Assembly (NCBI GenBank): GCA_903813345.2
Contig: CAIIXF020000004.1
Coordinates: 1,156,513 to 1,220,512 of the forward strand
Length of the DNA stretch: 64,000 nucleotides
From: Owenia fusiformis
Taxonomy: Eukaryota > Annelida > Polychaeta > Sabellida > Oweniidae
Direction of reading: 5' to 3'
Shown: positions 1-64,000 of the stretch, piece after piece
Numbering within the stretch: position 1 is the first letter of the stretch
Layout: each line of letters begins with the position of its first letter
The notes under the pieces: generated by a model
What the model was told of the DNA's origin: nothing
Database searches by the model: none
What the model saw: the letters and a program-made list of their open reading frames with translations, nothing else
Position numbers and translations under genes: made by a program

Positions 1-194
1 TGTCAAGTCATTTACTTCATACTATTACGAAATTCTGCAACACATTTTGAATGGCTTTATTATTGTCAGCTATTTAGGCCTATATGATGTTATTGAAGTA
101 AAATTGAGGATGTACTGCAAATGACTACATGTAAAATATCCTGGCGGAAGTAAAACTTCGAATTCTATTTGAAATTTCTTCTTAGCAATCCTAC

Positions 195-320
195 CTGTAA
201 ATGCACTCTAGTGAAACTCTCTCTGCGACTGAACTCAAAGTTGGTCCTCATGAGTAGGTAGATCAGAGCACATGCTTCCTGTCTTATTGATAGGAGTCTT
301 GAGTTGCAGCAACGGAGTAT
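195..320 (-). CDS. DOCK exon y, first of a 98-bp tandem series
   Basis: 42 codons, phase 0/0, from the acceptor tattccag: [18 protein letters not shown], then [20 protein letters not shown] and VHLQ. The donor is CAG/gtagga. The acceptor and first ~23 codons are repeated ten times upstream. Only this copy continues into the rest of the exon; a distal acceptor meets a stop soon after LIYL. Confidence 0.93.
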
Positions 321-3300
321 CTGGAATATTATTGCATTCTATAGAACTATTTTAGATAGATCAAAGCACATGCTTCCTGTCTTATTGACAGGAGTCTTGA
401 GTTGCAGCAACGGAGTATCTGGAATATTATTGCACTTTATATAACTATTTTAGATAGACCAAAGCACATGCTTCTTGTCTTATTGATAGGAGTCTTGAGT
501 TGCAGCAACGGAGTATCTGGAATATTATTGCACTCTATATAACTATTTTAGATAGATCAAAGCACATGCTTCTTGTCTTATTGATAGGAGTCTGAGTTGC
601 AGCAACGGAGTATCTTGAAAATTATTGCACTCTATATAACTATTTTAGATAGATCAGAGCACATGCTTCTTGTCTAATTGATAGGAGTCTTGAGTTGCAG
701 CAACGGAGTATCTGGAAGATTATTGCACTCTATATAACTATTTTAGATAGATCAAAGCACATGCTTCCTGTCTTATTGATAGGAGTCTTGAGTTGCAGCA
801 ACGGAGTATCTGGAATATTATTGCACTCTATATAACTATTTTAGATAGATCAAAGCACATGCTTCTTGTCTTATTGATAGGAGTCTTGAGTTGCAGCAAC
901 GGAGTATCTGGAAGATTATTGCACTCTATATAACTATTTTAGATAGATCAGAGCACATGCTTCCTGTCTTATTGATAGGAGTCTTGGGTTGCAGCAACGG
1001 AGTATCTGGAATATTATTGCACTCTATATAACTATTTTAGATAGATCAAAGCACATGCTTCTTGTCTTATTGATAGGAGTCTTGAGTTGCAGCAACGGAG
1101 TATCTGGAATATTATTGCACTCTATATAACTATTTTAGATAGATCAAAGCACATGCTTCCTGTCTTATTGATAGGATTCTTGAGTTGCAGCAACGAAGTA
1201 TCTGGAAGATTATTGCACTCTATATAACTATTTTTGATGTTTTCATTTATAATTTTTCTTAAACAATGGCATCCTCCGATCACAGGGCTTCAAAATCCAG
1301 AATACATTCTTTCTTTTTACCCCCTGCGACAAGCAGTTATCATTTCCCTGATTAAGAACTCGCAATCTGATAAGCTGTCGCAACACTGCAACAGAAATCA
1401 TGTGTAAGTCATTGCTCATAATTAGGTCACACGATTCAGTTAAATCGGGTGCTTCCAAATTGGTTAAAGCAGGGGGAAGAAGGAGGTACGGATTCTGGAC
1501 ACCTGCTTAGGAGGATGAAACAATGGTGTCAGTTCAAATATAATGTAAATGACTCATTAATTTCACGCTTAATAAAAAATGTCATTACATGACTTCTAGA
1601 GTCTCACCTGATAACAGAAGGTACCACACATCTCAGCCTTGCCCTTGAATAGCACTTTGGGGAACTGAAATACACAGAAATATTGACATAACACAACATA
1701 ACATTGCTATTAATTCATTACATGAATCTTATGAGGGACGTTATACCAGGTGTCAAAAAACAATGGCACCACCCTCTACAGCAAAAAGTACTTAATGTTA
1801 CATGGTGTGTCATGTACATGCTCATTGCATCATGATGTAAGAGAATATTTCAGGAAATTTATTATTAATTTATAACTCTGAAAAGTTGAATATAGGAATA
1901 AAGCCATCTCTTTAATGATCACTTTTTCAAAAGAGCTGTAGTGACTGCAGGAATAGCTTTTGCTTTCAGTGTTTTTGTTGTTGTGAAACAAGGTCATATA
2001 TATATAATGTGAGGTAAATCAAAAGTTGCTTATTTAAGCAAAAATAAGCAGACAAGCAATTCTGGCATTCTTGTTACCTTATTTAGAAAAGCTCGCAGGG
2101 CAGCAAAGACATGCTTCAACAAGGTCTGTGATTGGTTAGTGCTTAGAAACCTCATGTAGAGATCGAACAACTTCTGCATAATTGGATTGTCGCCATCTTT
2201 GTATTCAAGTTGACTCTACAACAAAAAAATACCTAGAGGATTTATACATATATCAGTGTAGTTGTTACTCGGAATTATCTTGAGAAACCTGTACTTAACA
2301 AAAAACAAATTGCATTGAGTTCTTTTGACTTGATTCAAGAGGACCACATACACAAAAAACACTGTAACCATAAAAATATATCATAGTGTCTAGTGAACTA
2401 ATAAAAAAAACATTACACATTTTTACTCATTAAGTTACACTTTCTACACAAGTTTGACAACCTTACTGATGAAACTTAAGTTGGGGACTTACCTTAAAAC
2501 TGACCGTGTAGAGACTCAATATATCCAGTGTTATAACCCCAATCTCAGTTGCTAGGCAACCCTCTAGTGTTGTCCTATGAACAGCCTCCATACTTGATGC
2601 TGAGGGAGCTAAAACATAAAACACATACTGTTACAAATTACTTTTATAACACGAATAAGCTGTAAGTTGTATGTATATAGACCCTATTCATAAAACACAT
2701 ACTGGCACAAATTACTTTAATACAGTGAATAAGCTGTAAGTTGTATGTATATAGACCCGATTCATAAAACACATATGTACAAATTACTTTAATACTGTGA
2801 ATAAGCTGTAAGTAGTATGTACAGTATATAGACCCTATTCATAAAACACATACCGGTACAAATTACTTTAATACTGTGAATAAGCTGTAAGTTGTATGTA
2901 CATAGACCCTATTCATAAAACACATACTGGTACAAATTACTTTTAAACTGTGAATAAGCATTAAGTAGTATGTATATAGACCCTATTCATAAAACACATA
3001 TGTACAAGACTACTTGAATACTGTGAATAAGCATTAAGTAGTATGTAAACAGGCCCTATAGTTGTTATCTTAGAAAAGAGCAACTCCATGGAGTAGTAAA
3101 TCCCACCGAACAAAACATATTTTGATAATTAGCCTCCATCTTGAAAAGTTCTTCTTAAACAGAGCTTCATTGTCCCTAGGTATCAGCGTATGAAATTTGA
3201 ACCAAATCTGTCCACTGGTATTTGAGTTATCAAAGATTATATTTTTACGATAAAAAACAAGGGAATGAATGGGAGAAGGAGCAAACAGACAAGTGAACTT

Positions 3301-6300
3301 ACTGTGATCTCCTAAATTGCTAGTTGAATGCAAACCAGCCTCACTGTAAGTACTGGGAGCACGCTGCATTCCACCCGCTAACTGCTGCATCGCTGAGGAC
3401 CTTTTAGGTGGGAGAGTCAGGGCTTTCCTGCTGTCACCGATCATACTATAAACATATATTTACTCATAATTGTGGCGTATTTGTTGAAAACGTAGCACTG
3501 ATGGATGTCAGAAGCTGACACATTGTGCATATACAAGGATACTGTAAACATTTACTATCACCAATGATCATGTCATATTTGTGGTAAGCACTGATGGATG
3601 TCAAAAATGGACACATTGTGTTTATACAAGGATACTGTAAACATTTACCATCACCAATGATCATGTCATATTTGTGGTAAGCACTGATGGATGTCAAAAA
3701 TGGACACATTGTGCTTATGCAAGGATACTGCAAACATTTACTATCACCAATGATTACAGGGTGGGCCAAAAAAAACCAATACCCAACTTTAAATCAGAAT
3801 AAAAATAGCTATGTTCAATATGATACATTGATTTATATATCATTTTAAAGGTAATCCATTTTCGAACAATTTGGTATATAACACTATGTCATGGAATCAA
3901 TATTAAAGTTTTATTATGCTTATTTGGGAGGCTGGGTCGGTATTTAAAGTATCCAGATTTTAGGGAGAAAGTAGTAAATCTGCGGAATAATGTTAATTTT
4001 TTATTTATAAAGAATATCATTTTGTTAGGTGAATACATGCTTGTATATTTGCATATTGTGTGACTAAACTTATTGTTTATGAATTTTAGTGCTGTTTATT
4101 ATCAGTAAGTACTCAAAGGGGGTCTGTTAAAAGACATTAAACGTATATGTGACAAGGATTTTATTTTCCAACAAGACATTGCCTTGAACCATAGATCAAA
4201 GACGACATTGGCATTTCTTTGCAAACAAGGTGTCAATTTGATTGATCTCGATGCTTGCCCACCTAAACAGCCCCGATGCTAATGTGTTTGATTTCCATAC
4301 ATGGAGCCATCTCGAGGAAATGGCACGATCAAAAGCATCCGATAAACAGCATTGATGAGCTGAAACAGATCCTTAAGTGCTGAAATGAATTGCGACAGAA
4401 ATCTCTAAATACGGCTATTGATAGATTGCGCTACCACTTGAAGCTTATTGTTGATGCAGAGGGGAGGGGTGTGGGTGTATTGAGCAATTGTTAAAATTGT
4501 TTAAATAAATAAAGTGTAAAATGTCATTAAACAACACTGAAATTCATAAACAATAAATTTAGTCACACAATGATGCAAATATCAACATCCAAGCATTTGT
4601 TCACTAACGTAAGAATGATATTCTATAAATAAAAAATTAACATAATTCCGCAGATTTACTATTTTCTCCCTTAAATCTGGAGGCCTTAAATGGCAACCCG
4701 GCCTCCCAAATAAGTAAAATAAAATTTTACTATTGATTTCATGACATAGTGTTACATACCAAATTGTTTGAAATTATATAACCTTTAGAATGATATGTAA
4801 GTCAATGTACCATATTGAATGTAACTAAATTTATTCTGATTTAAAGTTGGGTATTGGTTTTTTTTGGCCCACCCTGTATGTCATATTTGTGGTAAACACT
4901 GATTGATGTCAAAAACGGACACATTTTGTACAAGGAGTAGAGGAATAATAAGATCATGTTTTCCCTGACAATAATAATGGCAACCAAGTTTAAATAAATA
5001 AACAGCAAATGCAATAGCACTCTGTCAATAAGTATCATTACAATCATTACAGTATCATTAGAATACATCATTATGATCATTACAAGTAAAATGGTTCTAA
5101 GTAAGATGTCAATTACTTACCTTAATGCATAGATTCTTTTCTTGCCCTGATATTTGAACTGATGGACACATATGCTGAAAACATAAACATCCCTTGATAT
5201 TTAAAGCTTCATAAAATAGAACAAAAAAAAGAATATATTATTCAAAATGTCATGAATGAACATTAATGTACCAGAGTACTTTAGCTAAGCATGCTGAAAT
5301 AGCAATACTGGTTAATTTTATTTTACATATTATGGCATTTGTACTGACAATATATAAGCACAAATGCCAAAGGGAAGGGTGACTAAAAACTTTAAAGAAA
5401 CCCAACAATATAGAAAACCATTTGAGAATGAGAGAATCAACTTACTCTAAAATTGCAAAGAAATCTATGACATCTGTCTCTGAGGAGTTGTTAAACCAGC
5501 CTAGTAGAACATCTGCAAAGCAAAGTAATATTGTCAGCATTATTTCATATACAGTAAAACCTGTATTAGTGGACACCCATCTCTAATGGACACCCTTCCT
5601 CTGCACATACTCTACTGACTTCTGTTTAAATTACCCTCTCTGTAGTTAACACATACCAACATTGAACGTTTTTTCCTGGCAAAAAAGTTCAATATACAAA
5701 GGTTCTACTGTGCCATTTCTGGCTGTATGAAATGTTCAGAGAACTAAACTTACCATGTACTTGTAAATAACTTTATGTGCTGTTGTTTCTTATAATCAAT
5801 CAATATTTAGTAAAAGCCTTTGAGAAACTACATCTGAAATGTTGAAAAATACAAATCATTGAAATTCTACAATTTGAAACTTCAAGTATGTCTTACCTTC
5901 TGACAAGTTCTTGACAACAGACAGAAAGCAAATGAGTAAATCCTTGACTTCTGGCTGTTCCAATCGATCATGCCGTCCAATAGGGGAAGAGGGTCCATTC
6001 TGTGTAATAGATGCACTCCTAAAATGTAGTATAAATGTACAGGCAACTTATTTATTTATTTTTATATATTATTGGGACAAGAATGTATTGTACATGATGA
6101 CTTGGTCACTGTTGCTAAAGTAACAACCATGACAATTCATTGATTCATTAAAAGAGGTATGACCTGAAATAAACATAACAATATATTGCTAGCTGCTGAT
6201 ACGCCAAATAGTCCATTACTAGACTCCATTCAATTGATGTACTCCTTGAATTAAATGATGTACATGCAATTTTCTATTCATCAATTTGTCAAATGTCAAA

Positions 6301-9300
6301 GGGAAAAAAGGATAGGTATCTCTAAAAGTCTTATGAAAAATGCTCAGAATGGTAAAAAAACTGCATGATTTTGAAAGACGTTTTGGTAGAATGCCCCTGG
6401 CTTTGGACCTGGGAACTTAGCTTGTTTTTGGTTACTGTTATATTAGAAGTCACTGAAAGTGAAATCAGTCATGAGAAATATTTCACTCATGATTGTTCAA
6501 CACAAACCAAAGAGTATTTACAATAATATGTACCTTATATAGTTTTTATATAAATTAGGGCCATGATCTCTATTAACATTAAGTGTATCTAGTGCAAGTT
6601 TTCATTGAAATCTGAAAAACATCTTTCAATATACTTCTGACTTGTAAAAGCTGGAACAAATTACACACAATATTTTGTAGTAATTTTTATTTATTTGCAC
6701 AATGAGATGCCCGGACAATCAAAACATTAAATCCCATGTGTTAATTAACAAAGTGCTTTTAGAAAAAACTTTGATTATGTGCCAATCATTGACAATGGAA
6801 GCAATACAGGGTGATCATGTGAGAAATGAGCTAGATTCATTAATATTTACAAAAGAGGACTTTTGATCTTATTTTATGGTCACCCTGTACATATAACAAT
6901 ATTACACACATTTTGTTAAAATGAATCATATCAAAGACATTCTTATATCATCACAAGTCTAGTAAAATTAGTGAACATTTCTGTTTTAGACAGTTCAGAT
7001 GAAAGTTTGTTAGTTTTAACAAGATTTTTGAAATATTTTTTTTTATATTAAAAGCTTTTATCAGGCCTTAAATTATAGTGGGAAACAGTTTTAAAACATA
7101 TAGAGTTTTGAATCAATCAAAATATGTTAAAGATAATAACAATTGTTGAGATTCTGTCCCATAGACATTGTTAACCCCATAATCAGCCATTAGTCAAGAA
7201 GAACCATAGCACAGCCTCAATCAGAAAAGAGAAACTACCTTTCATAGCTAGGCCTAGTGTTTTTTTTCATGACCTACTACAGCAGAGGTTTCATTAGCAG
7301 CAGGCAACAGGCGATTTTCACTGGTTGTTTTCAAAAGGCTGTTGTTTTCAACTTTTCTATGTTCAATTCATGATTTCCATTAATTTTGATGGTGTTTTCA
7401 TTTATTAAGCATGTTTTGGGAAATTCTAGTGAAACCTCTGTACAGTATTAATTTTATTCTTATGAAGTAGTCCAGAAGATAATAAATTAAGTTAATTTCA
7501 ATATAAACCATGCAATTCTAAACTGCCAAACCTTTCAAGATACAGACAGGATCATATGCATGGTGGTTGTATTTAGTTCCATTTTTAAAATAAATATTCA
7601 TTATATTCCGAATCATTTTCGCTATATTAAGTTAAAATCTGAGTATTCCAAATTCATTTTTCTTTATTAAGTAAAATATTCTAAATTGTATTGCTTTCTA
7701 GCCTTGTATAATTTATCTCAATTTCCACCATATACTTCATAAAGTTCTTGCAAAAGTACTCTAATCTTTTTGTTTCTCAATCTGGCTGAAATTTTCACTT
7801 TGTATACCACCTACACTATTTATACATTTGAATCTTAAATTATAATGAACAGGTTCCTGAAGAAAAAAGTTATGGTTGCTATAGTAACATGAGTCGGGGG
7901 TAACCTGTTCATTATAATTTAAGATTCAAATGTATGAATATAAGGTATGCTGAGTGAAAATTTCAGCCAGATTGACTGAGAAACCAAAAAATTAGAGTAC
8001 TTTTGCAAGAACTTTATGAACGCCCTGTAATAACCCCTGTCATGAAAGTGAGGCATAAACAGATATTAGTGTTCATTCTGTTAACTGTTAGCTATAACCA
8101 CACCCATTGTGACTCACAATGAACGCGACCGCCTCAAGTTAACCGCTAGCGGTTTACTAACATCTAACCATGCTGGGTATACAAAACTCTGTTCAAAAAC
8201 AGAACTTCTTGGGCTAAAATAAAAATCAATTAAACATTTAAAATTAATAAACTAATGCACTAAAAATATACAATTATATTTTTATTCATTTATTATTTCA
8301 AAACCAATTCTGCAGAAATTTCGATGTCACTACACGATTATTCAACCATGAGCTTGGACTAAGATCTTCATAGTGGTTCTAGAATGGAGGGAAGGATAGT
8401 GGTTCTAGAATGGAGGGAGGGATAGTGGTTCTAGAATGGAGGGAGGGATAGTGGTTCTTGAATGGAGGGAGGGATAGTGGTTCTAGAATGGAGGGAGGGA
8501 TAGTGGTTCTTGAATGGAGGGAGGGGTAGTGGTTCTAGAATGGAGGGAGGGATAGTGGTTCTAAAATGGAGGGAGGGATAGTGGTTCTTGAATGGAGGGA
8601 GGGATAGTGGTTCTAGAATGGAGGGAGGGATAGTGGTTCTTGAATGGAGGGAGGGATAGTGGTTCTAGAATGGAGGGAGGGATAGTGGTTCTTGAATGGA
8701 GGGAGGGGTAGTGGTTCTAGAATGGAGGGAGGGATAGTGGTTCTAAAATGGAGGGAGGGATAGTGGTTCTAGAATGGAGGGATAGTGGTTCTTGAATGGA
8801 GGGAGGGATAGTGGTTCTAGAATGGAGGGAGGGATAGTGGTTCTAGAATGGAGGGAGGGAGGGATAGTGGTTCTAATATGGAGTGAAGGATAGTGGTTCT
8901 AGAATGGAGGGGGGGGGATAGTGGTTCTAGAATGGAGGGAGGGGATGTCATTAGATTCACTTTAAAAGTATGTTAGATTTTTACTTGGGATAGTAGGGCA
9001 AGCATTTCCTTTCTGCTCGTTATTCCCTTTTGTCACTGCACAATTCATTTTAATGTTAACTATGTATTGTTTTTAGCTTATTACCTTTGGTGGGATATTT
9101 TGTCAGTTTTTTCCGATTTCTCCAACTTGCCATCAACAGACTGGGAATTTGACTGTGTGCTTGATCCTGTGCTTGCAAGTGATGTTGTGGAACCATTCAT
9201 TGGTTTAGGTCCAGAGATGTTCAGATTACCCGATGATACTCCTATAAAAGTAAACAAGACATACAGTTTAGGTCCAGAGATGTTTAGGTTACCCGATGAT

Positions 9301-12300
9301 ACTCCTTTAAAAGTAAACAAGACATACAGTTTAGGTCCAGAGATGTTTAGATTACCCGTTGATACTCCTATAAAAGTAAACAAGACATACAGTTTAGGTC
9401 CAGAGATGTTCAGATTACCCGATGATACTCCTATAAAAGTAAACAAGACATATAGTTTAGGTCCAGAGATGTTCAGATTACCCGATGATACTCCTATAAA
9501 AGTAAACAAGACATACAGTTTAGGTCCAGAGATGTTCAGATTACCCGATGATACTCCTATAAAAGTAAACAAGACATACAGTTTAGGTCCAGAGATGTTC
9601 AGATTACCCGATGATACTCCTATAAAAGTAAACAAGACATACAGTTTAGGTCCAGAGATGTTTAGGTTACCCGATGATACTCCTATAAAAGTAAACAAGA
9701 CATACAGTTTAGGTCCAGAGATGTTTAGATTACCCGATGATACTCCTATAAAAGTAAACAAGACATACAGTTTAGGTCCAGAGATGTTTAGGTTACCCGA
9801 TGATACTCCTATAAAAGTAAACAAGACATACAGGTTAGGTCCAGAGATGTTCAGATTACCCGATGATACTCCTATAAAAGTAAACAAGACATACATAGAT
9901 AAATCCACTGAAGAGAAATGACCAACGTGTAATTTACACAGAATATCCTAAACTTAATCAGATCTTGGCACTTTACTGCTCTTGTATTTGTAAGTAAGTT
10001 AAATAAATGAGTGTTTTTCTGGAATTTTAATGATTTATGGAGCACAAACCTACACACACACAGATGTATGACCATCATCAAAAGACAATATACTGTAGTT
10101 CCAGTATTTTTGGCACCCAATTTAATTTCACTTTATTTGCAGAAGAACAGTTGAACATTCACAAATTGCAATAACAATTGTGAATTAACCCTTTAACTAC
10201 CCAGAGTGTTGAGATAATCTGTCGCAAACGTTTTCACTAAAATTGCTCTAATTTGAAGAATTGTCATCCAAATACCACAAAAACGTCTTACAATGTGTAG
10301 AAATGATCTTTGCCAACTAATTTCACTAAATTTAGCATCACCTGTTGAATATGTATGTAGTAAAGTATCAAAAGCTGGCAAAAATGAGAAATTCTTCTGG
10401 TATCAAATCTTGGATTCAAGAGTTAAAGGGAAGGATTTCTTTAAAACAGTGATTAATACGGTGTGTGTGAGTGTATGTGTTGATTTTGTATTAACAATAA
10501 TGGGTTGATACCAACATCAGCAACAATTAAACTTAACAAGTCCTTAATTGTTATGACATTTATATCATCTTCAATTAGCAATTTTAGAATTGTCTTTTAG
10601 GTTTTTTACCATGCATACATTTACAGTTTCTACCTACCACTGATCATAGCTAGCACTGCTGGGTCCCTTGCCTTAGACGCACTTGTGGTGGTGGTGGGAG
10701 TGGCAGCCTGCTCTGAGGACTTGCTTGATTTCATACTGGTGTTTTCCTGAAAGTTTTGAATAACATATTCAAATGAAAACCTGTCTCTAGGACACACCCT
10801 TCCTCCACACATACTCTACTGACTTCTGTATAAATTACCCTCTCTGTAGTGAACACCTACTAACACTGAATGTTTTTTTCTTGGCAAAAATGTTCAATAT
10901 ATACAGGTTTTACTGCAGTTATTTCAAGACACAAGATTAACTGTTAAGTAACTACCTCATGAATGGCATCTCCATTGGCTGAAGGGTTTGTACTGCCAGG
11001 GGTGGGAAGCTCAGGCTTTGAGAGATCAAGGCGACTTTTATTCTCCAACAAGATGGTAATCAAAGGCAAGTAGAGACTGGCTATCCTGGCCTGCTTTGAC
11101 TAAAAAAAATCAAACATTTGTTTGTAGTTAGTATTCTTGTAATTATGCAATTGTTAAACATACAAGCACAAGAGACAACAAAGTGTCTTTATTTGAATTT
11201 TTCATAACAGTTTTACATTATCAAGTCAGTGTGTGATTTGTAAGCCAGATGGTGTTTTCATTATTCTTAACAAATCATATATAATTGATTTGCTTTGCTT
11301 TGTCCTTTAATTTCATATGGATTTAATGTCTGCATTGTAATATACACTCTTTTGTTTGTAATGTTTTTAGACACTGGCGGTTCACGTATGTTACATGAAA
11401 TCTTCTATTCAATTTTATGTCTGCATTATAATATACACTCTTTTGTTTGTAATGTTTTTAGACACTGGACATATATATATTTTTTTTTTATTTATTTATT
11501 CTTATTTAATCATATCTTTACAATAGGTTACAATAAACGGGTGACACATAATGTGTATATTCCCGTGTTTTATAATAATACATGAACAGATGGGGGATCT
11601 GCTTGTGCAATAATGCATACTATTTGTTTCTGCTTAAATAGTGTGTGTCATATTAAGCCCGCAAATCATTATAAAACTAACATAGACTATGAATGATACT
11701 ATTGATTAAGAAGGTACTTTTTGAGTTCTTTTTTCATAATGAAGATGCTTTCAGATGATTTCATTTCATCAGTTAATTCATTCCAAATTATCGGTGCAGT
11801 GAAAGACAACATAGCTCTACCATAATTTGTTCGTACTTTGGGCTTGTCATAAGAACACTTGTTTCGGGTGTTGTAATTATGTCTCTCCTGGATAGTTTTA
11901 AAGAGGTTTGGGAAAATTTTCTGATAATTATCAAGTTCATTAATCCATTTGTACATAAAAAGGCATTTCAATTGCTTGTTTATGTCAAATATATTTAGAA
12001 TGTTTAGTTGTTTGAATAAGGGAAGAGAATGAGCTCGATAATCAGAATTTGTTGCAATGCGTGTATTCACGTATGTTACATGAAATCTTCTATTCAACTC
12101 AAGGTACTGAAAAATAAGGAGAAAATTTTTAGAAGTTTGACAAACCTTTTCTTGATAGCGAGGGTCAAATGCATGTTTCGCTAGCAGGTTTCGTAACACT
12201 GATATTGCACATCTCCTTATTTGGCTATTTAGTTCATTCAGCGCCATCTTTTCCTCATGTAAAAGCAGTCCAACGAGAAAATGATTTTTTCTGAATTCCT

Positions 12301-15300
12301 CCGAAAGTGTGTAGTCATGTTTCATGTCTGCAATATAAAGAACAAATAAATCAGAAAAATGTGTTTTGTTTTGGAAAATGAGTTATATTTGCTTTCAATC
12401 ATTTTTAGTCTTGTACTAACCTAAGTAGATACTGAGGTTCACAGATAATGGATCTTAAAATATTCAGCTTTAAAATATTCAGCTAAATATCAAAGTCACC
12501 TTTACAAATTTGCAAGATGCCTATAAAATGCATTGAATGATTATGTTAAATATGGCAAGTTTTAAAAGCAAATGTTATGGTGACAATCAACATTTTGCAA
12601 TTTATTTTTGATCTTTTGGTAGTCAGGCTTCCATTTTAGTCTGTGTTTTTTTCAGCCAGGTAAGATTTAGGCAAATTCATATGACATTTTCCATGAAGCC
12701 CCCTTCTCTAAAATTAATGTTAACATGCAATTCAGGACAATGCAATTCCATCTGTGCAAAGACATTATTCTGGTCAAGTTTGTTATTCTCAATCTCTTTA
12801 AACGTGAATGAAGTATCTATATAATCCCGTTCCAATCTGTTTCATCTGTTTTATACCGCAATTACTTCTTCCAACTTGATTTTGAATGTTAGACCTCAAC
12901 TCGTGTAATATCTCATTCACAGTGGAACGTGCCAATTTGCAATAACATAACTGGTGGGAACAACATACAACAAGCCCTGTAGAAATCTACAACCAAATAA
13001 TACCAGAACAAGGAAATCAAATGTTCAGATCTAAACAGCTAACATTGAATGTGAGAATGACTAAGGCAATGTGTATAAGGTAAGCTATTATTTTGAGAAA
13101 TTGTTTGCACTTTAGATAGATAATACAATAATTCTTGTAGGTAATTATAGATAATAACTGTCATAGACCCTTAAACGCTTGGGGGGAGGGCAGATCTGCT
13201 TTTGAGAACGTTTTTTTTTTGTATTTTGTCTTTTGATCTGAAGTTCAAAGGTTTTCTTAAAATTATTTTAGCAAAAATTGTTACTCTAACCCCCCTAAGA
13301 GGAAAGTTAGTGCTGATCAAATTTACTGAGATACACAAACTGTCAGCTGCAATTTTGACTTGAAACGATGAAATGCCTATGTTCTTAGAATAACCATTGC
13401 TTCAATTAGATTTTCATGAACTGCATGTTTAATAGAGCACCTAAACTAAATTCCTTTGGAACAACAATCAATCAAAGTGTCTTAATACACATTGTACAGT
13501 GAATAATGTTCTACCTTCGAAATAAAGTCTTTAATTTAACCGATCAAAAAGAGGGGACAACAGACACTGTAATTACCATATGTTGTTGTCTTTCTAAATT
13601 ACTCAAATTCAGATTCCGTTGTCATTGACGATATCGAAGACGCTATATTGTGGCGATTCACGACCCAATTTGATCGAAAATAGGATTTCATATGATACAT
13701 TATCACAAGAACTTAATGCATGCACAGAATTAGCGATGATAAAATCCCATGAAATGAGGACCAAGTGATTAAACAGTTAAAGCAATGGTTATGTCCGCCA
13801 TTTGTGACAAAGGTATCTGACTTTACCGTAGTCAGGCTATTCCGGTGTGAATATGAATTTCTATATTAATAATGGCTCAATAAAGTTATAAGTAAGCTCA
13901 AATACCGGGACTTGAATAACCTTTCCAATGATACCTAGTACAGATCTGCCCCCTCCCCTAACTGTTGGTGTAATTCTGTGTAGCCTGTTTAAGGGTTAAA
14001 ATATGTATCACACCTTTCTAATAAATCCTGAAACCTACAAATTTGTAAGACCAAATTATCTATCCTAAGAGCATGCATGTTTCAATATCCATGTGGGAAA
14101 ACCATTATTGTGTGTGCCTTTAAAAATACAAAATTTAAAGTTGGGTCTAGAACTCAGAAAGCATCACTATGTCAGGGCTACAAAGTAAAATATAATATCA
14201 AACACAGTCCTATATCATGTATTTTTGATGCTAAAAATAATTTGAATTCAACAAAATTATCTAAAATGGTCTTTATCAGTTATCACAGTTTTCCAAGCAA
14301 CTAGGACTTATTAAAAGCTACTTATAAACATGTATTCATTTAGTTAGGGCATGAGTATTTCAGAAGCCTCTTTTTAAATAGCTGAAGTTATGTACCTGAC
14401 AGCAAAGTAAATTTCTACATCAAGGCAAAAATGTTATTAAACTTTTATATAGGACTGTGTGTCACCAGATAACACCTGTTACAATGCATGGATTTGTAAC
14501 ACATGCGAATGGAAAAACATAGATGTGGTTTCCACAATAAATAACCAACTCACTCATTAAAAGGTTTTGGTGTTTGACCAATATTAATTGACATTTCATC
14601 AAAATGTGAATAATTGTTCAATAGACAAAATGTGATTTCTGTTGAACAAACTTTATTAAGAAAATAACATCTATGTTTGCCATATTGTTATAATACATTA
14701 CCATCTGCTCGAATGTCTACTAAGGAAAAAGTTATAATATTATTAAAAACTAAAAAAAATGTAAGCCTATATTCTACATCTAACACCATTATCATCAGCA
14801 TTCCATAGTTCAGTATGTTCTTATCTGACAATTTCTAAGTTAGAAGTCTATCCGTCACATGTACTTTTCTAGTATTGTTTTGTTCACTGCTGTCTAAGCA
14901 ACAAAAACAAACATGTCAAAGTTAATTTCATTCAATTGATTGAGAAACATTTTTTTTTCTTAACAAATGTTCAAAATTGGAGTTTACCTTTGTAAGACTT
15001 GGTATTCTGTTTCCTCATCAGGGGTAAATTCAGGGGTATGTAGTGCTCATGGCTGCATATTACTCTCAGGAACTCAAACTTGTATTCTTGTAGCACCTTG
15101 AAATAATAAGAATGGATTTCATTATTGGACCTGGTACATGAAATGATGCAGTGAGAGTTAGACATTGTTTAAGTTTTTCTTAAATCATTGCTTGGGTTGG
15201 ATACGATTTGTGCTTACATAATCGCACATCATAATTGCAGTAATGTACTTTGGGCAGAGAAACACATTACCTTTGGGTCTCCTGGGTTAAAATTGTCCAT

Positions 15301-18300
15301 GTAGTTGTTGATGAGTCTGAACACAAAGCCGCGATCCATCAGCGAGAAACAGCCCTAAGATGAAGAATATAATCATTGCGATCATCCAATCGAATGCAAA
15401 TAAATGTTTACAATTAAAAATTATCACAATTATTCGGTATTCTGGAAAACATAAGTTTTGGAGAAATAATAGAACACATTATGATGGATAAGTTAAAGAA
15501 ATTGTTTCAATGAATTCTAAGTGCGCAAATATATAGACTGATTTCTCTATGTATGCATTAATATTTATGTGAAATAATATGATTCTGTATTTTTCAAAAT
15601 TGTGTCAAAAAACCTACCTTGATGAACTTTGCAAGGCTTTCATTCCCATATTTGGCTGGAAGTGGGACCTCACGGTGTTTCTGCACGATATGTGATACTA
15701 CTGCTTGGACCATATTTTGCATCCTGAAGCCAAGGTTGGCACTGAATCTCTCATGGCGCTGCATCTGGTAATGAAAAGCTAAATTTCTATATCTGTCTAC
15801 TATTGTGCTGTTTTTTAATAAGAAAATATTTTCACGAACCATGTTGCTGAAGAGAATTGTATCTTCTGTATTAGGCTGAAGCAATGTATCAATACTTATG
15901 TGCTCCAAAGGTCACAATCTCAATCACTTACCTTGATTCTACCTGTTGATAGCAAGTGCTGGGCCATTGATTTCATAATCAGTTCAAAGAAGAACCATGA
16001 ATGATGCAGAAATTTTCCTATGACAAGAACATCAGCATTAGCAGGCCTGAGTAGGGATGTCAGGTTCTTGGCAAGTTCTTCATGCACTGACTTGTCCTTA
16101 GCACCAGTCGAGATTTCAGTAACAAACACATACTGGAACAAAAGATCAAAGTGTCATAGATCATTTAAGTTTCTCTCGACATGATAACTTTTTCAATTCA
16201 AAGGAGGGGGGAAGTATCGCAACAGGTTTCGGACAGTCATATGTTGGATTTTGGCTATTTTCTGAGGATTTATACAGGTGCAAATACTACACCAATGCAT
16301 TACCTCTAGAAAAACAGTCTCCTAGAGATGATAAAATAAATTCAACTTTGAGACAGGGGAGATGCAAACAACCCACCCACATGTTTTTTCTGAAATGTTT
16401 TCCTGATTTTCAAACCCTGCTTTTCTCATTTTTCTTGCATCAATATGTTGTGTTTTGACACACAGTTAACCCCTTTAAAGGAATAAGTGATTCCTTTTAG
16501 ATAAAGTGGAAAACAATAGTTCCCATTTTATTTTCCCATAGGAAATACTCATGCAGTCATTGCTTAAAAATTAAAAAATACATTCATAAAACACTGCTTC
16601 TCTTTTGTTATTCTTCAATTTCCTGATTGTTAAGTTCTCATATGTAATGTATTGTCTTCAGTATTGATAAAAAATCCTTGTCATCAAATTGACTATTGTC
16701 CGGGATAATTCTTATCTTCTCTATGTCTGTTCCATCCAGATTGTTGTTTTCAATAATACTAATATTATATATCTAAATGGATTGAGTGTCTGGATATAAG
16801 GGGTGTTTTACCTTTATATATGAATGAAGGCACTCTTCTTTATTAGCTTCTTGGACGGCAGACACAACATGAATCAGTACTCTGAAAGTAATCAGGAATG
16901 TTTATAGACCTATCATCAATTTATCTAATACTGTGTTTTACATTTTGAACATAAACAGATATGTGGCAACATATAAATGTGTACATGATCTTAATTTCCT
17001 TTTTTTCATACTTTTTAGGTGAGTAATTCCCAGAATGATTGACCAATTGTTTAAACATTCTTGGATAATGAGTGGATAATGCTTGTAATTAATGTAAGTT
17101 TCTATAATTAGTTAATTGATTGTAAGAAATAATATGTAAATTGTATAAAATTTACCTGACTGCATTCAAAGCCACATCTTCATTGCTTGTTCGAGGTAAA
17201 AGACGGATAAGTTGATTGAACAAAGTTGGTAAGAAGTTGATCAAAGTCCCAACATCTACTGCATGGAGACTCTATAGTGAAAACGCAAACATTTTCCTGA
17301 ATATACGTACTGTCATACTTCAGAAGTATTATCAAATGCCAATGAATTCATCCTTTGGTGTTTATTGACTGATTTATTGCTCTGTAAAATCAATTGCTCT
17401 ATGACTTAATTATTGTAACAAACAGGAGAAGGAATAATAAAAGCCATGATAAAGAATATCATAAATCACTTCAATCACATCAATCAGTTTTCATGGTAAA
17501 TATCGTATTTATTTATCTTGTATATCTAGCTAGGAAATGGCATGACAGGTGCAACTATTCTAGTTAAAGGTGCAACATATTGCTTTATACAATATATGAA
17601 CAATGCAAGCACTTCAACAGACGAGTGATGAAATTAAATCACACACATGAAGTAATTCCAGATTTGTTAGTCTTTGTAATTTCTGTTTGTTATTAACAAT
17701 AACATGCTTTTCATAACAGTGTTCAATGTAAGGTAAATTCCCTTTGATTTAAAACATGTGCTCTTTAAACCACATATATAGATTTCTTGCAGTAACCCCC
17801 ATCGCATACCAAGTGTACAGTACCTCCTTTTTAAGGATTCAAGCAACAACCTCTATTAAAATATACATGTAAAACCAATAAGAACCATATTGTCAATTTC
17901 ATAACACACAAACAACCTGGGATGACAGAACCTGATGGGGCTTTAAGAACCAACTTGAGAATGATGGGACCATGATGATACCAGTAGTAATAGGCCTTCT
18001 GGGGTGAAGATACCTCTCTTGGGCACCCACTCTTACCTTTAACAACCTGAGCATGATTTGGTCATAGCTCAGAGTGGGACTGGCACTGCTGACTCCCAGT
18101 TCTGGCTCCCTGAACAACTACAAAGCAGTGCATAGGGGTCAAACATAGACATTGACCTATACATGTGAAGATGGTTAATGCAGCAGTTGTGATAATGCAG
18201 CATTTAAATGCCATTGAGCAAACCACAAGTGGCAAACTATGATAACTAATAATAACTATGAGAAGCAATGACTACATTGAAAACAAAGCAGGGGTCAAAT

Positions 18301-21300
18301 ATTGACATTGAACTTATGTATATGAAGACCTCTATGAACATATATGAGAAAGCGAATAACTAGAGAGAGTGTAATAAGATTATAAACTATGGGAAGCAAT
18401 GACTATACTAAAAGCAAAGCAAGGGTCGAATATTGACATTGGACTTAATGTATATAAAGACCTCTATGAACATATATGAGAAAGTGAATAACTAGAGAGT
18501 GTGTAATAAGATTATGAACTATGGGAAGCAATGACTATACTAAAAGCAAAGCAGGGGTCAAATATTGACATTGGACTTAATGTATGTAAAGACCTCTATG
18601 AACATATATGAGAAAGTGAATAACTAGAGAGTGTGTAATAAGATTATGAACTATGGGAAGCATTGACTATACTAAAAGCAAAGCAAGGGTCAAATATTGA
18701 CATTGTACTTAATGTATATGAAGACCTCTATGAACATATATGAGAAAGTGAATAACTAGAGAGTGTGTAATAAGATTATGAACTATGGGAAGCAATGACT
18801 ATACTGAAAGCAAAGCAGGGGTCAAATATTGACACTAGACTTAATGTATATAAAGACCTCTATGAACATGTATTCACTAGAATTAACATGTAGGAATGCA
18901 ATTTTACTAGTATTAGCACGTAGGAATACAACCATAACATCGAGTCCTGTATCATAATGAGAGTTATTCCCGTATGTATTTATCTATGCCCTTACTATGG
19001 TTAATAATGGTGGTTGGTATTTTCCTGTTTGTAACCTATGCTTACATATCCTGTTTTGTGACTCATGTTTCTTTTAAGTTAAAACATTTGGTTTCAGGAT
19101 TTAAGCCCTGGACTCAGTTCAATGTGGAATGACCATTCCTTGAAGGTGTCACTTTCCAAAATTTGCATGAGATGCACAGCGCCGAGTGTTAAATTTAGGA
19201 AACAATGCCTGAAAAGAATTGTCATTCCACAATGCATTGAGTCTTGGGCTTAACTTCTTCTCACACATTGCAAAATATTCTCTACCATGGCACTAAAAAG
19301 ATACAAAATCACTAAAAGAACATATTTTCAATGAACCTTTTTATAAGGTTCAAGTTGGCAAAGCATCGATTTCAATCTTAAGAGTCAAGTTGTCACCTTG
19401 TCAACCACATGAGGATTGACCTTGACCTTGGATGGGGTGATTGGTGATATAATGCACTATAGATATATGAAATGCTGTGTTTTGATTGGCTTGAATCGGA
19501 CACACCTTGCCTAGCTGTGTGATTTTTCAAGCATTCTAACAACAGTAACAACACCGACCTCTCACTTAATTTATTATCGTATGATCTGTAAAATGAAGCC
19601 CTCTGATTGGTCTCGATATTCTGTATTGGCACTCGACCTTGTCTCGTTCAAATACAAATTTCTTGAGCAGAATATATCCTGTATTGCACTTCAAATCATT
19701 CAATAACTTATAATATTTTAGAAATGATCCTTAAAAGTATCATTAACAGCACCTTAACATAATTAGTGCATATAACTAAATAAAAGAGTGCAAGGTGAAT
19801 ATGTTCACAAGGTCAATTTGACACAGTACAGAGGTTGGGAAGACATTCGAAAATTGTAACCGTAAAATGTGGGTTATAACTAGGAAAAGGGTTGTTTAGG
19901 TTGAAATAACCATTAATTTTACATGCGGTAAAACATAGTCAAATTACTAATGTAAATATATTTGTTTTGTAAATAATTGTTTGTAAATAACTGCTTGTAT
20001 AATTATTTGTAAAAGCTCTTCTTCGTGAAGGAAATAAAGATAAACAAACAAACACACGGCTCTATTGTTTCAGTGTGTTTAAAATAATCATGCAAAACAG
20101 TGTCATTTATCATGGCCATTAATCATATGCAAAAGAAAGTGCAGATTCACCATTTTAGCAGCCATTAGATTTTGTAAGCAACTATAAGTAAGATTAGATT
20201 GCTTATAGTAAAATGTTTTGTAAAAAGCCCAATAATCAAATCTACAGTTAACCTACAAGCCAGCCAGAGCAGTGTAACACTAGTGTGAGCTTAATTGTCC
20301 TATTTGTTTTTGCATATTGATAGTGTAAGATTCTGGCAATTCAATCAAATGAAATCAAGTGGTATAAAAATATCATTCAATCAATTGAACAAATAAATAT
20401 CAGGAATCAGAAGCGTGTTCAAATATCATATATTTTCTTGTAGTATTTAAATGACCCAATTTTATATTTTAATAACATTTAAATCAACTTGTGTTCAATA
20501 TCAGAAATTATTCCTTTCACTCAACTGAGTTAAAATTGCGTTTAATACGTCGATAAATATAATATTACTTAAATTCATTAGCCAGTACAGCACACTTCAA
20601 AGCTTCAAAGAAAAGTTGATGAATTGAAATTGATGTTTTTTGAGGTTGTAATTTGAAATCAGAAGAAAACTGCTATTGCTACGAAACAACCAAACATATT
20701 GTTAAATAAAAAGATTAGGCTCAGAACTACACAACTGCAAGAACTTGGTATTTTGAGTGTAAACCACAGATCCACATCAAAATTTGAAATACATGTGCAT
20801 TTCGGATTTAAATGCCTAAGGTCTATTGGTAGGTTGGTTGTATATTCTATACAAAGATAATTACCTTGAGTTTGTTACTGGCTTCAAAGTCTTGTGAGGC
20901 ACTTGAAAGAGCTCCTTGCATTCTTTGACAGTGGTCAAAGAAATTATGCAAATGTTGATCCTGAAAATGAGCAATTGCTTATCCTGAGAGAATCTTCTTT
21001 ATTTCAAGTACAGAATCACAACAGGAAATCACTAAAATGACACATTTTACATTCTAGTTCAACATATGCAAGCTATTTCTATGTATTGTTATAATCTCAA
21101 ACTTTTTGCTGACCAAAGTTCAGCGCAGCTGGTGTTTGGAATCTGTAAAAATGCCTTTTGGCAGTTGGCCTCTGCAACAAATGGCAGGTGGTGACAGTTT
21201 GCATGCTTTGTTTAAGAAATGAATTGAACAAGAGATACGCATTTAACTTACTTTGGTGTATATTGTAGAAGCGAGTTGTAGGTCTACTTTGAACAATTGC

Positions 21301-24300
21301 TTTCCTCCATCTACCCATTTGATCTCAGGTCCAGCACTCTAAATAAAGAACATTACAGTGAGATAACTTTGAAAGTTGATACACTGTAATTAATCCTCTA
21401 TTGTAATTTAAACTATCTAGAATGCCTATGGCGATTGGAAGAAGATATTTTGTGTATTTTTTGATGACGAAGGAAATAAATAATGTTAAAAAAAGCTGAT
21501 ACACTTGATTGTTTTATAAACCACTTGAAATATCCTATCAGGTGTAAAGCAAGGTTCTAAAACTTAAGGCAAATTTAAATTGACGAGAAAAATTTCAGTT
21601 AAAGGGGGTAAATTTCAGTTAAAGGGGGAAAATTTCAGTTAAAGGGGGAACATTTCTCCCATTAGACTTCATTTTCTTAGCTTCGGTCGAAAAAATGATC
21701 AACCAGAATGCCTGACTGGCAATGCCCATACATTTCATTATTATGTGGGTTGAACTTAACAAATATAATTAAGAAGAATGATCAATGACTATGTGATACC
21801 ATATGTGTGTTCATTATGTTTTGACTTATAGAGATGATATATGACATTTATCTTACCCCTCTCCCCATGCCTAATGGCTGGTGTGTCAGATAGCCTGGAG
21901 GTAAACTGCTAGATACAGAAACTTGGTGTTCTCCTACAACTAGCCTAAAATAATAGAATAGTATGTGATTAACATTCAGTATATGATTATAATAGAATAG
22001 TATGTGATTTACATTCAGTATATGATTATAATAGAATAGTATGTGATTTAAATTCAGTATATGATTATAATAGAATAGTATGTGATTTACATTCAGTATA
22101 TGATTATAATAGAATAGTATGTGATTATTCAGTATATGATTATAATAGAATAGTATGTGATTTAAATTCAGTATATGATTATAATAGAATAGTATGTGAT
22201 TTACATTCAGTATATGATTATAATAGAATAGTATGTGATTATTCAGTATATGATTATAATAGAATAGTATGTGATTAACATTCAGTATATGATTATAATA
22301 GAATAGTATGTGATTTACATTCAGTATATGATTATAATAGAATAGTATGTGATTTACATTCAGTATATATAATCCATGACAATAACACAGAACTATTTTT
22401 TATTTATTAAAATCAATGTTACATATTTACAGGTTTAGTGGCTATGACCCCCAAGAGGGAGTATTAGGTGCCACATAATGGTATTTACAATGATTTTTAA
22501 AATGGACTTAACATTGCAACCACCATATATATAAGCAGTTTTTGAATCACCATAAATAAACAATATATGTATTTCAATGTTGATAGCAAAGCACCATAAA
22601 AAATTTAACTCCACCAGTTTGGCACATTTTCTAAATTATAAGTGTTAATTTAAAATAATGTAAAGTTATAAAGCTGTCTTGATGTTCTACACCTTGTACC
22701 ATATCACCAATCACTTGATAGTCTTTAAATCCATTGGTTAGGAATATTATGAAATAAAACATGGAGCCAATATGGCTCTTTATCACCAATCACTTGATAG
22801 TCTTTAAATCCCTTGGTTAGGAATATTATGAAATAGAACATGGAGCCAATATGGCACTTTTCATCACCAATCACTTGATAGTCTTTAAATCCAATGGTTA
22901 GGAATATTATGAAATAAAACATGGAGCCAATATGGCTCTTTATCACCAATCACTTGATAGTCTTTAAATCCCTTGGTTAGGAATATTATGAAATAGAACA
23001 TGGAGCCAATATGGCTCTTTATCACCAATCACTTGATAGTCTTTAAATCCCTTGGTTAGGAATATTATGAAATAGAACATGGAGCCAATATGGTGCATTA
23101 TATTGATGTTATTTCTCTTTCAAGGTAAAATACATTGGGATGATTAATAAATTGAGTTCTTTAAGGCATTATGTCAACAACGTAAATGGTACAATTTGGT
23201 AAAAACTTGTTATTTTGACAAATGAATTTTCATATTGAGGTGATGAGAATTAACAGTGCGCAAGGTATTCTTTTGACATTTCAGTGAAGACACATAGTAG
23301 GGTCACTTGAAAATTTTGGGCTTTGGGTAACATAATCTGCTTGAAACACTAACCTCGACATTCTCCTAAGATAATGATAATAACAAAGAGTTAATGTTAA
23401 GAAAAATTTGAAATAAAGTCAATGTATGTATTATTTCTCAGTTTTTTCTATCCATTTGGATGGAAATCACTTACTCCTGAAGAGGATTCATATTTTTTAT
23501 TCTTTATTTTTAATGTTTTAATGCTTTTTAATGTTGTGCAATTAAAGTACTTTGCTCAAAAAATATGATAATATCAATGTCATGACTAAATCATGACCTT
23601 AATGCACTATAAAATACCCCCTTTTCAAGGAATAAAGACATTGATTCTATGATTTATGGCACAATATAGCCCCATGACCAAAAATTTTATTCTGTTCATT
23701 GCTAAAAGACAGAAATCCAGTCGCGATTGAGGTCTGGCAATGACCAGAATAAAATCTGAGGTCATATATTAGCCATAAATCATAGAATCAGAGTCTTTGT
23801 CAGGATTCTAATATGAAAAACGAACAATAAAAACAACTATATTTGTATTTATAAATTCAAGTGGTCATACATACTAAATTATAGACCAGTAAATGAATTG
23901 TTCTAGTTATTGTGACATCATATATCACATTAGGGGAGACATCAAAAGTTCAATGTCTGATAGGAAACTAAATAAATCTAGTTTTGAGTTGGACCCCCCC
24001 CCCCCTAAAAACTAAATACAATGAAAGTTGATCGCGGACTTTTCGCATGTTTTAGTGACTCAATTTGGACTTTCATGGGGGCAGTACTATTAACTTATTT
24101 ATGATTCTTAAAACATGTGCCAACAACAATAGGCATAATATTCCATGTTGCATGCATCTTGGTGAAGAAGGCATCTGGTAAAGTCTTTATTTTTAAACCA
24201 TTCCAGGGCATTTCGAGTCAAAATTGCCAAAAAATTCAATGTTGAAATTTGTCGGATAGCAAATTGAAATAGCTTTGACCCCCTCCCCCCCAAACTAGAT

Positions 24301-27300
24301 TTATTTAGTTTTCTACCAGACATGATCTTTTGATGCCTCCCCTTAAAATAGTAATAATATGACTAGTGTGGTTAGAATATGATGGAAAATTGTGTGACTC
24401 TTATGATATAACATGTATGTATATTGTATATGTTAATGTAACTGCTTTCAAATGTTTTTTCTATGAATAAAAAAGGAATAAAAAAAAAATATAAACCTAC
24501 CTATTCTGTTGAAAGAGTGGTAACCAGGCATGACCAACAACAGTCTCTATATTATGACCTTTCTTAGAAGTCCCTGCCTTGCTCCCCTGTTTCACTTCAC
24601 AACTGACATGGTAGAATGTGAACAGAAGGTGGTGACGATCACTCACTTGTGTTGGGAGAACAATCTTCACCTGAGAATGTAAAGGCAATTTGAATAGAAG
24701 GTGGTGACGATCACTCACTTGTGTTGGAAGAACAATCTTCACCTGAGAATATAAAGACAATGTGAACAGAAGGTGGTGACGATCACTCACTTGTGTTAGA
24801 AGAACAAACTTCACCTGAGAATGTAAGACAATGTGAATAGAAGGTGGTGACGATCATTCACTTGTGTTGGAAGAACAATCTTCACCTGAGAATGTAAGAC
24901 AATGTGAATAGAAGGTGGTGACGGTCATTCACTTGTGTTGGAAGAACAATCTTCACCTGAGAATGTAAGACAATGTGAATAGAAGGTGGTGACGATCACT
25001 CACTTGTGTTGGGAGAACAATCTTCAACTGAGAATGTAAGACAATGTGAATAGAAGGTGGTGACGATCATTCACTTGTGTTGGAAGAACAATCTTCACCT
25101 GAGAATGTAAGACAATGTGAATAGAAGGTGGTGACGGTCATTCACTTGTGTTGGAAGAACAATCTTCACCTGAGAATGTAAGACAATGTGAATAGAAGGT
25201 GGTGAGGATCACTCACTTGTGTTGGGAGAACAATCTTCACCTAAGAATGTAAAGAAAATGTGAATAGAAGGTGGTGACGATCACTCACTTGTGTTGGAAG
25301 AACAATTTTCACCAAAGAATGTAAAGACAATGTGAACAGAAGGTGGTGCCGATCACTCACTTGTGTTGGAAGAACAATCTTCACCTAAGAATGTAAAGAA
25401 AATGTGAATAGAAGGTGGTGACGATCACTCACTTGTGTTGGGAGAACAATCTTCACCTGAGAATGTAAGACAATGTGAATAGAAGGTGGTGACGATCACT
25501 CACTTGTGTTGGGAGAACAATTTTCACCTAAGAATGTAAAGACAATGTGAATAGAAGGTGGTGACAATCACTCTCTTGTGTTGGAAGAACAATCTTCACC
25601 TGAGAATGTAAGACAATGTGAATAGAAGGTGGTGAGGATCACCCACTTGTGTTGGGAGAACAATTTTCACCTAAGAATGTAAAGACAATGTGAACAGAAG
25701 GTGGTGACGATCATTCACTTGTGTTGGGAGAACAATCTTCACCTGAGAATGTAAGACAATGTGAATAGAAGGTGGTGAGGATCACTCACTTGTGTTGGGA
25801 GAACAATTTTCACCTAAGAATGTAAAGACAATGTGAATAGAAGGTGGTGACAATCACTCACTTGTGTTGGAAGAACAATCTTCACCTGAGAATGTAAAGA
25901 CAATGTGAATAGAAGGTGGTGACGATCACTCACTTGTGTTGGAAGAACAATTTTCACCTAAGAATGTAAAGACAATGTGAATAGAAGGTGGTGACGATCA
26001 CTCACTTGTGTTGGAAGAACAATCTTCACCTGAGAATGTAAAGACAAAGTGAATACGATTTCACTTTTACAAAAGTGAGTCCAACATTGTAGACCTGATA
26101 GATAGATACAAGAGTGATTGCAAAGAAAAATTCTGAAAACACCCCTTCCCTTGGGACAGCCCTGGTACCCTGATAAAACATTGATGAAGGCTGGTGTATT
26201 ATTGTTAAAATAAAGATGGCAGTGCGATCAATCAAAATCCAAAAATGGCGATATCTAGGATCTCTTAGATATGAACGAACTGATTTTACAACTTCTGTGT
26301 TATTTACATTTCATGCCTAAAGTTTAAAATCAGGTCTTTATTGTTGTTAATCCATTAAAAATATTTTCTCACCTCTTCACTGAAATTTGGAACAGTCTGG
26401 TGATGTAACACAGAAGTGGTTGCTACGGTAGTGAACACAGTCACTCCTGGTTTACCATAGAGACGTTTCAGTGGTATGCACCCATCAGCATCACTTGCAC
26501 GCAGCTCTATACAACATGCCAGGTTTCTAGCCTGTAAGATAATAATGATATGATAAATTAAATTATGGTCTTCTAGAGACCCCAGCACTCTGGAAGTTAC
26601 ACCCTCGGCATCACCTGCCCCTACATACTTGACAAATACTTTTGAAATCGAAAATATGTTTTAGACAATTTTTTAACTTTTGCATTAGTTTCATAGTATA
26701 TGTATACTGGTTTATAAGCTTACTATAGGTTTGTACTGTTTATTTTTACTTCTGAAACTGCAAGTATGATATTAACTGTGAATGTGACTCTTGCAAATAT
26801 TTTCTGTTATATACCAGAGATCTAGGGTTGACAGGGCAGTGATCCCCCAGGATTTTTTCTCAAGTGGGTGCAAAATTCTCATTTTCACAACTCACACTGA
26901 AATTGGTCAAAATATGCCCAATTTTCATGATTTTTCTCACTTTCAAGTGGGTGCAAATGGATTTTCAGGTGGGTGCATTAGCCTGTTTTTAAAATCCCAG
27001 GTGGGTGCTGCGGCCACTTGGTTTAATGCTGGGGAGATCACTGCAAGGTTTTTTTGTGTTGCCAGTACAAAACTTTCAATACCAATCATATAAAAAACTA
27101 TCACTTACCTTTGCGAATGTTTTCTGGCTGTCATATTTGAGAACCCTTGGATAGACATACAGGTGGTTTGTGTATGTGGTATAAGGGAAGGAGTATTCTA
27201 GGGCTACAGTCCTAGGAACGAACTCCTCCATCTCCAGGGTTGGGGGCTGCTCTGGGGGGTCAGGAAATGGCTTGATTCCAATCATGGTAGGAGTCAAGGT

Positions 27301-27302
27301 AT
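195..27302 (-). CDS. DOCK9/10/11-like: DOCK-D (zizimin) Rho-GEF, central part, 25 exons
   Basis: DOCK-D proteins are atypical guanine-nucleotide exchange factors for Cdc42/Rac. DHR-1 binds phosphoinositide membranes and DHR-2 exchanges nucleotide. Exons in transcript order: 27302-27109, 26531-26373, 24670-24501, 21944-21857, 21338-21252, 20960-20865, 18117-18037, 17271-17156, 16881-16812, 16132-15932, 15764-15618, 15354-15271, 15096-14988, 12327-12146, 11099-10956, 10746-10638, 9241-9085, 6018-5897, 5512-5446, 5174-5121, 3445-3303, 2608-2493, 2215-2078, 1664-1608, 320-195. Every junction has AG/GT ends and phases agree throughout (2 nt plus 1005 codons). Recognisable blocks are [80 protein letters not shown] and HFLVGLLL. 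The D subfamily fits better than C (DOCK6/7/8) because of the NHLYVYP...KYDSQK block. The first exon seen is entered in phase 1, so more exons lie 5'. DHR-2 lies beyond the window's left edge. Which paralogue it is cannot be decided. Confidence 0.96.
221..1232 (-). repeat. 98-bp tandem array copying a DOCK 3' splice site
   Basis: About ten copies of a 97-98 bp unit. In the gene's orientation each holds a pyrimidine/AT stretch, an AG acceptor (attccag, cttccag or ttcaag variants) and the first ~70 nt of exon y. The copy nearest 320 is the exon itself. The sequence after the array (1233-1607) and the first 194 bases are plain intron with nothing else recognised. Confidence 0.93.
1608..1664 (-). 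CDS. DOCK exon x
   Basis: 19 codons, phase 0/0: [19 protein letters not shown]. The acceptor is gtatttcag; the donor is CAG/gtgaga. Confidence 0.93.
2078..2215 (-). CDS. DOCK exon w
   Basis: 46 codons, phase 0/0: [20 protein letters not shown], then [16 protein letters not shown]. The acceptor is tgttgtag; the donor is AAG/gtaaca. Confidence 0.95.
2493..2608 (-). CDS. DOCK exon v
   Basis: 116 nt, phase 1 to 0: [20 protein letters not shown], then [15 protein letters not shown]. The acceptor is tgttttag, with a ~73-bp tandem array starting about 15 bases upstream. The donor is AAG/gtaagt. Confidence 0.93.
2624..3055. repeat. ~73-bp tandem array next to DOCK exon v acceptor
   Basis: Six to seven diverged copies of a unit containing cataaaacacatac, aataagctgtaag and tagaccctattc. 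It begins about 15 bases from the acceptor of the exon ending at 2608 but does not include exon sequence. Confidence 0.85.
3064..3240. repeat. Truncated copy of the TIR element family also at 47.3 and 60.1 kb
   Basis: The start resembles the two longer copies (gttatcttagaaaag, caactcc, gagtagtaaatcccac, cgaac). It reaches a segment like theirs before the GGAC repeats (ctgtccactggtatttgag), but the repeats and right end are missing. Confidence 0.6.
3303..3445 (-). CDS. DOCK exon u
   Basis: 143 nt, phase 2 to 1: [20 protein letters not shown], then a Ser/Gly-rich stretch to NLGDH. The donor is CACA/gtaagt. The 93-bp array upstream holds a diverged copy of its start (MIIGDSKC against MIGDSRKA). 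Confidence 0.88.
3500..3755. repeat. 93-bp tandem array near DOCK exon u acceptor
   Basis: About three copies of a 93-bp unit (gcactgatggatgtc, gacacattgtg, ggatactgtaaacattta, tcaccaatgatcatgtc). A further partial copy at 4877-4935 was split off by a mariner-type insertion. On the minus strand each unit reads MIIGDSKC, close to the exon's own MIGDSRKA, so the array probably began as a copy of that exon edge. Confidence 0.8.
3757..4876 (+). mobile_element. Tc1/mariner-like transposon, long TIRs, dead transposase
   Basis: 1120 bp, bounded by TA on both sides. The ends are perfect over cagggtgggccaaaa and the inverted similarity extends roughly 330 bp into each side. The centre (about 4140-4490, plus strand) holds a decayed transposase remnant ([14 protein letters not shown]) with several in-frame stops. 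It landed inside the 93-bp array, so it is younger than the array. Confidence 0.9.
5121..5174 (-). CDS. DOCK exon t (micro-exon)
   Basis: 54 nt, phase 2/2: [14 protein letters not shown]. The acceptor is tgttttcag; the donor is AAG/gtaagt. Confidence 0.9.
5446..5512 (-). CDS. DOCK exon s
   Basis: 67 nt, phase 1 to 2: [20 protein letters not shown]. The acceptor is ctttgcag; the donor is TTAGA/gtaagt. Confidence 0.92.
5550..5711. mobile_element. MITE, copy 1 (cagtaaaacctgtat ends)
   Basis: Ends are cagtaaaacctg and a matching inverted aggttctactg. A related copy lies at 10774-10915, sharing catactctactgacttctgt and accctctctgtagt. No coding capacity. Confidence 0.75.
5897..6018 (-). CDS. DOCK exon r
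   Basis: 122 nt, phase 2 to 1: [16 protein letters not shown], then [20 protein letters not shown], the block after the linker in DOCK-D proteins. The donor is GAAG/gtaaga. Confidence 0.93.
6807..6896. mobile_element. 90-bp Tc1/mariner-type MITE
   Basis: Ends cagggtgatcat and atggtcaccctg are inverted repeats with one mismatch, and TA flanks both sides. No coding capacity. Confidence 0.8.
7278..7445. mobile_element. Small TIR element
   Basis: tacagcagaggtttcattag at the left is the near-complement of ctagtgaaacctctgtacag at the right. About 170 bp, non-coding. Confidence 0.6.
7738..8019. mobile_element. Hairpin (foldback) element
   Basis: Two ~120-bp arms in inverted orientation (left cataaagttcttgcaaaag, right cttttgcaagaactttatg) around a ~45-bp loop. 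Non-coding, in the intron between DOCK exons q and r. The rest of that intron (6019-7270 and 8020-8350) holds nothing else I recognise. Confidence 0.8.
8358..8945. repeat. 26-bp minisatellite
   Basis: More than 20 copies of gatagtggttctagaatgga followed by gggagg, with ctaga/cttga/ctaaa variants and some shortened units. It lies in an intron 140 bp downstream of exon q's donor. Confidence 0.92.
9085..9241 (-). CDS. DOCK exon q (Ser-rich linker) starting inside a 63-bp array
   Basis: 157 nt from the exon-proximal acceptor cttttatag, phase 1 to 2. It encodes [20 protein letters not shown] and then a Ser-rich linker ending [12 protein letters not shown]. The donor is AAG/gtaata. Its acceptor and first ~13 codons are part of an 11-copy, 63-bp (21-codon) array. 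Using any upstream copy as the acceptor would lengthen the exon in frame. Confidence 0.85.
9204..9893. repeat. 63-bp tandem array carrying eleven copies of a DOCK 3' splice site
   Basis: Eleven 63-bp units. In gene (minus) orientation each contains gtttacttttatag (aaag in one copy), an acceptor-like sequence, then the first codons of exon q ([13 protein letters not shown]). Unit length is a multiple of three and both strands are open throughout. The units are nearly identical, which points to recent expansion or homogenisation. Confidence 0.93.
10638..10746 (-). CDS. DOCK exon p (Ser/Thr-rich linker)
   Basis: 109 nt, phase 0 to 1, encoding [20 protein letters not shown] and then an alanine/serine linker ending in MISG. 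Assigned by position, splice signals and phase rather than by sequence conservation, since the linker between DOCK blocks is variable. Confidence 0.82.
10774..10915. mobile_element. MITE, copy 2
   Basis: Related to the element at 5550-5711 (shared catactctactgacttctgt and ttggcaaaaatgttcaata) and ending in aggttttactg. It sits directly upstream of exon p. Confidence 0.7.
10956..11099 (-). CDS. DOCK exon o
   Basis: 48 codons, phase 0/0: [20 protein letters not shown], then the proline-rich linker [13 protein letters not shown]. The donor is GAG/gtagtt. Confidence 0.92.
11325..11472. repeat. Imperfect ~90-bp duplication
   Basis: The block gtctgcattgtaatatacac through gtttttagacactgg occurs twice. 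The spacer (cacgtatgttacatgaaatc) matches part of the LINE fragment at 12069-12097. It was probably created with the LINE insertion. Confidence 0.6.
11473..12110 (-). mobile_element. 5'-truncated LINE (non-LTR) fragment, RT C-terminus
   Basis: Minus-strand reading gives the usual tail of a non-LTR reverse transcriptase [23 protein letters not shown], then [30 protein letters not shown] and [11 protein letters not shown] before a stop at 11699. An A/T-rich 3' end follows at 11473-11500. It lies in the intron right after DOCK exon n, whose frame reads straight into it. Confidence 0.8.
12146..12327 (-). CDS. DOCK exon n
   Basis: 182 nt, phase 1 to 0: [43 protein letters not shown]. After the donor (AAG/gtttgt, weak) the same frame stays open for about 150 codons into a LINE reverse-transcriptase fragment in the intron. 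I place the donor here because the next exon's [12 protein letters not shown] follows RYQEK in phase 0. Confidence 0.92.
13166..13998. mobile_element. Putative TIR element (~830 bp)
   Basis: The left end acccttaaacgcttgg with gggagggcagatctg is mirrored at the right by cagatctgccccctccc and gtttaagggtt. The interior is non-coding. It occupies the middle of the 2.7-kb intron between exons m and n. The flanks 12328-13165 and 13999-14987 hold nothing else recognised. Confidence 0.55.
14988..15096 (-). CDS. DOCK exon m
   Basis: 109 nt, phase 0 to 1: [20 protein letters not shown] then [13 protein letters not shown], a very conserved DOCK block. The donor is AAG/gtaaac. The next exon is 2.7 kb away. 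Confidence 0.95.
15271..15354 (-). CDS. DOCK exon l
   Basis: 28 codons, phase 0/0: [20 protein letters not shown] then [15 protein letters not shown] is a DOCK signature. The acceptor is catcttag; the donor is AAG/gtaatg. Confidence 0.95.
15618..15764 (-). CDS. DOCK exon k
   Basis: 49 codons, phase 0/0: [20 protein letters not shown] and [11 protein letters not shown]. The open frame continues upstream past the acceptor (cattaccag), but those residues are intronic because the phase fits only at 15764. Confidence 0.93.
15932..16132 (-). CDS. DOCK exon j
   Basis: 67 codons, phase 0/0. Contains [14 protein letters not shown] and [19 protein letters not shown], a highly recognisable DOCK helical block. 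The acceptor is tgttccag; the donor is AAG/gtaagt. Confidence 0.95.
16812..16881 (-). CDS. DOCK exon i
   Basis: 70 nt, phase 2 to 0: [20 protein letters not shown] then YIK. The acceptor is ctttcag; the donor is AAG/gtaaaa. Confidence 0.92.
17156..17271 (-). CDS. DOCK exon h
   Basis: 116 nt, phase 0 to 2: [20 protein letters not shown], then [16 protein letters not shown]. The acceptor is cactatag; the donor is CAG/gtaaat. Confidence 0.93.
18037..18117 (-). CDS. DOCK exon g
   Basis: 27 codons, phase 0/0. The start was chosen at ctttgtag because it is the acceptor that keeps phase 0. It encodes LFREPELG and [11 protein letters not shown] and joins to SLHAV in the next exon. A 132-bp array copying its upstream flank follows at 18.29-18.87 kb. 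Confidence 0.88.
18290..18875. repeat. 132-bp tandem array from the flank of DOCK exon g
   Basis: Four to five 132-bp units (aaagcaaagcaggggtcaaa, ttgacattggacttaatg, gacctctatgaacatatatg). The first part of the unit resembles the intron just upstream of exon g's acceptor (18119-18175: aaagcagtgcataggggtca, gacattgacctatacatg). Confidence 0.85.
19101..19253. mobile_element. TTAA-flanked MITE, 153 bp
   Basis: The ends ttaagccctggactcagttc and the inverted gagtcttgggcttaa, plus the matching inner blocks tgtggaatgac and gtcattccaca, give about 32 bp of TIR. The TTAA ends recall piggyBac-type targets. The rest of the 18876-20864 intron shows nothing else I can name. Confidence 0.75.
20865..20960 (-). 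CDS. DOCK exon f
   Basis: 32 codons, phase 0/0: [15 protein letters not shown], continuing to SNKLK. The acceptor is cattttcag and the donor AAG/gtaatt. Confidence 0.93.
21252..21338 (-). CDS. DOCK exon e
   Basis: 29 codons, phase 0/0: [18 protein letters not shown] and ASTIYTK. The IKWVDGGK block is a strong DOCK-D hallmark after DHR-1. The donor is AAA/gtaagt. Confidence 0.94.
21594..21655. repeat. Short 21-bp triplet repeat
   Basis: Three copies of aatttcagttaaaggggg. Intronic and of no evident function. Confidence 0.7.
21857..21944 (-). CDS. DOCK exon d (end of DHR-1)
   Basis: 88 nt, phase 2 to 0, encoding [18 protein letters not shown] and QPLGMGRG. The acceptor is ttattttag. A 39-bp tandem array begins within ten bases of it on the intron side. 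The donor is GGG/gtaaga. Confidence 0.93.
21946..22370. repeat. 39-bp tandem array abutting DOCK exon d acceptor
   Basis: About eleven copies of a unit with aatagaatagtatgtgattt and acattcagtatatgattat, some shortened. It starts immediately on the intron side of the acceptor at 21945. Confidence 0.9.
22690..23092. repeat. 80-bp tandem array
   Basis: Five near-identical copies containing tatcaccaatcacttgatag, ggttaggaatattatgaaat and catggagccaatatgg. Intronic. Confidence 0.92.
23634..23799. mobile_element. Foldback element with ~25-bp arms
   Basis: gattctatgatttatggc at the left and its complement gccataaatcatagaatc at the right enclose about 110 bp without coding potential. Confidence 0.75.
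23933..24348. mobile_element. Foldback element with ~65-bp arms
   Basis: Left arm: aggggagacatcaaaagttc, gaaactaaataaatctagtt, C-run. The right arm is its inverse: G-run complement, aaactagatttatttagttt, gatcttttgatgcctcccct. About 415 bp, non-coding. Confidence 0.78.
24501..24670 (-). CDS. DOCK exon c (DHR-1), first of a tandem series
   Basis: 170 nt from the most exon-proximal acceptor (ttctcag), phase 0 in, phase 2 out. It encodes [20 protein letters not shown] and then [12 protein letters not shown]. Its first ~48 nt and acceptor are repeated about 20 times upstream (24.67-26.04 kb), so the true start is ambiguous. The next two acceptors, at 24742 and 24814, are 72 and 144 nt away and keep frame. 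Confidence 0.9.
24622..26040 (-). repeat. 71-72-bp tandem array, ~20 copies of DOCK exon c 3' splice site
   Basis: In gene orientation each unit holds an acceptor (cattctcag, or ttcttag/tttggtg variants), then the first codons of exon c ([16 protein letters not shown]), then a return to intron-like sequence. The three units nearest the exon are 72 bp apart (24 codons, in frame); many distal ones are 71 bp. Each unit also contains acacaagtgagt, a donor-like site 24 nt after the AG. Confidence 0.93.
26373..26531 (-). CDS. DOCK exon b (DHR-1)
   Basis: 53 codons, phase 0/0, encoding [17 protein letters not shown] and [12 protein letters not shown], the beta-strand core of DHR-1. The acceptor is cttacag and the donor is GAG/gtgaga. 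Confidence 0.95.
27109..27302 (-). CDS. DOCK exon a (DHR-1 start)
   Basis: Enters in phase 1 and leaves in phase 0. It encodes [12 protein letters not shown] and then [19 protein letters not shown], the opening of the DHR-1 (C2-like) domain. The acceptor is tttttccag; the donor is AAG/gtaagt. The LTR retroelement lies only 64 bp upstream of this acceptor. Confidence 0.95.
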
Positions 27303-27311
27303 CTGGAAAAA

Positions 27312-27366
27312 TTAAGGCCAGGGTGCATGAATGAAATTTTGCTGCAACCCCCAATAGGGTCACATG
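27312..27366. mobile_element. Left part of a TTAA-type MITE split by the retroelement
   Basis: ttaaggccagggtgcatg at 27312-27329 is the exact complement of catgcaccctggccttaa at 40709-40726. With the retroelement and one target copy removed, the two ends enclose roughly 400 bp. This suggests a pre-existing TIR element into which the LTR element jumped. It abuts DOCK exon a's acceptor. Confidence 0.6.
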
Positions 27367-28069
27367 TGTGAGTAATAACACATAGTCTAATTCTTATCTT
27401 TCTCTTAGCCACAGATTAATATAAACAATATTATTATTGGAGACAGAATGCGACGTTTGTATGCCAATTGAGACACATTTATGCCAAATCATAATTGAGC
27501 GTATTCCAAACTCTCTTTTCCTAAGGAATACCAAAATACTGCATTCGCTAAACTGAGCTAGAAATATTGTAAACATACAATCAACTCTGTGAAATCATAA
27601 CAATCACAGAGTTGATTGTGTAATAAATGTACTGTCTATTTGTATAAACAATTATACCGATGAGGAATCTTCGGTCTCAGGAAAGAAGGCTGGATGATTT
27701 TGCCACACCAAACTTGGCACCAGTTTTCTATTCTCTGAGACCGATGATTCCATCATCGGCTAATTTAGTTGGCTAATTTTTAGTCGGCTGATATTATTAA
27801 CTAATTAACAACAGGGCACAGAATTAACAATATCGTACCTTTATTAGGTACGATAAAAAGAAAACCAGCAGACTATAAAAATGAATGTTCCAATGAATTA
27901 ATTAGAATTAACATTTAGATTTTGATAAAGAGCACGCTAAGAAAGATATTAAGACATAGAATATAAAAACTATTGAAAGAAAGTAAAAAGTAAAAAATAG
28001 AATAAAATATTGAATCAATAAGCAAATAGAGAATTTATGTTAACTTTATCTGATATAAAACGACTAACA
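27367..28069 (+). repeat. 5' LTR (703 bp)
   Basis: Starts TGTGAGTAATAACACATAG and ends CGACTAACA. Contains three clear hairpins: caatcaactctgtg/cacagagttgattg (27579-27620), cggtctcag/ctgagaccg (27669-27753) and tatcgtacc/ggtacgata (27831-27853). A TATA-like tataaaa is at about 27874 and an aataaa at about 28000, a plausible promoter-then-polyadenylation order for U3-R. Confidence 0.96.
27874..27880 (+). promoter_or_regulatory. TATA-like box in 5' LTR
   Basis: gactataaaaatga in the last third of the LTR. It is the only TATA-like motif placed upstream of the aataaa at ~28000, so it is a candidate U3 promoter. Inferred from sequence only. Confidence 0.45.
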
Positions 28070-28070
28070 T

Positions 28071-28088
28071 TGGTGGCAGCAGTAATGG
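28071..28088 (+). promoter_or_regulatory. Primer-binding site
   Basis: TGGTGGCAGCAGTAATGG starts one base after the LTR. The leading TGG is complementary to a tRNA CCA end. I cannot say which tRNA primes. Confidence 0.7.
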
Positions 28089-28345
28089 ACTCACGTCTTA
28101 GAAATATTTAGGAACAATTAAAAAATATTTCGATGCAATTGAAGATAGAAATAATATGGAAAAACTTTGGAAATAAACTTGGAACATAATCTGAAACACA
28201 AATGATTGAACTTATAGAAATCTTCAATAGTTTTGATAGGATTTGGGGACATTCATAACTTGGACATTTTTCGGAATCGTATTTCATACAATTGCGAAAC
28301 AATAATAGGATTGGATCGATAATAAAATGAACTGAAGATAAACAC

Positions 28346-28348
28346 GGT
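28346..28348 (+). promoter_or_regulatory. Candidate leader splice donor
   Basis: acacg/gtaggtga in the leader between LTR and gag. It is a good donor match and could pair with the acceptor-like sites upstream of the accessory ORFs. The rest of the leader (28089-28894) is AT-rich and has no ORF of note. Confidence 0.4.
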
Positions 28349-28894
28349 AGGTGAAATTATTAATTATAAATGACTTAACATTAATTTAAATGTCATTAAA
28401 ATAACTATATGGATATTCTTATGCTTGTATTATATTCTACACAACTTTAAAGACACTAGCTAAAAATGAAATAAAAAAGATATCAACTTTAAAGACACTA
28501 GATAAACATGAAATAAAAATATATAAATATAAAATCGGAATTGACATAGGATTTCTTAACTAAACATTTGCACCTTGGCTTTTGTCATTATTTTAACTAA
28601 AAGAATACATGAAATCGAACATTAAACTTTAATTGATTTTGTTGTGAACATTATTTGGATACGCTGCCTTTTATGTACAATAATAAATTATAAAGTATAA
28701 AATAGTGAACGATAAAAACAAATAGATGAAGCGACAAATATTTATATAAATATTCTGAAAGAATTTAAAAAAAAAACAATTCCGTTGCATTATTTTCAAA
28801 GTGCTTTTTATGGACATACCTGCCGACAAAAAAATTATTTTCCGGGAATTTTGATTTAAAAGATTCAATTTATCAGTAAAAATATTTGATAAAA

Positions 28895-30619
28895 ATGGCG
28901 AGTACATCAACAAATCCAACAGATCATACACCACTTAAGACCTTTCTGGCGGGAAAGGAGGGTGTAACGTCATTAGATACACTATCAAGAACACTAGATA
29001 CTTTGGATAAGGAAGGTGATAGTGAACAACAGATACCACCAGTATTGCATCGACAAATATTCAGTCAACAAAAACAAATTACCAAATTATTAGATCGGGA
29101 ACAGGAATTACAATCTAGGATAAGTGAACTGATGGACAAAAATGACTTTCTCTCAAGAGAACAAGAAAAAATGAGATCCCATTTTGAAGCTAAAGTACAA
29201 GTTATTGAACGAGGACAAGCTGCAAATATAGGACAACTGAAGGAAGAGAACAGCCTGATTTGGGAAGAAAATGAAAAGATGAAGGCAATCTTGGAGAAAC
29301 ACGAGTCAACCAGACAAAAACTACAAAGTGGTCCTTCAAACTCGCTAGAATCTGTTAAGAAAAGATTGTGTTTTGAGATCACAGATTCATCATCCGATGA
29401 AAGTGATGAAGAATATGACCATGAAGCAGAATCTAAAACCAAGAAATTAAGAGATGCTGAAAGAAAGTCACGAAGAGAGACACTTTATGATTTCAGAGGA
29501 AAGGGAAGCAAGTTGGATAGTGATGTTTTTAAGCCATCAACTACAATACAAGGTGATTTGGACAATCTTCATGAAACAAATATGTTTGAAGCAGAGAGTA
29601 CTAACAGAAAATACAAAAAACCTGCGACATATGACGGAAGGAACAGCTGGAGAGACTACAAAATCCATTTCGATATGATATCTGAAATCAATGGATGGTC
29701 TGACACAAATAAAGCCCTCGAACTAGCGACTGCATTAAGAGGCCCAGCATTGTCTATTCTAACTGATTTGAAAGATCGTGATAGACATGATTATGCAGCA
29801 ATGACGCAAGCCTTACAAGAAAGATTTGAACCAGCAAACCAGATTGAGATCTACAAAGCTGAATTACGTGGCAGACGCAGAAAACCAAATGAGAGTCTGA
29901 CAGAACTGGGTTCCGCAATTAAACGTTTGACACATCTAGCGTGGCCTGACTGTTCTAGCAAAACACGGGACAGAATGTCTATGGATAATTTCCTTGCTGC
30001 TCTACCAGATCGTGAAATCCGCTGGAGTGTGCGACAATCAAGACCGAAATCCCTTGAAGAAGCCATCAGACTGGCCTTAGAATTTGAGAGCTACAAACAG
30101 ACAGAGGGAACTTCTAGCTTGAATGTGCGATTTCAAGCAGTCACAACAGACAGTACAAGTGACCACGAGCACTCGCCTACACCACCACGGAGAAGGTTTT
30201 TACAACAACAGCGTTCAAGATCTCCCTCATGGACTGATTCAATCGAGAAGCTGTTGAGAAAATTGGATAAATTGGACAAGTTAGACCAGTTCGACTTTTC
30301 GAAAATCAACACTGGACTTCGAGGTAATAATCACAATGTTGGGTTCAGGCAGAAATATCCCCCCAGGTTCGCTAACCAAAGATGGACAAGACCCGATACA
30401 CCAAATCAAAGACGCTATGAGGGCCAGAGATACGTCAAGCAGGAACAAAGACCTGCACCATCGATTTTCACCAAGAACCGTAATACACAAGTAAATAGAA
30501 GGCGAGAAAATGTGACATGTTTTGAATGTGGAGAACAAGGACATTTATCCTATAACTGTGAAAATACTCAAAAACAAACACCCTCACCTAAAATACAAGC
30601 AGAGACATGGGGAAACTAG
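28895..30619 (+). CDS. gag: gag polyprotein of the retroelement
   Basis: 574 residues from the ATG in aaaaATGg. It forms the capsid/nucleocapsid. Residues ~45-150 are a long coiled coil (KQITKLLDREQELQSRISEL). About 240-400 is a retrotransposon gag/capsid-type helical domain (PATYDGRNSWRDYKIHFDMI, ALRGPALSIL). A basic Arg/Gln-rich region follows. Near the C-terminus is one CX2CX4HX4C knuckle (CFECGEQGHLSYNC) for RNA binding. The stop overlaps the pol ATG by 13 nt in the -1 frame, so pol could be made by -1 frameshifting within 30592-30619 or by reinitiation. I see no textbook slippery heptamer. Confidence 0.95.
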   Translation: MASTSTNPTDHTPLKTFLAGKEGVTSLDTLSRTLDTLDKEGDSEQQIPPVLHRQIFSQQKQITKLLDREQELQSRISELMDKNDFLSREQEKMRSHFEAKVQVIERGQAANIGQLKEENSLIWEENEKMKAILEKHESTRQKLQSGPSNSLESVKKRLCFEITDSSSDESDEEYDHEAESKTKKLRDAERKSRRETLYDFRGKGSKLDSDVFKPSTTIQGDLDNLHETNMFEAESTNRKYKKPATYDGRNSWRDYKIHFDMISEINGWSDTNKALELATALRGPALSILTDLKDRDRHDYAAMTQALQERFEPANQIEIYKAELRGRRRKPNESLTELGSAIKRLTHLAWPDCSSKTRDRMSMDNFLAALPDREIRWSVRQSRPKSLEEAIRLALEFESYKQTEGTSSLNVRFQAVTTDSTSDHEHSPTPPRRRFLQQQRSRSPSWTDSIEKLLRKLDKLDKLDQFDFSKINTGLRGNNHNVGFRQKYPPRFANQRWTRPDTPNQRRYEGQRYVKQEQRPAPSIFTKNRNTQVNRRRENVTCFECGEQGHLSYNCENTQKQTPSPKIQAETWGN

Positions 30620-33600
30620 ATGACGCTGGTTTGAAGGGGCTGACATCAGCGTACACAAGATGCCCCAAAGATGTGGTAAATATTAGCTGTAAGGACAGTC
30701 CTAATATATATGTAGATATAAACCAAACGCCTGTAAAATGCTTAATTGACACTGGTTCTGTGACTAGTATAATGTCAACAGACACTTATAATGACTTGAA
30801 CCCTGCACTAAAGCCAGAACTTCTAGAACAAGATGACCTCCTCCGTATGGCAAATGGTGAGCTTGTGAAGCCACTGGGGAAAATTGAAACGAAGATGACC
30901 ATTTTGCCAGATGTAATTGTGGATCAACCTTTCTTGGTTGCTGATACGACTGTTGAAGCCATTTTAGGAGCTGATTTTTTACGTAGAGAAAAATGTAAAT
31001 TAAATATGGAAGATGATACATTGTTAATCCGGGACACCCTGGTCAAGTGTTACCCTGAGGATAATTTTAATGTCTGTATAAATGCAGACACTGACATACC
31101 TGGTTGGTCTGAAAGTGTTGTCCCAGCCAGGGTAGTATGTCATGAAGACATTTGTGGTGATAAAGACTTTTTAGTGGAACAGAAAATGAGTAGAAATACG
31201 GAAGGATTACTCATATCTCGTGTATTGCTGGCCAGCAAGATGAATTTGACCAAAGTTCCACTTTGTATACTGAACACAAGAGGGAGCAGAAAGTTATACA
31301 AAGACACTGTCATGGCGGTTGCATCAACTATTTCTCGAGGAGACGTCCTGGGGACAACACAGTCGATGCCGATGATATATAACACCCGTCCTGTAGAATT
31401 TGGAGACGTTCAGTATAAATATGATGATATACCTGATGATGTTGTTAATGCTGATGATGGACAGCATGATTTACAAATGAGAATTGATGACCACAAACTG
31501 TTAAATGAGTCCGAAAAGGATACGACTCATATTGAAATAATGATAAATGAGGCTTCAGATAAACTATCAGAGGAGGAAACTAAAAAATTAAGACAATTGC
31601 TAGTAGAATTTAGCAACACTTTCTCAAGGTCTAAAAATGATATTGGATATACACAAGTTGTACATCATACCATAAACACTGGCAGTGCAACCCCTATTAA
31701 ACAGTCCCCGAGACGTTTACCCTTTGCGAAAAGGGAAGAGGCTCATAAGGAAGTAGATCGAATGCTTGAAGCAGGCATAATACAACCAAGTAAATCAGCA
31801 TGGAGCTCACCTATAGTATTAATCAAAAAGAAAGATGGAAGTACAAGATTTTGTATCGACTATAGAAAACTTAATCAAGTGACTGTAGCTGATAGTTACC
31901 CATTACCGAGGATAGATGACTCACTAGATGTGCTGGGAGGAGCGACAATATTTAGTTCACTTGATTTATCTTCTGGTTATTGGCAGGTGGCGCTACAACC
32001 AGATGATATACCAAAAACAGCTTTTTCTGTTCCAGGTCGAGGACTTTTAGAATTTCATGTATTACCTTTTGGCCTGATGAATGCACCTAGTTTATTTGAA
32101 CGTTTGATGGAGACAATCCTTGCACGGAACTTATGGGAAATCTGTTTAGTCTACCTCGATGATATCATCGTATTTGGAACTAATTTTGATCAACATCTCA
32201 ATAACCTACGGACTGTTTTTACTGCAATGAAGAATGCTGGACTAAAACTCTCTCCTAAGAAATGTCATCTTTGTCAAAATTCGTGTAAATTTTTAGGACA
32301 TATTGTTTCGTCTGATGGCATAGGAACTGACCCAGCAAAGATTGAGGCGGTGAAGAATTGGAAAAGACCAAGAAACAAGAAAGAAATACGTTCATTTCTT
32401 GGTTTAGCATCATATTATCGTCGATTTGTGGAAGGATTTGCCAATATTGCTCGGCCTTTACACAGATTAACAGGAGATGGTGTGAGTTTTAAATGGGATA
32501 ATGAGTGCGATGAAGCATTCAATAAACTAAAGGATAAGCTCATATCCACATGTGTTCTTTCTTATCCTTTACCTGGCGTTCAATTTATCTTGGACACTGA
32601 TGCGAGTGGATGGGCTGTTGGTGCAGTATTATCTCAAAAACATGAAGACTTGGAATGCGTAGTTGCCTATTATTCTGCAGCCTTGAGTCGTACTGAGCAG
32701 AATTATTGTGCAACTAGAAGGGAATTACTAGCGATAGTGAAGGCAGTGAAACACTTCCATCATTATGTTTATGGTGCACGATTCAAAATTAGAACAGATC
32801 ACAGTGCTCTACAGTGGCTTTTCAATTTCAAACATCCGGAAGGCCAGATAGCAAGATGGTTAGAGACACTAGGTATGTACCAATTTGTTATTGAGCACCG
32901 TAGCGGAAGTAAACATGGAAATGCAGATTCTCTATCTCGGAGACCATGCCCAGATGATTGTGTTCACTGTGAACGAAAGGAGCTGACTGAGAAAATGGCC
33001 AAAGAGAGGAATACCTCCCATGATGTTATGGTTTTGACAAGAACACAGCGAAAGAAATTGGAGTCAAAATCTTCCAACACAAATGACAATATATTATTCT
33101 CTTGGCCAAGTCCATTAAATGCAGAACAGATACGACAGTCACAGTCGCAGGATCCGGTTCTTGCAAAGATCATAGGTTGGAAAGAATCTGCTAAAAGACC
33201 AGAATGGAAAGATATATCCGGACTCAGTCCTGAGATCAAGTCATACGTTTCTCAGTGGAATAGACTTCATCTTATTGATGGAGTTTTATACAGGAAATGG
33301 ATAGTTTTGAATACATCAGTGACTAGATGGCAGTTGGTTGTACCTAGGGGAATCAAATCAACAATTATGAACCACTTACACGATTCTCCAGTCGGTGGCC
33401 ATTATGCAGCTGACAAGACTCTACAAAATGCCAGAGGTCGATTTTATTGGTATGGATATGGAAGTGATATAGACAATTGGGTGAAAACATGTGATGAATA
33501 TCAAAAGAGGAAACGTCCTCACCACAAGCCAAAAGCACCTCTGAAGCTATACAATGTGGGAGCCCCCATGGAAAGAATTTCGTTGGATATTGTAGGTCCA

Positions 33601-34494
33601 TTTCCGAGAACAGCCAGGAGAAACAAATATGTTCTGTCGATATCAGATCATTTCACTCGATTTGCAGTTGCGATTCCAATGAAGGATATTGAAGCAGAAA
33701 CAGTAGCACGTGCGCTAGTAGATAACTTTTTAAGTATGTTTGGCATACCGTTGCTCATACATTCTGATAGAGGAACACAGTTTACCTCAAAGCTGTTTGC
33801 CTCACTTTGTAGTATTTTGGGCATTGACCATACCATGTCAACTCCTTACCATTCCCAAGGGAGCGGTTTGATTGAGAGACTTCACTTGACATTTGAAGGA
33901 ATATTAAGCAAAACTATCGCCAAGAATCAATCTGATTGGGATTTACACTTGCCATTGTCAATGATGGCATATAGGAATGCAGTTCACAGGTCAACAGGAT
34001 TTAGTCCCAATGAAATGTTTTTTGGACGCGAACTGAGATTACCTGTTGATTTGCTAATCGGACGCTGTCCTTCAGTTGAGTTACCCAAAACTCCAAGTAC
34101 TTATGTACATGATATGGTTGAACATATGCATATGGTACATGAACTAGCAAGGGACAACCTCGATATTTCTAGTAGAGCATGGAAAAAACAATATGATCAT
34201 CGTGGAGTTCACCAGAACACGTACAAATTAGGAGACAAAGTTTTATTGTACACTCCCAGATTGTCTGTTGGATGCGCTTCAAAGTTAACAAGTTTTTGGG
34301 ATGGACCTTACATAGTCATTGACAAACTATCTGATTTAGTGTTTCGGATAAAGAAAATAAAAGGCACAAAAGAACACGTGGTGAATCATAATAGACTTAA
34401 ACCCTACTTTGATAGGTGTGTCTCTGATGATATTTGTGCTGACAAATTCATAACAGTCAAATCTAATATGGACAAACCTGATGATACTTGTTAA
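30607..34494 (+). CDS. pol: pol polyprotein (PR-RT-RNase H-integrase)
   Basis: 1295 residues. Aspartic protease: LIDTGS near residue 48, ILGADFL ~115. Reverse transcriptase: RFCIDYRKLNQ, then YLDDIIVF ~515. RNase H: DTDASGWAVGAVLSQ ~663, RRELLAI, TDHSALQWL. Integrase: zinc-binding region (HDSPVGGH), then a D,D35E core with LDIVGPFP ~992, HSDRGTQF ~1052 and IERLH ~1088, followed by a GPY/F-like module (WDGPYIVIDKL). No chromodomain seen. The zinc-binding region reads CDEYQKRK where the family has C-x2-C, so one zinc ligand is Tyr. No internal stops. Confidence 0.97.
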   Translation: MGKLDDAGLKGLTSAYTRCPKDVVNISCKDSPNIYVDINQTPVKCLIDTGSVTSIMSTDTYNDLNPALKPELLEQDDLLRMANGELVKPLGKIETKMTILPDVIVDQPFLVADTTVEAILGADFLRREKCKLNMEDDTLLIRDTLVKCYPEDNFNVCINADTDIPGWSESVVPARVVCHEDICGDKDFLVEQKMSRNTEGLLISRVLLASKMNLTKVPLCILNTRGSRKLYKDTVMAVASTISRGDVLGTTQSMPMIYNTRPVEFGDVQYKYDDIPDDVVNADDGQHDLQMRIDDHKLLNESEKDTTHIEIMINEASDKLSEEETKKLRQLLVEFSNTFSRSKNDIGYTQVVHHTINTGSATPIKQSPRRLPFAKREEAHKEVDRMLEAGIIQPSKSAWSSPIVLIKKKDGSTRFCIDYRKLNQVTVADSYPLPRIDDSLDVLGGATIFSSLDLSSGYWQVALQPDDIPKTAFSVPGRGLLEFHVLPFGLMNAPSLFERLMETILARNLWEICLVYLDDIIVFGTNFDQHLNNLRTVFTAMKNAGLKLSPKKCHLCQNSCKFLGHIVSSDGIGTDPAKIEAVKNWKRPRNKKEIRSFLGLASYYRRFVEGFANIARPLHRLTGDGVSFKWDNECDEAFNKLKDKLISTCVLSYPLPGVQFILDTDASGWAVGAVLSQKHEDLECVVAYYSAALSRTEQNYCATRRELLAIVKAVKHFHHYVYGARFKIRTDHSALQWLFNFKHPEGQIARWLETLGMYQFVIEHRSGSKHGNADSLSRRPCPDDCVHCERKELTEKMAKERNTSHDVMVLTRTQRKKLESKSSNTNDNILFSWPSPLNAEQIRQSQSQDPVLAKIIGWKESAKRPEWKDISGLSPEIKSYVSQWNRLHLIDGVLYRKWIVLNTSVTRWQLVVPRGIKSTIMNHLHDSPVGGHYAADKTLQNARGRFYWYGYGSDIDNWVKTCDEYQKRKRPHHKPKAPLKLYNVGAPMERISLDIVGPFPRTARRNKYVLSISDHFTRFAVAIPMKDIEAETVARALVDNFLSMFGIPLLIHSDRGTQFTSKLFASLCSILGIDHTMSTPYHSQGSGLIERLHLTFEGILSKTIAKNQSDWDLHLPLSMMAYRNAVHRSTGFSPNEMFFGRELRLPVDLLIGRCPSVELPKTPSTYVHDMVEHMHMVHELARDNLDISSRAWKKQYDHRGVHQNTYKLGDKVLLYTPRLSVGCASKLTSFWDGPYIVIDKLSDLVFRIKKIKGTKEHVVNHNRLKPYFDRCVSDDICADKFITVKSNMDKPDDTC

Positions 34495-34539
34495 TAAAAA
34501 AACAAGTCAGAATAACGTTTATGTACTATTGAACAACAC

Positions 34540-34905
34540 ATGAAAATATTGTGTTATAGTATGAAAATGAGTGGCATAGATGATAGTACTCATACAAAGT
34601 CAATTGAGATATCTGATGAGGATCTTATAAATTTAACACTTATAGATTTCCATCGCATTATTGAGAATCTTGATCATTTTACAAAAGAGTATTACCGACG
34701 ACGTCGTAGAATGTTGAAAAATAGGATATATTCTTCAAATTCAAAAAAGAGAATTAGAAACAGATTAGAAAAAGAAAGAAACTTTTTAAGAAAAGAAAAT
34801 GATCGCTTACAAATTGAAAATTATTTGATGAAACAAGAGGTACAATATTTGAAAAATAAATACATAATGACTGAGTATCTACAAACGACAAATACATCTG
34901 GTTAA
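34540..34905 (+). CDS. Accessory ORF 1: basic region plus leucine zipper (bZIP-like)
   Basis: 121 residues. Acidic N-terminus, then a basic run (residues 53-80: RRRRRMLKNR and KKRIRNRLEKER), then a heptad series with Leu76, Leu83, Leu90, Met97 and Leu104, ending in NKYIMTEYL. This is the layout of a DNA-binding, dimerizing bZIP factor. However, the distance from Asn61 to the first zipper leucine is about three residues shorter than canonical, so a plain coiled-coil or RNA-binding protein is possible. It lies 45 bp after pol. I know of no standard Ty3/gypsy gene like it. Confidence 0.75.
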   Translation: MKILCYSMKMSGIDDSTHTKSIEISDEDLINLTLIDFHRIIENLDHFTKEYYRRRRRMLKNRIYSSNSKKRIRNRLEKERNFLRKENDRLQIENYLMKQEVQYLKNKYIMTEYLQTTNTSG

Positions 34906-34931
34906 TTTATACCTATTTGATTGCAGAAATT

Positions 34932-35141
34932 ATGGCGATGGACAATTCTCCAATTACTTATTTCTGGTATAGACCTGAGAGGGTAGATAATATTACATTG
35001 CAGCTGGACAATGCACCTGTTACAGATACTTCAAATTCACAAGACTCAGATCGTGTTTCATTCTCTGATTCCCCATCAGAACCTGATGTTCCAGTTATCG
35101 AAAATCATCAGTATTCTTTAATGCACGCACCAGAGGAATAA
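34932..35141 (+). CDS. Accessory ORF 2: small Ser/Asp/Pro-rich protein
   Basis: About 69 residues from MAMDNSPITYFWYRPERVDN, acidic and serine-rich (SDRVSFSDSPSEPDV). Function unknown. The sequence tttgattgcag directly before it is an excellent splice acceptor, suggesting expression from a spliced message. It could also be the 5' portion of a spliced env leader. Confidence 0.5.
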   Translation: MAMDNSPITYFWYRPERVDNITLQLDNAPVTDTSNSQDSDRVSFSDSPSEPDVPVIENHQYSLMHAPEE

Positions 35142-35155
35142 CATTTGACATTGAG

Positions 35156-37110
35156 ATGGCTCATATAATACTACACGTGTATCTTAGTATTATGCTACTG
35201 CATTACGCTCATTGTATTGATCCAGTTTTGAACAACCAATTGGTGTGTTCTTTAATCCCATCAAGAAACTTGAAATGTCTGAATCAAAGTTTTATTATAC
35301 TTTGGGATTCAAATGGCCATCGAGGATACAAGAAAATTTGGCTCAAGACATTAATTGTGTGACATATAGCAATATGTCTTCTTGGAACAATCGTTTACGT
35401 ATCAATCCTTCTACAGCCTTATACTCGTGTTCGAGAGCTAAAGCTATTATGGAACAGATGGACTCCGATATACAGGGACTTGATCTTCGTATACAAAAGA
35501 TGACCACGAACGTGCGACAGTCTCTTCCTAAATTGAACGATATTAGCAGTAAGCGAGCATTATTACCGTTTATAGGAGATGGTATGTCATTTTTATTTGG
35601 TGTAGCCACAACTGACAGCGTGAGAGTCTTAAGTGACCATATATTAACTTTGGAAAAGTCACAGAGAAATATAATTTCAAGTACCAACAATCTAAGACAT
35701 GACATATTGGCTATTACAAATCTTACAAACAGTAGAGTGGACAATCTTGTTTCAGTGGTAAAACAGAATCAAGTAAAAGTGAAACAATATTTCGTGAATA
35801 TTTCATCTACTCTTCTTGGTCTTCAAAAACGTTTTAATGCGGCTCTTATACACTCACAACTTGTGGAATCTGTGATGATTACACTAATCGATGCAGTAAG
35901 AATACACAGTCAACATTTGACGCTAATAGAAACGGGATATGCTGCCTTCTTAAGTGGCATTCAAACTGTTCTTGCTGGTCGACTCCCACAGACACTCATT
36001 GAACCAGAAAAACTAAGATGGATATTGGAAGAAGTGGACAGATCTTTACGTACACAGAGGGACGATTGGGAGATATCTCATAAAGATATATCATTCTACT
36101 ACCGTGATGTCGTTTGTTTCCCTGCTGCGACAAACGAAGCTTTGTACATTCAGATTCACATCCCAATTCACAAGGCACAAAGTCCCCTGAGTCTATACTC
36201 AGTACATACCCTGCCAGTTGGACTGCATGGACGTTCAGTAACAAAAGTTATGAAATTACCTGATTATTTTGGTATAAGTGCTATGGCTGACCGATATATT
36301 GAAATGTCTTCAACAGAATATTTATCTTGTGTGAATTCACCTAGCTGTTCTGGACTTTTAAGACCAAAACGATTAGATCTCGACACATGTATTGCGCAAA
36401 TATATCTTGGGAATCTAGTTGCAGCATCTGAAGCATGTACTATTAACGTAGCCTTGAACTATACAACTGATGAATTAGCTTATGTAGGACAATATGTGAT
36501 GATATCAAATGGCACTGGAACACTAAAAATGATTTGTAATGGTAGTAATCATCAATTATGTAACAATTTAGCTTGTTTTGCGAAAATACCATGTGGATGT
36601 GTAGTTATGTCATCAAATCAACAATTATTTGCTGACATATCTACCTGTGAAAAGGTCGCTATAATAGTACCACAAATTCAACCAAATGTACCTTTTCATT
36701 TTCATTTTTCGGATGACAAAATTGCACCATATCTCAGAGTTGAAGATTTACATGATCTTGCACCTATGAGGTTGCCTGATGTGCCAAATTTTACTGACCC
36801 TGAAACAGGAGATGATCAATTCAGACATAGGTTGTTAGATGTAATTAAAAATCTCAAAGAGAGTAATTCATGGATTCAAGAACCTTTCTATTCGAATGAT
36901 TTAAATTCATTGAACTCAACTTGGATTGATTTGGTACAATTTATTATCCTTGTGGTACTGTTAATCATATCGGTTGCTCTATTTGTACTTTATAAAAGGC
37001 AGCGTTCCATCATTTTAAAACTCGGAAAGGTAATAGCTAGGTGTGCAAAAACAAAACAAACTCACTTATCAGATAATCCTATGATTGAGATGGCAGAAAC
37101 CACTTTATAG
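35156..37110 (+). CDS. env: env: F-like class I membrane glycoprotein (5' end frame-displaced)
   Basis: The main frame is open 35245-37110 (621 codons). It contains a dibasic SSKR followed by ALLPFIGDG, a hydrophobic stretch like the fusion peptide of baculovirus-F/errantivirus-type envelopes. Next are a heptad-rich region, many Cys and N-x-S/T sites, a transmembrane segment near residues 561-583 (FIILVVLLIISVALFVLY) and a ~38-residue basic tail. This is a predicted cell-surface protein of the element. A signal-peptide-like start (MAHIILHVYLSIMLLHYAHC, from 35156) lies in a different frame that overlaps and closes at 35362. The entry signal and ectodomain are therefore out of register in this copy, through an indel, recoding or splicing. 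Confidence 0.85.
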
Positions 37111-37198
37111 ACACTCATTTTTTGCAATTTTTGACCTATTTTGATAATATTGTTATAAATATTAACAATTATTACAACAATTATATTGTACATTGCAG

Positions 37199-37657
37199 AT
37201 GGAATGGACTTGCCATATTTGTCTTAAAGAAGATGGTATTTCGGAAGTTTATAGCGATTTTTTAGAATATTTTGACCATTTAGCGGATATTCATGAAGAA
37301 CTGCCCCAGGGTTCGACAGTAAAGAATTGGTTATGTGCAAGTACTCCAAGCAACTCATCTAGCATTCCATCTGATGTTATAACAATTGATCAAGCATCAA
37401 TTTCTTCAAATAACTCTGAATTGTCAACATATTCATCTGAAGTAACAACAACCAATGACAAATCAACATCTTCAAACGCTTCTAGTATCTTAAAGTGCCC
37501 ATTTTGTGACATCGTATTTCATAATAATATTCATCATACCATGCACATGAAGACTCATAGCATCAATAACCACAAGAAATGCACACTATGCGGATTTAAT
37601 TTCATCACTGAAGAAGCCTTTGCAGTTCATTTTTATATCATAAATCATCACATTTAA
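37199..37657 (+). CDS. Accessory ORF 3: C2H2 zinc-finger protein, Ikaros-like fingers
   Basis: 152 residues from the ATG that directly follows the acceptor-like tacattgcag. One N-terminal finger-like CX2C (CHIC...HLADIH), a Ser/Thr-rich spacer, then two adjacent C-terminal fingers: CPFCDIVF with an HMKTH end, and CTLCGFNF with HFYIINHH. The pattern C-x2-C...HM-x2-H then C-x2-CG...F-x2-H recalls the paired C-terminal fingers with which Ikaros/Hunchback-family factors dimerize. That link is my inference from motif pattern. Function in the element is unknown. Confidence 0.75.
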   Translation: MEWTCHICLKEDGISEVYSDFLEYFDHLADIHEELPQGSTVKNWLCASTPSNSSSIPSDVITIDQASISSNNSELSTYSSEVTTTNDKSTSSNASSILKCPFCDIVFHNNIHHTMHMKTHSINNHKKCTLCGFNFITEEAFAVHFYIINHHI

Positions 37658-37663
37658 TACAGT

Positions 37664-38251
37664 ATGGGTGAAAATCTCATGAACATGCTAAACCCGGATG
37701 ATCGTTGTTCTAACATACCTGTTATCATACCTATAATAATCAACCATTATGAAGATATAACACCTCTAGAAAATCTAGATTTTGAGAATGATTTTAATTT
37801 TGAAGATATGTTACTGGATGCTGAGGAAGTTGTGCAACAAGATGAAGAAGAACAAGATTTACTCCAAAGAGCCATCCAGGAGGCAGATTTGCCCATGGAT
37901 TGGGAAGAATTTTTGGAGTCTGTAATGCAGCCTTCATCTTCTTTCATAGTTGGTGTGGAGGCTGAATTACAGATTGCCAATAATTTATCTTTCGATATTT
38001 GGGAAACAGCAGTCATTGAGAATTTTGAGCTAGTGGCCCTGTCAGTCTGCCCAGTCTCAGTGATTGCTGACAATACATTTACTTGTTTCACAGCTTCACA
38101 GTGTCATTCCTTCCATTCCACGCATGTATACGAATGCATCTATTGTCAAATCTCATTTCTTGATGAGGATTTACATTTATTACATATGTCCCATCATGTA
38201 GACAATAGATGCCTTTGTGCTACATGCGGCACAAATTTTGCAAATTACTAA
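37664..38251 (+). CDS. Accessory ORF 4: acidic protein with C-terminal C2H2 finger
   Basis: 195 residues, starting 7 bp after the previous stop; an acceptor-like taatacag lies just before its ATG. A long acidic region (residues ~30-90, DEEEQDLLQRAIQEADL, MDWEEFLES) looks like a transactivation domain. The C-terminus has CIYCQISFLDEDLHLLHMSH, a complete CX2CX12HX3H finger, then CATCG of a second finger that ends at the stop without its histidines. The finger pair resembles that of the preceding ORF, so the two may be diverged duplicates or partners. Confidence 0.72.
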   Translation: MGENLMNMLNPDDRCSNIPVIIPIIINHYEDITPLENLDFENDFNFEDMLLDAEEVVQQDEEEQDLLQRAIQEADLPMDWEEFLESVMQPSSSFIVGVEAELQIANNLSFDIWETAVIENFELVALSVCPVSVIADNTFTCFTASQCHSFHSTHVYECIYCQISFLDEDLHLLHMSHHVDNRCLCATCGTNFANY

Positions 38252-39657
38252 TTGTTGGCTTTACATCTTATGAATCATTTTTAGGGAGTTGAGAGGTATG
38301 AGTAAAAAAAGAATTCTATGGTTTGTTATTTAGTGGTTATATTTTTGCTACAATGTTTATTATATTTGGATTGTTGTTTTCAAAAATATTGACATTGTGA
38401 AAATATTTTCATAATATTGTTAAGTTACTTATTCTTCACTGAGTTTGTTGTTATTTATTATGACTTGGAACACTAAATACGCTAGATATTTTGTCATAGA
38501 TGTTTTGTTAGCAAAATCCATGAGCCTGGATTATTTTGACATTTGACGTTTAACATTTTTTTGCCATGATAAGAAGTACTGTTAGGATATTTTGAAATGA
38601 AAGAGAAAAGTTCTTGTAAATACATTTTAGATTTATAGTAACTATATAGATCATATGTACATTATATTTAGTATTACCTATTATAACTTTATACCATCAA
38701 TTTATATTATTACTTTATATGTAATGGTCTATTATGTATATATATTATATAACAAAGATGATGATGATTATGATGATGATGATATTGATGATAATAATGA
38801 TGATAAATTGATTTATCAAATAACACGCGTCTACTTACGAGACACTATCTTGTTTGTGACTAAACATAAATAAGAAGTAAAGTCATACTGACTGATTATT
38901 TCAGCACGACATCTTTAAGATTAAAACATCATCAAATGTATGTAATAATGTATAAATAGATATGTCATATTATGCATGATCTTATCTAAATACTCATAGG
39001 ATTTATATCTCTATATGAAATCAGAATGAACAAAATGAAGGTCATTCTAATGTAATGGATTAATTATTCCATTGTTGAATGATGAGATTTATCTAACATG
39101 GTAATACTATGTTTTTAATGAAATGATATTAGAGAGATATCCTCATAAATGGAAATTAAACTTTTGTTTCTATATAGCTACCTGTTATAATTATACATGC
39201 ATTGAACTTTGATTTATTGATCAATTAATTGTAATGTACACCCATTTTTGTAGGTTATAAACCTAGGTGATTTATAAATATGATATAAGTACATTCTGAA
39301 ATCTCTCTGATATATACATATATTTTAGCTGAGCTTTTATATTGCTTTTGTACTATGTTTGGATGGATCAACACACTCTGTGCTATATTGCATCAAATGG
39401 ATGAATTGTAACTGTTCAGAATTTAAAAAATGATATTGTTATTCCATAATTTTTTTATGAATTGAACAATGTATCAGGATTATCTATACTTTAAAATGCT
39501 GAAGTTGGTCAAGTTGTTAGATAATCGTTGATTAAATAAGAATTTGTTGGTATTTGGAGTAGTATTATAATTCACTCAAAGTGTGTTGTTCTTATCTATA
39601 TGCGCTTGAATTTTTTTTTTTTTTCTTATTGATTCTATGTCAGCCCGGAGGTCTGAG
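38252..39657 (+). other. Retroelement 3' untranslated region
   Basis: 1.4 kb of AT-rich sequence without a credible ORF. It contains a short (GAT)n tract at 38756-38812 and a T-run near 39610. Confidence 0.7.
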
Positions 39658-39658
39658 G

Positions 39659-39673
39659 CTAAGAGGGGGGTAA
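39659..39673 (+). promoter_or_regulatory. Polypurine tract
   Basis: The purine run aagagggggg followed by taa lies directly before the 3' LTR, the expected plus-strand primer. Confidence 0.8.
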
Positions 39674-40376
39674 TGTGAGTAATAACACATAGTCTAATTC
39701 TTATCTTTCTCTTAGCCACAGATTAATATAAACAATATTATTATTGGAGACAGAATGCGACGTTTGTATGCCAATTGAGACACATTTATGCCAAATCATA
39801 ATTGAGCGTATTCCAAACTCTCTTTTCCTAAGGAATACCAAAATACTGCATTCGCTAAACTGAGCTAGAAATATTGTAAACATACAATCAACTCTGTGAA
39901 ATCATAACAATCACAGAGTTGATTGTGTAATAAATGTACTGTCTATTTGTATAAACAATTATACCGATGAGGAATCTTCGGTCTCAGGAAAGAAGGCTGG
40001 ATGATTTTGCCACACCAAACTTGGCACCAGTTTTCTATTCTCTGAGACCGATGATTCCATCATCGGCTAATTTAGTTGGCTAATTTTTAGTCGGCTGATA
40101 TTATTAACTAATTAACAACAGGGCACAGAATTAACAATATCGTACCTTTATTAGGTACGATAAAAAGAAAACCAGCAGACTATAAAAATGAATGTTCCAA
40201 TGAATTAATTAGAATTAACATTTAGATTTTGATAAAGAGCACGCTAAGAAAGATATTAAGACATAGAATATAAAAACTATTGAAAGAAAGTAAAAAGTAA
40301 AAAATAGAATAAAATATTGAATCAATAAGCAAATAGAGAATTTATGTTAACTTTATCTGATATAAAACGACTAACA
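39674..40376 (+). repeat. 3' LTR (703 bp)
   Basis: Same length and, by visual comparison, the same sequence as the 5' LTR. The flanking catg matches the 5' flank. Confidence 0.96.
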
Positions 40377-40380
40377 CATG

Positions 40381-40726
40381 TTAATTTTCAAATATGAATC
40401 ACTCCTTCCCCATTATGTCTACATTTTTCACTTTTGCACAACAAATGCACTAATGTACCTAGAAAAGAATGGAAATAAGAATGTTTTGATATAAAAAACA
40501 AGAAAATCCAGTGAAAAAATTCTGAAAATTTTTAGAAATTTTTTTCACTGAATTTTCTCGTTTTTTTATATGTCTTTACCCAAAAAATCTTCTCACCAGT
40601 CTTATATAAGCACGTAAGTGCACTCTTTTTGGAAAACTGGAAGATGTAGACAATGTGGGGAAGGAGTGATTCCTGTTTGACTCAATTGAGGAATGCAGAA
40701 AAATTCTGAACATGCACCCTGGCCTT
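40381..40726. mobile_element. Right part of the TTAA-type MITE
   Basis: Ends in catgcaccctggccttaa, complementary to 27312-27329. It also contains its own inner inverted pair, atgaatcactccttcccc (40396) and ggggaaggagtgattcc (40657), and a central A/T palindrome. Confidence 0.6.
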
Positions 40727-40739
40727 AAGCAATTCATAT

Positions 40740-41325
40740 TTTAAATGCAAAATGATTGTACTTTTTCCATATTGCAATTTTAAATGCAAATGATAATACT
40801 TTTTTCATATTGCAATTTTAAATGAAAAATGATTTTACTTTTTTCATATTGCAATTTTAAATGCAAATGATAATACTTTTTTCATATTGCAATTTTAAAT
40901 GAAAAATGATTTTACTTTTTTCATATTGCAATTTCAAATGCAAAATGATTTTACTTTTTTCTTATTGCAATTACAAATGCAAAATGATTTTACTTTTTTC
41001 TTATTGCAATTTTAAATGCAAAATGATTTTACTTTTTTCATATAGAAGTTTCAAATGCAAAATGATTTTACTTTTTTCTTATTGCAATTTCAAATGCAAA
41101 ATGATTTTACTTTTTTCTTATTGCAATTTCAAATGCAAAATGATTTCACTTTTTTCATATAGCAGTTTCAAGTGCAAAATGATTTTACTTTTTTCTTATT
41201 GCAATTTCAAATGCAAAATGATTTTACTTTTTTCTTATTGCAATTTCAAATGCAAGATGATTTTACTTTTTTCATATAGAAGTTTCAAATGCAAAATGAT
41301 TTTACTTTTTTCATATTGTAAAGTA
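40740..41325. repeat. 39-bp AT-rich minisatellite
   Basis: About 15 copies of aaatgcaaaatgattttact followed by a T-rich half. The plus strand stays open for 145 codons only because 39 is a multiple of three. The next 2 kb (41326-43346) hold no recognisable feature. Confidence 0.9.
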
Positions 41326-43346
41326 ATTATTTGTAGGGGATAATTAGTTAAAAAGGGGGTCTCTACTTAGTGATAAACTATTGAACAGAAATAAATACTA
41401 AATAAACTAAAAGGTATCAAGATATCTAAAATAAAACAACGACAATGTAGTATCCCAAATGTCCATTCATCATAACAGACCTGAATTATGTTCATAGTAT
41501 AGTAGGGTCTAACAACTAACAAAACAAATTACTCATTTCTTATTAATTTAATTAAGTATTAATTTTAAACATTGCACTCCATGCTTTCTCATCTGTATTG
41601 AGATTCTGACATTGCACTTTATATGCCATCTCAGTGAAATAAATCAATATTTTATCTACAAAATTATCTTCAACAAAACTGAAACTGAATTGTTATAAAT
41701 GTAGAGTAGGGGGATTCCCCTTTTAGAATGCTGTCATGCAGGATGCCTTCCTTATTTGAATTTCAACTTCCTATAAAAAAGTAGTGCTCTTCTGACAATA
41801 ATTGGTCTACATCTGATTATTTCAAACACCTCATTTGTTTACATTAGCTTACTAATGTTTGCTATGTTGCCAAATCATTAAAAGAAGATCAAATTCAAAA
41901 AACTGAAAAAAGATATGAAAATAACCAAAATAATAGCTGGCTCTGAATCTTTATCACTTCCTAGAAGTGAAACCAAAGTAAATTCTGAATTTCCTCCAGG
42001 AAAGAAGAGAAAATATGGAACTACTAAACGAGATACAGGCCTTCTTATGCTACAAATGACACAGATATCATTCAGAATGAACCTAGGAAATCTGCAGATC
42101 TAAGTAAGAGTTATTTTAATAAACCTGGTAAGTAGTAAGAGGTCAATGGCAACTCCAGGAAATGTGCTGATATTTCAAGAAAATGACTGCCTTTTCAATT
42201 CTCTAAAGGAAGTTATGCACTCTCCATTACGAATTCACCATGAAAAAAATTAATTCACCTGATTTTTCAGAATGAATATACTGCTTTTATTATTACACTT
42301 ATATGTACTCAAGTATCTTCCCCTATATTCAGCACTGTATTGATGTAAATGCCACTTATAAGGGTCATAATTCAATCATAAAGTGTCGAGGCATATATTC
42401 CAAACCAGGAAGTATTTTTGTGTTTATCAAAATCCATTTGCATCCTACACATCCCTACATCTTATCCAAATATGTCACTAAATTATGAAATATAATAGTA
42501 TAATCTTTGGATTTACAAAGTTGTATGATATTTGATAAGTGTAAAAGTTGTTTTTGGAGCATTTTTCTATAGGATATGGATATGATGATGTCCAGATGTT
42601 AAGTCAATGGTTAACATTCCTATGTAGTCAATAGAACCTTGCTGGTATTTGCCAATTATTCGCACATATTCCTTTCTTCAAGTTTCTCAACAAAACTGGA
42701 CTACCATTGACCTCTTACCACATACATTAAAGAGGGAATCAGATATAGCAAGCAGAATAACAAAAAAATGCTTCAATTTTGGAATTTTTCTTGCTCATGT
42801 TATTCCTTTTCATGTCTATTTTTTAAAAATCCCGAAGTGCACACTTTATTTCAGTAAAACATAAGATTTTTACAATAATGTATTGTATTGAATTTAAACA
42901 TTTTCACCCATTTTTGCACTTTGAATCTATTATAACTTCACCACTTTATAACATATCGTGAATCTTTTGGGAGATATTGTACTTGAGATTGTAAGGAATA
43001 GATTGTTAGGTCAATTGTACATGTTGCACGTAATTTTGTCAACACCATAGATCTGATTCTGTCTTTAAAAGAAGACAACGTCATACTTTCCTCAAAAGCA
43101 AGGAAAAGCACACATCCCTTCATATTATATTTTGTACCAGAAAATAACAATGTGCAGGTATACGATTTTTTTCCACCAGTAGATTAAAGGCAATCTGAAC
43201 TGTCTACAATTTTGATGACCATGTGCTTTTTTCAAACGAATATAACTCATTCCAAACACAGCTTAAATCTTTTATTTTTTGCATTAAAGGTGCTTTAGTG
43301 TACCCAGATTATAAATTGAGTGTTAATTTTTCTTTAGAATGTATAA

Positions 43347-46330
43347 ATAACTAGACTTTGGAAATTGAACGAAGTTCAATTTCAGACTCCAGATCTAGAC
43401 TTTTTTAAGCCCAGTCATCTAAAATAAGCCGAGTCATCCAGAATAAGCTGAGTCATCTAGAATAAGATGGATGGATAAAATAGGAAGGTAGGATAGGATA
43501 GAATGGGAAGGAACGATAGGATAGAAAAAGAAAGAAGGATAGAATAGAACAGAATAGGAAGAAAGGATATGATAGGAGAGGATAGGAAGGATAGGAAGGA
43601 AAGGATATGAAGGAAGGATAGATAGGAAGGATAGGATAGGATCAGATAGGAAGGATGGATGAATTTTTCAATATTTTCTTCTCTACTCTTGACTTTCTAT
43701 CAGGATACCATCAGATCGATTTTACGAAATTTCAAAACGCCATAACTTCCGAACCGGAAGTCGGATCTAAATTTGATTTAAAGATTTCGATTCCTGACAA
43801 AACTCTACCCCTAATTCATAACTCATACGTTAAATTTGGCGAATTTTTATTTTGACCTACTTTTTGGACACACCATAACTTCGGAACCGGAAGTCGGATC
43901 GAAATTTGGTTTGCAGATTCGGATTCCTATCAAAATTCTACCCCTAATTCATATCTCATACGTTAAATTTGGAAACTTTTTATTTTGACCTACTTTTCGG
44001 ACACGCCATAACTTCCGAACCGGTAGTCGGATCGAAATTTGGTTTGCAGATTCGGATTCCTGACAAAATTCTACCCCTAATTCATAACTCAAACGTTAAA
44101 TTTGGAGAACTTTTTATTTTGACCTACTTTTCGGACACCATATCTCAAAAGTAGGTCCAAATACTTTCTGACGGCAAAAGGCTAACACTATTAGCACACT
44201 CTTGGCTACATGTATACACAATTTCGAAGAATATAATTGAAGTGTAGTGTCAGAATCGCAAAAATAAGGAAAACCTTTTAATTTGACCTAGATTTTGACC
44301 TAGGCATTTTGGTGTCCAAATTTTGAAGCTAGATGGCTTTTGAGGTTCCATTCTTTTAAAAGCTTTCATTATATTTAGCTGAACTCAGTCTATATTTCGT
44401 ATTTTTCACTTCGAAAAAATCTTTTTTCCCATTGACTTAACATGGGCACCAAATTTAGCGATTTTTGAGCTTTCAAAACGCCATAACTTCCGAACCGGAT
44501 GTCCGATCTAAATTTGGTTTGCAGATTCTGATTCCTGAGATCATTCTACACTTATTTCTTAACTCACATGTTGAATTTGGAGAACTTTTTGTTCTGACCT
44601 ACTTTCCGGACGCCATATCTCAAAATCGGTAACAGTAATCAAAAATCTGATGGCACACTTATGAAAGGGCTGTTTCTGAGCTACAAGATGAAAAAAAGAT
44701 GAAGACGTTTCGATAAATAACGACGAAGATAATAGACAGAAGGTGGAAAATGTAAGATTTGACCTAGTTCTTGACCTTTGACCTAGATAAAAAATTAACC
44801 CAATTTCCGAGGAACTAGGTACTGGACCTGAATCGACCCTATATAAGTCTTGACTCAATGTCTTCTAGTTACTGAGAAAACGTGTAGAGAAAAATAATAA
44901 TAACTAGACTTTGGAAATTGAACGAAGTTCAATTTCAGACTCCAGATCTAGACTTTTTTTAGCCGAGTCATCCAGAATAAGCCACGTCATCCAAAATAAG
45001 CTGAATCATCCAGAAAAAGATGGATAGATGAAAAAGGAAGGAAGGATAGGATAGAATAGGAAGGAACGATAGGGTAGAATAGGAAAGAAGGATAGAATAG
45101 AATAGGAAGAAGGGATAGAATAGGAAGGATAGGAAGGAGAGGATACGAAGGAAGGGTAGATAGGAAGGATAGGATAGGATCAGATAGGAAGGATGGATGC
45201 ATTTTTCAATATTTTCTTCTCTACTCTTGACTTTCTATCAGGATACCATCAGATCGATTTTCCGAAATTTCAAAACGCCATAACTTCCGAACCGGAAGTC
45301 GGATCGAAATTTAATTTAAAGATTCGGATTCCTGACAAAATTCTACCCCTAATTCATAACTCATACGTTAAATTTGGCGAATTTTTATTTTGACCTACTT
45401 TTCGGACATGCCATAACTTCGGAACCGGAAGTCGGATCGAAATTTGGTTTGCAGATTCGGATTTCTGAGAAAATTCTATTATTAGTTCATAACTCAAACA
45501 TTATATTTGGAGAACTTTTCATTTTGACCTACTTTTCGGACACCATATCTCAAAAGTGGGTCAAAATACTTCCTGACGGTAAAAGGCTAACACTATTAAC
45601 ACACTCTTGGCTACATATATACACAATTTTGAGGAATATAATTAAAGTGTAGTGTCAGAATCACAAAAATAAGGAAACCTTTGGATTTGACCTAGATTTT
45701 GACTTAGGTATTTTGGTGTCAAAATTTTGAAGCTAGATGGCTTTTGAGGTCCCCTTCTTTTAAAAGCTTTCATTAAATTTAGCTAAACTCAGTCTATATT
45801 TCATATTTTTCACTTCAAAAAATCTTTTTTTCCCATTGACTTAACATGGGCACCGAATTTAGCGATTTTTGAGCTTTCAAAACGCCATAACTTCTGAACC
45901 GGAAGTCCAATCCGAATTTGGTTTTCAGATTCGGAATCCTGAGAAAATTTCCTATAAGACTGATATTCTGAACATTTGATTATGAAAACTTTTTTTGGAC
46001 CTCGTTTTCGGACACTGATATCTCGAAATCGGTTTGAGATATCAATAACTAAATCGACCCTAGCTTTCCTACTTTTTTATGAGGAACACAATGAAAAAAA
46101 CCCGGATCGAAAATATTGAAGGACGACCGAGAAAATTGAAAAAAGTGACAAAGTACTGGATTTGACCTAGTTCTTGACCTTTGACCTAGATAAAAATTTG
46201 ACCCAATTTCCCACCAACTAGATACTGAACCTAAATAAATTGTATAATGGTCTTTACTGGATACCTTATAGTTATTGAAAAAACGGCTACGGAATAATAA
46301 GAATAATAAAAATAATAATAAGAATACTGG
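43347..46330. repeat. Two ~1.5-kb direct copies of an unnamed interspersed repeat
   Basis: Copy A starts at 43347 and copy B at 44901, both with taactagactttggaaattg and gaacgaagttcaatttc. Each has a purine-rich (ggatag/gaagg)n tract, then two to three ~125-bp internal modules (cgccataacttccgaaccgg, ttgacctacttttcggac), then tgacctagttcttgaccttt. Near the end is an inverted pair, gactccagat/atctggagtc. No coding capacity. The class is unknown to me. Confidence 0.8.
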
Positions 46331-46493
46331 CAAAAACAATAGACTCCAGATTGATATCTGGAGTCTAATAAAGAAGAAGAAGAAGAAGAATACTGGCAAA
46401 AGTAATAGACTCCAGATTTTCAATCTTCAATTATAGAAATAATTACTTTTTTATCCTTATGTGTTGTTATTTCTTTGATAAAGGTGATCAAAG

Positions 46494-47145
46494 ATGGGCA
46501 CTAGCATTGACCAATGGCGATGTGCTATTGGCAGATTCAACCCATGTAGACAGCCCAACAGATGCGACAATACAGAAAGGAGGGCAGAAAGAGAGTATCA
46601 TAAAGCTCTACATAAGAATAAAGGCCATCAAAACAGTGCTAGTCATGAGAGTAAAATTCAACAAAGGCAACACCTGTACTGTAGTGACCAAAAGAATACA
46701 ATCACGCCAAATGAACATGTGGACAATTTGAAACGAAAAGCACAAGAGCTTGCAAACCAATGCAATGAATGGTTTGAAGTGGCTAGAAAAGGCTACACTG
46801 ATACAACAGCTACACATAAACAAAATGCATCCGTGAACAGCACTGTAACAGCATTCCAAGAAGAGAGAAGCCAAGGTGTGATTGCTAGTGTTCAAAAAGT
46901 AGCTTCCAGTGAAAACAACTCAATGAATTACAATGAAGTCACAAAACAAGGAAGTCCAACCATTAATCACCAGGAGAGTGACCCAGTACATCCACATCAG
47001 TCAAAAAACATCATTGAGTATGTAAAAGTACCGATGAACCAGCACTGGGCTGAGTCACTACAGAATCTTCCCCAGTTATTATTGATCATCATTCTCTTAC
47101 TAATAATTGGTGGGATTGAAGTCAACCCTGGTCCTCAAACACAGG
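46494..47145 (+). CDS. Exon 1: N-terminal region with 2A-like peptide
   Basis: From ATG 46494 (MGTSIDQWRCAIGRF): a charged, Gln/Asn-rich region, then LLLIIILLLIIGGIEVNPGP at residues ~195-214. The 2A consensus is D(V/I)ExNPGP, with the ribosome skipping between G and P. Here the Asp is Gly. Skipping would release a 213-residue leader from the OTU-TPR protein. If skipping fails, the hydrophobic run could act as a signal or anchor. Two donors fit phase 1 (47145 or 47151). Confidence 0.8.
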
Positions 47146-50100
47146 GTAAAGGTAACCAGAATTAAGAACAATTTCTTCTGAATATTACATTCAGTATTCA
47201 GAGAAGCAAAATGTAATTGTTCTTTTACAATGCAATATAAATATTTATTTAGCTCTGGACTAATCTAATAACCATTAAGCATCAGAATGAACTAGATAAC
47301 GGCAACTCCGCGGAGTAGCAAATCCCAACGAACAAAATATCAATTACCGAATTCAAATCAATTATACTCATTACTTTGGTTAAAATTGAAAAAATTAGAT
47401 TTTAGAATTGCGAATTCCTGCAAAGCAGCCATTTTGAATTTTCTGAGGTACAAATCTGAAAAATAATACCATAATTGTGATCTACTCCGAAAATCCTTCA
47501 ATTTGAGTATAATATAGCCATACTTTGAAGGGATCGGAAAATTATTGCGAAATCGTACATAAGACGGCCATTTTGAATTTTACGAGGCTCGAATCAGAAA
47601 AAAGATACAATATTTGCAATCTACTCTTAATTGCCTTTCATTTGAGTATAATAAAGCTATACTTCAGAAAGATCTAAAAATTAGGGAAAATTTCTGTTTT
47701 CCTGACCCCCCATACACGGCCCCTGGGGGTCAGAATGAAAAACACGGAATATATGTGAAATAGATAAATTTTGTGAATATACTTCCAAAATTTCAAACAA
47801 TAATATTAATTACTTTGGTTTAGAATGAAAAATTTATGATTTTTGCGAAAAAGTCCCGTCATTTTTAAAGCGGCGGCCATCTTGAAAAAATTTTTTTTGC
47901 GTAAAACTATTTACCAATATACATCTTTCCACTAAATATGAAGAAAATCTGTCGACCAGTATTCGAGTTATCTTCCGGACGGACAGACGGACGGACGGAT
48001 GGACTGACAGATGGACTGACGGACTGACTGACGGACGGACGGACGGAGGGCTTCACTATATCCCTACCGAACTTCGTTCGTTGGGATAATTAGCAGTAAA
48101 TAATAAAATGAGAAGCTGAGACTTTGATTTATTGAAGCAATTCAGTATATTACTGTAAAAGCTGTAAATTTTAATTATTTTACACAAATAAGCCAGGGAT
48201 TAATTTTTTTATTTATAACATTGGAGGGGTATTAAACATTAGACCAGACCTGAGTGCACAGTATTCTGTTTTGTTTCAGATAGTGCAAAAACAGCAACCC
48301 ACTTTGAGACTTCAGTCCTTGAACTTTTACGTTCATTACTCAATTCCGAAAGAATCAACTTGAATACTTCAACCCCCCTGGGACTCATTGAAGATGTTGT
48401 GACCAAACATGGACTGACAATTGTGGACAATGAGGGCAGTGGTGATTGCCTGTTTCAAGCCTTGTCCCATCAACTGGCCTACACCAAGACAGCCAATATA
48501 GATCACATAGATTTACGAGAGAAGCTAGTAAAATATGCAAAGCACCATCCATTACTGGTAAGTGCTTGATATCAAATGATTTCTTCAATGTAAAATAACA
48601 ACATATGTTATGACACAACCTATCCAAGTTGATAAAACTCATTATGAGAATCATTTCAAATTTTCAACAGTATTTGCTTTCTTATTCTGACATGCCATAT
48701 ATTTTGTCATGTCTTTCATCTTCAGCCAAATGGAGAACATGTGACAACACAGTTTGACACTACCATCATAGATGACTGGACACGGTACAACGCAAGTCAC
48801 CTTGAAATAAATGACGATGAAAAAACAAAGCTAGCATGGTATACAGAGTCCTACATGAACAAGCCGGGGACTTGGGGTGATAATCTAATGATCTGGGCAT
48901 TTACTCAACTCTTCGATGTTGATGTTGAAATTTTCTCTCAGGGGTCAGAGAATTCCTACAAAATAACTGCCAATAATAACAGCGATAACAAGGTCATTGT
49001 TCGGCTCGGGTATATACCACATACCCACTTTCTAAGCCTTGTTAGTTGCAAAGGTACTTTGGCTGCATTTTTGAACTGCCCACGGCGCAAGTCAGTTACA
49101 TAATGTTTAATAAGTTTTCACCCTAGGTATCACAAAAAAGGAACAATAAGCCTAGCAGTGCAAATTTCATGGTCACACATTTTTGTCAAAAACAGCTCAT
49201 CCAAAATTTCTACAGTCACATAATTCTTTTGAAAGACATCACGGTTCATAGCAGTGGAACTCCTGTGGTACACTAGCAGAGAGCTGACGCAGTTGACACA
49301 TGCGGTTGGCTGACAATGTTGCCACTGTGTAATTAGCAGTTTAAGTACACTTGGATGAGCTGTTTTTGTTGAAAAAGTGTGAGAATTGTAATCTGCAATG
49401 TAGGGACTCGTTGTTCTTTTTTATGAACAACGAGGGGAAAACTTATTAAACATTGTGCAATATACCTGCGTCACAGGCAGTTCAAAAACTCAGTCTAAGA
49501 TTGTAACATGAAAACACCTTTCTGGTTTTTAGATTGTGACTTTAGGAGTAAATCAATTAAGAATGTTTTCTTTATGGAAGTAGAAGAGAACAATTGCATT
49601 TATAATCAATATTTAATGAACATTAATAGAGGAGTCTCCATATTGATTTGAAATCCCATTTATTCTAATTTTCTCATGCGATTTTAAGAGATTTGCACTT
49701 TTAACCTCTAACCACTAACTTTTCTTTCTTTTTGTAAGCATATTTGAATTCAGTGAATTTTTTTCTACAACAATAACTTGATTATACAGTTGACATTTAA
49801 ATAATTTTCCATGCCTTTTAAAAAAAAAATTGGTCCAAATCTCCATTGATGCAGTGCTAAGATACATTAAAACCTTGGTTTATCCGTTCAATAACCAACG
49901 ATTTCATGATTAATCACAACAGGTACATTGACAGAGTCATCATTTTAGACAGATTCAATCATAACTTTTTGATAATGAAATCAAGTAACTATTGCAAGCA
50001 TTTAAAACTGAAGTGAATGGAAGTCTGACTCAAGCAAAACCAATAATGACAAGGGTGACATCTATTATATCAGCTTTATCCAGCTATTTAGAAACTATGG

Positions 50101-53100
50101 GATTATCTCTTCCCTGTCTTGCTCTAATAAATGACTATTGTATGTAAAATGGTAATTTTGCTGTCATTATTATTTGAAAACATTATTTTTAGACAAAGAA
50201 ATTTCTGGAGGAGCACTACCTGTAGAAGTCCATCTATCTGAACCAGATGCATTAAAAGACATTGAACAACATTCAGAAACATTGAAACTAGATGATACCA
50301 AAGGTAAGGAAGTTTACATTTGCATACCTTTTGAGTGTTAAATTTACTCATTCAAATGTCATCATGATGTTATTATGAATCAACAGCAACATTATTGGAA
50401 TCCATGTTATACATAAATGACCCATGGCCCTGTGCTCACACAGGGAATTGAAACCACATTATGTTTGTAAAGGATTTTAATTCCATCAATGTTTAAATTG
50501 TCCAAAAGTTATTGACCCAGGGCTTAAATCTGATATCTAAATGGCTGCAGAGAAAATGGATTTTCCTTATATTGACCAAAACACATGTTTCTTAATCCTT
50601 CATAAATGGCTGTTGTTCCTGTGTAAAATGATAGTTTGTGTTTTGCAGAAGACAAAGCAGCTGAGATACCAAAAGAATTAGAACAGATGTACAATCTTGG
50701 GAAGAAAATAAGCGATTGTGACCAGACAACACAAATGAGAGAGCAGGCAGGCTACATGTGTGAGCTTGGATCCTTGTACACAGCGCTGGCACAAGAAACA
50801 TCTGAGGGTTGGGATTTCATCTATGCGACAGCTCTCTACAACGCAGCATTACAGCGTATTAAACAATCTGAAATCAACAGTTCGAAAGAAGAGGTATTGC
50901 CTTGCTTTAAACATATTGATGCTGACTTTATTGTAGAAAAATTACAACAAATAGAAAATTATTTTCTAAATATAGTCTCAAAGATAAACCCAGAGTTAAC
51001 AATAAGTAGCACAAAAAGGAACAAAAAGGTTCTGGAGGAACTGAGAACATATTCACGTGATACCATAAATGATATTCATGTTAATGATATGAAAATTGAT
51101 GGTATCACTTTTGAAATGAATGATGAGAATGTAAATAGGACGATTGAAAACAGCAAGATTTATTATGAAACACTGACAAATAAGATTGTTGAATTTCATC
51201 AGCTAGTAATAGGTGACTGTATTTCAGTCTTAGGGGCTCCTAAGGTAAATAGGTATGCATTCATAGGTCTTGGTTCACTCGCTAGAAAGGAAGTCACAGC
51301 TTGGTCAGATCTGGAGTCAGCAATAATATATGATCCTTCGGGAAAAATGGGAGGCACTGAAGCAAGAATTTAGAGTCTTGGTTCATTACTTCCATATGAA
51401 GGTAATCAATTTGGGAGAAACTAAAATCAATGTATTGGATATTCCAGTCCTCACTGATTTCAACAAAAAACTCCCAGAAGGTCTGAAAGACAATGACTTT
51501 TTTGATGAGGTAACACCACAGGGAATCTGTTTTGATGGTACATTACCGAAAGCAAGTAAACATCCCTTAGGTAGAAGGTCTACCACAATTCCCCATGTAA
51601 AGCCTGACAGATTTGAGTTGATACAGCCAATTGATGACATGGTTAATTGCCAAAGTGAAGAAGTATCGAAACGAGAAGGTTATAACCTAAGTGATGTTCT
51701 TATGACATCAACTCTCCTCTATGGCAATAGGTCACTATGGAATGAATACAATAGGAAGGTTCATGAGAAACTATCCATTGAAAACACTGGTAAGAAACGT
51801 GGACAAGCCACAATGACTAATGACTTGAAAAAGTATGAAATAAATCCCCTTTTATTTAAGTCATTTCAGAAACCAGTAAAGGCCAAACATGATGTGTACA
51901 GATTCGCAACAATTTCCATCAACACTCTTAAATTATTGCATAATTGTGAATCATTCAACCCTCTAGATGTCATAGAGGAATTGTACCTCAAAAACATACT
52001 GTGTGAAGATGCAAAGAAAGATTTACAGCTTATGGTATGTTTAGCTGTAAATATGAGGCATCTAGTATACAGCAGATATGACCAACAGAAGGAGTTCATT
52101 TCCTTTATTGTTCCTACTCCTGAACGAGGCAAAACTGGTTCAGAATTAGTTTCTGTGAGAGATTACACTGCTTTATACAGGTTCTATGCAACTCTACTTC
52201 CTTGGTTGGAGTTTCTAAAGGAACAATCATGTTATAGTACCTCATACTCATATGCAACAAGATACATTGATAGCAGTGACAATGTAAAAGGGTTACTACA
52301 TCATGAAATGTTTTTCTTTGAAAACGCACTAAAAGCATATGAAAAGGAAGAATCGAGGCTTCAGTCAATGGACAGAATGCTATTAAGCAAAGAATTAGTT
52401 GACGTAAAATTCAATCTAGCAAGGCTGCATTTGGATCAAGGACACTATGATGAATCAATAAAATATCTAAATGAAAGCTTCGAGTTCAATGAAGCACATC
52501 CTGGCCTCACCTCTATATATTCAACTGTTGCAATATGGAACAGCCTTGGTACTGCCTATCGGGGAAAAGGTGATCTTGAAAAGGCCATCGCATACTACGA
52601 GAAAAGTTTGATTATATATAAACAAACATATGGAGATCAACTAAGTAAAGAGATATCAATGTTACTGTCCAACATTGGTAGTGTTTACTACAAAAAGGGC
52701 CAATATGATGAGGCTATTCAACACCTGGAGCTAGGTTTGATCATGGGAAAACTGATATATAAAGATAAAAGACACCCTGCTATAGCAACCTCACTGGACA
52801 ACATTGGTAGTGTTTATACCAGCAAAGGTCAATATGATGAGGCTATTCAATACATGGAACAGAGTCTGACCATGAAAAAGATGATATATAAAGATCAACC
52901 ACACCCTGCTGTAGCATCCTCACTGGAGAACATTGGTATTGCTTACTTTCACAAAGGTCAATATGATGAGGCTATTCAATACCATGAGCAGAGTCTGACC
53001 ATGGAAAAGCTGATATATAAAGATCAACCCCACCCTAATATAGCAGTCTCATTGGGTAACATTGGCAGTGCTTACAAGCGGAAAGGTCAGTATGATGAGG

Positions 53101-54752
53101 CTATTAAATACCTGAAGCAGAGTCTGACCATGCAAAAGCTGATATATAAAGATCAACCACACCCTGAATTAGCAAAGTCACTGGGCATCATTGGTGATGC
53201 TTATCATAGGAAAGGTCGATATGATGAGGCTATTAAATACATGGAGCAGAGTCTGACCATGCAAAAGCTGATATATAAAGATCAACCACACCCTGATACA
53301 GCAACCTCACTGGGCAACATTGGTAGAACTTATAATGTGAAAGGTCTATATGATGAGGCTATTCAATACCTGGAGCAGAGTCTGGCCATGGAAAAGCTGA
53401 TATATAAAGATCAACCACACTCTGATATAGCAACTTCACTGGGCAGCATTGGAAGTGCTTACGATAGCAAAGGTCAATATGATGAGGCTATTCAATACCT
53501 GGAGCAGAGTCTGGCCATGGAAATGCTGATATATAAAGATGAACCACACCCTCATATAGCAACCTCTCTGGGAAACATTGGTTATGCTTACAAAAACAAA
53601 GGTCAATATGACGAGGCTATTAAATACTTAAAACAGAGTCTGACCATGAATAAGCTGATATATAAAGATCAACTACACCCTGATATAGCATCCTCACTGG
53701 GCAACATTGGTAGTGCTTACGACAGCAAAGGTCAATATGATGAGGCTACTAAATACCTGGAGCAGAGTCTGGACATGCAAAAGCTGATATTTCCAGATCA
53801 ACCACACCCTGATATAGCAACCTCACTGGGTATCATTGGTATTGCTTACCTTCACAAAGGTCAATATGATGAGGCTATTCAATACATGGAACAGAGTCTG
53901 ACCATGCTAAAGCTGATATATAAAGATCAACCACACCCTAATATAGCATCCTCACTGGGCAATATTGGCAGTGCTTACCTTCTCAAAGGTCAATATGATG
54001 AGGCGATTGAATACATGGAACAGAGTCTGACCATGGATAAGCTGATATATAAAGATCGACTACACCCTGGTATAGCATCCTCTCTGAGTAACATTAGTAC
54101 TGCTTATCTTAGAAAAGGTCAATATGATGAGGCTATTCAATACATTGAGCAGAGTCTGACCATGGGAAAGCTGATATATAAAGATCAACCACACCCTGAT
54201 ATAGCAACTTCACTGGGCAACATTGGTATTGCTTACTTTCACAAAGGTCGATATGATGAGGCTATTCAATACCTGGAGCAGAGTCTGACCATGAAAAAGC
54301 TGGTGTATAAAGATCAACCACATCCAGATATAGCTACTTCTCTAACCAACATTGGAGGTGCCTTTGCAGAGAAATGTCAGTTCAGGAAAGCTATGAAATA
54401 CTACAAGCAGGCCCTGGGTGTGTTGCATGTGGTGTTTAAAGATCAACCACACCCTGATATAGCATACTTAATGAAAAATATAGCAGACTTAATGAAAAAC
54501 AATGTTTATGCAAGCATCAGTGAAAACAAGGAAGCTATAAACTTCTATGAGCAATCTTTGGCTATGGAGAGACAGATAAATGGCCACGAGATCAATCTGG
54601 AAGTAACAAGGTTACTAATGGATATTGGTTTTGCATGTCAGCGCTCCAGGCAAAGAACAAGGGCCATTGCATATCTCACAGAGGCTTTTTCAAACCTTGA
54701 TTTCATAAGTAACCGATATAAACTTAGTAAAACTAAAGCAATTCAGAAATGA
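46494..54752 (+). CDS. 2A-OTU-nucleotidyltransferase-TPR multidomain gene, 5 exons, one frameshift
   Basis: Exons 46494-47145, 48280-48557, 48726-49053, 50193-50303 and 50649-54752 join with matching phases (1, 0, 1, 1). The total is one base more than a multiple of three, because of a frameshift near 51340-51373. Without it the product would be about 1820 residues. Order: novel N-terminal region, hydrophobic stretch with 2A-like NPGP, OTU cysteine-protease domain, GlnD/DUF294-like nucleotidyltransferase region, TPRs. 2A-like signals on large marine-invertebrate proteins are known from sea urchin NLR-type genes, so an immune or stress role is conceivable but not shown. An earlier 5' exon cannot be excluded. 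Confidence 0.88.
47295..48090. mobile_element. TIR element with (GGAC)n, intron 1 of the OTU-TPR gene
   Basis: Left end gataacggcaactccgcgga...aatcccaacgaac, right end acttcgttcgttgggata, so aatcccaacgaac and gttcgttgggat are inverted. The right third holds ggacggacgg repeats. Same layout as 60089-61066. Confidence 0.75.
48280..48557 (+). CDS. Exon 2: OTU domain, catalytic Cys half
   Basis: Phase 1 in, 0 out. IEDVVTKHGLTIVDNEGSGD then CLFQALSHQL: the GDCLFxALS block with Cys at 48447-48449 matches the nucleophile of OTU-family deubiquitinases. The acceptor is tgtttcag; the donor CTG/gtaagt is strong. Confidence 0.9.
48726..49053 (+). CDS. Exon 3: OTU domain, catalytic His half
   Basis: Phase 0 in, 1 out. 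Contains MNKPGTWGDNLMIWAFTQLF (the GTWGD block of OTU proteins) and HTHFLSL with the likely catalytic His at 49026-49028. The acceptor is catcttcag; the donor is AAAG/gtactt. OTU proteins cleave ubiquitin chains. Activity here is inferred from the conserved Cys and His. Confidence 0.88.
49102..49457. mobile_element. TIR element in intron 3
   Basis: aatgtttaataagttttcac at the left and gaaaacttattaaacatt at the right are inverted. Inside, aaacagctcatcc and ggatgagctgttt form a second inverted pair. Non-coding. The remainder of intron 3 (49458-50192) shows nothing further. Confidence 0.75.
50193..50303 (+). CDS. Exon 4: linker
   Basis: 111 nt, phase 1/1, acidic linker (SGGALPVEVHLSEPDALKD). 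Identified by acceptor (tttttag), donor (AAAG/gtaagg), open frame and phase. No domain recognised. Confidence 0.78.
50649..54752 (+). CDS. Exon 5: nucleotidyltransferase-like region and TPR array, frameshifted
   Basis: Acceptor tttgcag, phase 1. Helical start (ALYNAALQRIKQ), then GLGSLARKEVTAWSDLESAI, the GSxxRxExxxxSD motif of GlnD/DUF294-type nucleotidyltransferases (acidic residue after SDL is Glu). The frame closes at 51373, while the continuation (KWEALKQEFRVL onward) is open in the next frame from 51330; a five-A run at 51343-51347 lies in the overlap. Next are a mainly helical region and a TPR array of kinesin-light-chain type. The array has 14 near-identical 43-residue repeats (core KGQYDEAIQYLEQSL) plus three to four diverged flanking ones, ending at 54752. 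TPRs bind partner proteins. Confidence 0.88.
52640..54350 (+). repeat. 129-bp coding tandem repeats (TPRs)
   Basis: Fourteen units of 129 bp, very similar at DNA level (ggtcaatatgatgaggctat, agatcaaccacaccctgata). Variation is concentrated in a few positions around the AY..KGQ segment (HK, SK, NK, LL, RK). Confidence 0.9.
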
Positions 54753-54809
54753 ATTAAAAAAGTGAAACATGAAATTGTTTAGACAAGCAAATACATTTGT
54801 GCTAAAGAC

Positions 54810-55400
54810 TGCAATCAATCTGCCTAACATAACATAAATATACATGACCTTATCATCAAAAGTTGACAAGGTGACCAGTATGCCTGTATACCAGTCTTAT
54901 TATCAGGCCATATGCTTCTTTCTTCCTGGGATTATTTTTGGATGAACTGAGATTGAATCAAGCAAGTTGTTCCCTACAAATATTACAGAAGGGGAAGCAT
55001 GTGGGTGGATCAGTTGATTACATAGCCAATAGTTTTAACTATGGTACTGTACAGTACAGATCGACTGTGATCAATCTGCCTAACATAACATAAAATATGC
55101 ATGGCCCTATCATCAAAAGTTGACAAGGTGACCAGTATGCCTATTTACCAGTCTAGTTATCAGGCCATATCACTCTACTATTCCTAACCCCTAGAAATGC
55201 ATAAGATACTCTGTTTGTCTAATTGTATTGTTTAGTATATTTTTGAAAGTACCTTATTAACATCTGGATGAACTGAGATTGAACCAAGTAAGTTGTTCCC
55301 TACAAATATTACAGAATGCGAAGCATGTATGTGGGTGGTTGATTACACAGCCGATAGTTTTAACTATGGTGCTGTACAGTACCGTAAAATATCGTGTTGT
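54810..55400. repeat. Direct duplication downstream of the TPR gene
   Basis: The blocks atcaatctgcctaacataac, atcaaaagttgacaaggtga and tggatgaactgagattgaa with gttttaactatgg occur twice, about 260-330 bp apart. No ORF. The sequence to 56500 shows nothing else. Confidence 0.8.
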
Positions 55401-56507
55401 ACAGCACTGAAACATAATATGGTCCCATGAACACTGTACAAACCCATACTTGAGCGGTACCACGCAGTTACCATGCTCTAAATGTTTCATGCAGTACCGA
55501 AAATTTCGGACTGCGAATCCAGGATGTAGGTGATCAGTATGCTTATACACTTGCGAGTTAAACGAGACTGTATGCTTACATTATTTTCGAATCACCTAAG
55601 ACTGAGTTAAGTTGTTCTCTACACATTTATCGCAAGTTTTGGAAAATTTGCGAAATATAATAGCCGCAAAATTCGAAAAGTTCTAATTCCAGAAATCTCA
55701 GTCACAAAATTCCTGGTAATTTATTTCACTCAATGTCGATATGTCAGTGATATTTTTGTCCAGTATTGGGCGATAAAAGGTTGGGAGGTTATTGTTTTCT
55801 TACATTTGGATTCTCACAAAATGGCTCAAAAGGAAGGATGATCATGGCTGATATTAAAGTGGAAAGCGTGGTATTGTTTGACAAACCCACTAAAACTCTG
55901 AAAACGTACATAAAGTAATAGCCAATTTAAAAAAAGAAGAAGGACACCTAGTTCGAATGCAGTATATGAGGCTATACTATGTTTCTTTCTTTCTGGCTTA
56001 TTCTTGAATCAACTAAATTTGAATAAAGTTTGTTGACAAGTTTAGATTTAAACAATACATATATAGATCTTAAACAGTAGAATACAGTCAATGGTGACAT
56101 AAAGAGAGCTATCAAAAGATATAAAAACATGATATATCGATATATTATAGCATATTTTATATTTTCTTGAGTGAAAAATATGTGGATGTGGGTTAAATTA
56201 GTGGAAATCAATTCAAATCAATGAGTGCCTTAATTGTATGCATATTTATAAAAAAAAAGTTTCTTCATGAGACTTTAGCAATCAAAGAAATGGTCTAAAC
56301 AGAGAGAGGGCATGTATCACTTTTCCCCTCTTGTGGGAAATTATCAATTAATTGATTAATTGTAATTCGGGAATATCAAATACTTATACAGGTTAATTGA
56401 GGCAGCAAATTTTCACAAAAATGTAAAATAAAATCTAGACCAAAAAGTGTTTGTAATAATACTATTTTTTTCATTTTGATTAACAAAATAACATAACCGA
56501 AAGTGTT

Positions 56508-56690
56508 CAAATTGCAGTGTTTGGATGCACAGGAATTACTACATGTAATGAATATTTGGACTTGCTTTACTGCTAAATATAATTACATAGGAGTGATGTG
56601 TATATATTATTAATGCACAGGAATTACTACATGTAATGAATATTTGGACTTGCTTTACTGCTAAATGTAATTACATAGGAGTGATGTCAC
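56508..56690. repeat. 88-bp satellite, part 1
   Basis: Two copies of the unit described for 57768-59725, cut off by a foldback element. Confidence 0.9.
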
Positions 56691-57767
56691 CCTATGCAGA
56701 CAGAGCCTGTGGGAAATATTGGGTGCGGCGCAAATGAGCGGAGGGTGCGGAGCTAACGGTCATTTTTGAATTTAAAATTGGGATATTTCTGAAACTAAGC
56801 CGTTTTGGGACTTCAAATATACCAAGATATGTGTATTTGACACCAAATATCAATAAAATTGTGAAAATAGTAGTGCAATTTATTTTATAGCGATGCAGTA
56901 TGCCTTAATCATTTCCCAGACCTATATATTTTGAGACTATCCTTTTAATACTGCGTCCCCAGCATTCATAAAAAATGGTGTTCAAGATACACTACCCATG
57001 CAAATTATTTTTGCATCTTGGAAGCCAGGCAGTATCTGTGTGATTTTATAAAAATTCGGAAATGTTCTTCAGATATGAGCCCCCTCTAAATATTGGGTGC
57101 GGATGTACGTTTATGGAGCTCCTCTGCACCCAATATTTAGAGGGGGCTCATATCTGAAAAACATTTCCGAATTTTTATAAAATCAAACAGATACTGCCTG
57201 GCTTCCAAGATGCAAAAATAATTTGTATAGATATTGTACAGGGCTCTCGCCAGGCTTTTAGACTGTGGCGCAGCACCACACTCTATTTAGCTCCCTCCAC
57301 ACTCTATTGGCAAATCATGACTGTTTCCACACTCTAAACTTGACTGAATATACAATAATAGCATGTAAAAAGGATAAAATATAACATAAATATGATTTAT
57401 CACGATTGAACGGTTATTCTGAAGATGTTAGCACCACACCCTAAATATTTCCTGGTGAGAGCCCTGGTGTACCTTGAACACTATTTTTTATGAATGCTGC
57501 GGACTCAGTATTAAAAGGATAATTTCAAAATATATAGGTCTGGGAAAGGTTTAAGGCACACTGCGTCGCTATAGAATGAATTGTGCTACTATTTTCACAA
57601 TTGTATTGATATTTGGTGTCAAATACGCATATCTTGGTATATTTGAAGTCCCAAAACGGCTTAGTTTCAGAAATATCCCAAATTTGAATTCAAAAATGAC
57701 CGTTAGCTCCGCACCCTCCGCTCATTTGCTCCGCACTCAATATTTCCCACAGGCTCTGTCTGCATAG
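56691..57767. mobile_element. 1.08-kb foldback element with very long arms
   Basis: The ends caccctatgcagacagagcc and ggctctgtctgcatagggtg are complementary. Inverted similarity runs inward over about 420 bp per arm to the centre near 57115 (attgggtgcgg and its mirror). Non-coding. The right arm is interrupted by a smaller element at 57242-57468. Confidence 0.88.
57242..57468. mobile_element. Nested TIR element
   Basis: Ends cagggctctcgccagg and cctggtgagagccctg are inverted with one mismatch. It splits the right arm of the foldback element and therefore arrived later. No coding capacity. Confidence 0.8.
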
Positions 57768-59725
57768 GGTGGATGTGTATATATTATTAATGCACATGAA
57801 TTACTACATGTAATGAATATTTGGACTTGCTTTACTGCTAAAAGTAATAACATAGGAGTAATGTGTATATATTATTAATGTACATGAATTACTACATGTA
57901 ATGAATATTTGGACTTGCATTACTGCTTGATGTAATTACATAGGAGTTATGTGTATATATTATGAATGCACATGAATTACTACATGTAATGAATATTTGG
58001 ACTTGCATTACTGATAAATGTAATTACATAGGAGCGATGTGTATATATTATTAATGCACAGGAATTACTACATGTAATGAATATTTGGACTTGCATTACT
58101 GCTTGATGTAATTACATAGGAGTTATGTGTATATATTATGAATGCAAAGGAATTACTACATGTAATGAATATTTGGACTTGCATTACTGCTCAATGTAAT
58201 TACATAGGAGTGATGTGTATATATTATGAATGCAAAGGAATTACTACATGTAATGAATATTTGGACTTGCTTTACTGCTTGATGTAATTACATAGGAGTT
58301 ATGTGAATATATTATGAATGCACATGAATTACTACATGTAATGAATATTTGGACTTGCATTACTGCTTGATGTAATTACATAGGAGTTATGTGTATATAT
58401 TATGAATGCACATGAATTACTACATGTAATGAATATTTGGACTTGCTTTACTGCTTGATGTAATTACATAGGAGTTATGTGTATATATTATGAATGCAAA
58501 GGAATTACTACATGTAATGAATATTTGGACTTGCATTACTGCTAAATGTAATTACATAGGAGTGATGTGTATATATTATGAATGCAAAGGAATTACTACA
58601 TGTAATGAATATTTGGACTTGCATTACTGCTAAATGTAATTACATAGGAGTTATGTGTATATATTATGAATGCACATGAATTACTACATGTAATGAATAT
58701 TTGGACTTGCTTTACTGCTTGATGTAATTACATAGGAGTTATGTGTATATATTATTAATGCACATGAATTACTACATGTAATGAATATTTGGACTTGCTT
58801 TACTGCTGAATATAATTACATAGGAGTGATGTGTATATATTATGAATGCACAGGAATTACTACATGTAATGAATATTTGGACTTGCTTTACTGCTTGATG
58901 TAATTACATAGGAGTGATGTGTATATATTATTAATGCACAGGAATTACTACATGTAATGAATATTTGGACTTGCTTTACTGCTTGATGTAATTACATAGG
59001 AGTTATGTGTATATATTATTAATGCACATGAATTACTACATGTAATGAATATTTGGACTTGCTTTACTGCTGAATATAATTACATAGGAGTGATGTGTAT
59101 ATATTATTAATGCACAGGAATTACTACATGTAATGAATATTTGGACTTGCTTTACTGCTGAATATAATTACATAGGAGTGATGTGTATATATTATTAATG
59201 CACATGAATTACTACATGTAATGAATATTTGGACTTGCTTTACTGCTGAATATAATTACATAGGAGTGATGTGTATATATTATTAATGCACATGAATTAC
59301 TACATGTAATGAATATTTGGACTTGCTTTACTGCTGAATGTAATTACATAGGAGTGATGTGTATATATTATTAATGCACAGGAATTACTACATGTAATGA
59401 ATATTTGGACTTACTTTACTGCTGAATGTAATTACATAGGAGTGATGTGTATATATTATTAATGCACAGGAATTACTACATGTAATGAATATTTGGACTT
59501 GCATTACTGCTGAATGTAATTACATAGGAGTGATGTGTATATATTATTAATGCACATGAATTACTACATGTAATGAATATTTGGACTTGCTTTACTGCTG
59601 AATATAATTACATAGGAGTGATGTGTATATATTATGAATGCAAAGGAATTACTACATGTAATGAATATTGGACTTGCTTTACTGCTGAATGTAATTACAT
59701 AGGAGTGATGTGTATATATTATTAT
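57768..59725. repeat. 88-bp satellite, part 2 (~22 copies)
   Basis: Units contain ggaattactacatgtaatga, atatttggacttgctttact and tgtaattacataggagtgat. Two or three sub-types alternate (ctaaatg, cttgatg, ctgaata), suggesting higher-order amplification. Non-coding. Confidence 0.93.
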
Positions 59726-60088
59726 GCTTTTTTCTAACAAGGGACCTTACGTGAACAAGATCACACCATCTAAAAACCTTTAAAATGGCTGCCAGAAAAC
59801 AATATGGCCAGGCCACCCACATCCACAGGGATACTTATGCTTCTTCCCTTCTTTAACCAACAAACAGATCGTGATTGTCTATGTTTTTCTCTTTTGTGGT
59901 TTACAGTTATTATGGGAACGTTACAAAAAATGAATGGATATGCGAACTGCGATGTGAAGTAGCATTTCTGCCCGCTCGGAGCAGGAAGCTGCCAGCTGAT
60001 GAAAATATAAGTTTTTACAAACCAGCTTTGTGAACCTGTAACACGTCTTGGTATGGGATAAAATTGTGTCATATCTTAGTATGTGTAG

Positions 60089-61066
60089 GATAACCAGAAC
60101 AACGGCAACGCCAAAGCGTAGCGAATCCCATCGAACAGAAATGGCTGACATTTTTACAAACGAAATATATAGCAAATATCATAAAACAACACACCAGAAA
60201 GGCCACCATTTTCAAAATGGTTGCTCATTTGCCAAGTTGTCATCAGAAGAAATAATATGCTTTCTACCAAAAGTATCATTAGACAGTGTGCCATGCTTAT
60301 AGTATTCACATACCAAATATGAACAAAATCGCTCCACTACTTTTCAAGTTATAGTAAAATACGTTAAAATGGCGGCCATTTTTCAAAATTTTTTTCAAAA
60401 TGGCCGCCTTCTACCAAAAGTGTCATAGGACAGTGTGCCATGCTTATAGTATTCACATACCAAATATGAACAAAATCGCTCCACTACTTTTCGAGTTATA
60501 GTAAAATACGTTAAAATGGCGGCCATTTTTCAAAATGGCCGCCTTCTACCAAAAATGTCTTTAGACAGTGTCCAATGCTTATAGTATTCACATACCAAAT
60601 ATGAACAAAATCGCTCCACTGCTTTTCGAGTTAAAGCAAAAATCGTAAATAACAAGTAAAGGCCGCCATTTTTCAAGATGGCTGCCATGTGCTTCTTTAA
60701 TATCTTCATTTGTAGCTTTATTAATGTCCTTTATAATTTTTTTACATTTAAAACATATTGCTATTACAGTTTTACATATTGCACCTAAATAACTGTAAAA
60801 TCGGCACTAAAATGGCCGCCATTTTGAAATGAGCGGCCATTTTGAAAATCGGCTTTCGAGCAGAACTTCTAGCCCCATAGGGTATATGTGTACAAAATAT
60901 GAACAAAATCGGGCCAACGGTATTTGAGTTATTGCCCGGACGGACGGACGGACGGACGTACGTACGGACGGACGGACGTACGGACGGACGGACGTACGTA
61001 CGGACGGACGGACGGACGGACGGAGGCGTTCCCTATATCCCTCCGAACTTCGTTCGATGGGATAAT
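60089..61066. mobile_element. TIR element with internal duplications and (GGAC/GTAC)n
   Basis: Left aatcccatcgaac (60124) and right gttcgatgggat (61052) are inverted. Inside are two to three ~125-bp direct modules (agtgtgccatgcttatagta, caaaatcgctccactac) and several copies of aaatggcggccattttt, which is itself palindromic. A ggacggacgtac tract precedes the right end. Same family as 47295-48090. Confidence 0.78.
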
Positions 61067-62105
61067 AAGCTTATCTTATCAACAGCCTTTGCTAAAAAAC
61101 ATCCATTGAGTTTTACAGAATCAAACTTATTGAAATAATTGTTGTTAACTAATGCTTCTACTGTAGTGTACCTTTATCATAGCAGTGATTGTAAAATGTC
61201 GTATTTTGGTACAATTTGCACTCCAATACTTTTGTTAATGGTACTATATGATATCATAGTTGCTTTGGTACCATTGCAAATTGGATGTGTAAGTAACTCT
61301 TGTATATATTGCAATTGTTGTGTTTGTGGTATAATTTGAACTACAATACTGCTGTAAACAGTACTATATGTGTATGTATATGTATATGGTTGATTTGGCC
61401 CCAGCATTAAGAATGACACTACTGTCTGGTTGGGTGTTGAAAATGCTCTAAATACTGTATACAGGGTGTTTCATATGTATACATAAATAATGTATACAGG
61501 GTGTTTCATATGTATGCACATATGAGAGGTCATTTAAAGGAGTAGTGTATGAAAAAGGGATGCATCAATAAACTGATGTAATTTTAATAATCAGAGACAC
61601 AGACACTGGGATGGGGGGGGGGGGGTAGAGGCAACATATATTTGTTTGGTTCAGATTAATCACAGAGGATTCCTGGAAATAGGTAGAATACCAACATTAC
61701 CTCACAAGAATAAAATTATGTTTCGAGGGAAGGGAACAATGTCTCCTCAGAAAATGGTACATATAAATCATTAATCAATATATTGATGAATTTTTTCAAT
61801 TGATTACATATAATATAATATTATATATGTAAGCAATGCCCCAGTGAAACATTTTTATACAATGAGTCAATATATATGTTAGCCTTCACATATAAAAATA
61901 AATAAGTATATATGTATATCAAATATTGTTTGTCTCACTCAAGGAAAAATATTGAATTAATGTATAATGTTTTTGAAAATGAATAAAAAAAGTATTTTTG
62001 TGCATGATTTAGTTATCTCTTCAATTTTGTAATAGTTCTAAAACTGTTCAAAATAAATCCTATGTTTACTTACCGGTATATTAATTTAATAATTTCAAAA
62101 TCCAC
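61067..62105. other. Non-coding stretch
   Basis: No gene seen. Two copies of gtatacagggtgtttcatat lie at about 61455 and 61495, and a G-run at 61614. Confidence 0.5.
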
Positions 62106-62109
62106 TGAA

Positions 62110-64000
62110 TTAACAAAGATCATGTTTTCATATAGATTCTAGTTTCAAGGTTATCAATGACCACTTACTCAAAGATCATGTTTTCATCATATAGATTCTA
62201 GTTTCAAGTTTATCAATGACCACTTACTCAAAGTTCATCTTTTCATATAGACTCTAGTTTCAAGGTTATCAATGACCACTTACTCAAAGTTCATGTTTTC
62301 ATATAGATTCTAGTTTCAAGGTTATCAATGACCACTTACTCAAAGTTCATGTTTTCATATAGATTCTAGTTTCAAGGTTATCAATGACCACTTACTCAAA
62401 GTTAATGTTTTCATATAGATTCTAGTTTCAAGGTTATCAATGACCACTTACTCAGAGTTCATGTTTTCATATAGATTCTAGTTTCAAGGTTATCAATGAC
62501 CACTTACTCAAAGTTCATGTTTTCATATAGATTCTAGTTTCAAGTTTATCAATGACCACTTACTCAGAGTTCATGTTTTCATATAGATTCTAGTTTCAAG
62601 GTTATCAATGACCACTTACTCAAAGTTCATGTTTTCATATAGATTCTAGTTTCAAGGTTATCAATGACCACTTACTCAAAGTTCATGTTTTCATATAGAT
62701 TCTAGTATCAAGGTTATCAATGACCACTTACTCAAAGTTCATGTTTTCATATAGATTCTAGTTTCAAGTTTATCAATGACCACTTACTCAGAGTTCATGT
62801 TTTCATATAGATTCTAGTTTCAAGGTTATCAATGACCACTTACTCAAAGTTCATGTTTTCATATAGATTCTAGTTTCAAGTTTATCAATGACCACTTACT
62901 CAGAGTTCATGTTTTCATATAGATTCTAGTTTCAAGGTTATCAATGACCACTTACTCAAAGTTCATGTTTTCATATAGATTCTAGTTTCAAGGTTATCAA
63001 TGACCACCTACTCAAAGTTCATGTTTTCATATAGATTCTAGTTTCAAGGTTAGCAATGACCACTTACTCAAAGTTCATGTTTTCATATAGATTCTAGTTT
63101 CAGGGTTATCAATGACCACTTACTCAAAGTTCATCTTTTCATAGAGATTCTAGTTTCAAGGTTATCAATGACCACTTACTCAAAGTTCATCTTTTCATAT
63201 AGATTCTAGTTTCAAAGTTATCAATGAGCACTTACTCAAAGTTCATGTTTTCATATAGATTCTAGTCTCAAGGTTATCAATGACCACTTACTCAAAGTTC
63301 ATGTTTTCATATAGATTCTAGTTTCAAGGTTATCAATGACCACTTACTCAAAGTTCATGTTTTCATATAGATTCTAGTCTCAAGGTTATCAATGACCACT
63401 TACTCAAAGTTCATGTTTTCATATAGATTCTAGTTTCAAGGTTATCAATGACCACTTACTCAAAGTTCATGTTTTCATATAGATTCTAGTTTCAAGGTTA
63501 TCAATGACCACTTACTCAAAGTTCATGTTTTCATATAGATTCTAGTTTCAAGGTTATCAATGACCACTTACTCTAAGTTCATGTTTTCATATAGATTCTA
63601 GTTTCAAGGTTAGCAATGACCACCTACTCAAAGTTCATCTTTTCATATAGATTCTAGTTTCAAGGATATCAATGACCACCTACTCAAAGTTCATCTTTTC
63701 ATATAGATCCTAGTTTCAAGGTTATCAATGCCCACTTACTCAAAGTTCATGTTTTCATATAGATTCTAGTTTCAAGGTTATCAATGACCACTTACTCAAA
63801 GTTAATGTTTTCATATAGATTCTAGTTTCAAGGTTTTCAATGACCACTTACTCAAAGTTCATGTTTTCATATAGATTCTAGTTTCAAAGCTATCAATGAG
63901 CACTTACTCAAAGTTCATGTTTTCATATACATCCTAGTTTCAAGGTTATCAATGACCACTTACTCAAAGTTCATGTTTTCATATAGATCCTAGTCTCAAG
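62110..64000. repeat. 56-bp satellite running off the window
   Basis: About 34 copies of a unit with tcatgttttcatatagattc, tagtttcaaggttatcaatg and accacttactcaaagt. Point variants such as caagttta, cagagttc and tcatcttt are scattered, some recurring as if amplified in blocks. On the minus strand each unit holds ttgagtaagtgg, a donor-like site. Confidence 0.93.

Follow-up and report, generated by a model that had tools for sequence, protein, structure and literature searches.

The window analysed here, a stretch of 64,000 nucleotides from Owenia fusiformis (GCA_903813345.2, CAIIXF020000004.1:1,156,513-1,220,512, forward strand), contains an LTR retroelement with gag, pol, env and four accessory ORFs, inserted into a host MITE. 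Its features are listed below by position in the window; subfamily B is a sister subfamily in the same genome.

27312..27362, no strand: left arm of the host MITE entered by the element (right part at 40381-40728)
27363..27366, no strand: target-site duplication CATG, left copy (right copy at 40377-40380)
27367..28069, +: 5' LTR, 703 bp, same sequence as the 3' LTR, TG...CA ends
28070..28088, +: primer-binding-site region, placed by convention directly after the 5' LTR
28347..28348, +: candidate splice donor within the leader, second among 579 GT sites scored with an ad hoc weight matrix
28895..30619, +: gag, 574 aa with a CCHC knuckle; Pfam matches slightly below cut-off (Retrotrans_gag 1.3e-4, zf-CCHC 0.0027)
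30607..34494, +: pol, 1295 aa, with protease, RT, RNase H and integrase (Pfam)
34540..34905, +: bZIP ORF, 121 aa, small-Maf-like (PF03131 1.1e-10; MafG 3.5e-8; grouping with host small Maf)
34932..35141, +: acidic ORF, 69 aa, net charge -10, 55% identical in subfamily B
35156..35362, +: env start with a signal-peptide-like frame that differs from the frame of the env body in the window copy
35275..37110, +: env body, Baculovirus-F-like, 611 aa (PF12259, 34.7 bits, cut-off 24.1, 1e-8)
37199..37657, +: ZF5, C2H2 protein of 152 aa with one N-terminal and two C-terminal fingers (PDB zinc-finger chains)
37664..38251, +: ZF6, acidic C2H2 protein (net charge -34) of 195 aa, ending within its last finger (PDB zinc-finger chains)
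39651..39673, +: purine-rich, PPT-like tract before the 3' LTR, seen in the sequence
39674..40376, +: 3' LTR, 703 bp, 0 differences from the 5' LTR

Insertion, class and envelope gene

A preliminary description of this DNA had proposed a young gypsy-type element. The LTR divergence, which it left to be computed, was zero over 703 bp, and the CATG duplication was present on both sides. Two MITE copies that lack the element have a single CATG and represent empty sites; the MITE has inverted arms at 27312-27362 and 40678-40728 and occurs at dozens of further places. The window copy is a young insertion, and no near-identical source copy of it was found in this assembly. A motif scan of the 5' LTR located a TATA-like sequence at 27874 and AATAAA at 28001. 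A hairpin at 27650-27765 with a stable fold (-59.8 kcal/mol, z -10) was considered as TAR-like and rejected: LTR stretches ~275-414 and ~461-497 also occur on their own at other genomic places, are located 5' of the TATA-like sequence, and were read as dispersed foldback repeats.

The Pfam domain order of pol (protease-RT-RNase H-integrase) and the TG...CA LTRs with a 4-bp duplication place the element in Ty3/gypsy (Metaviridae), for which an excerpt of PMC12440569 gives duplications of 4-6 bp. Retroviridae features, namely a dual RNase H and a retroviral RT as closest relative, were not found, since pol has one RNase H stretch (residues 630-758) and is closest to Ty3. Among the best 60 of 96 matches to solved structures, Ty3 Gag-Pol (7q5b) came first with 1.4e-115, followed by 4ol8 RT/RNase H (2.2e-91), likewise from Ty3, 8r0s (2.9e-65) and others at 1.3e-38 or weaker. 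The best matches of the pol core, among the best 40 of 120, were 50-53% identical over ~810 aa. Twenty of 150 listed RT places, queried with the seven ORFs, matched pol only; neither env nor any accessory ORF had a match there at E<=0.01. IMG/VR scans with env and pol gave no match.

The proposed F-like env was upheld by a PF12259 match above the Pfam cut-off, and its position 3' of pol is a feature of errantiviruses. Env start and body form a single frame in three relatives (L026, L031, L040). Among 5.8 billion proteins, env had one remote match, with 20% identity.

Accessory genes and their conservation

The ORF described earlier as bZIP-like exceeded the curated bZIP_Maf cut-off: the match, which includes the EHR, covered profile positions 1-88 of 92 with 42.4 bits (cut-off 22), and the subfamily B bZIP reached 45.3 bits. 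Element bZIPs scored 75-77 bits against host small Maf, 49-53 against MafG and 38-44 against host large Maf. In an 11-row tree, which superseded a 6-row tree without root placement, they grouped together (99/100) and with host small Maf (89/98); ATF-2 was left out of this tree, which carried a long-branch warning and had one of eight inner branches (A+B) fully supported. By this one small tree and the bit scores, the short protein belongs with small rather than large Maf. The core of the subfamily B bZIP also matched ATF-2, with 47% identity across 55 aa and 38.9 bits (PDB search: 24.3 bits), which is fewer bits than for MafG or host small Maf.

Element bZIPs are 41-43% identical over 93-99 aa to the host small Maf (C9:37763377, L029) and have the EHR, basic region and zipper in common with it. 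In contrast to the host protein, they lack the C-terminal IKKEP tail and, in both subfamilies, three residues between basic region and zipper. This non-canonical spacing, which could make DNA binding weaker or different, marks them as Maf-derived rather than standard small Maf proteins. Judged by sequence, the bZIP is a small-Maf derivative, because it exceeds the bZIP_Maf cut-off and groups with the host's own small Maf. Pfam recognised no further domain in its 121 aa, and a search of 5.8 billion proteins returned three candidates, none at E<=0.01. An AlphaFold2 model from the single sequence was mostly helical and was set aside as too weak for use (mean pLDDT 74.7, pTM 0.31). CNC-like and small Maf genes (the names are ours) are present in the host genome.

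PDB zinc-finger matches and the charge of ZF6 agree with the earlier view of two zinc-finger proteins, one of them acidic. Pfam gave zinc-finger matches for ZF5 only below cut-off and no match for ZF6 or the acidic ORF. The last ZF6 finger, broken off in the window copy, is complete in subfamily B. ZF6 also has an acidic LPMDW-x-x-FL segment, which by eye may be an activation domain. ORF lengths were above chance: in 2000 Markov sequences with matching dinucleotide composition, read on the sense strand, an ORF of 121 aa occurred in the pol-env gap in 2 and one of 152 aa 3' of env in none. The long ORFs of the preliminary description were thus confirmed in length, but they are not all intact, as env lies in two frames and ZF6 ends within its last finger. 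Of the recent or current activity suggested there, youth follows from the identical LTRs, whereas present activity of the window copy is unsupported because of the damage to env and ZF6.

Within the same genome, ZF5 and ZF6 were each found at 13 places and the bZIP at seven element places, including the window (matches were grouped into places by us), so the accessory ORFs are not confined to this copy, as a chance capture of host sequence might be. Subfamily B comprises four copies, whose pol pieces are 76-84% alike; its gene content and gene order match those of the window element. BZIP, acidic ORF and env occur in all four; ZF5 and ZF6 occur in both copies in which downstream DNA was read and, by search coordinates, in the other two. 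Gene content, homology and common order are directly shown. Several B copies are damaged: the bZIP of L027 has a stop, pol is broken in L024 and L026, and L032 has its ZF6 in more than one frame.

Between the window and subfamily B, amino-acid identity and pN/pS were.47 and.39 for the bZIP,.55 and.42 for the acidic ORF,.51 and.39 for ZF5,.44 and.47 for ZF6,.69-.70 and.25-.28 for env, and.81 and.17 for the pol end, with synonymous sites near saturation (pS.61-.90). The accessory proteins thus remain 44-55% identical despite near-saturated synonymous sites, so all four are under purifying selection. Approximate Fisher p values for the accessory frames were 9e-6 to 1e-21, assuming 22% synonymous sites.

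The accessory set varies among copies. At 6 of the 13 ZF5/ZF6 places no bZIP match was found; of these six, C9:16479872 was the one read at the bZIP position, and there env and ZF5 are present and the bZIP is cleanly lost. Swapped zinc-finger modules make some copies mosaic, suggesting that zinc-finger genes move as modules. A distant family (env 28% identical) has a ZF5-like gene 3' of env (tblastn 1.7e-8, four-piece database) but lacks a bZIP, which makes a later gain of the bZIP probable; the cross-family match could reflect fingers in general. At C12:19623786 (env 28%), no accessory gene was recognised within 1.8 kb upstream and 2.05 kb downstream, and no upstream pol match was found. In C285, a 120-aa ORF before env that looked Skp1/BTB-like by eye was dropped after Pfam and PDB gave nothing usable.

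Proposed regulation and alternatives

With a probability of roughly 60%, we consider the window element young but damaged, and a member of an env-bearing Ty3/gypsy (Metaviridae) lineage with a self-evolved, conserved accessory set that acts as follows. We infer the order of gain, splicing, trans-activation, bZIP pairing and small-Maf hijacking. The ancestor probably already had a C2H2 gene (ZF5) 3' of env; the lineage of the window element would then have acquired a small-Maf bZIP gene, from an animal close to the host, together with the small acidic ORF and ZF6 as a second zinc-finger gene, acidic in character. Accessory genes would most likely be expressed from spliced mRNAs, using the leader donor and acceptors at the ATGs, with candidate acceptors at 34927, 37199 and 37663. 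An acceptor-like TTGCAG lies closely 5' of the acidic ORF here and in subfamily B, and an acceptor-like CAG adjoins the ZF5 ATG here and in B (L033), C9 and C3 copies; accessory acceptor scores are ordinary (ranks 53, 58 and 108 of 785). ZF6, with its acidic segment and fingers, would trans-activate the LTR, and the Maf-like bZIP, paired with bZIP proteins of the host, would modulate transcription from the LTR or of host genes. The altered basic-zipper spacing and the lack of a MARE or AP-1 consensus in the LTR count against this scheme.

Since the accessory set is kept in related elements of the same genome, a gene-control kit of their own may have arisen in such elements, parallel to complex retroviruses such as HTLV. 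A broader reading, offered tentatively, is that a Metaviridae lineage independently became a complex retrovirus, infectious, env-bearing and with its own regulators; a hijacked small Maf would couple its transcription to, or disarm, the host CNC-Maf pathway, zinc-finger modules would be swappable trans-activator-like cassettes, and the window copy would have come recently from outside the genome. Complex regulatory sets are usually seen as a mark of some vertebrate retroviruses. If the proposal is true, four selected accessory genes in a Ty3/gypsy element, one captured from a host transcription factor, would represent a separate origin of the complex-retrovirus life-style and a test system for the recruitment of host regulators by retroelements.

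It is conceivable, if doubtful, that the host rather than the LTR is the main target of the accessory genes. The short Maf-like protein, which has no activation domain, would then be a decoy for host small Maf/CNC pairs (stress or immune genes) or compete with them, and the two zinc-finger products would counter silencing. A scan of the LTR detected no TGCTGA/TCAGCA (MARE) or TGASTCA (AP-1) consensus, and the missing MARE favours such a role, as do the small-Maf size of the bZIP without a recognised further domain, its altered basic-zipper spacing, and the CNC-like and small Maf genes of the host; however, ZF6 resembles an activator more than an inhibitor. Passenger genes, one-off captures or chance frames functionless for the element, might be suspected from the bZIP loss at C9:16479872 and the truncated ZF6, but this is very improbable and already disfavoured by four frames conserved at pN/pS 0.39-0.47 across near-saturated synonymous sites, while only ~93 bp of the 1.4-kb gap between ZF6 and the 3' LTR are recognisably alike between window and B.

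An ordinary, old errantivirus-like family with extra ORFs already catalogued, new only in its host, also seems unlikely. Excerpts of PMC5408684, PMC7264820 and PMC9289625 report extra ORFs in LTR elements, and Chary and Hayashi have surveyed env-bearing elements of metazoans. Yet the protein search gave no bZIP match at E<=0.01 and only the remote env match, and no LTR element with a Maf gene, or retrotransposon with a bZIP/Maf gene, was found among the papers listed, judged by title or abstract start, a scope outside which that survey lies.

Comparison with known systems

The earlier statement that Ty3/gypsy elements carry at most env is too strong. According to an excerpt of PMC5408684, LTR elements of bdelloid rotifers, likewise invertebrates, have extra ORFs besides gag and pol; those named there are a DEDDy exonuclease, a GDSL esterase and env-like ORFs, with no transcription factors among them. 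The errantiviruses of insects (gypsy/mdg4 and relatives) have a Ty3-type pol, an F-like env 3' of pol and LTRs in common with the window element, a likeness by gene plan and env profile. Their duplication is 4 bp, as here, and they are not known to carry genes beyond gag, pol and env, whereas the window element adds four conserved accessory genes.

Complex retroviruses (HTLV, spumaviruses, lentiviruses) likewise have a number of small accessory genes, located in the pol-env gap and 3' of env, and spliced expression is a possible common trait. In contrast to them, the window element has a Ty3-type pol and an F-like env, and a Pfam scan gave no Tax-, Tas- or Tat-like family match. HBZ of HTLV is also a bZIP protein, whereas the window bZIP is encoded on the sense strand and small-Maf-derived. 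The captured gene of the avian retrovirus AS42 is a large-Maf oncogene. AS42, which carries v-maf according to an excerpt of PMC4763111, is likewise a retroelement with a captured Maf-family gene; it represents one acute capture, whereas the window element has a small-Maf gene that purifying selection has maintained in two subfamilies.

Gene content, insertion and age of the element

The element lies in the window at G000:C4:1156513-1220512 of the 498-Mb Owenia fusiformis genome (G000, the host assembly). Features discussed below are:

27367-40376, retroelement with its LTR pair
34540-34905, bZIP ORF
34932-35141, acidic ORF
37199-37657, zinc-finger ORF ZF5
37664-38251, zinc-finger ORF ZF6

Gag gave capsid and CCHC matches, both just under the Pfam cut-off; Pfam domains of pol comprised protease, RT, RNase H, H2C2 and integrase, and env had a Baculovirus F match above the cut-off. 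Between pol and env is the bZIP ORF, which matched PF03131 (bZIP_Maf) at 42.4 bits, above the cut-off of 22; its nearest solved structure was MafG (3.5e-8), followed by Nrf2 (0.0011) and MafA (0.0048). The acidic ORF (69 aa) is directly downstream. ZF5 and ZF6 are C2H2 ORFs 3' of env whose finger pairs are alike (BLASTP 4e-6), and ZF6 is strongly acidic (net charge -34). ORFs of such length are unlikely to occur by chance.

The two 703-bp LTRs do not differ, and CATG is present on either side. The insertion host is a MITE of the foldback type whose inverted ends are bounded by TTAA. Its right part was detected at many further places (at least 85 matches, with the best 40 of 1152 candidates scored), and in both MITE copies fetched the site was uninterrupted and CATG single. 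With no difference over 703 bp, the insertion is at most about 0.4-2.1 million years old if substitution rates of 5e-9 to 1e-9 per site per year are assumed. Thus, the recent origin proposed in the preliminary description held, but current activity of the window copy was not supported, as this copy is not intact. In env, the signal-peptide-like start (35156) and the body occupy two reading frames here but a single one in the relatives L026, L031 and L040; in addition, a stop interrupts the last finger of ZF6, which is whole in subfamily B, a sister subfamily with the same gene order. The env frame break and the ZF6 stop may each be an assembly error.

The nearest near-full-length LTR outside the element was 88% alike (among matches listed; best 40 of 159 candidates scored), and other pol matches were either broken fragments (93-98%) or the B copies (78% at the DNA level). 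Therefore, the LTR and pol matches listed from this assembly did not include a source copy; it may be polymorphic, unassembled or from outside this genome. Several other LTR copies carry about 60 extra bases at LTR position 78/79 (about 27445), so that the U3 of the young window copy differs from theirs. Two strong hairpins within the LTR (27641-27780 and 27827-27863) were also detected on their own at other genomic places and are thus dispersed foldback repeats.

Other frames were present in the window. An ORF at 46488-47165 ends in GIEVNPGP, which we take to be a 2A-like motif, and an OTU-like frame under the Pfam cut-off follows downstream (48648-49103); these two may be what is left of another element. 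At 50627-54752, a frame matching DUF294 nucleotidyltransferase precedes a long TPR-repeat ORF that contains a 129-bp tandem unit.

Occurrence and selection of accessory genes

The accessory ORFs, which the preliminary description presented as the element's own regulators, are shared with further copies. The bZIP query gave 11 matches in the same genome, corresponding to seven element places (window included) and one host gene. ZF5 (16 matches; best 150 of 241 candidates scored) and ZF6 (20 matches) identified the same 13 places, seven of which also had bZIP, plus one doubtful ZF5 match; matches were grouped into places by hand. At C9:16479872, the sole bZIP-less place read at that position, bZIP is cleanly absent between pol and the acidic ORF.

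Subfamily B accounted for four of the seven bZIP places. Its copies are 98.6-99.2% alike over 3.3 kb, and their pol pieces are 76-84% alike to the window element. All four contained bZIP, acidic ORF and env, and both copies read downstream (L032, L033) contained ZF5 and ZF6. Damage included a stop in one bZIP, broken pol in L024 and L026, and a ZF6 spread over frames in L032. Two B copies, C6:18634367 (-) and C6:18658487 (+), are 24 kb apart in opposite orientation with pol broken near the same residue, and are probably an inverted segmental duplication.

Between window and B, accessory proteins were 44-55% identical, and pN/pS was 0.39 for bZIP, 0.42 for acidic ORF, 0.39 for ZF5 and 0.47 for ZF6, whereas env had 0.25-0.28 and the pol end 0.17. 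Synonymous sites were near saturation (pS 0.61-0.90), and dS was not computable for bZIP, ZF5 and ZF6 for this reason. In approximate Fisher tests, with the share of synonymous sites set at 22%, p ranged from 9e-6 (acidic ORF) to 1e-21 (ZF5). In the ~1.4 kb from ZF6 to the 3' LTR, about 93 bp adjoining the LTR were recognisably similar to B.

Origin and history of accessory genes

Searching the genome with PF03131 yielded 12 matches, six of them element places; host matches were small Maf, large Maf, CNC-, Jun-, Fos- and XBP1-like genes, with names assigned from translations. In an 11-row tree, window and B bZIPs grouped together (99/100) and both with host small Maf (89/98). Points against this placement are the small size of the tree, in which one of eight inner branches was fully supported, a long-branch warning and a similarity to ATF-2, which was left out of the tree. 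Element bZIPs scored 75-77 bits against host small Maf, 49-53 against MafG and 38-44 against host large Maf; the similarity to ATF-2 concerns the B bZIP core (38.9 bits, 47% over 55 aa). Three residues that separate basic region and zipper are missing from both element bZIPs, and heptad leucines (L, L, L, M or I, L) carry on past this gap. Because of the tree grouping, scores and gap with continuing heptads, the sequence reads as a captured, remodelled small Maf. Capture from the lineage of this host, whose genome was the animal genome searched, or from a close one would be the simplest reading. No bZIP protein match at E<=0.01 was detected among 5.8 billion proteins.

In the C2:18910861 family (env 28% identity), a C2H2 protein directly behind env has the plan of ZF5, i.e., an N-terminal finger, acidic linker and C-terminal pair (tblastn 1.7e-8 in a four-piece search that omitted composition correction), and the pol-env interval contained no bZIP. 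ZF5 therefore looks older than bZIP, with the caveat that zinc fingers tend to look alike. The C285 family (env 33%) had no bZIP before env, and its contig stops 723 nt past env; in the parts of the C12 family (env 28%) that were read, no accessory gene was recognised. At C285:2450-4300 (L039), env is preceded by a different ORF of 120 aa that lacks a usable match, and the pre-env slot may thus serve accessory genes generally.

Several copies combine the two subfamilies. The C9 copy is a mosaic of window-like pol (95%) and env (93%) with a ZF5 of B type (96% like B, 46% like the window), and at C8:13770682 an env piece 88% window-like is followed by B-type ZF5 and ZF6, whose matching parts are 84-92% and 91% like B. 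The degraded C3:16118205 has an A-type (window-like) bZIP (89%) and a ZF5 38% like that of the window, B-type by eye; C3:8051300 retained A-type ZF5 (93%) and ZF6 (88-92%). Elsewhere on C8 (13.87-14.15 Mb), 15 env-like matches, 14 of them on the + strand, occur in 280 kb. They are 21-28% identical to the window env, with open frames of 201-853 aa, and some may belong to a single gene; the cluster may be a hot spot for insertion or else domesticated env genes in an array.

Proposed expression, function and precedents

Accessory proteins may be made from spliced mRNAs. With an ad hoc matrix, a strong donor-like site in the leader (28347) ranked 2 of 579 GT, and acceptor-like sites at the ATGs of acidic ORF, ZF5 and ZF6 ranked 53, 58 and 108 of 785; none abutted the bZIP ATG in this scoring. 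Acceptor placement alone is weak, because an AG of this kind lies within 8 nt of 53 of the element's 327 ATGs. Conservation is the better argument: B retains the sites at acidic ORF and ZF5, and C9 and C3 copies likewise retain that of ZF5.

ZF6 is a putative activator, given its acidic half with an LPMDW..FL segment conserved in the window-B alignment, and bZIP would partner host bZIP proteins. Two readings are considered for the latter. bZIP may control the LTR; a motif scan found no MARE (Maf recognition) or AP-1 consensus site there, and LTR control is therefore only one of the two. Alternatively, bZIP may be a decoy for host Maf/CNC pairs.

Env had one remote match (20%) among the 5.8 billion proteins, and the pol core was ~50-53% identical to its nearest relatives (at most 62%, in the RT-RNase H part). 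Among titles and abstracts on captured bZIP/Maf, accessory genes and env-bearing gypsy elements, mainly from the open literature and outside the Chary and Hayashi survey, none described a Maf-like gene in an LTR element. Related precedents are LTR elements of bdelloid rotifers, with captured enzymes (PMC5408684), and the AS42 retrovirus, with v-maf (PMC4763111).
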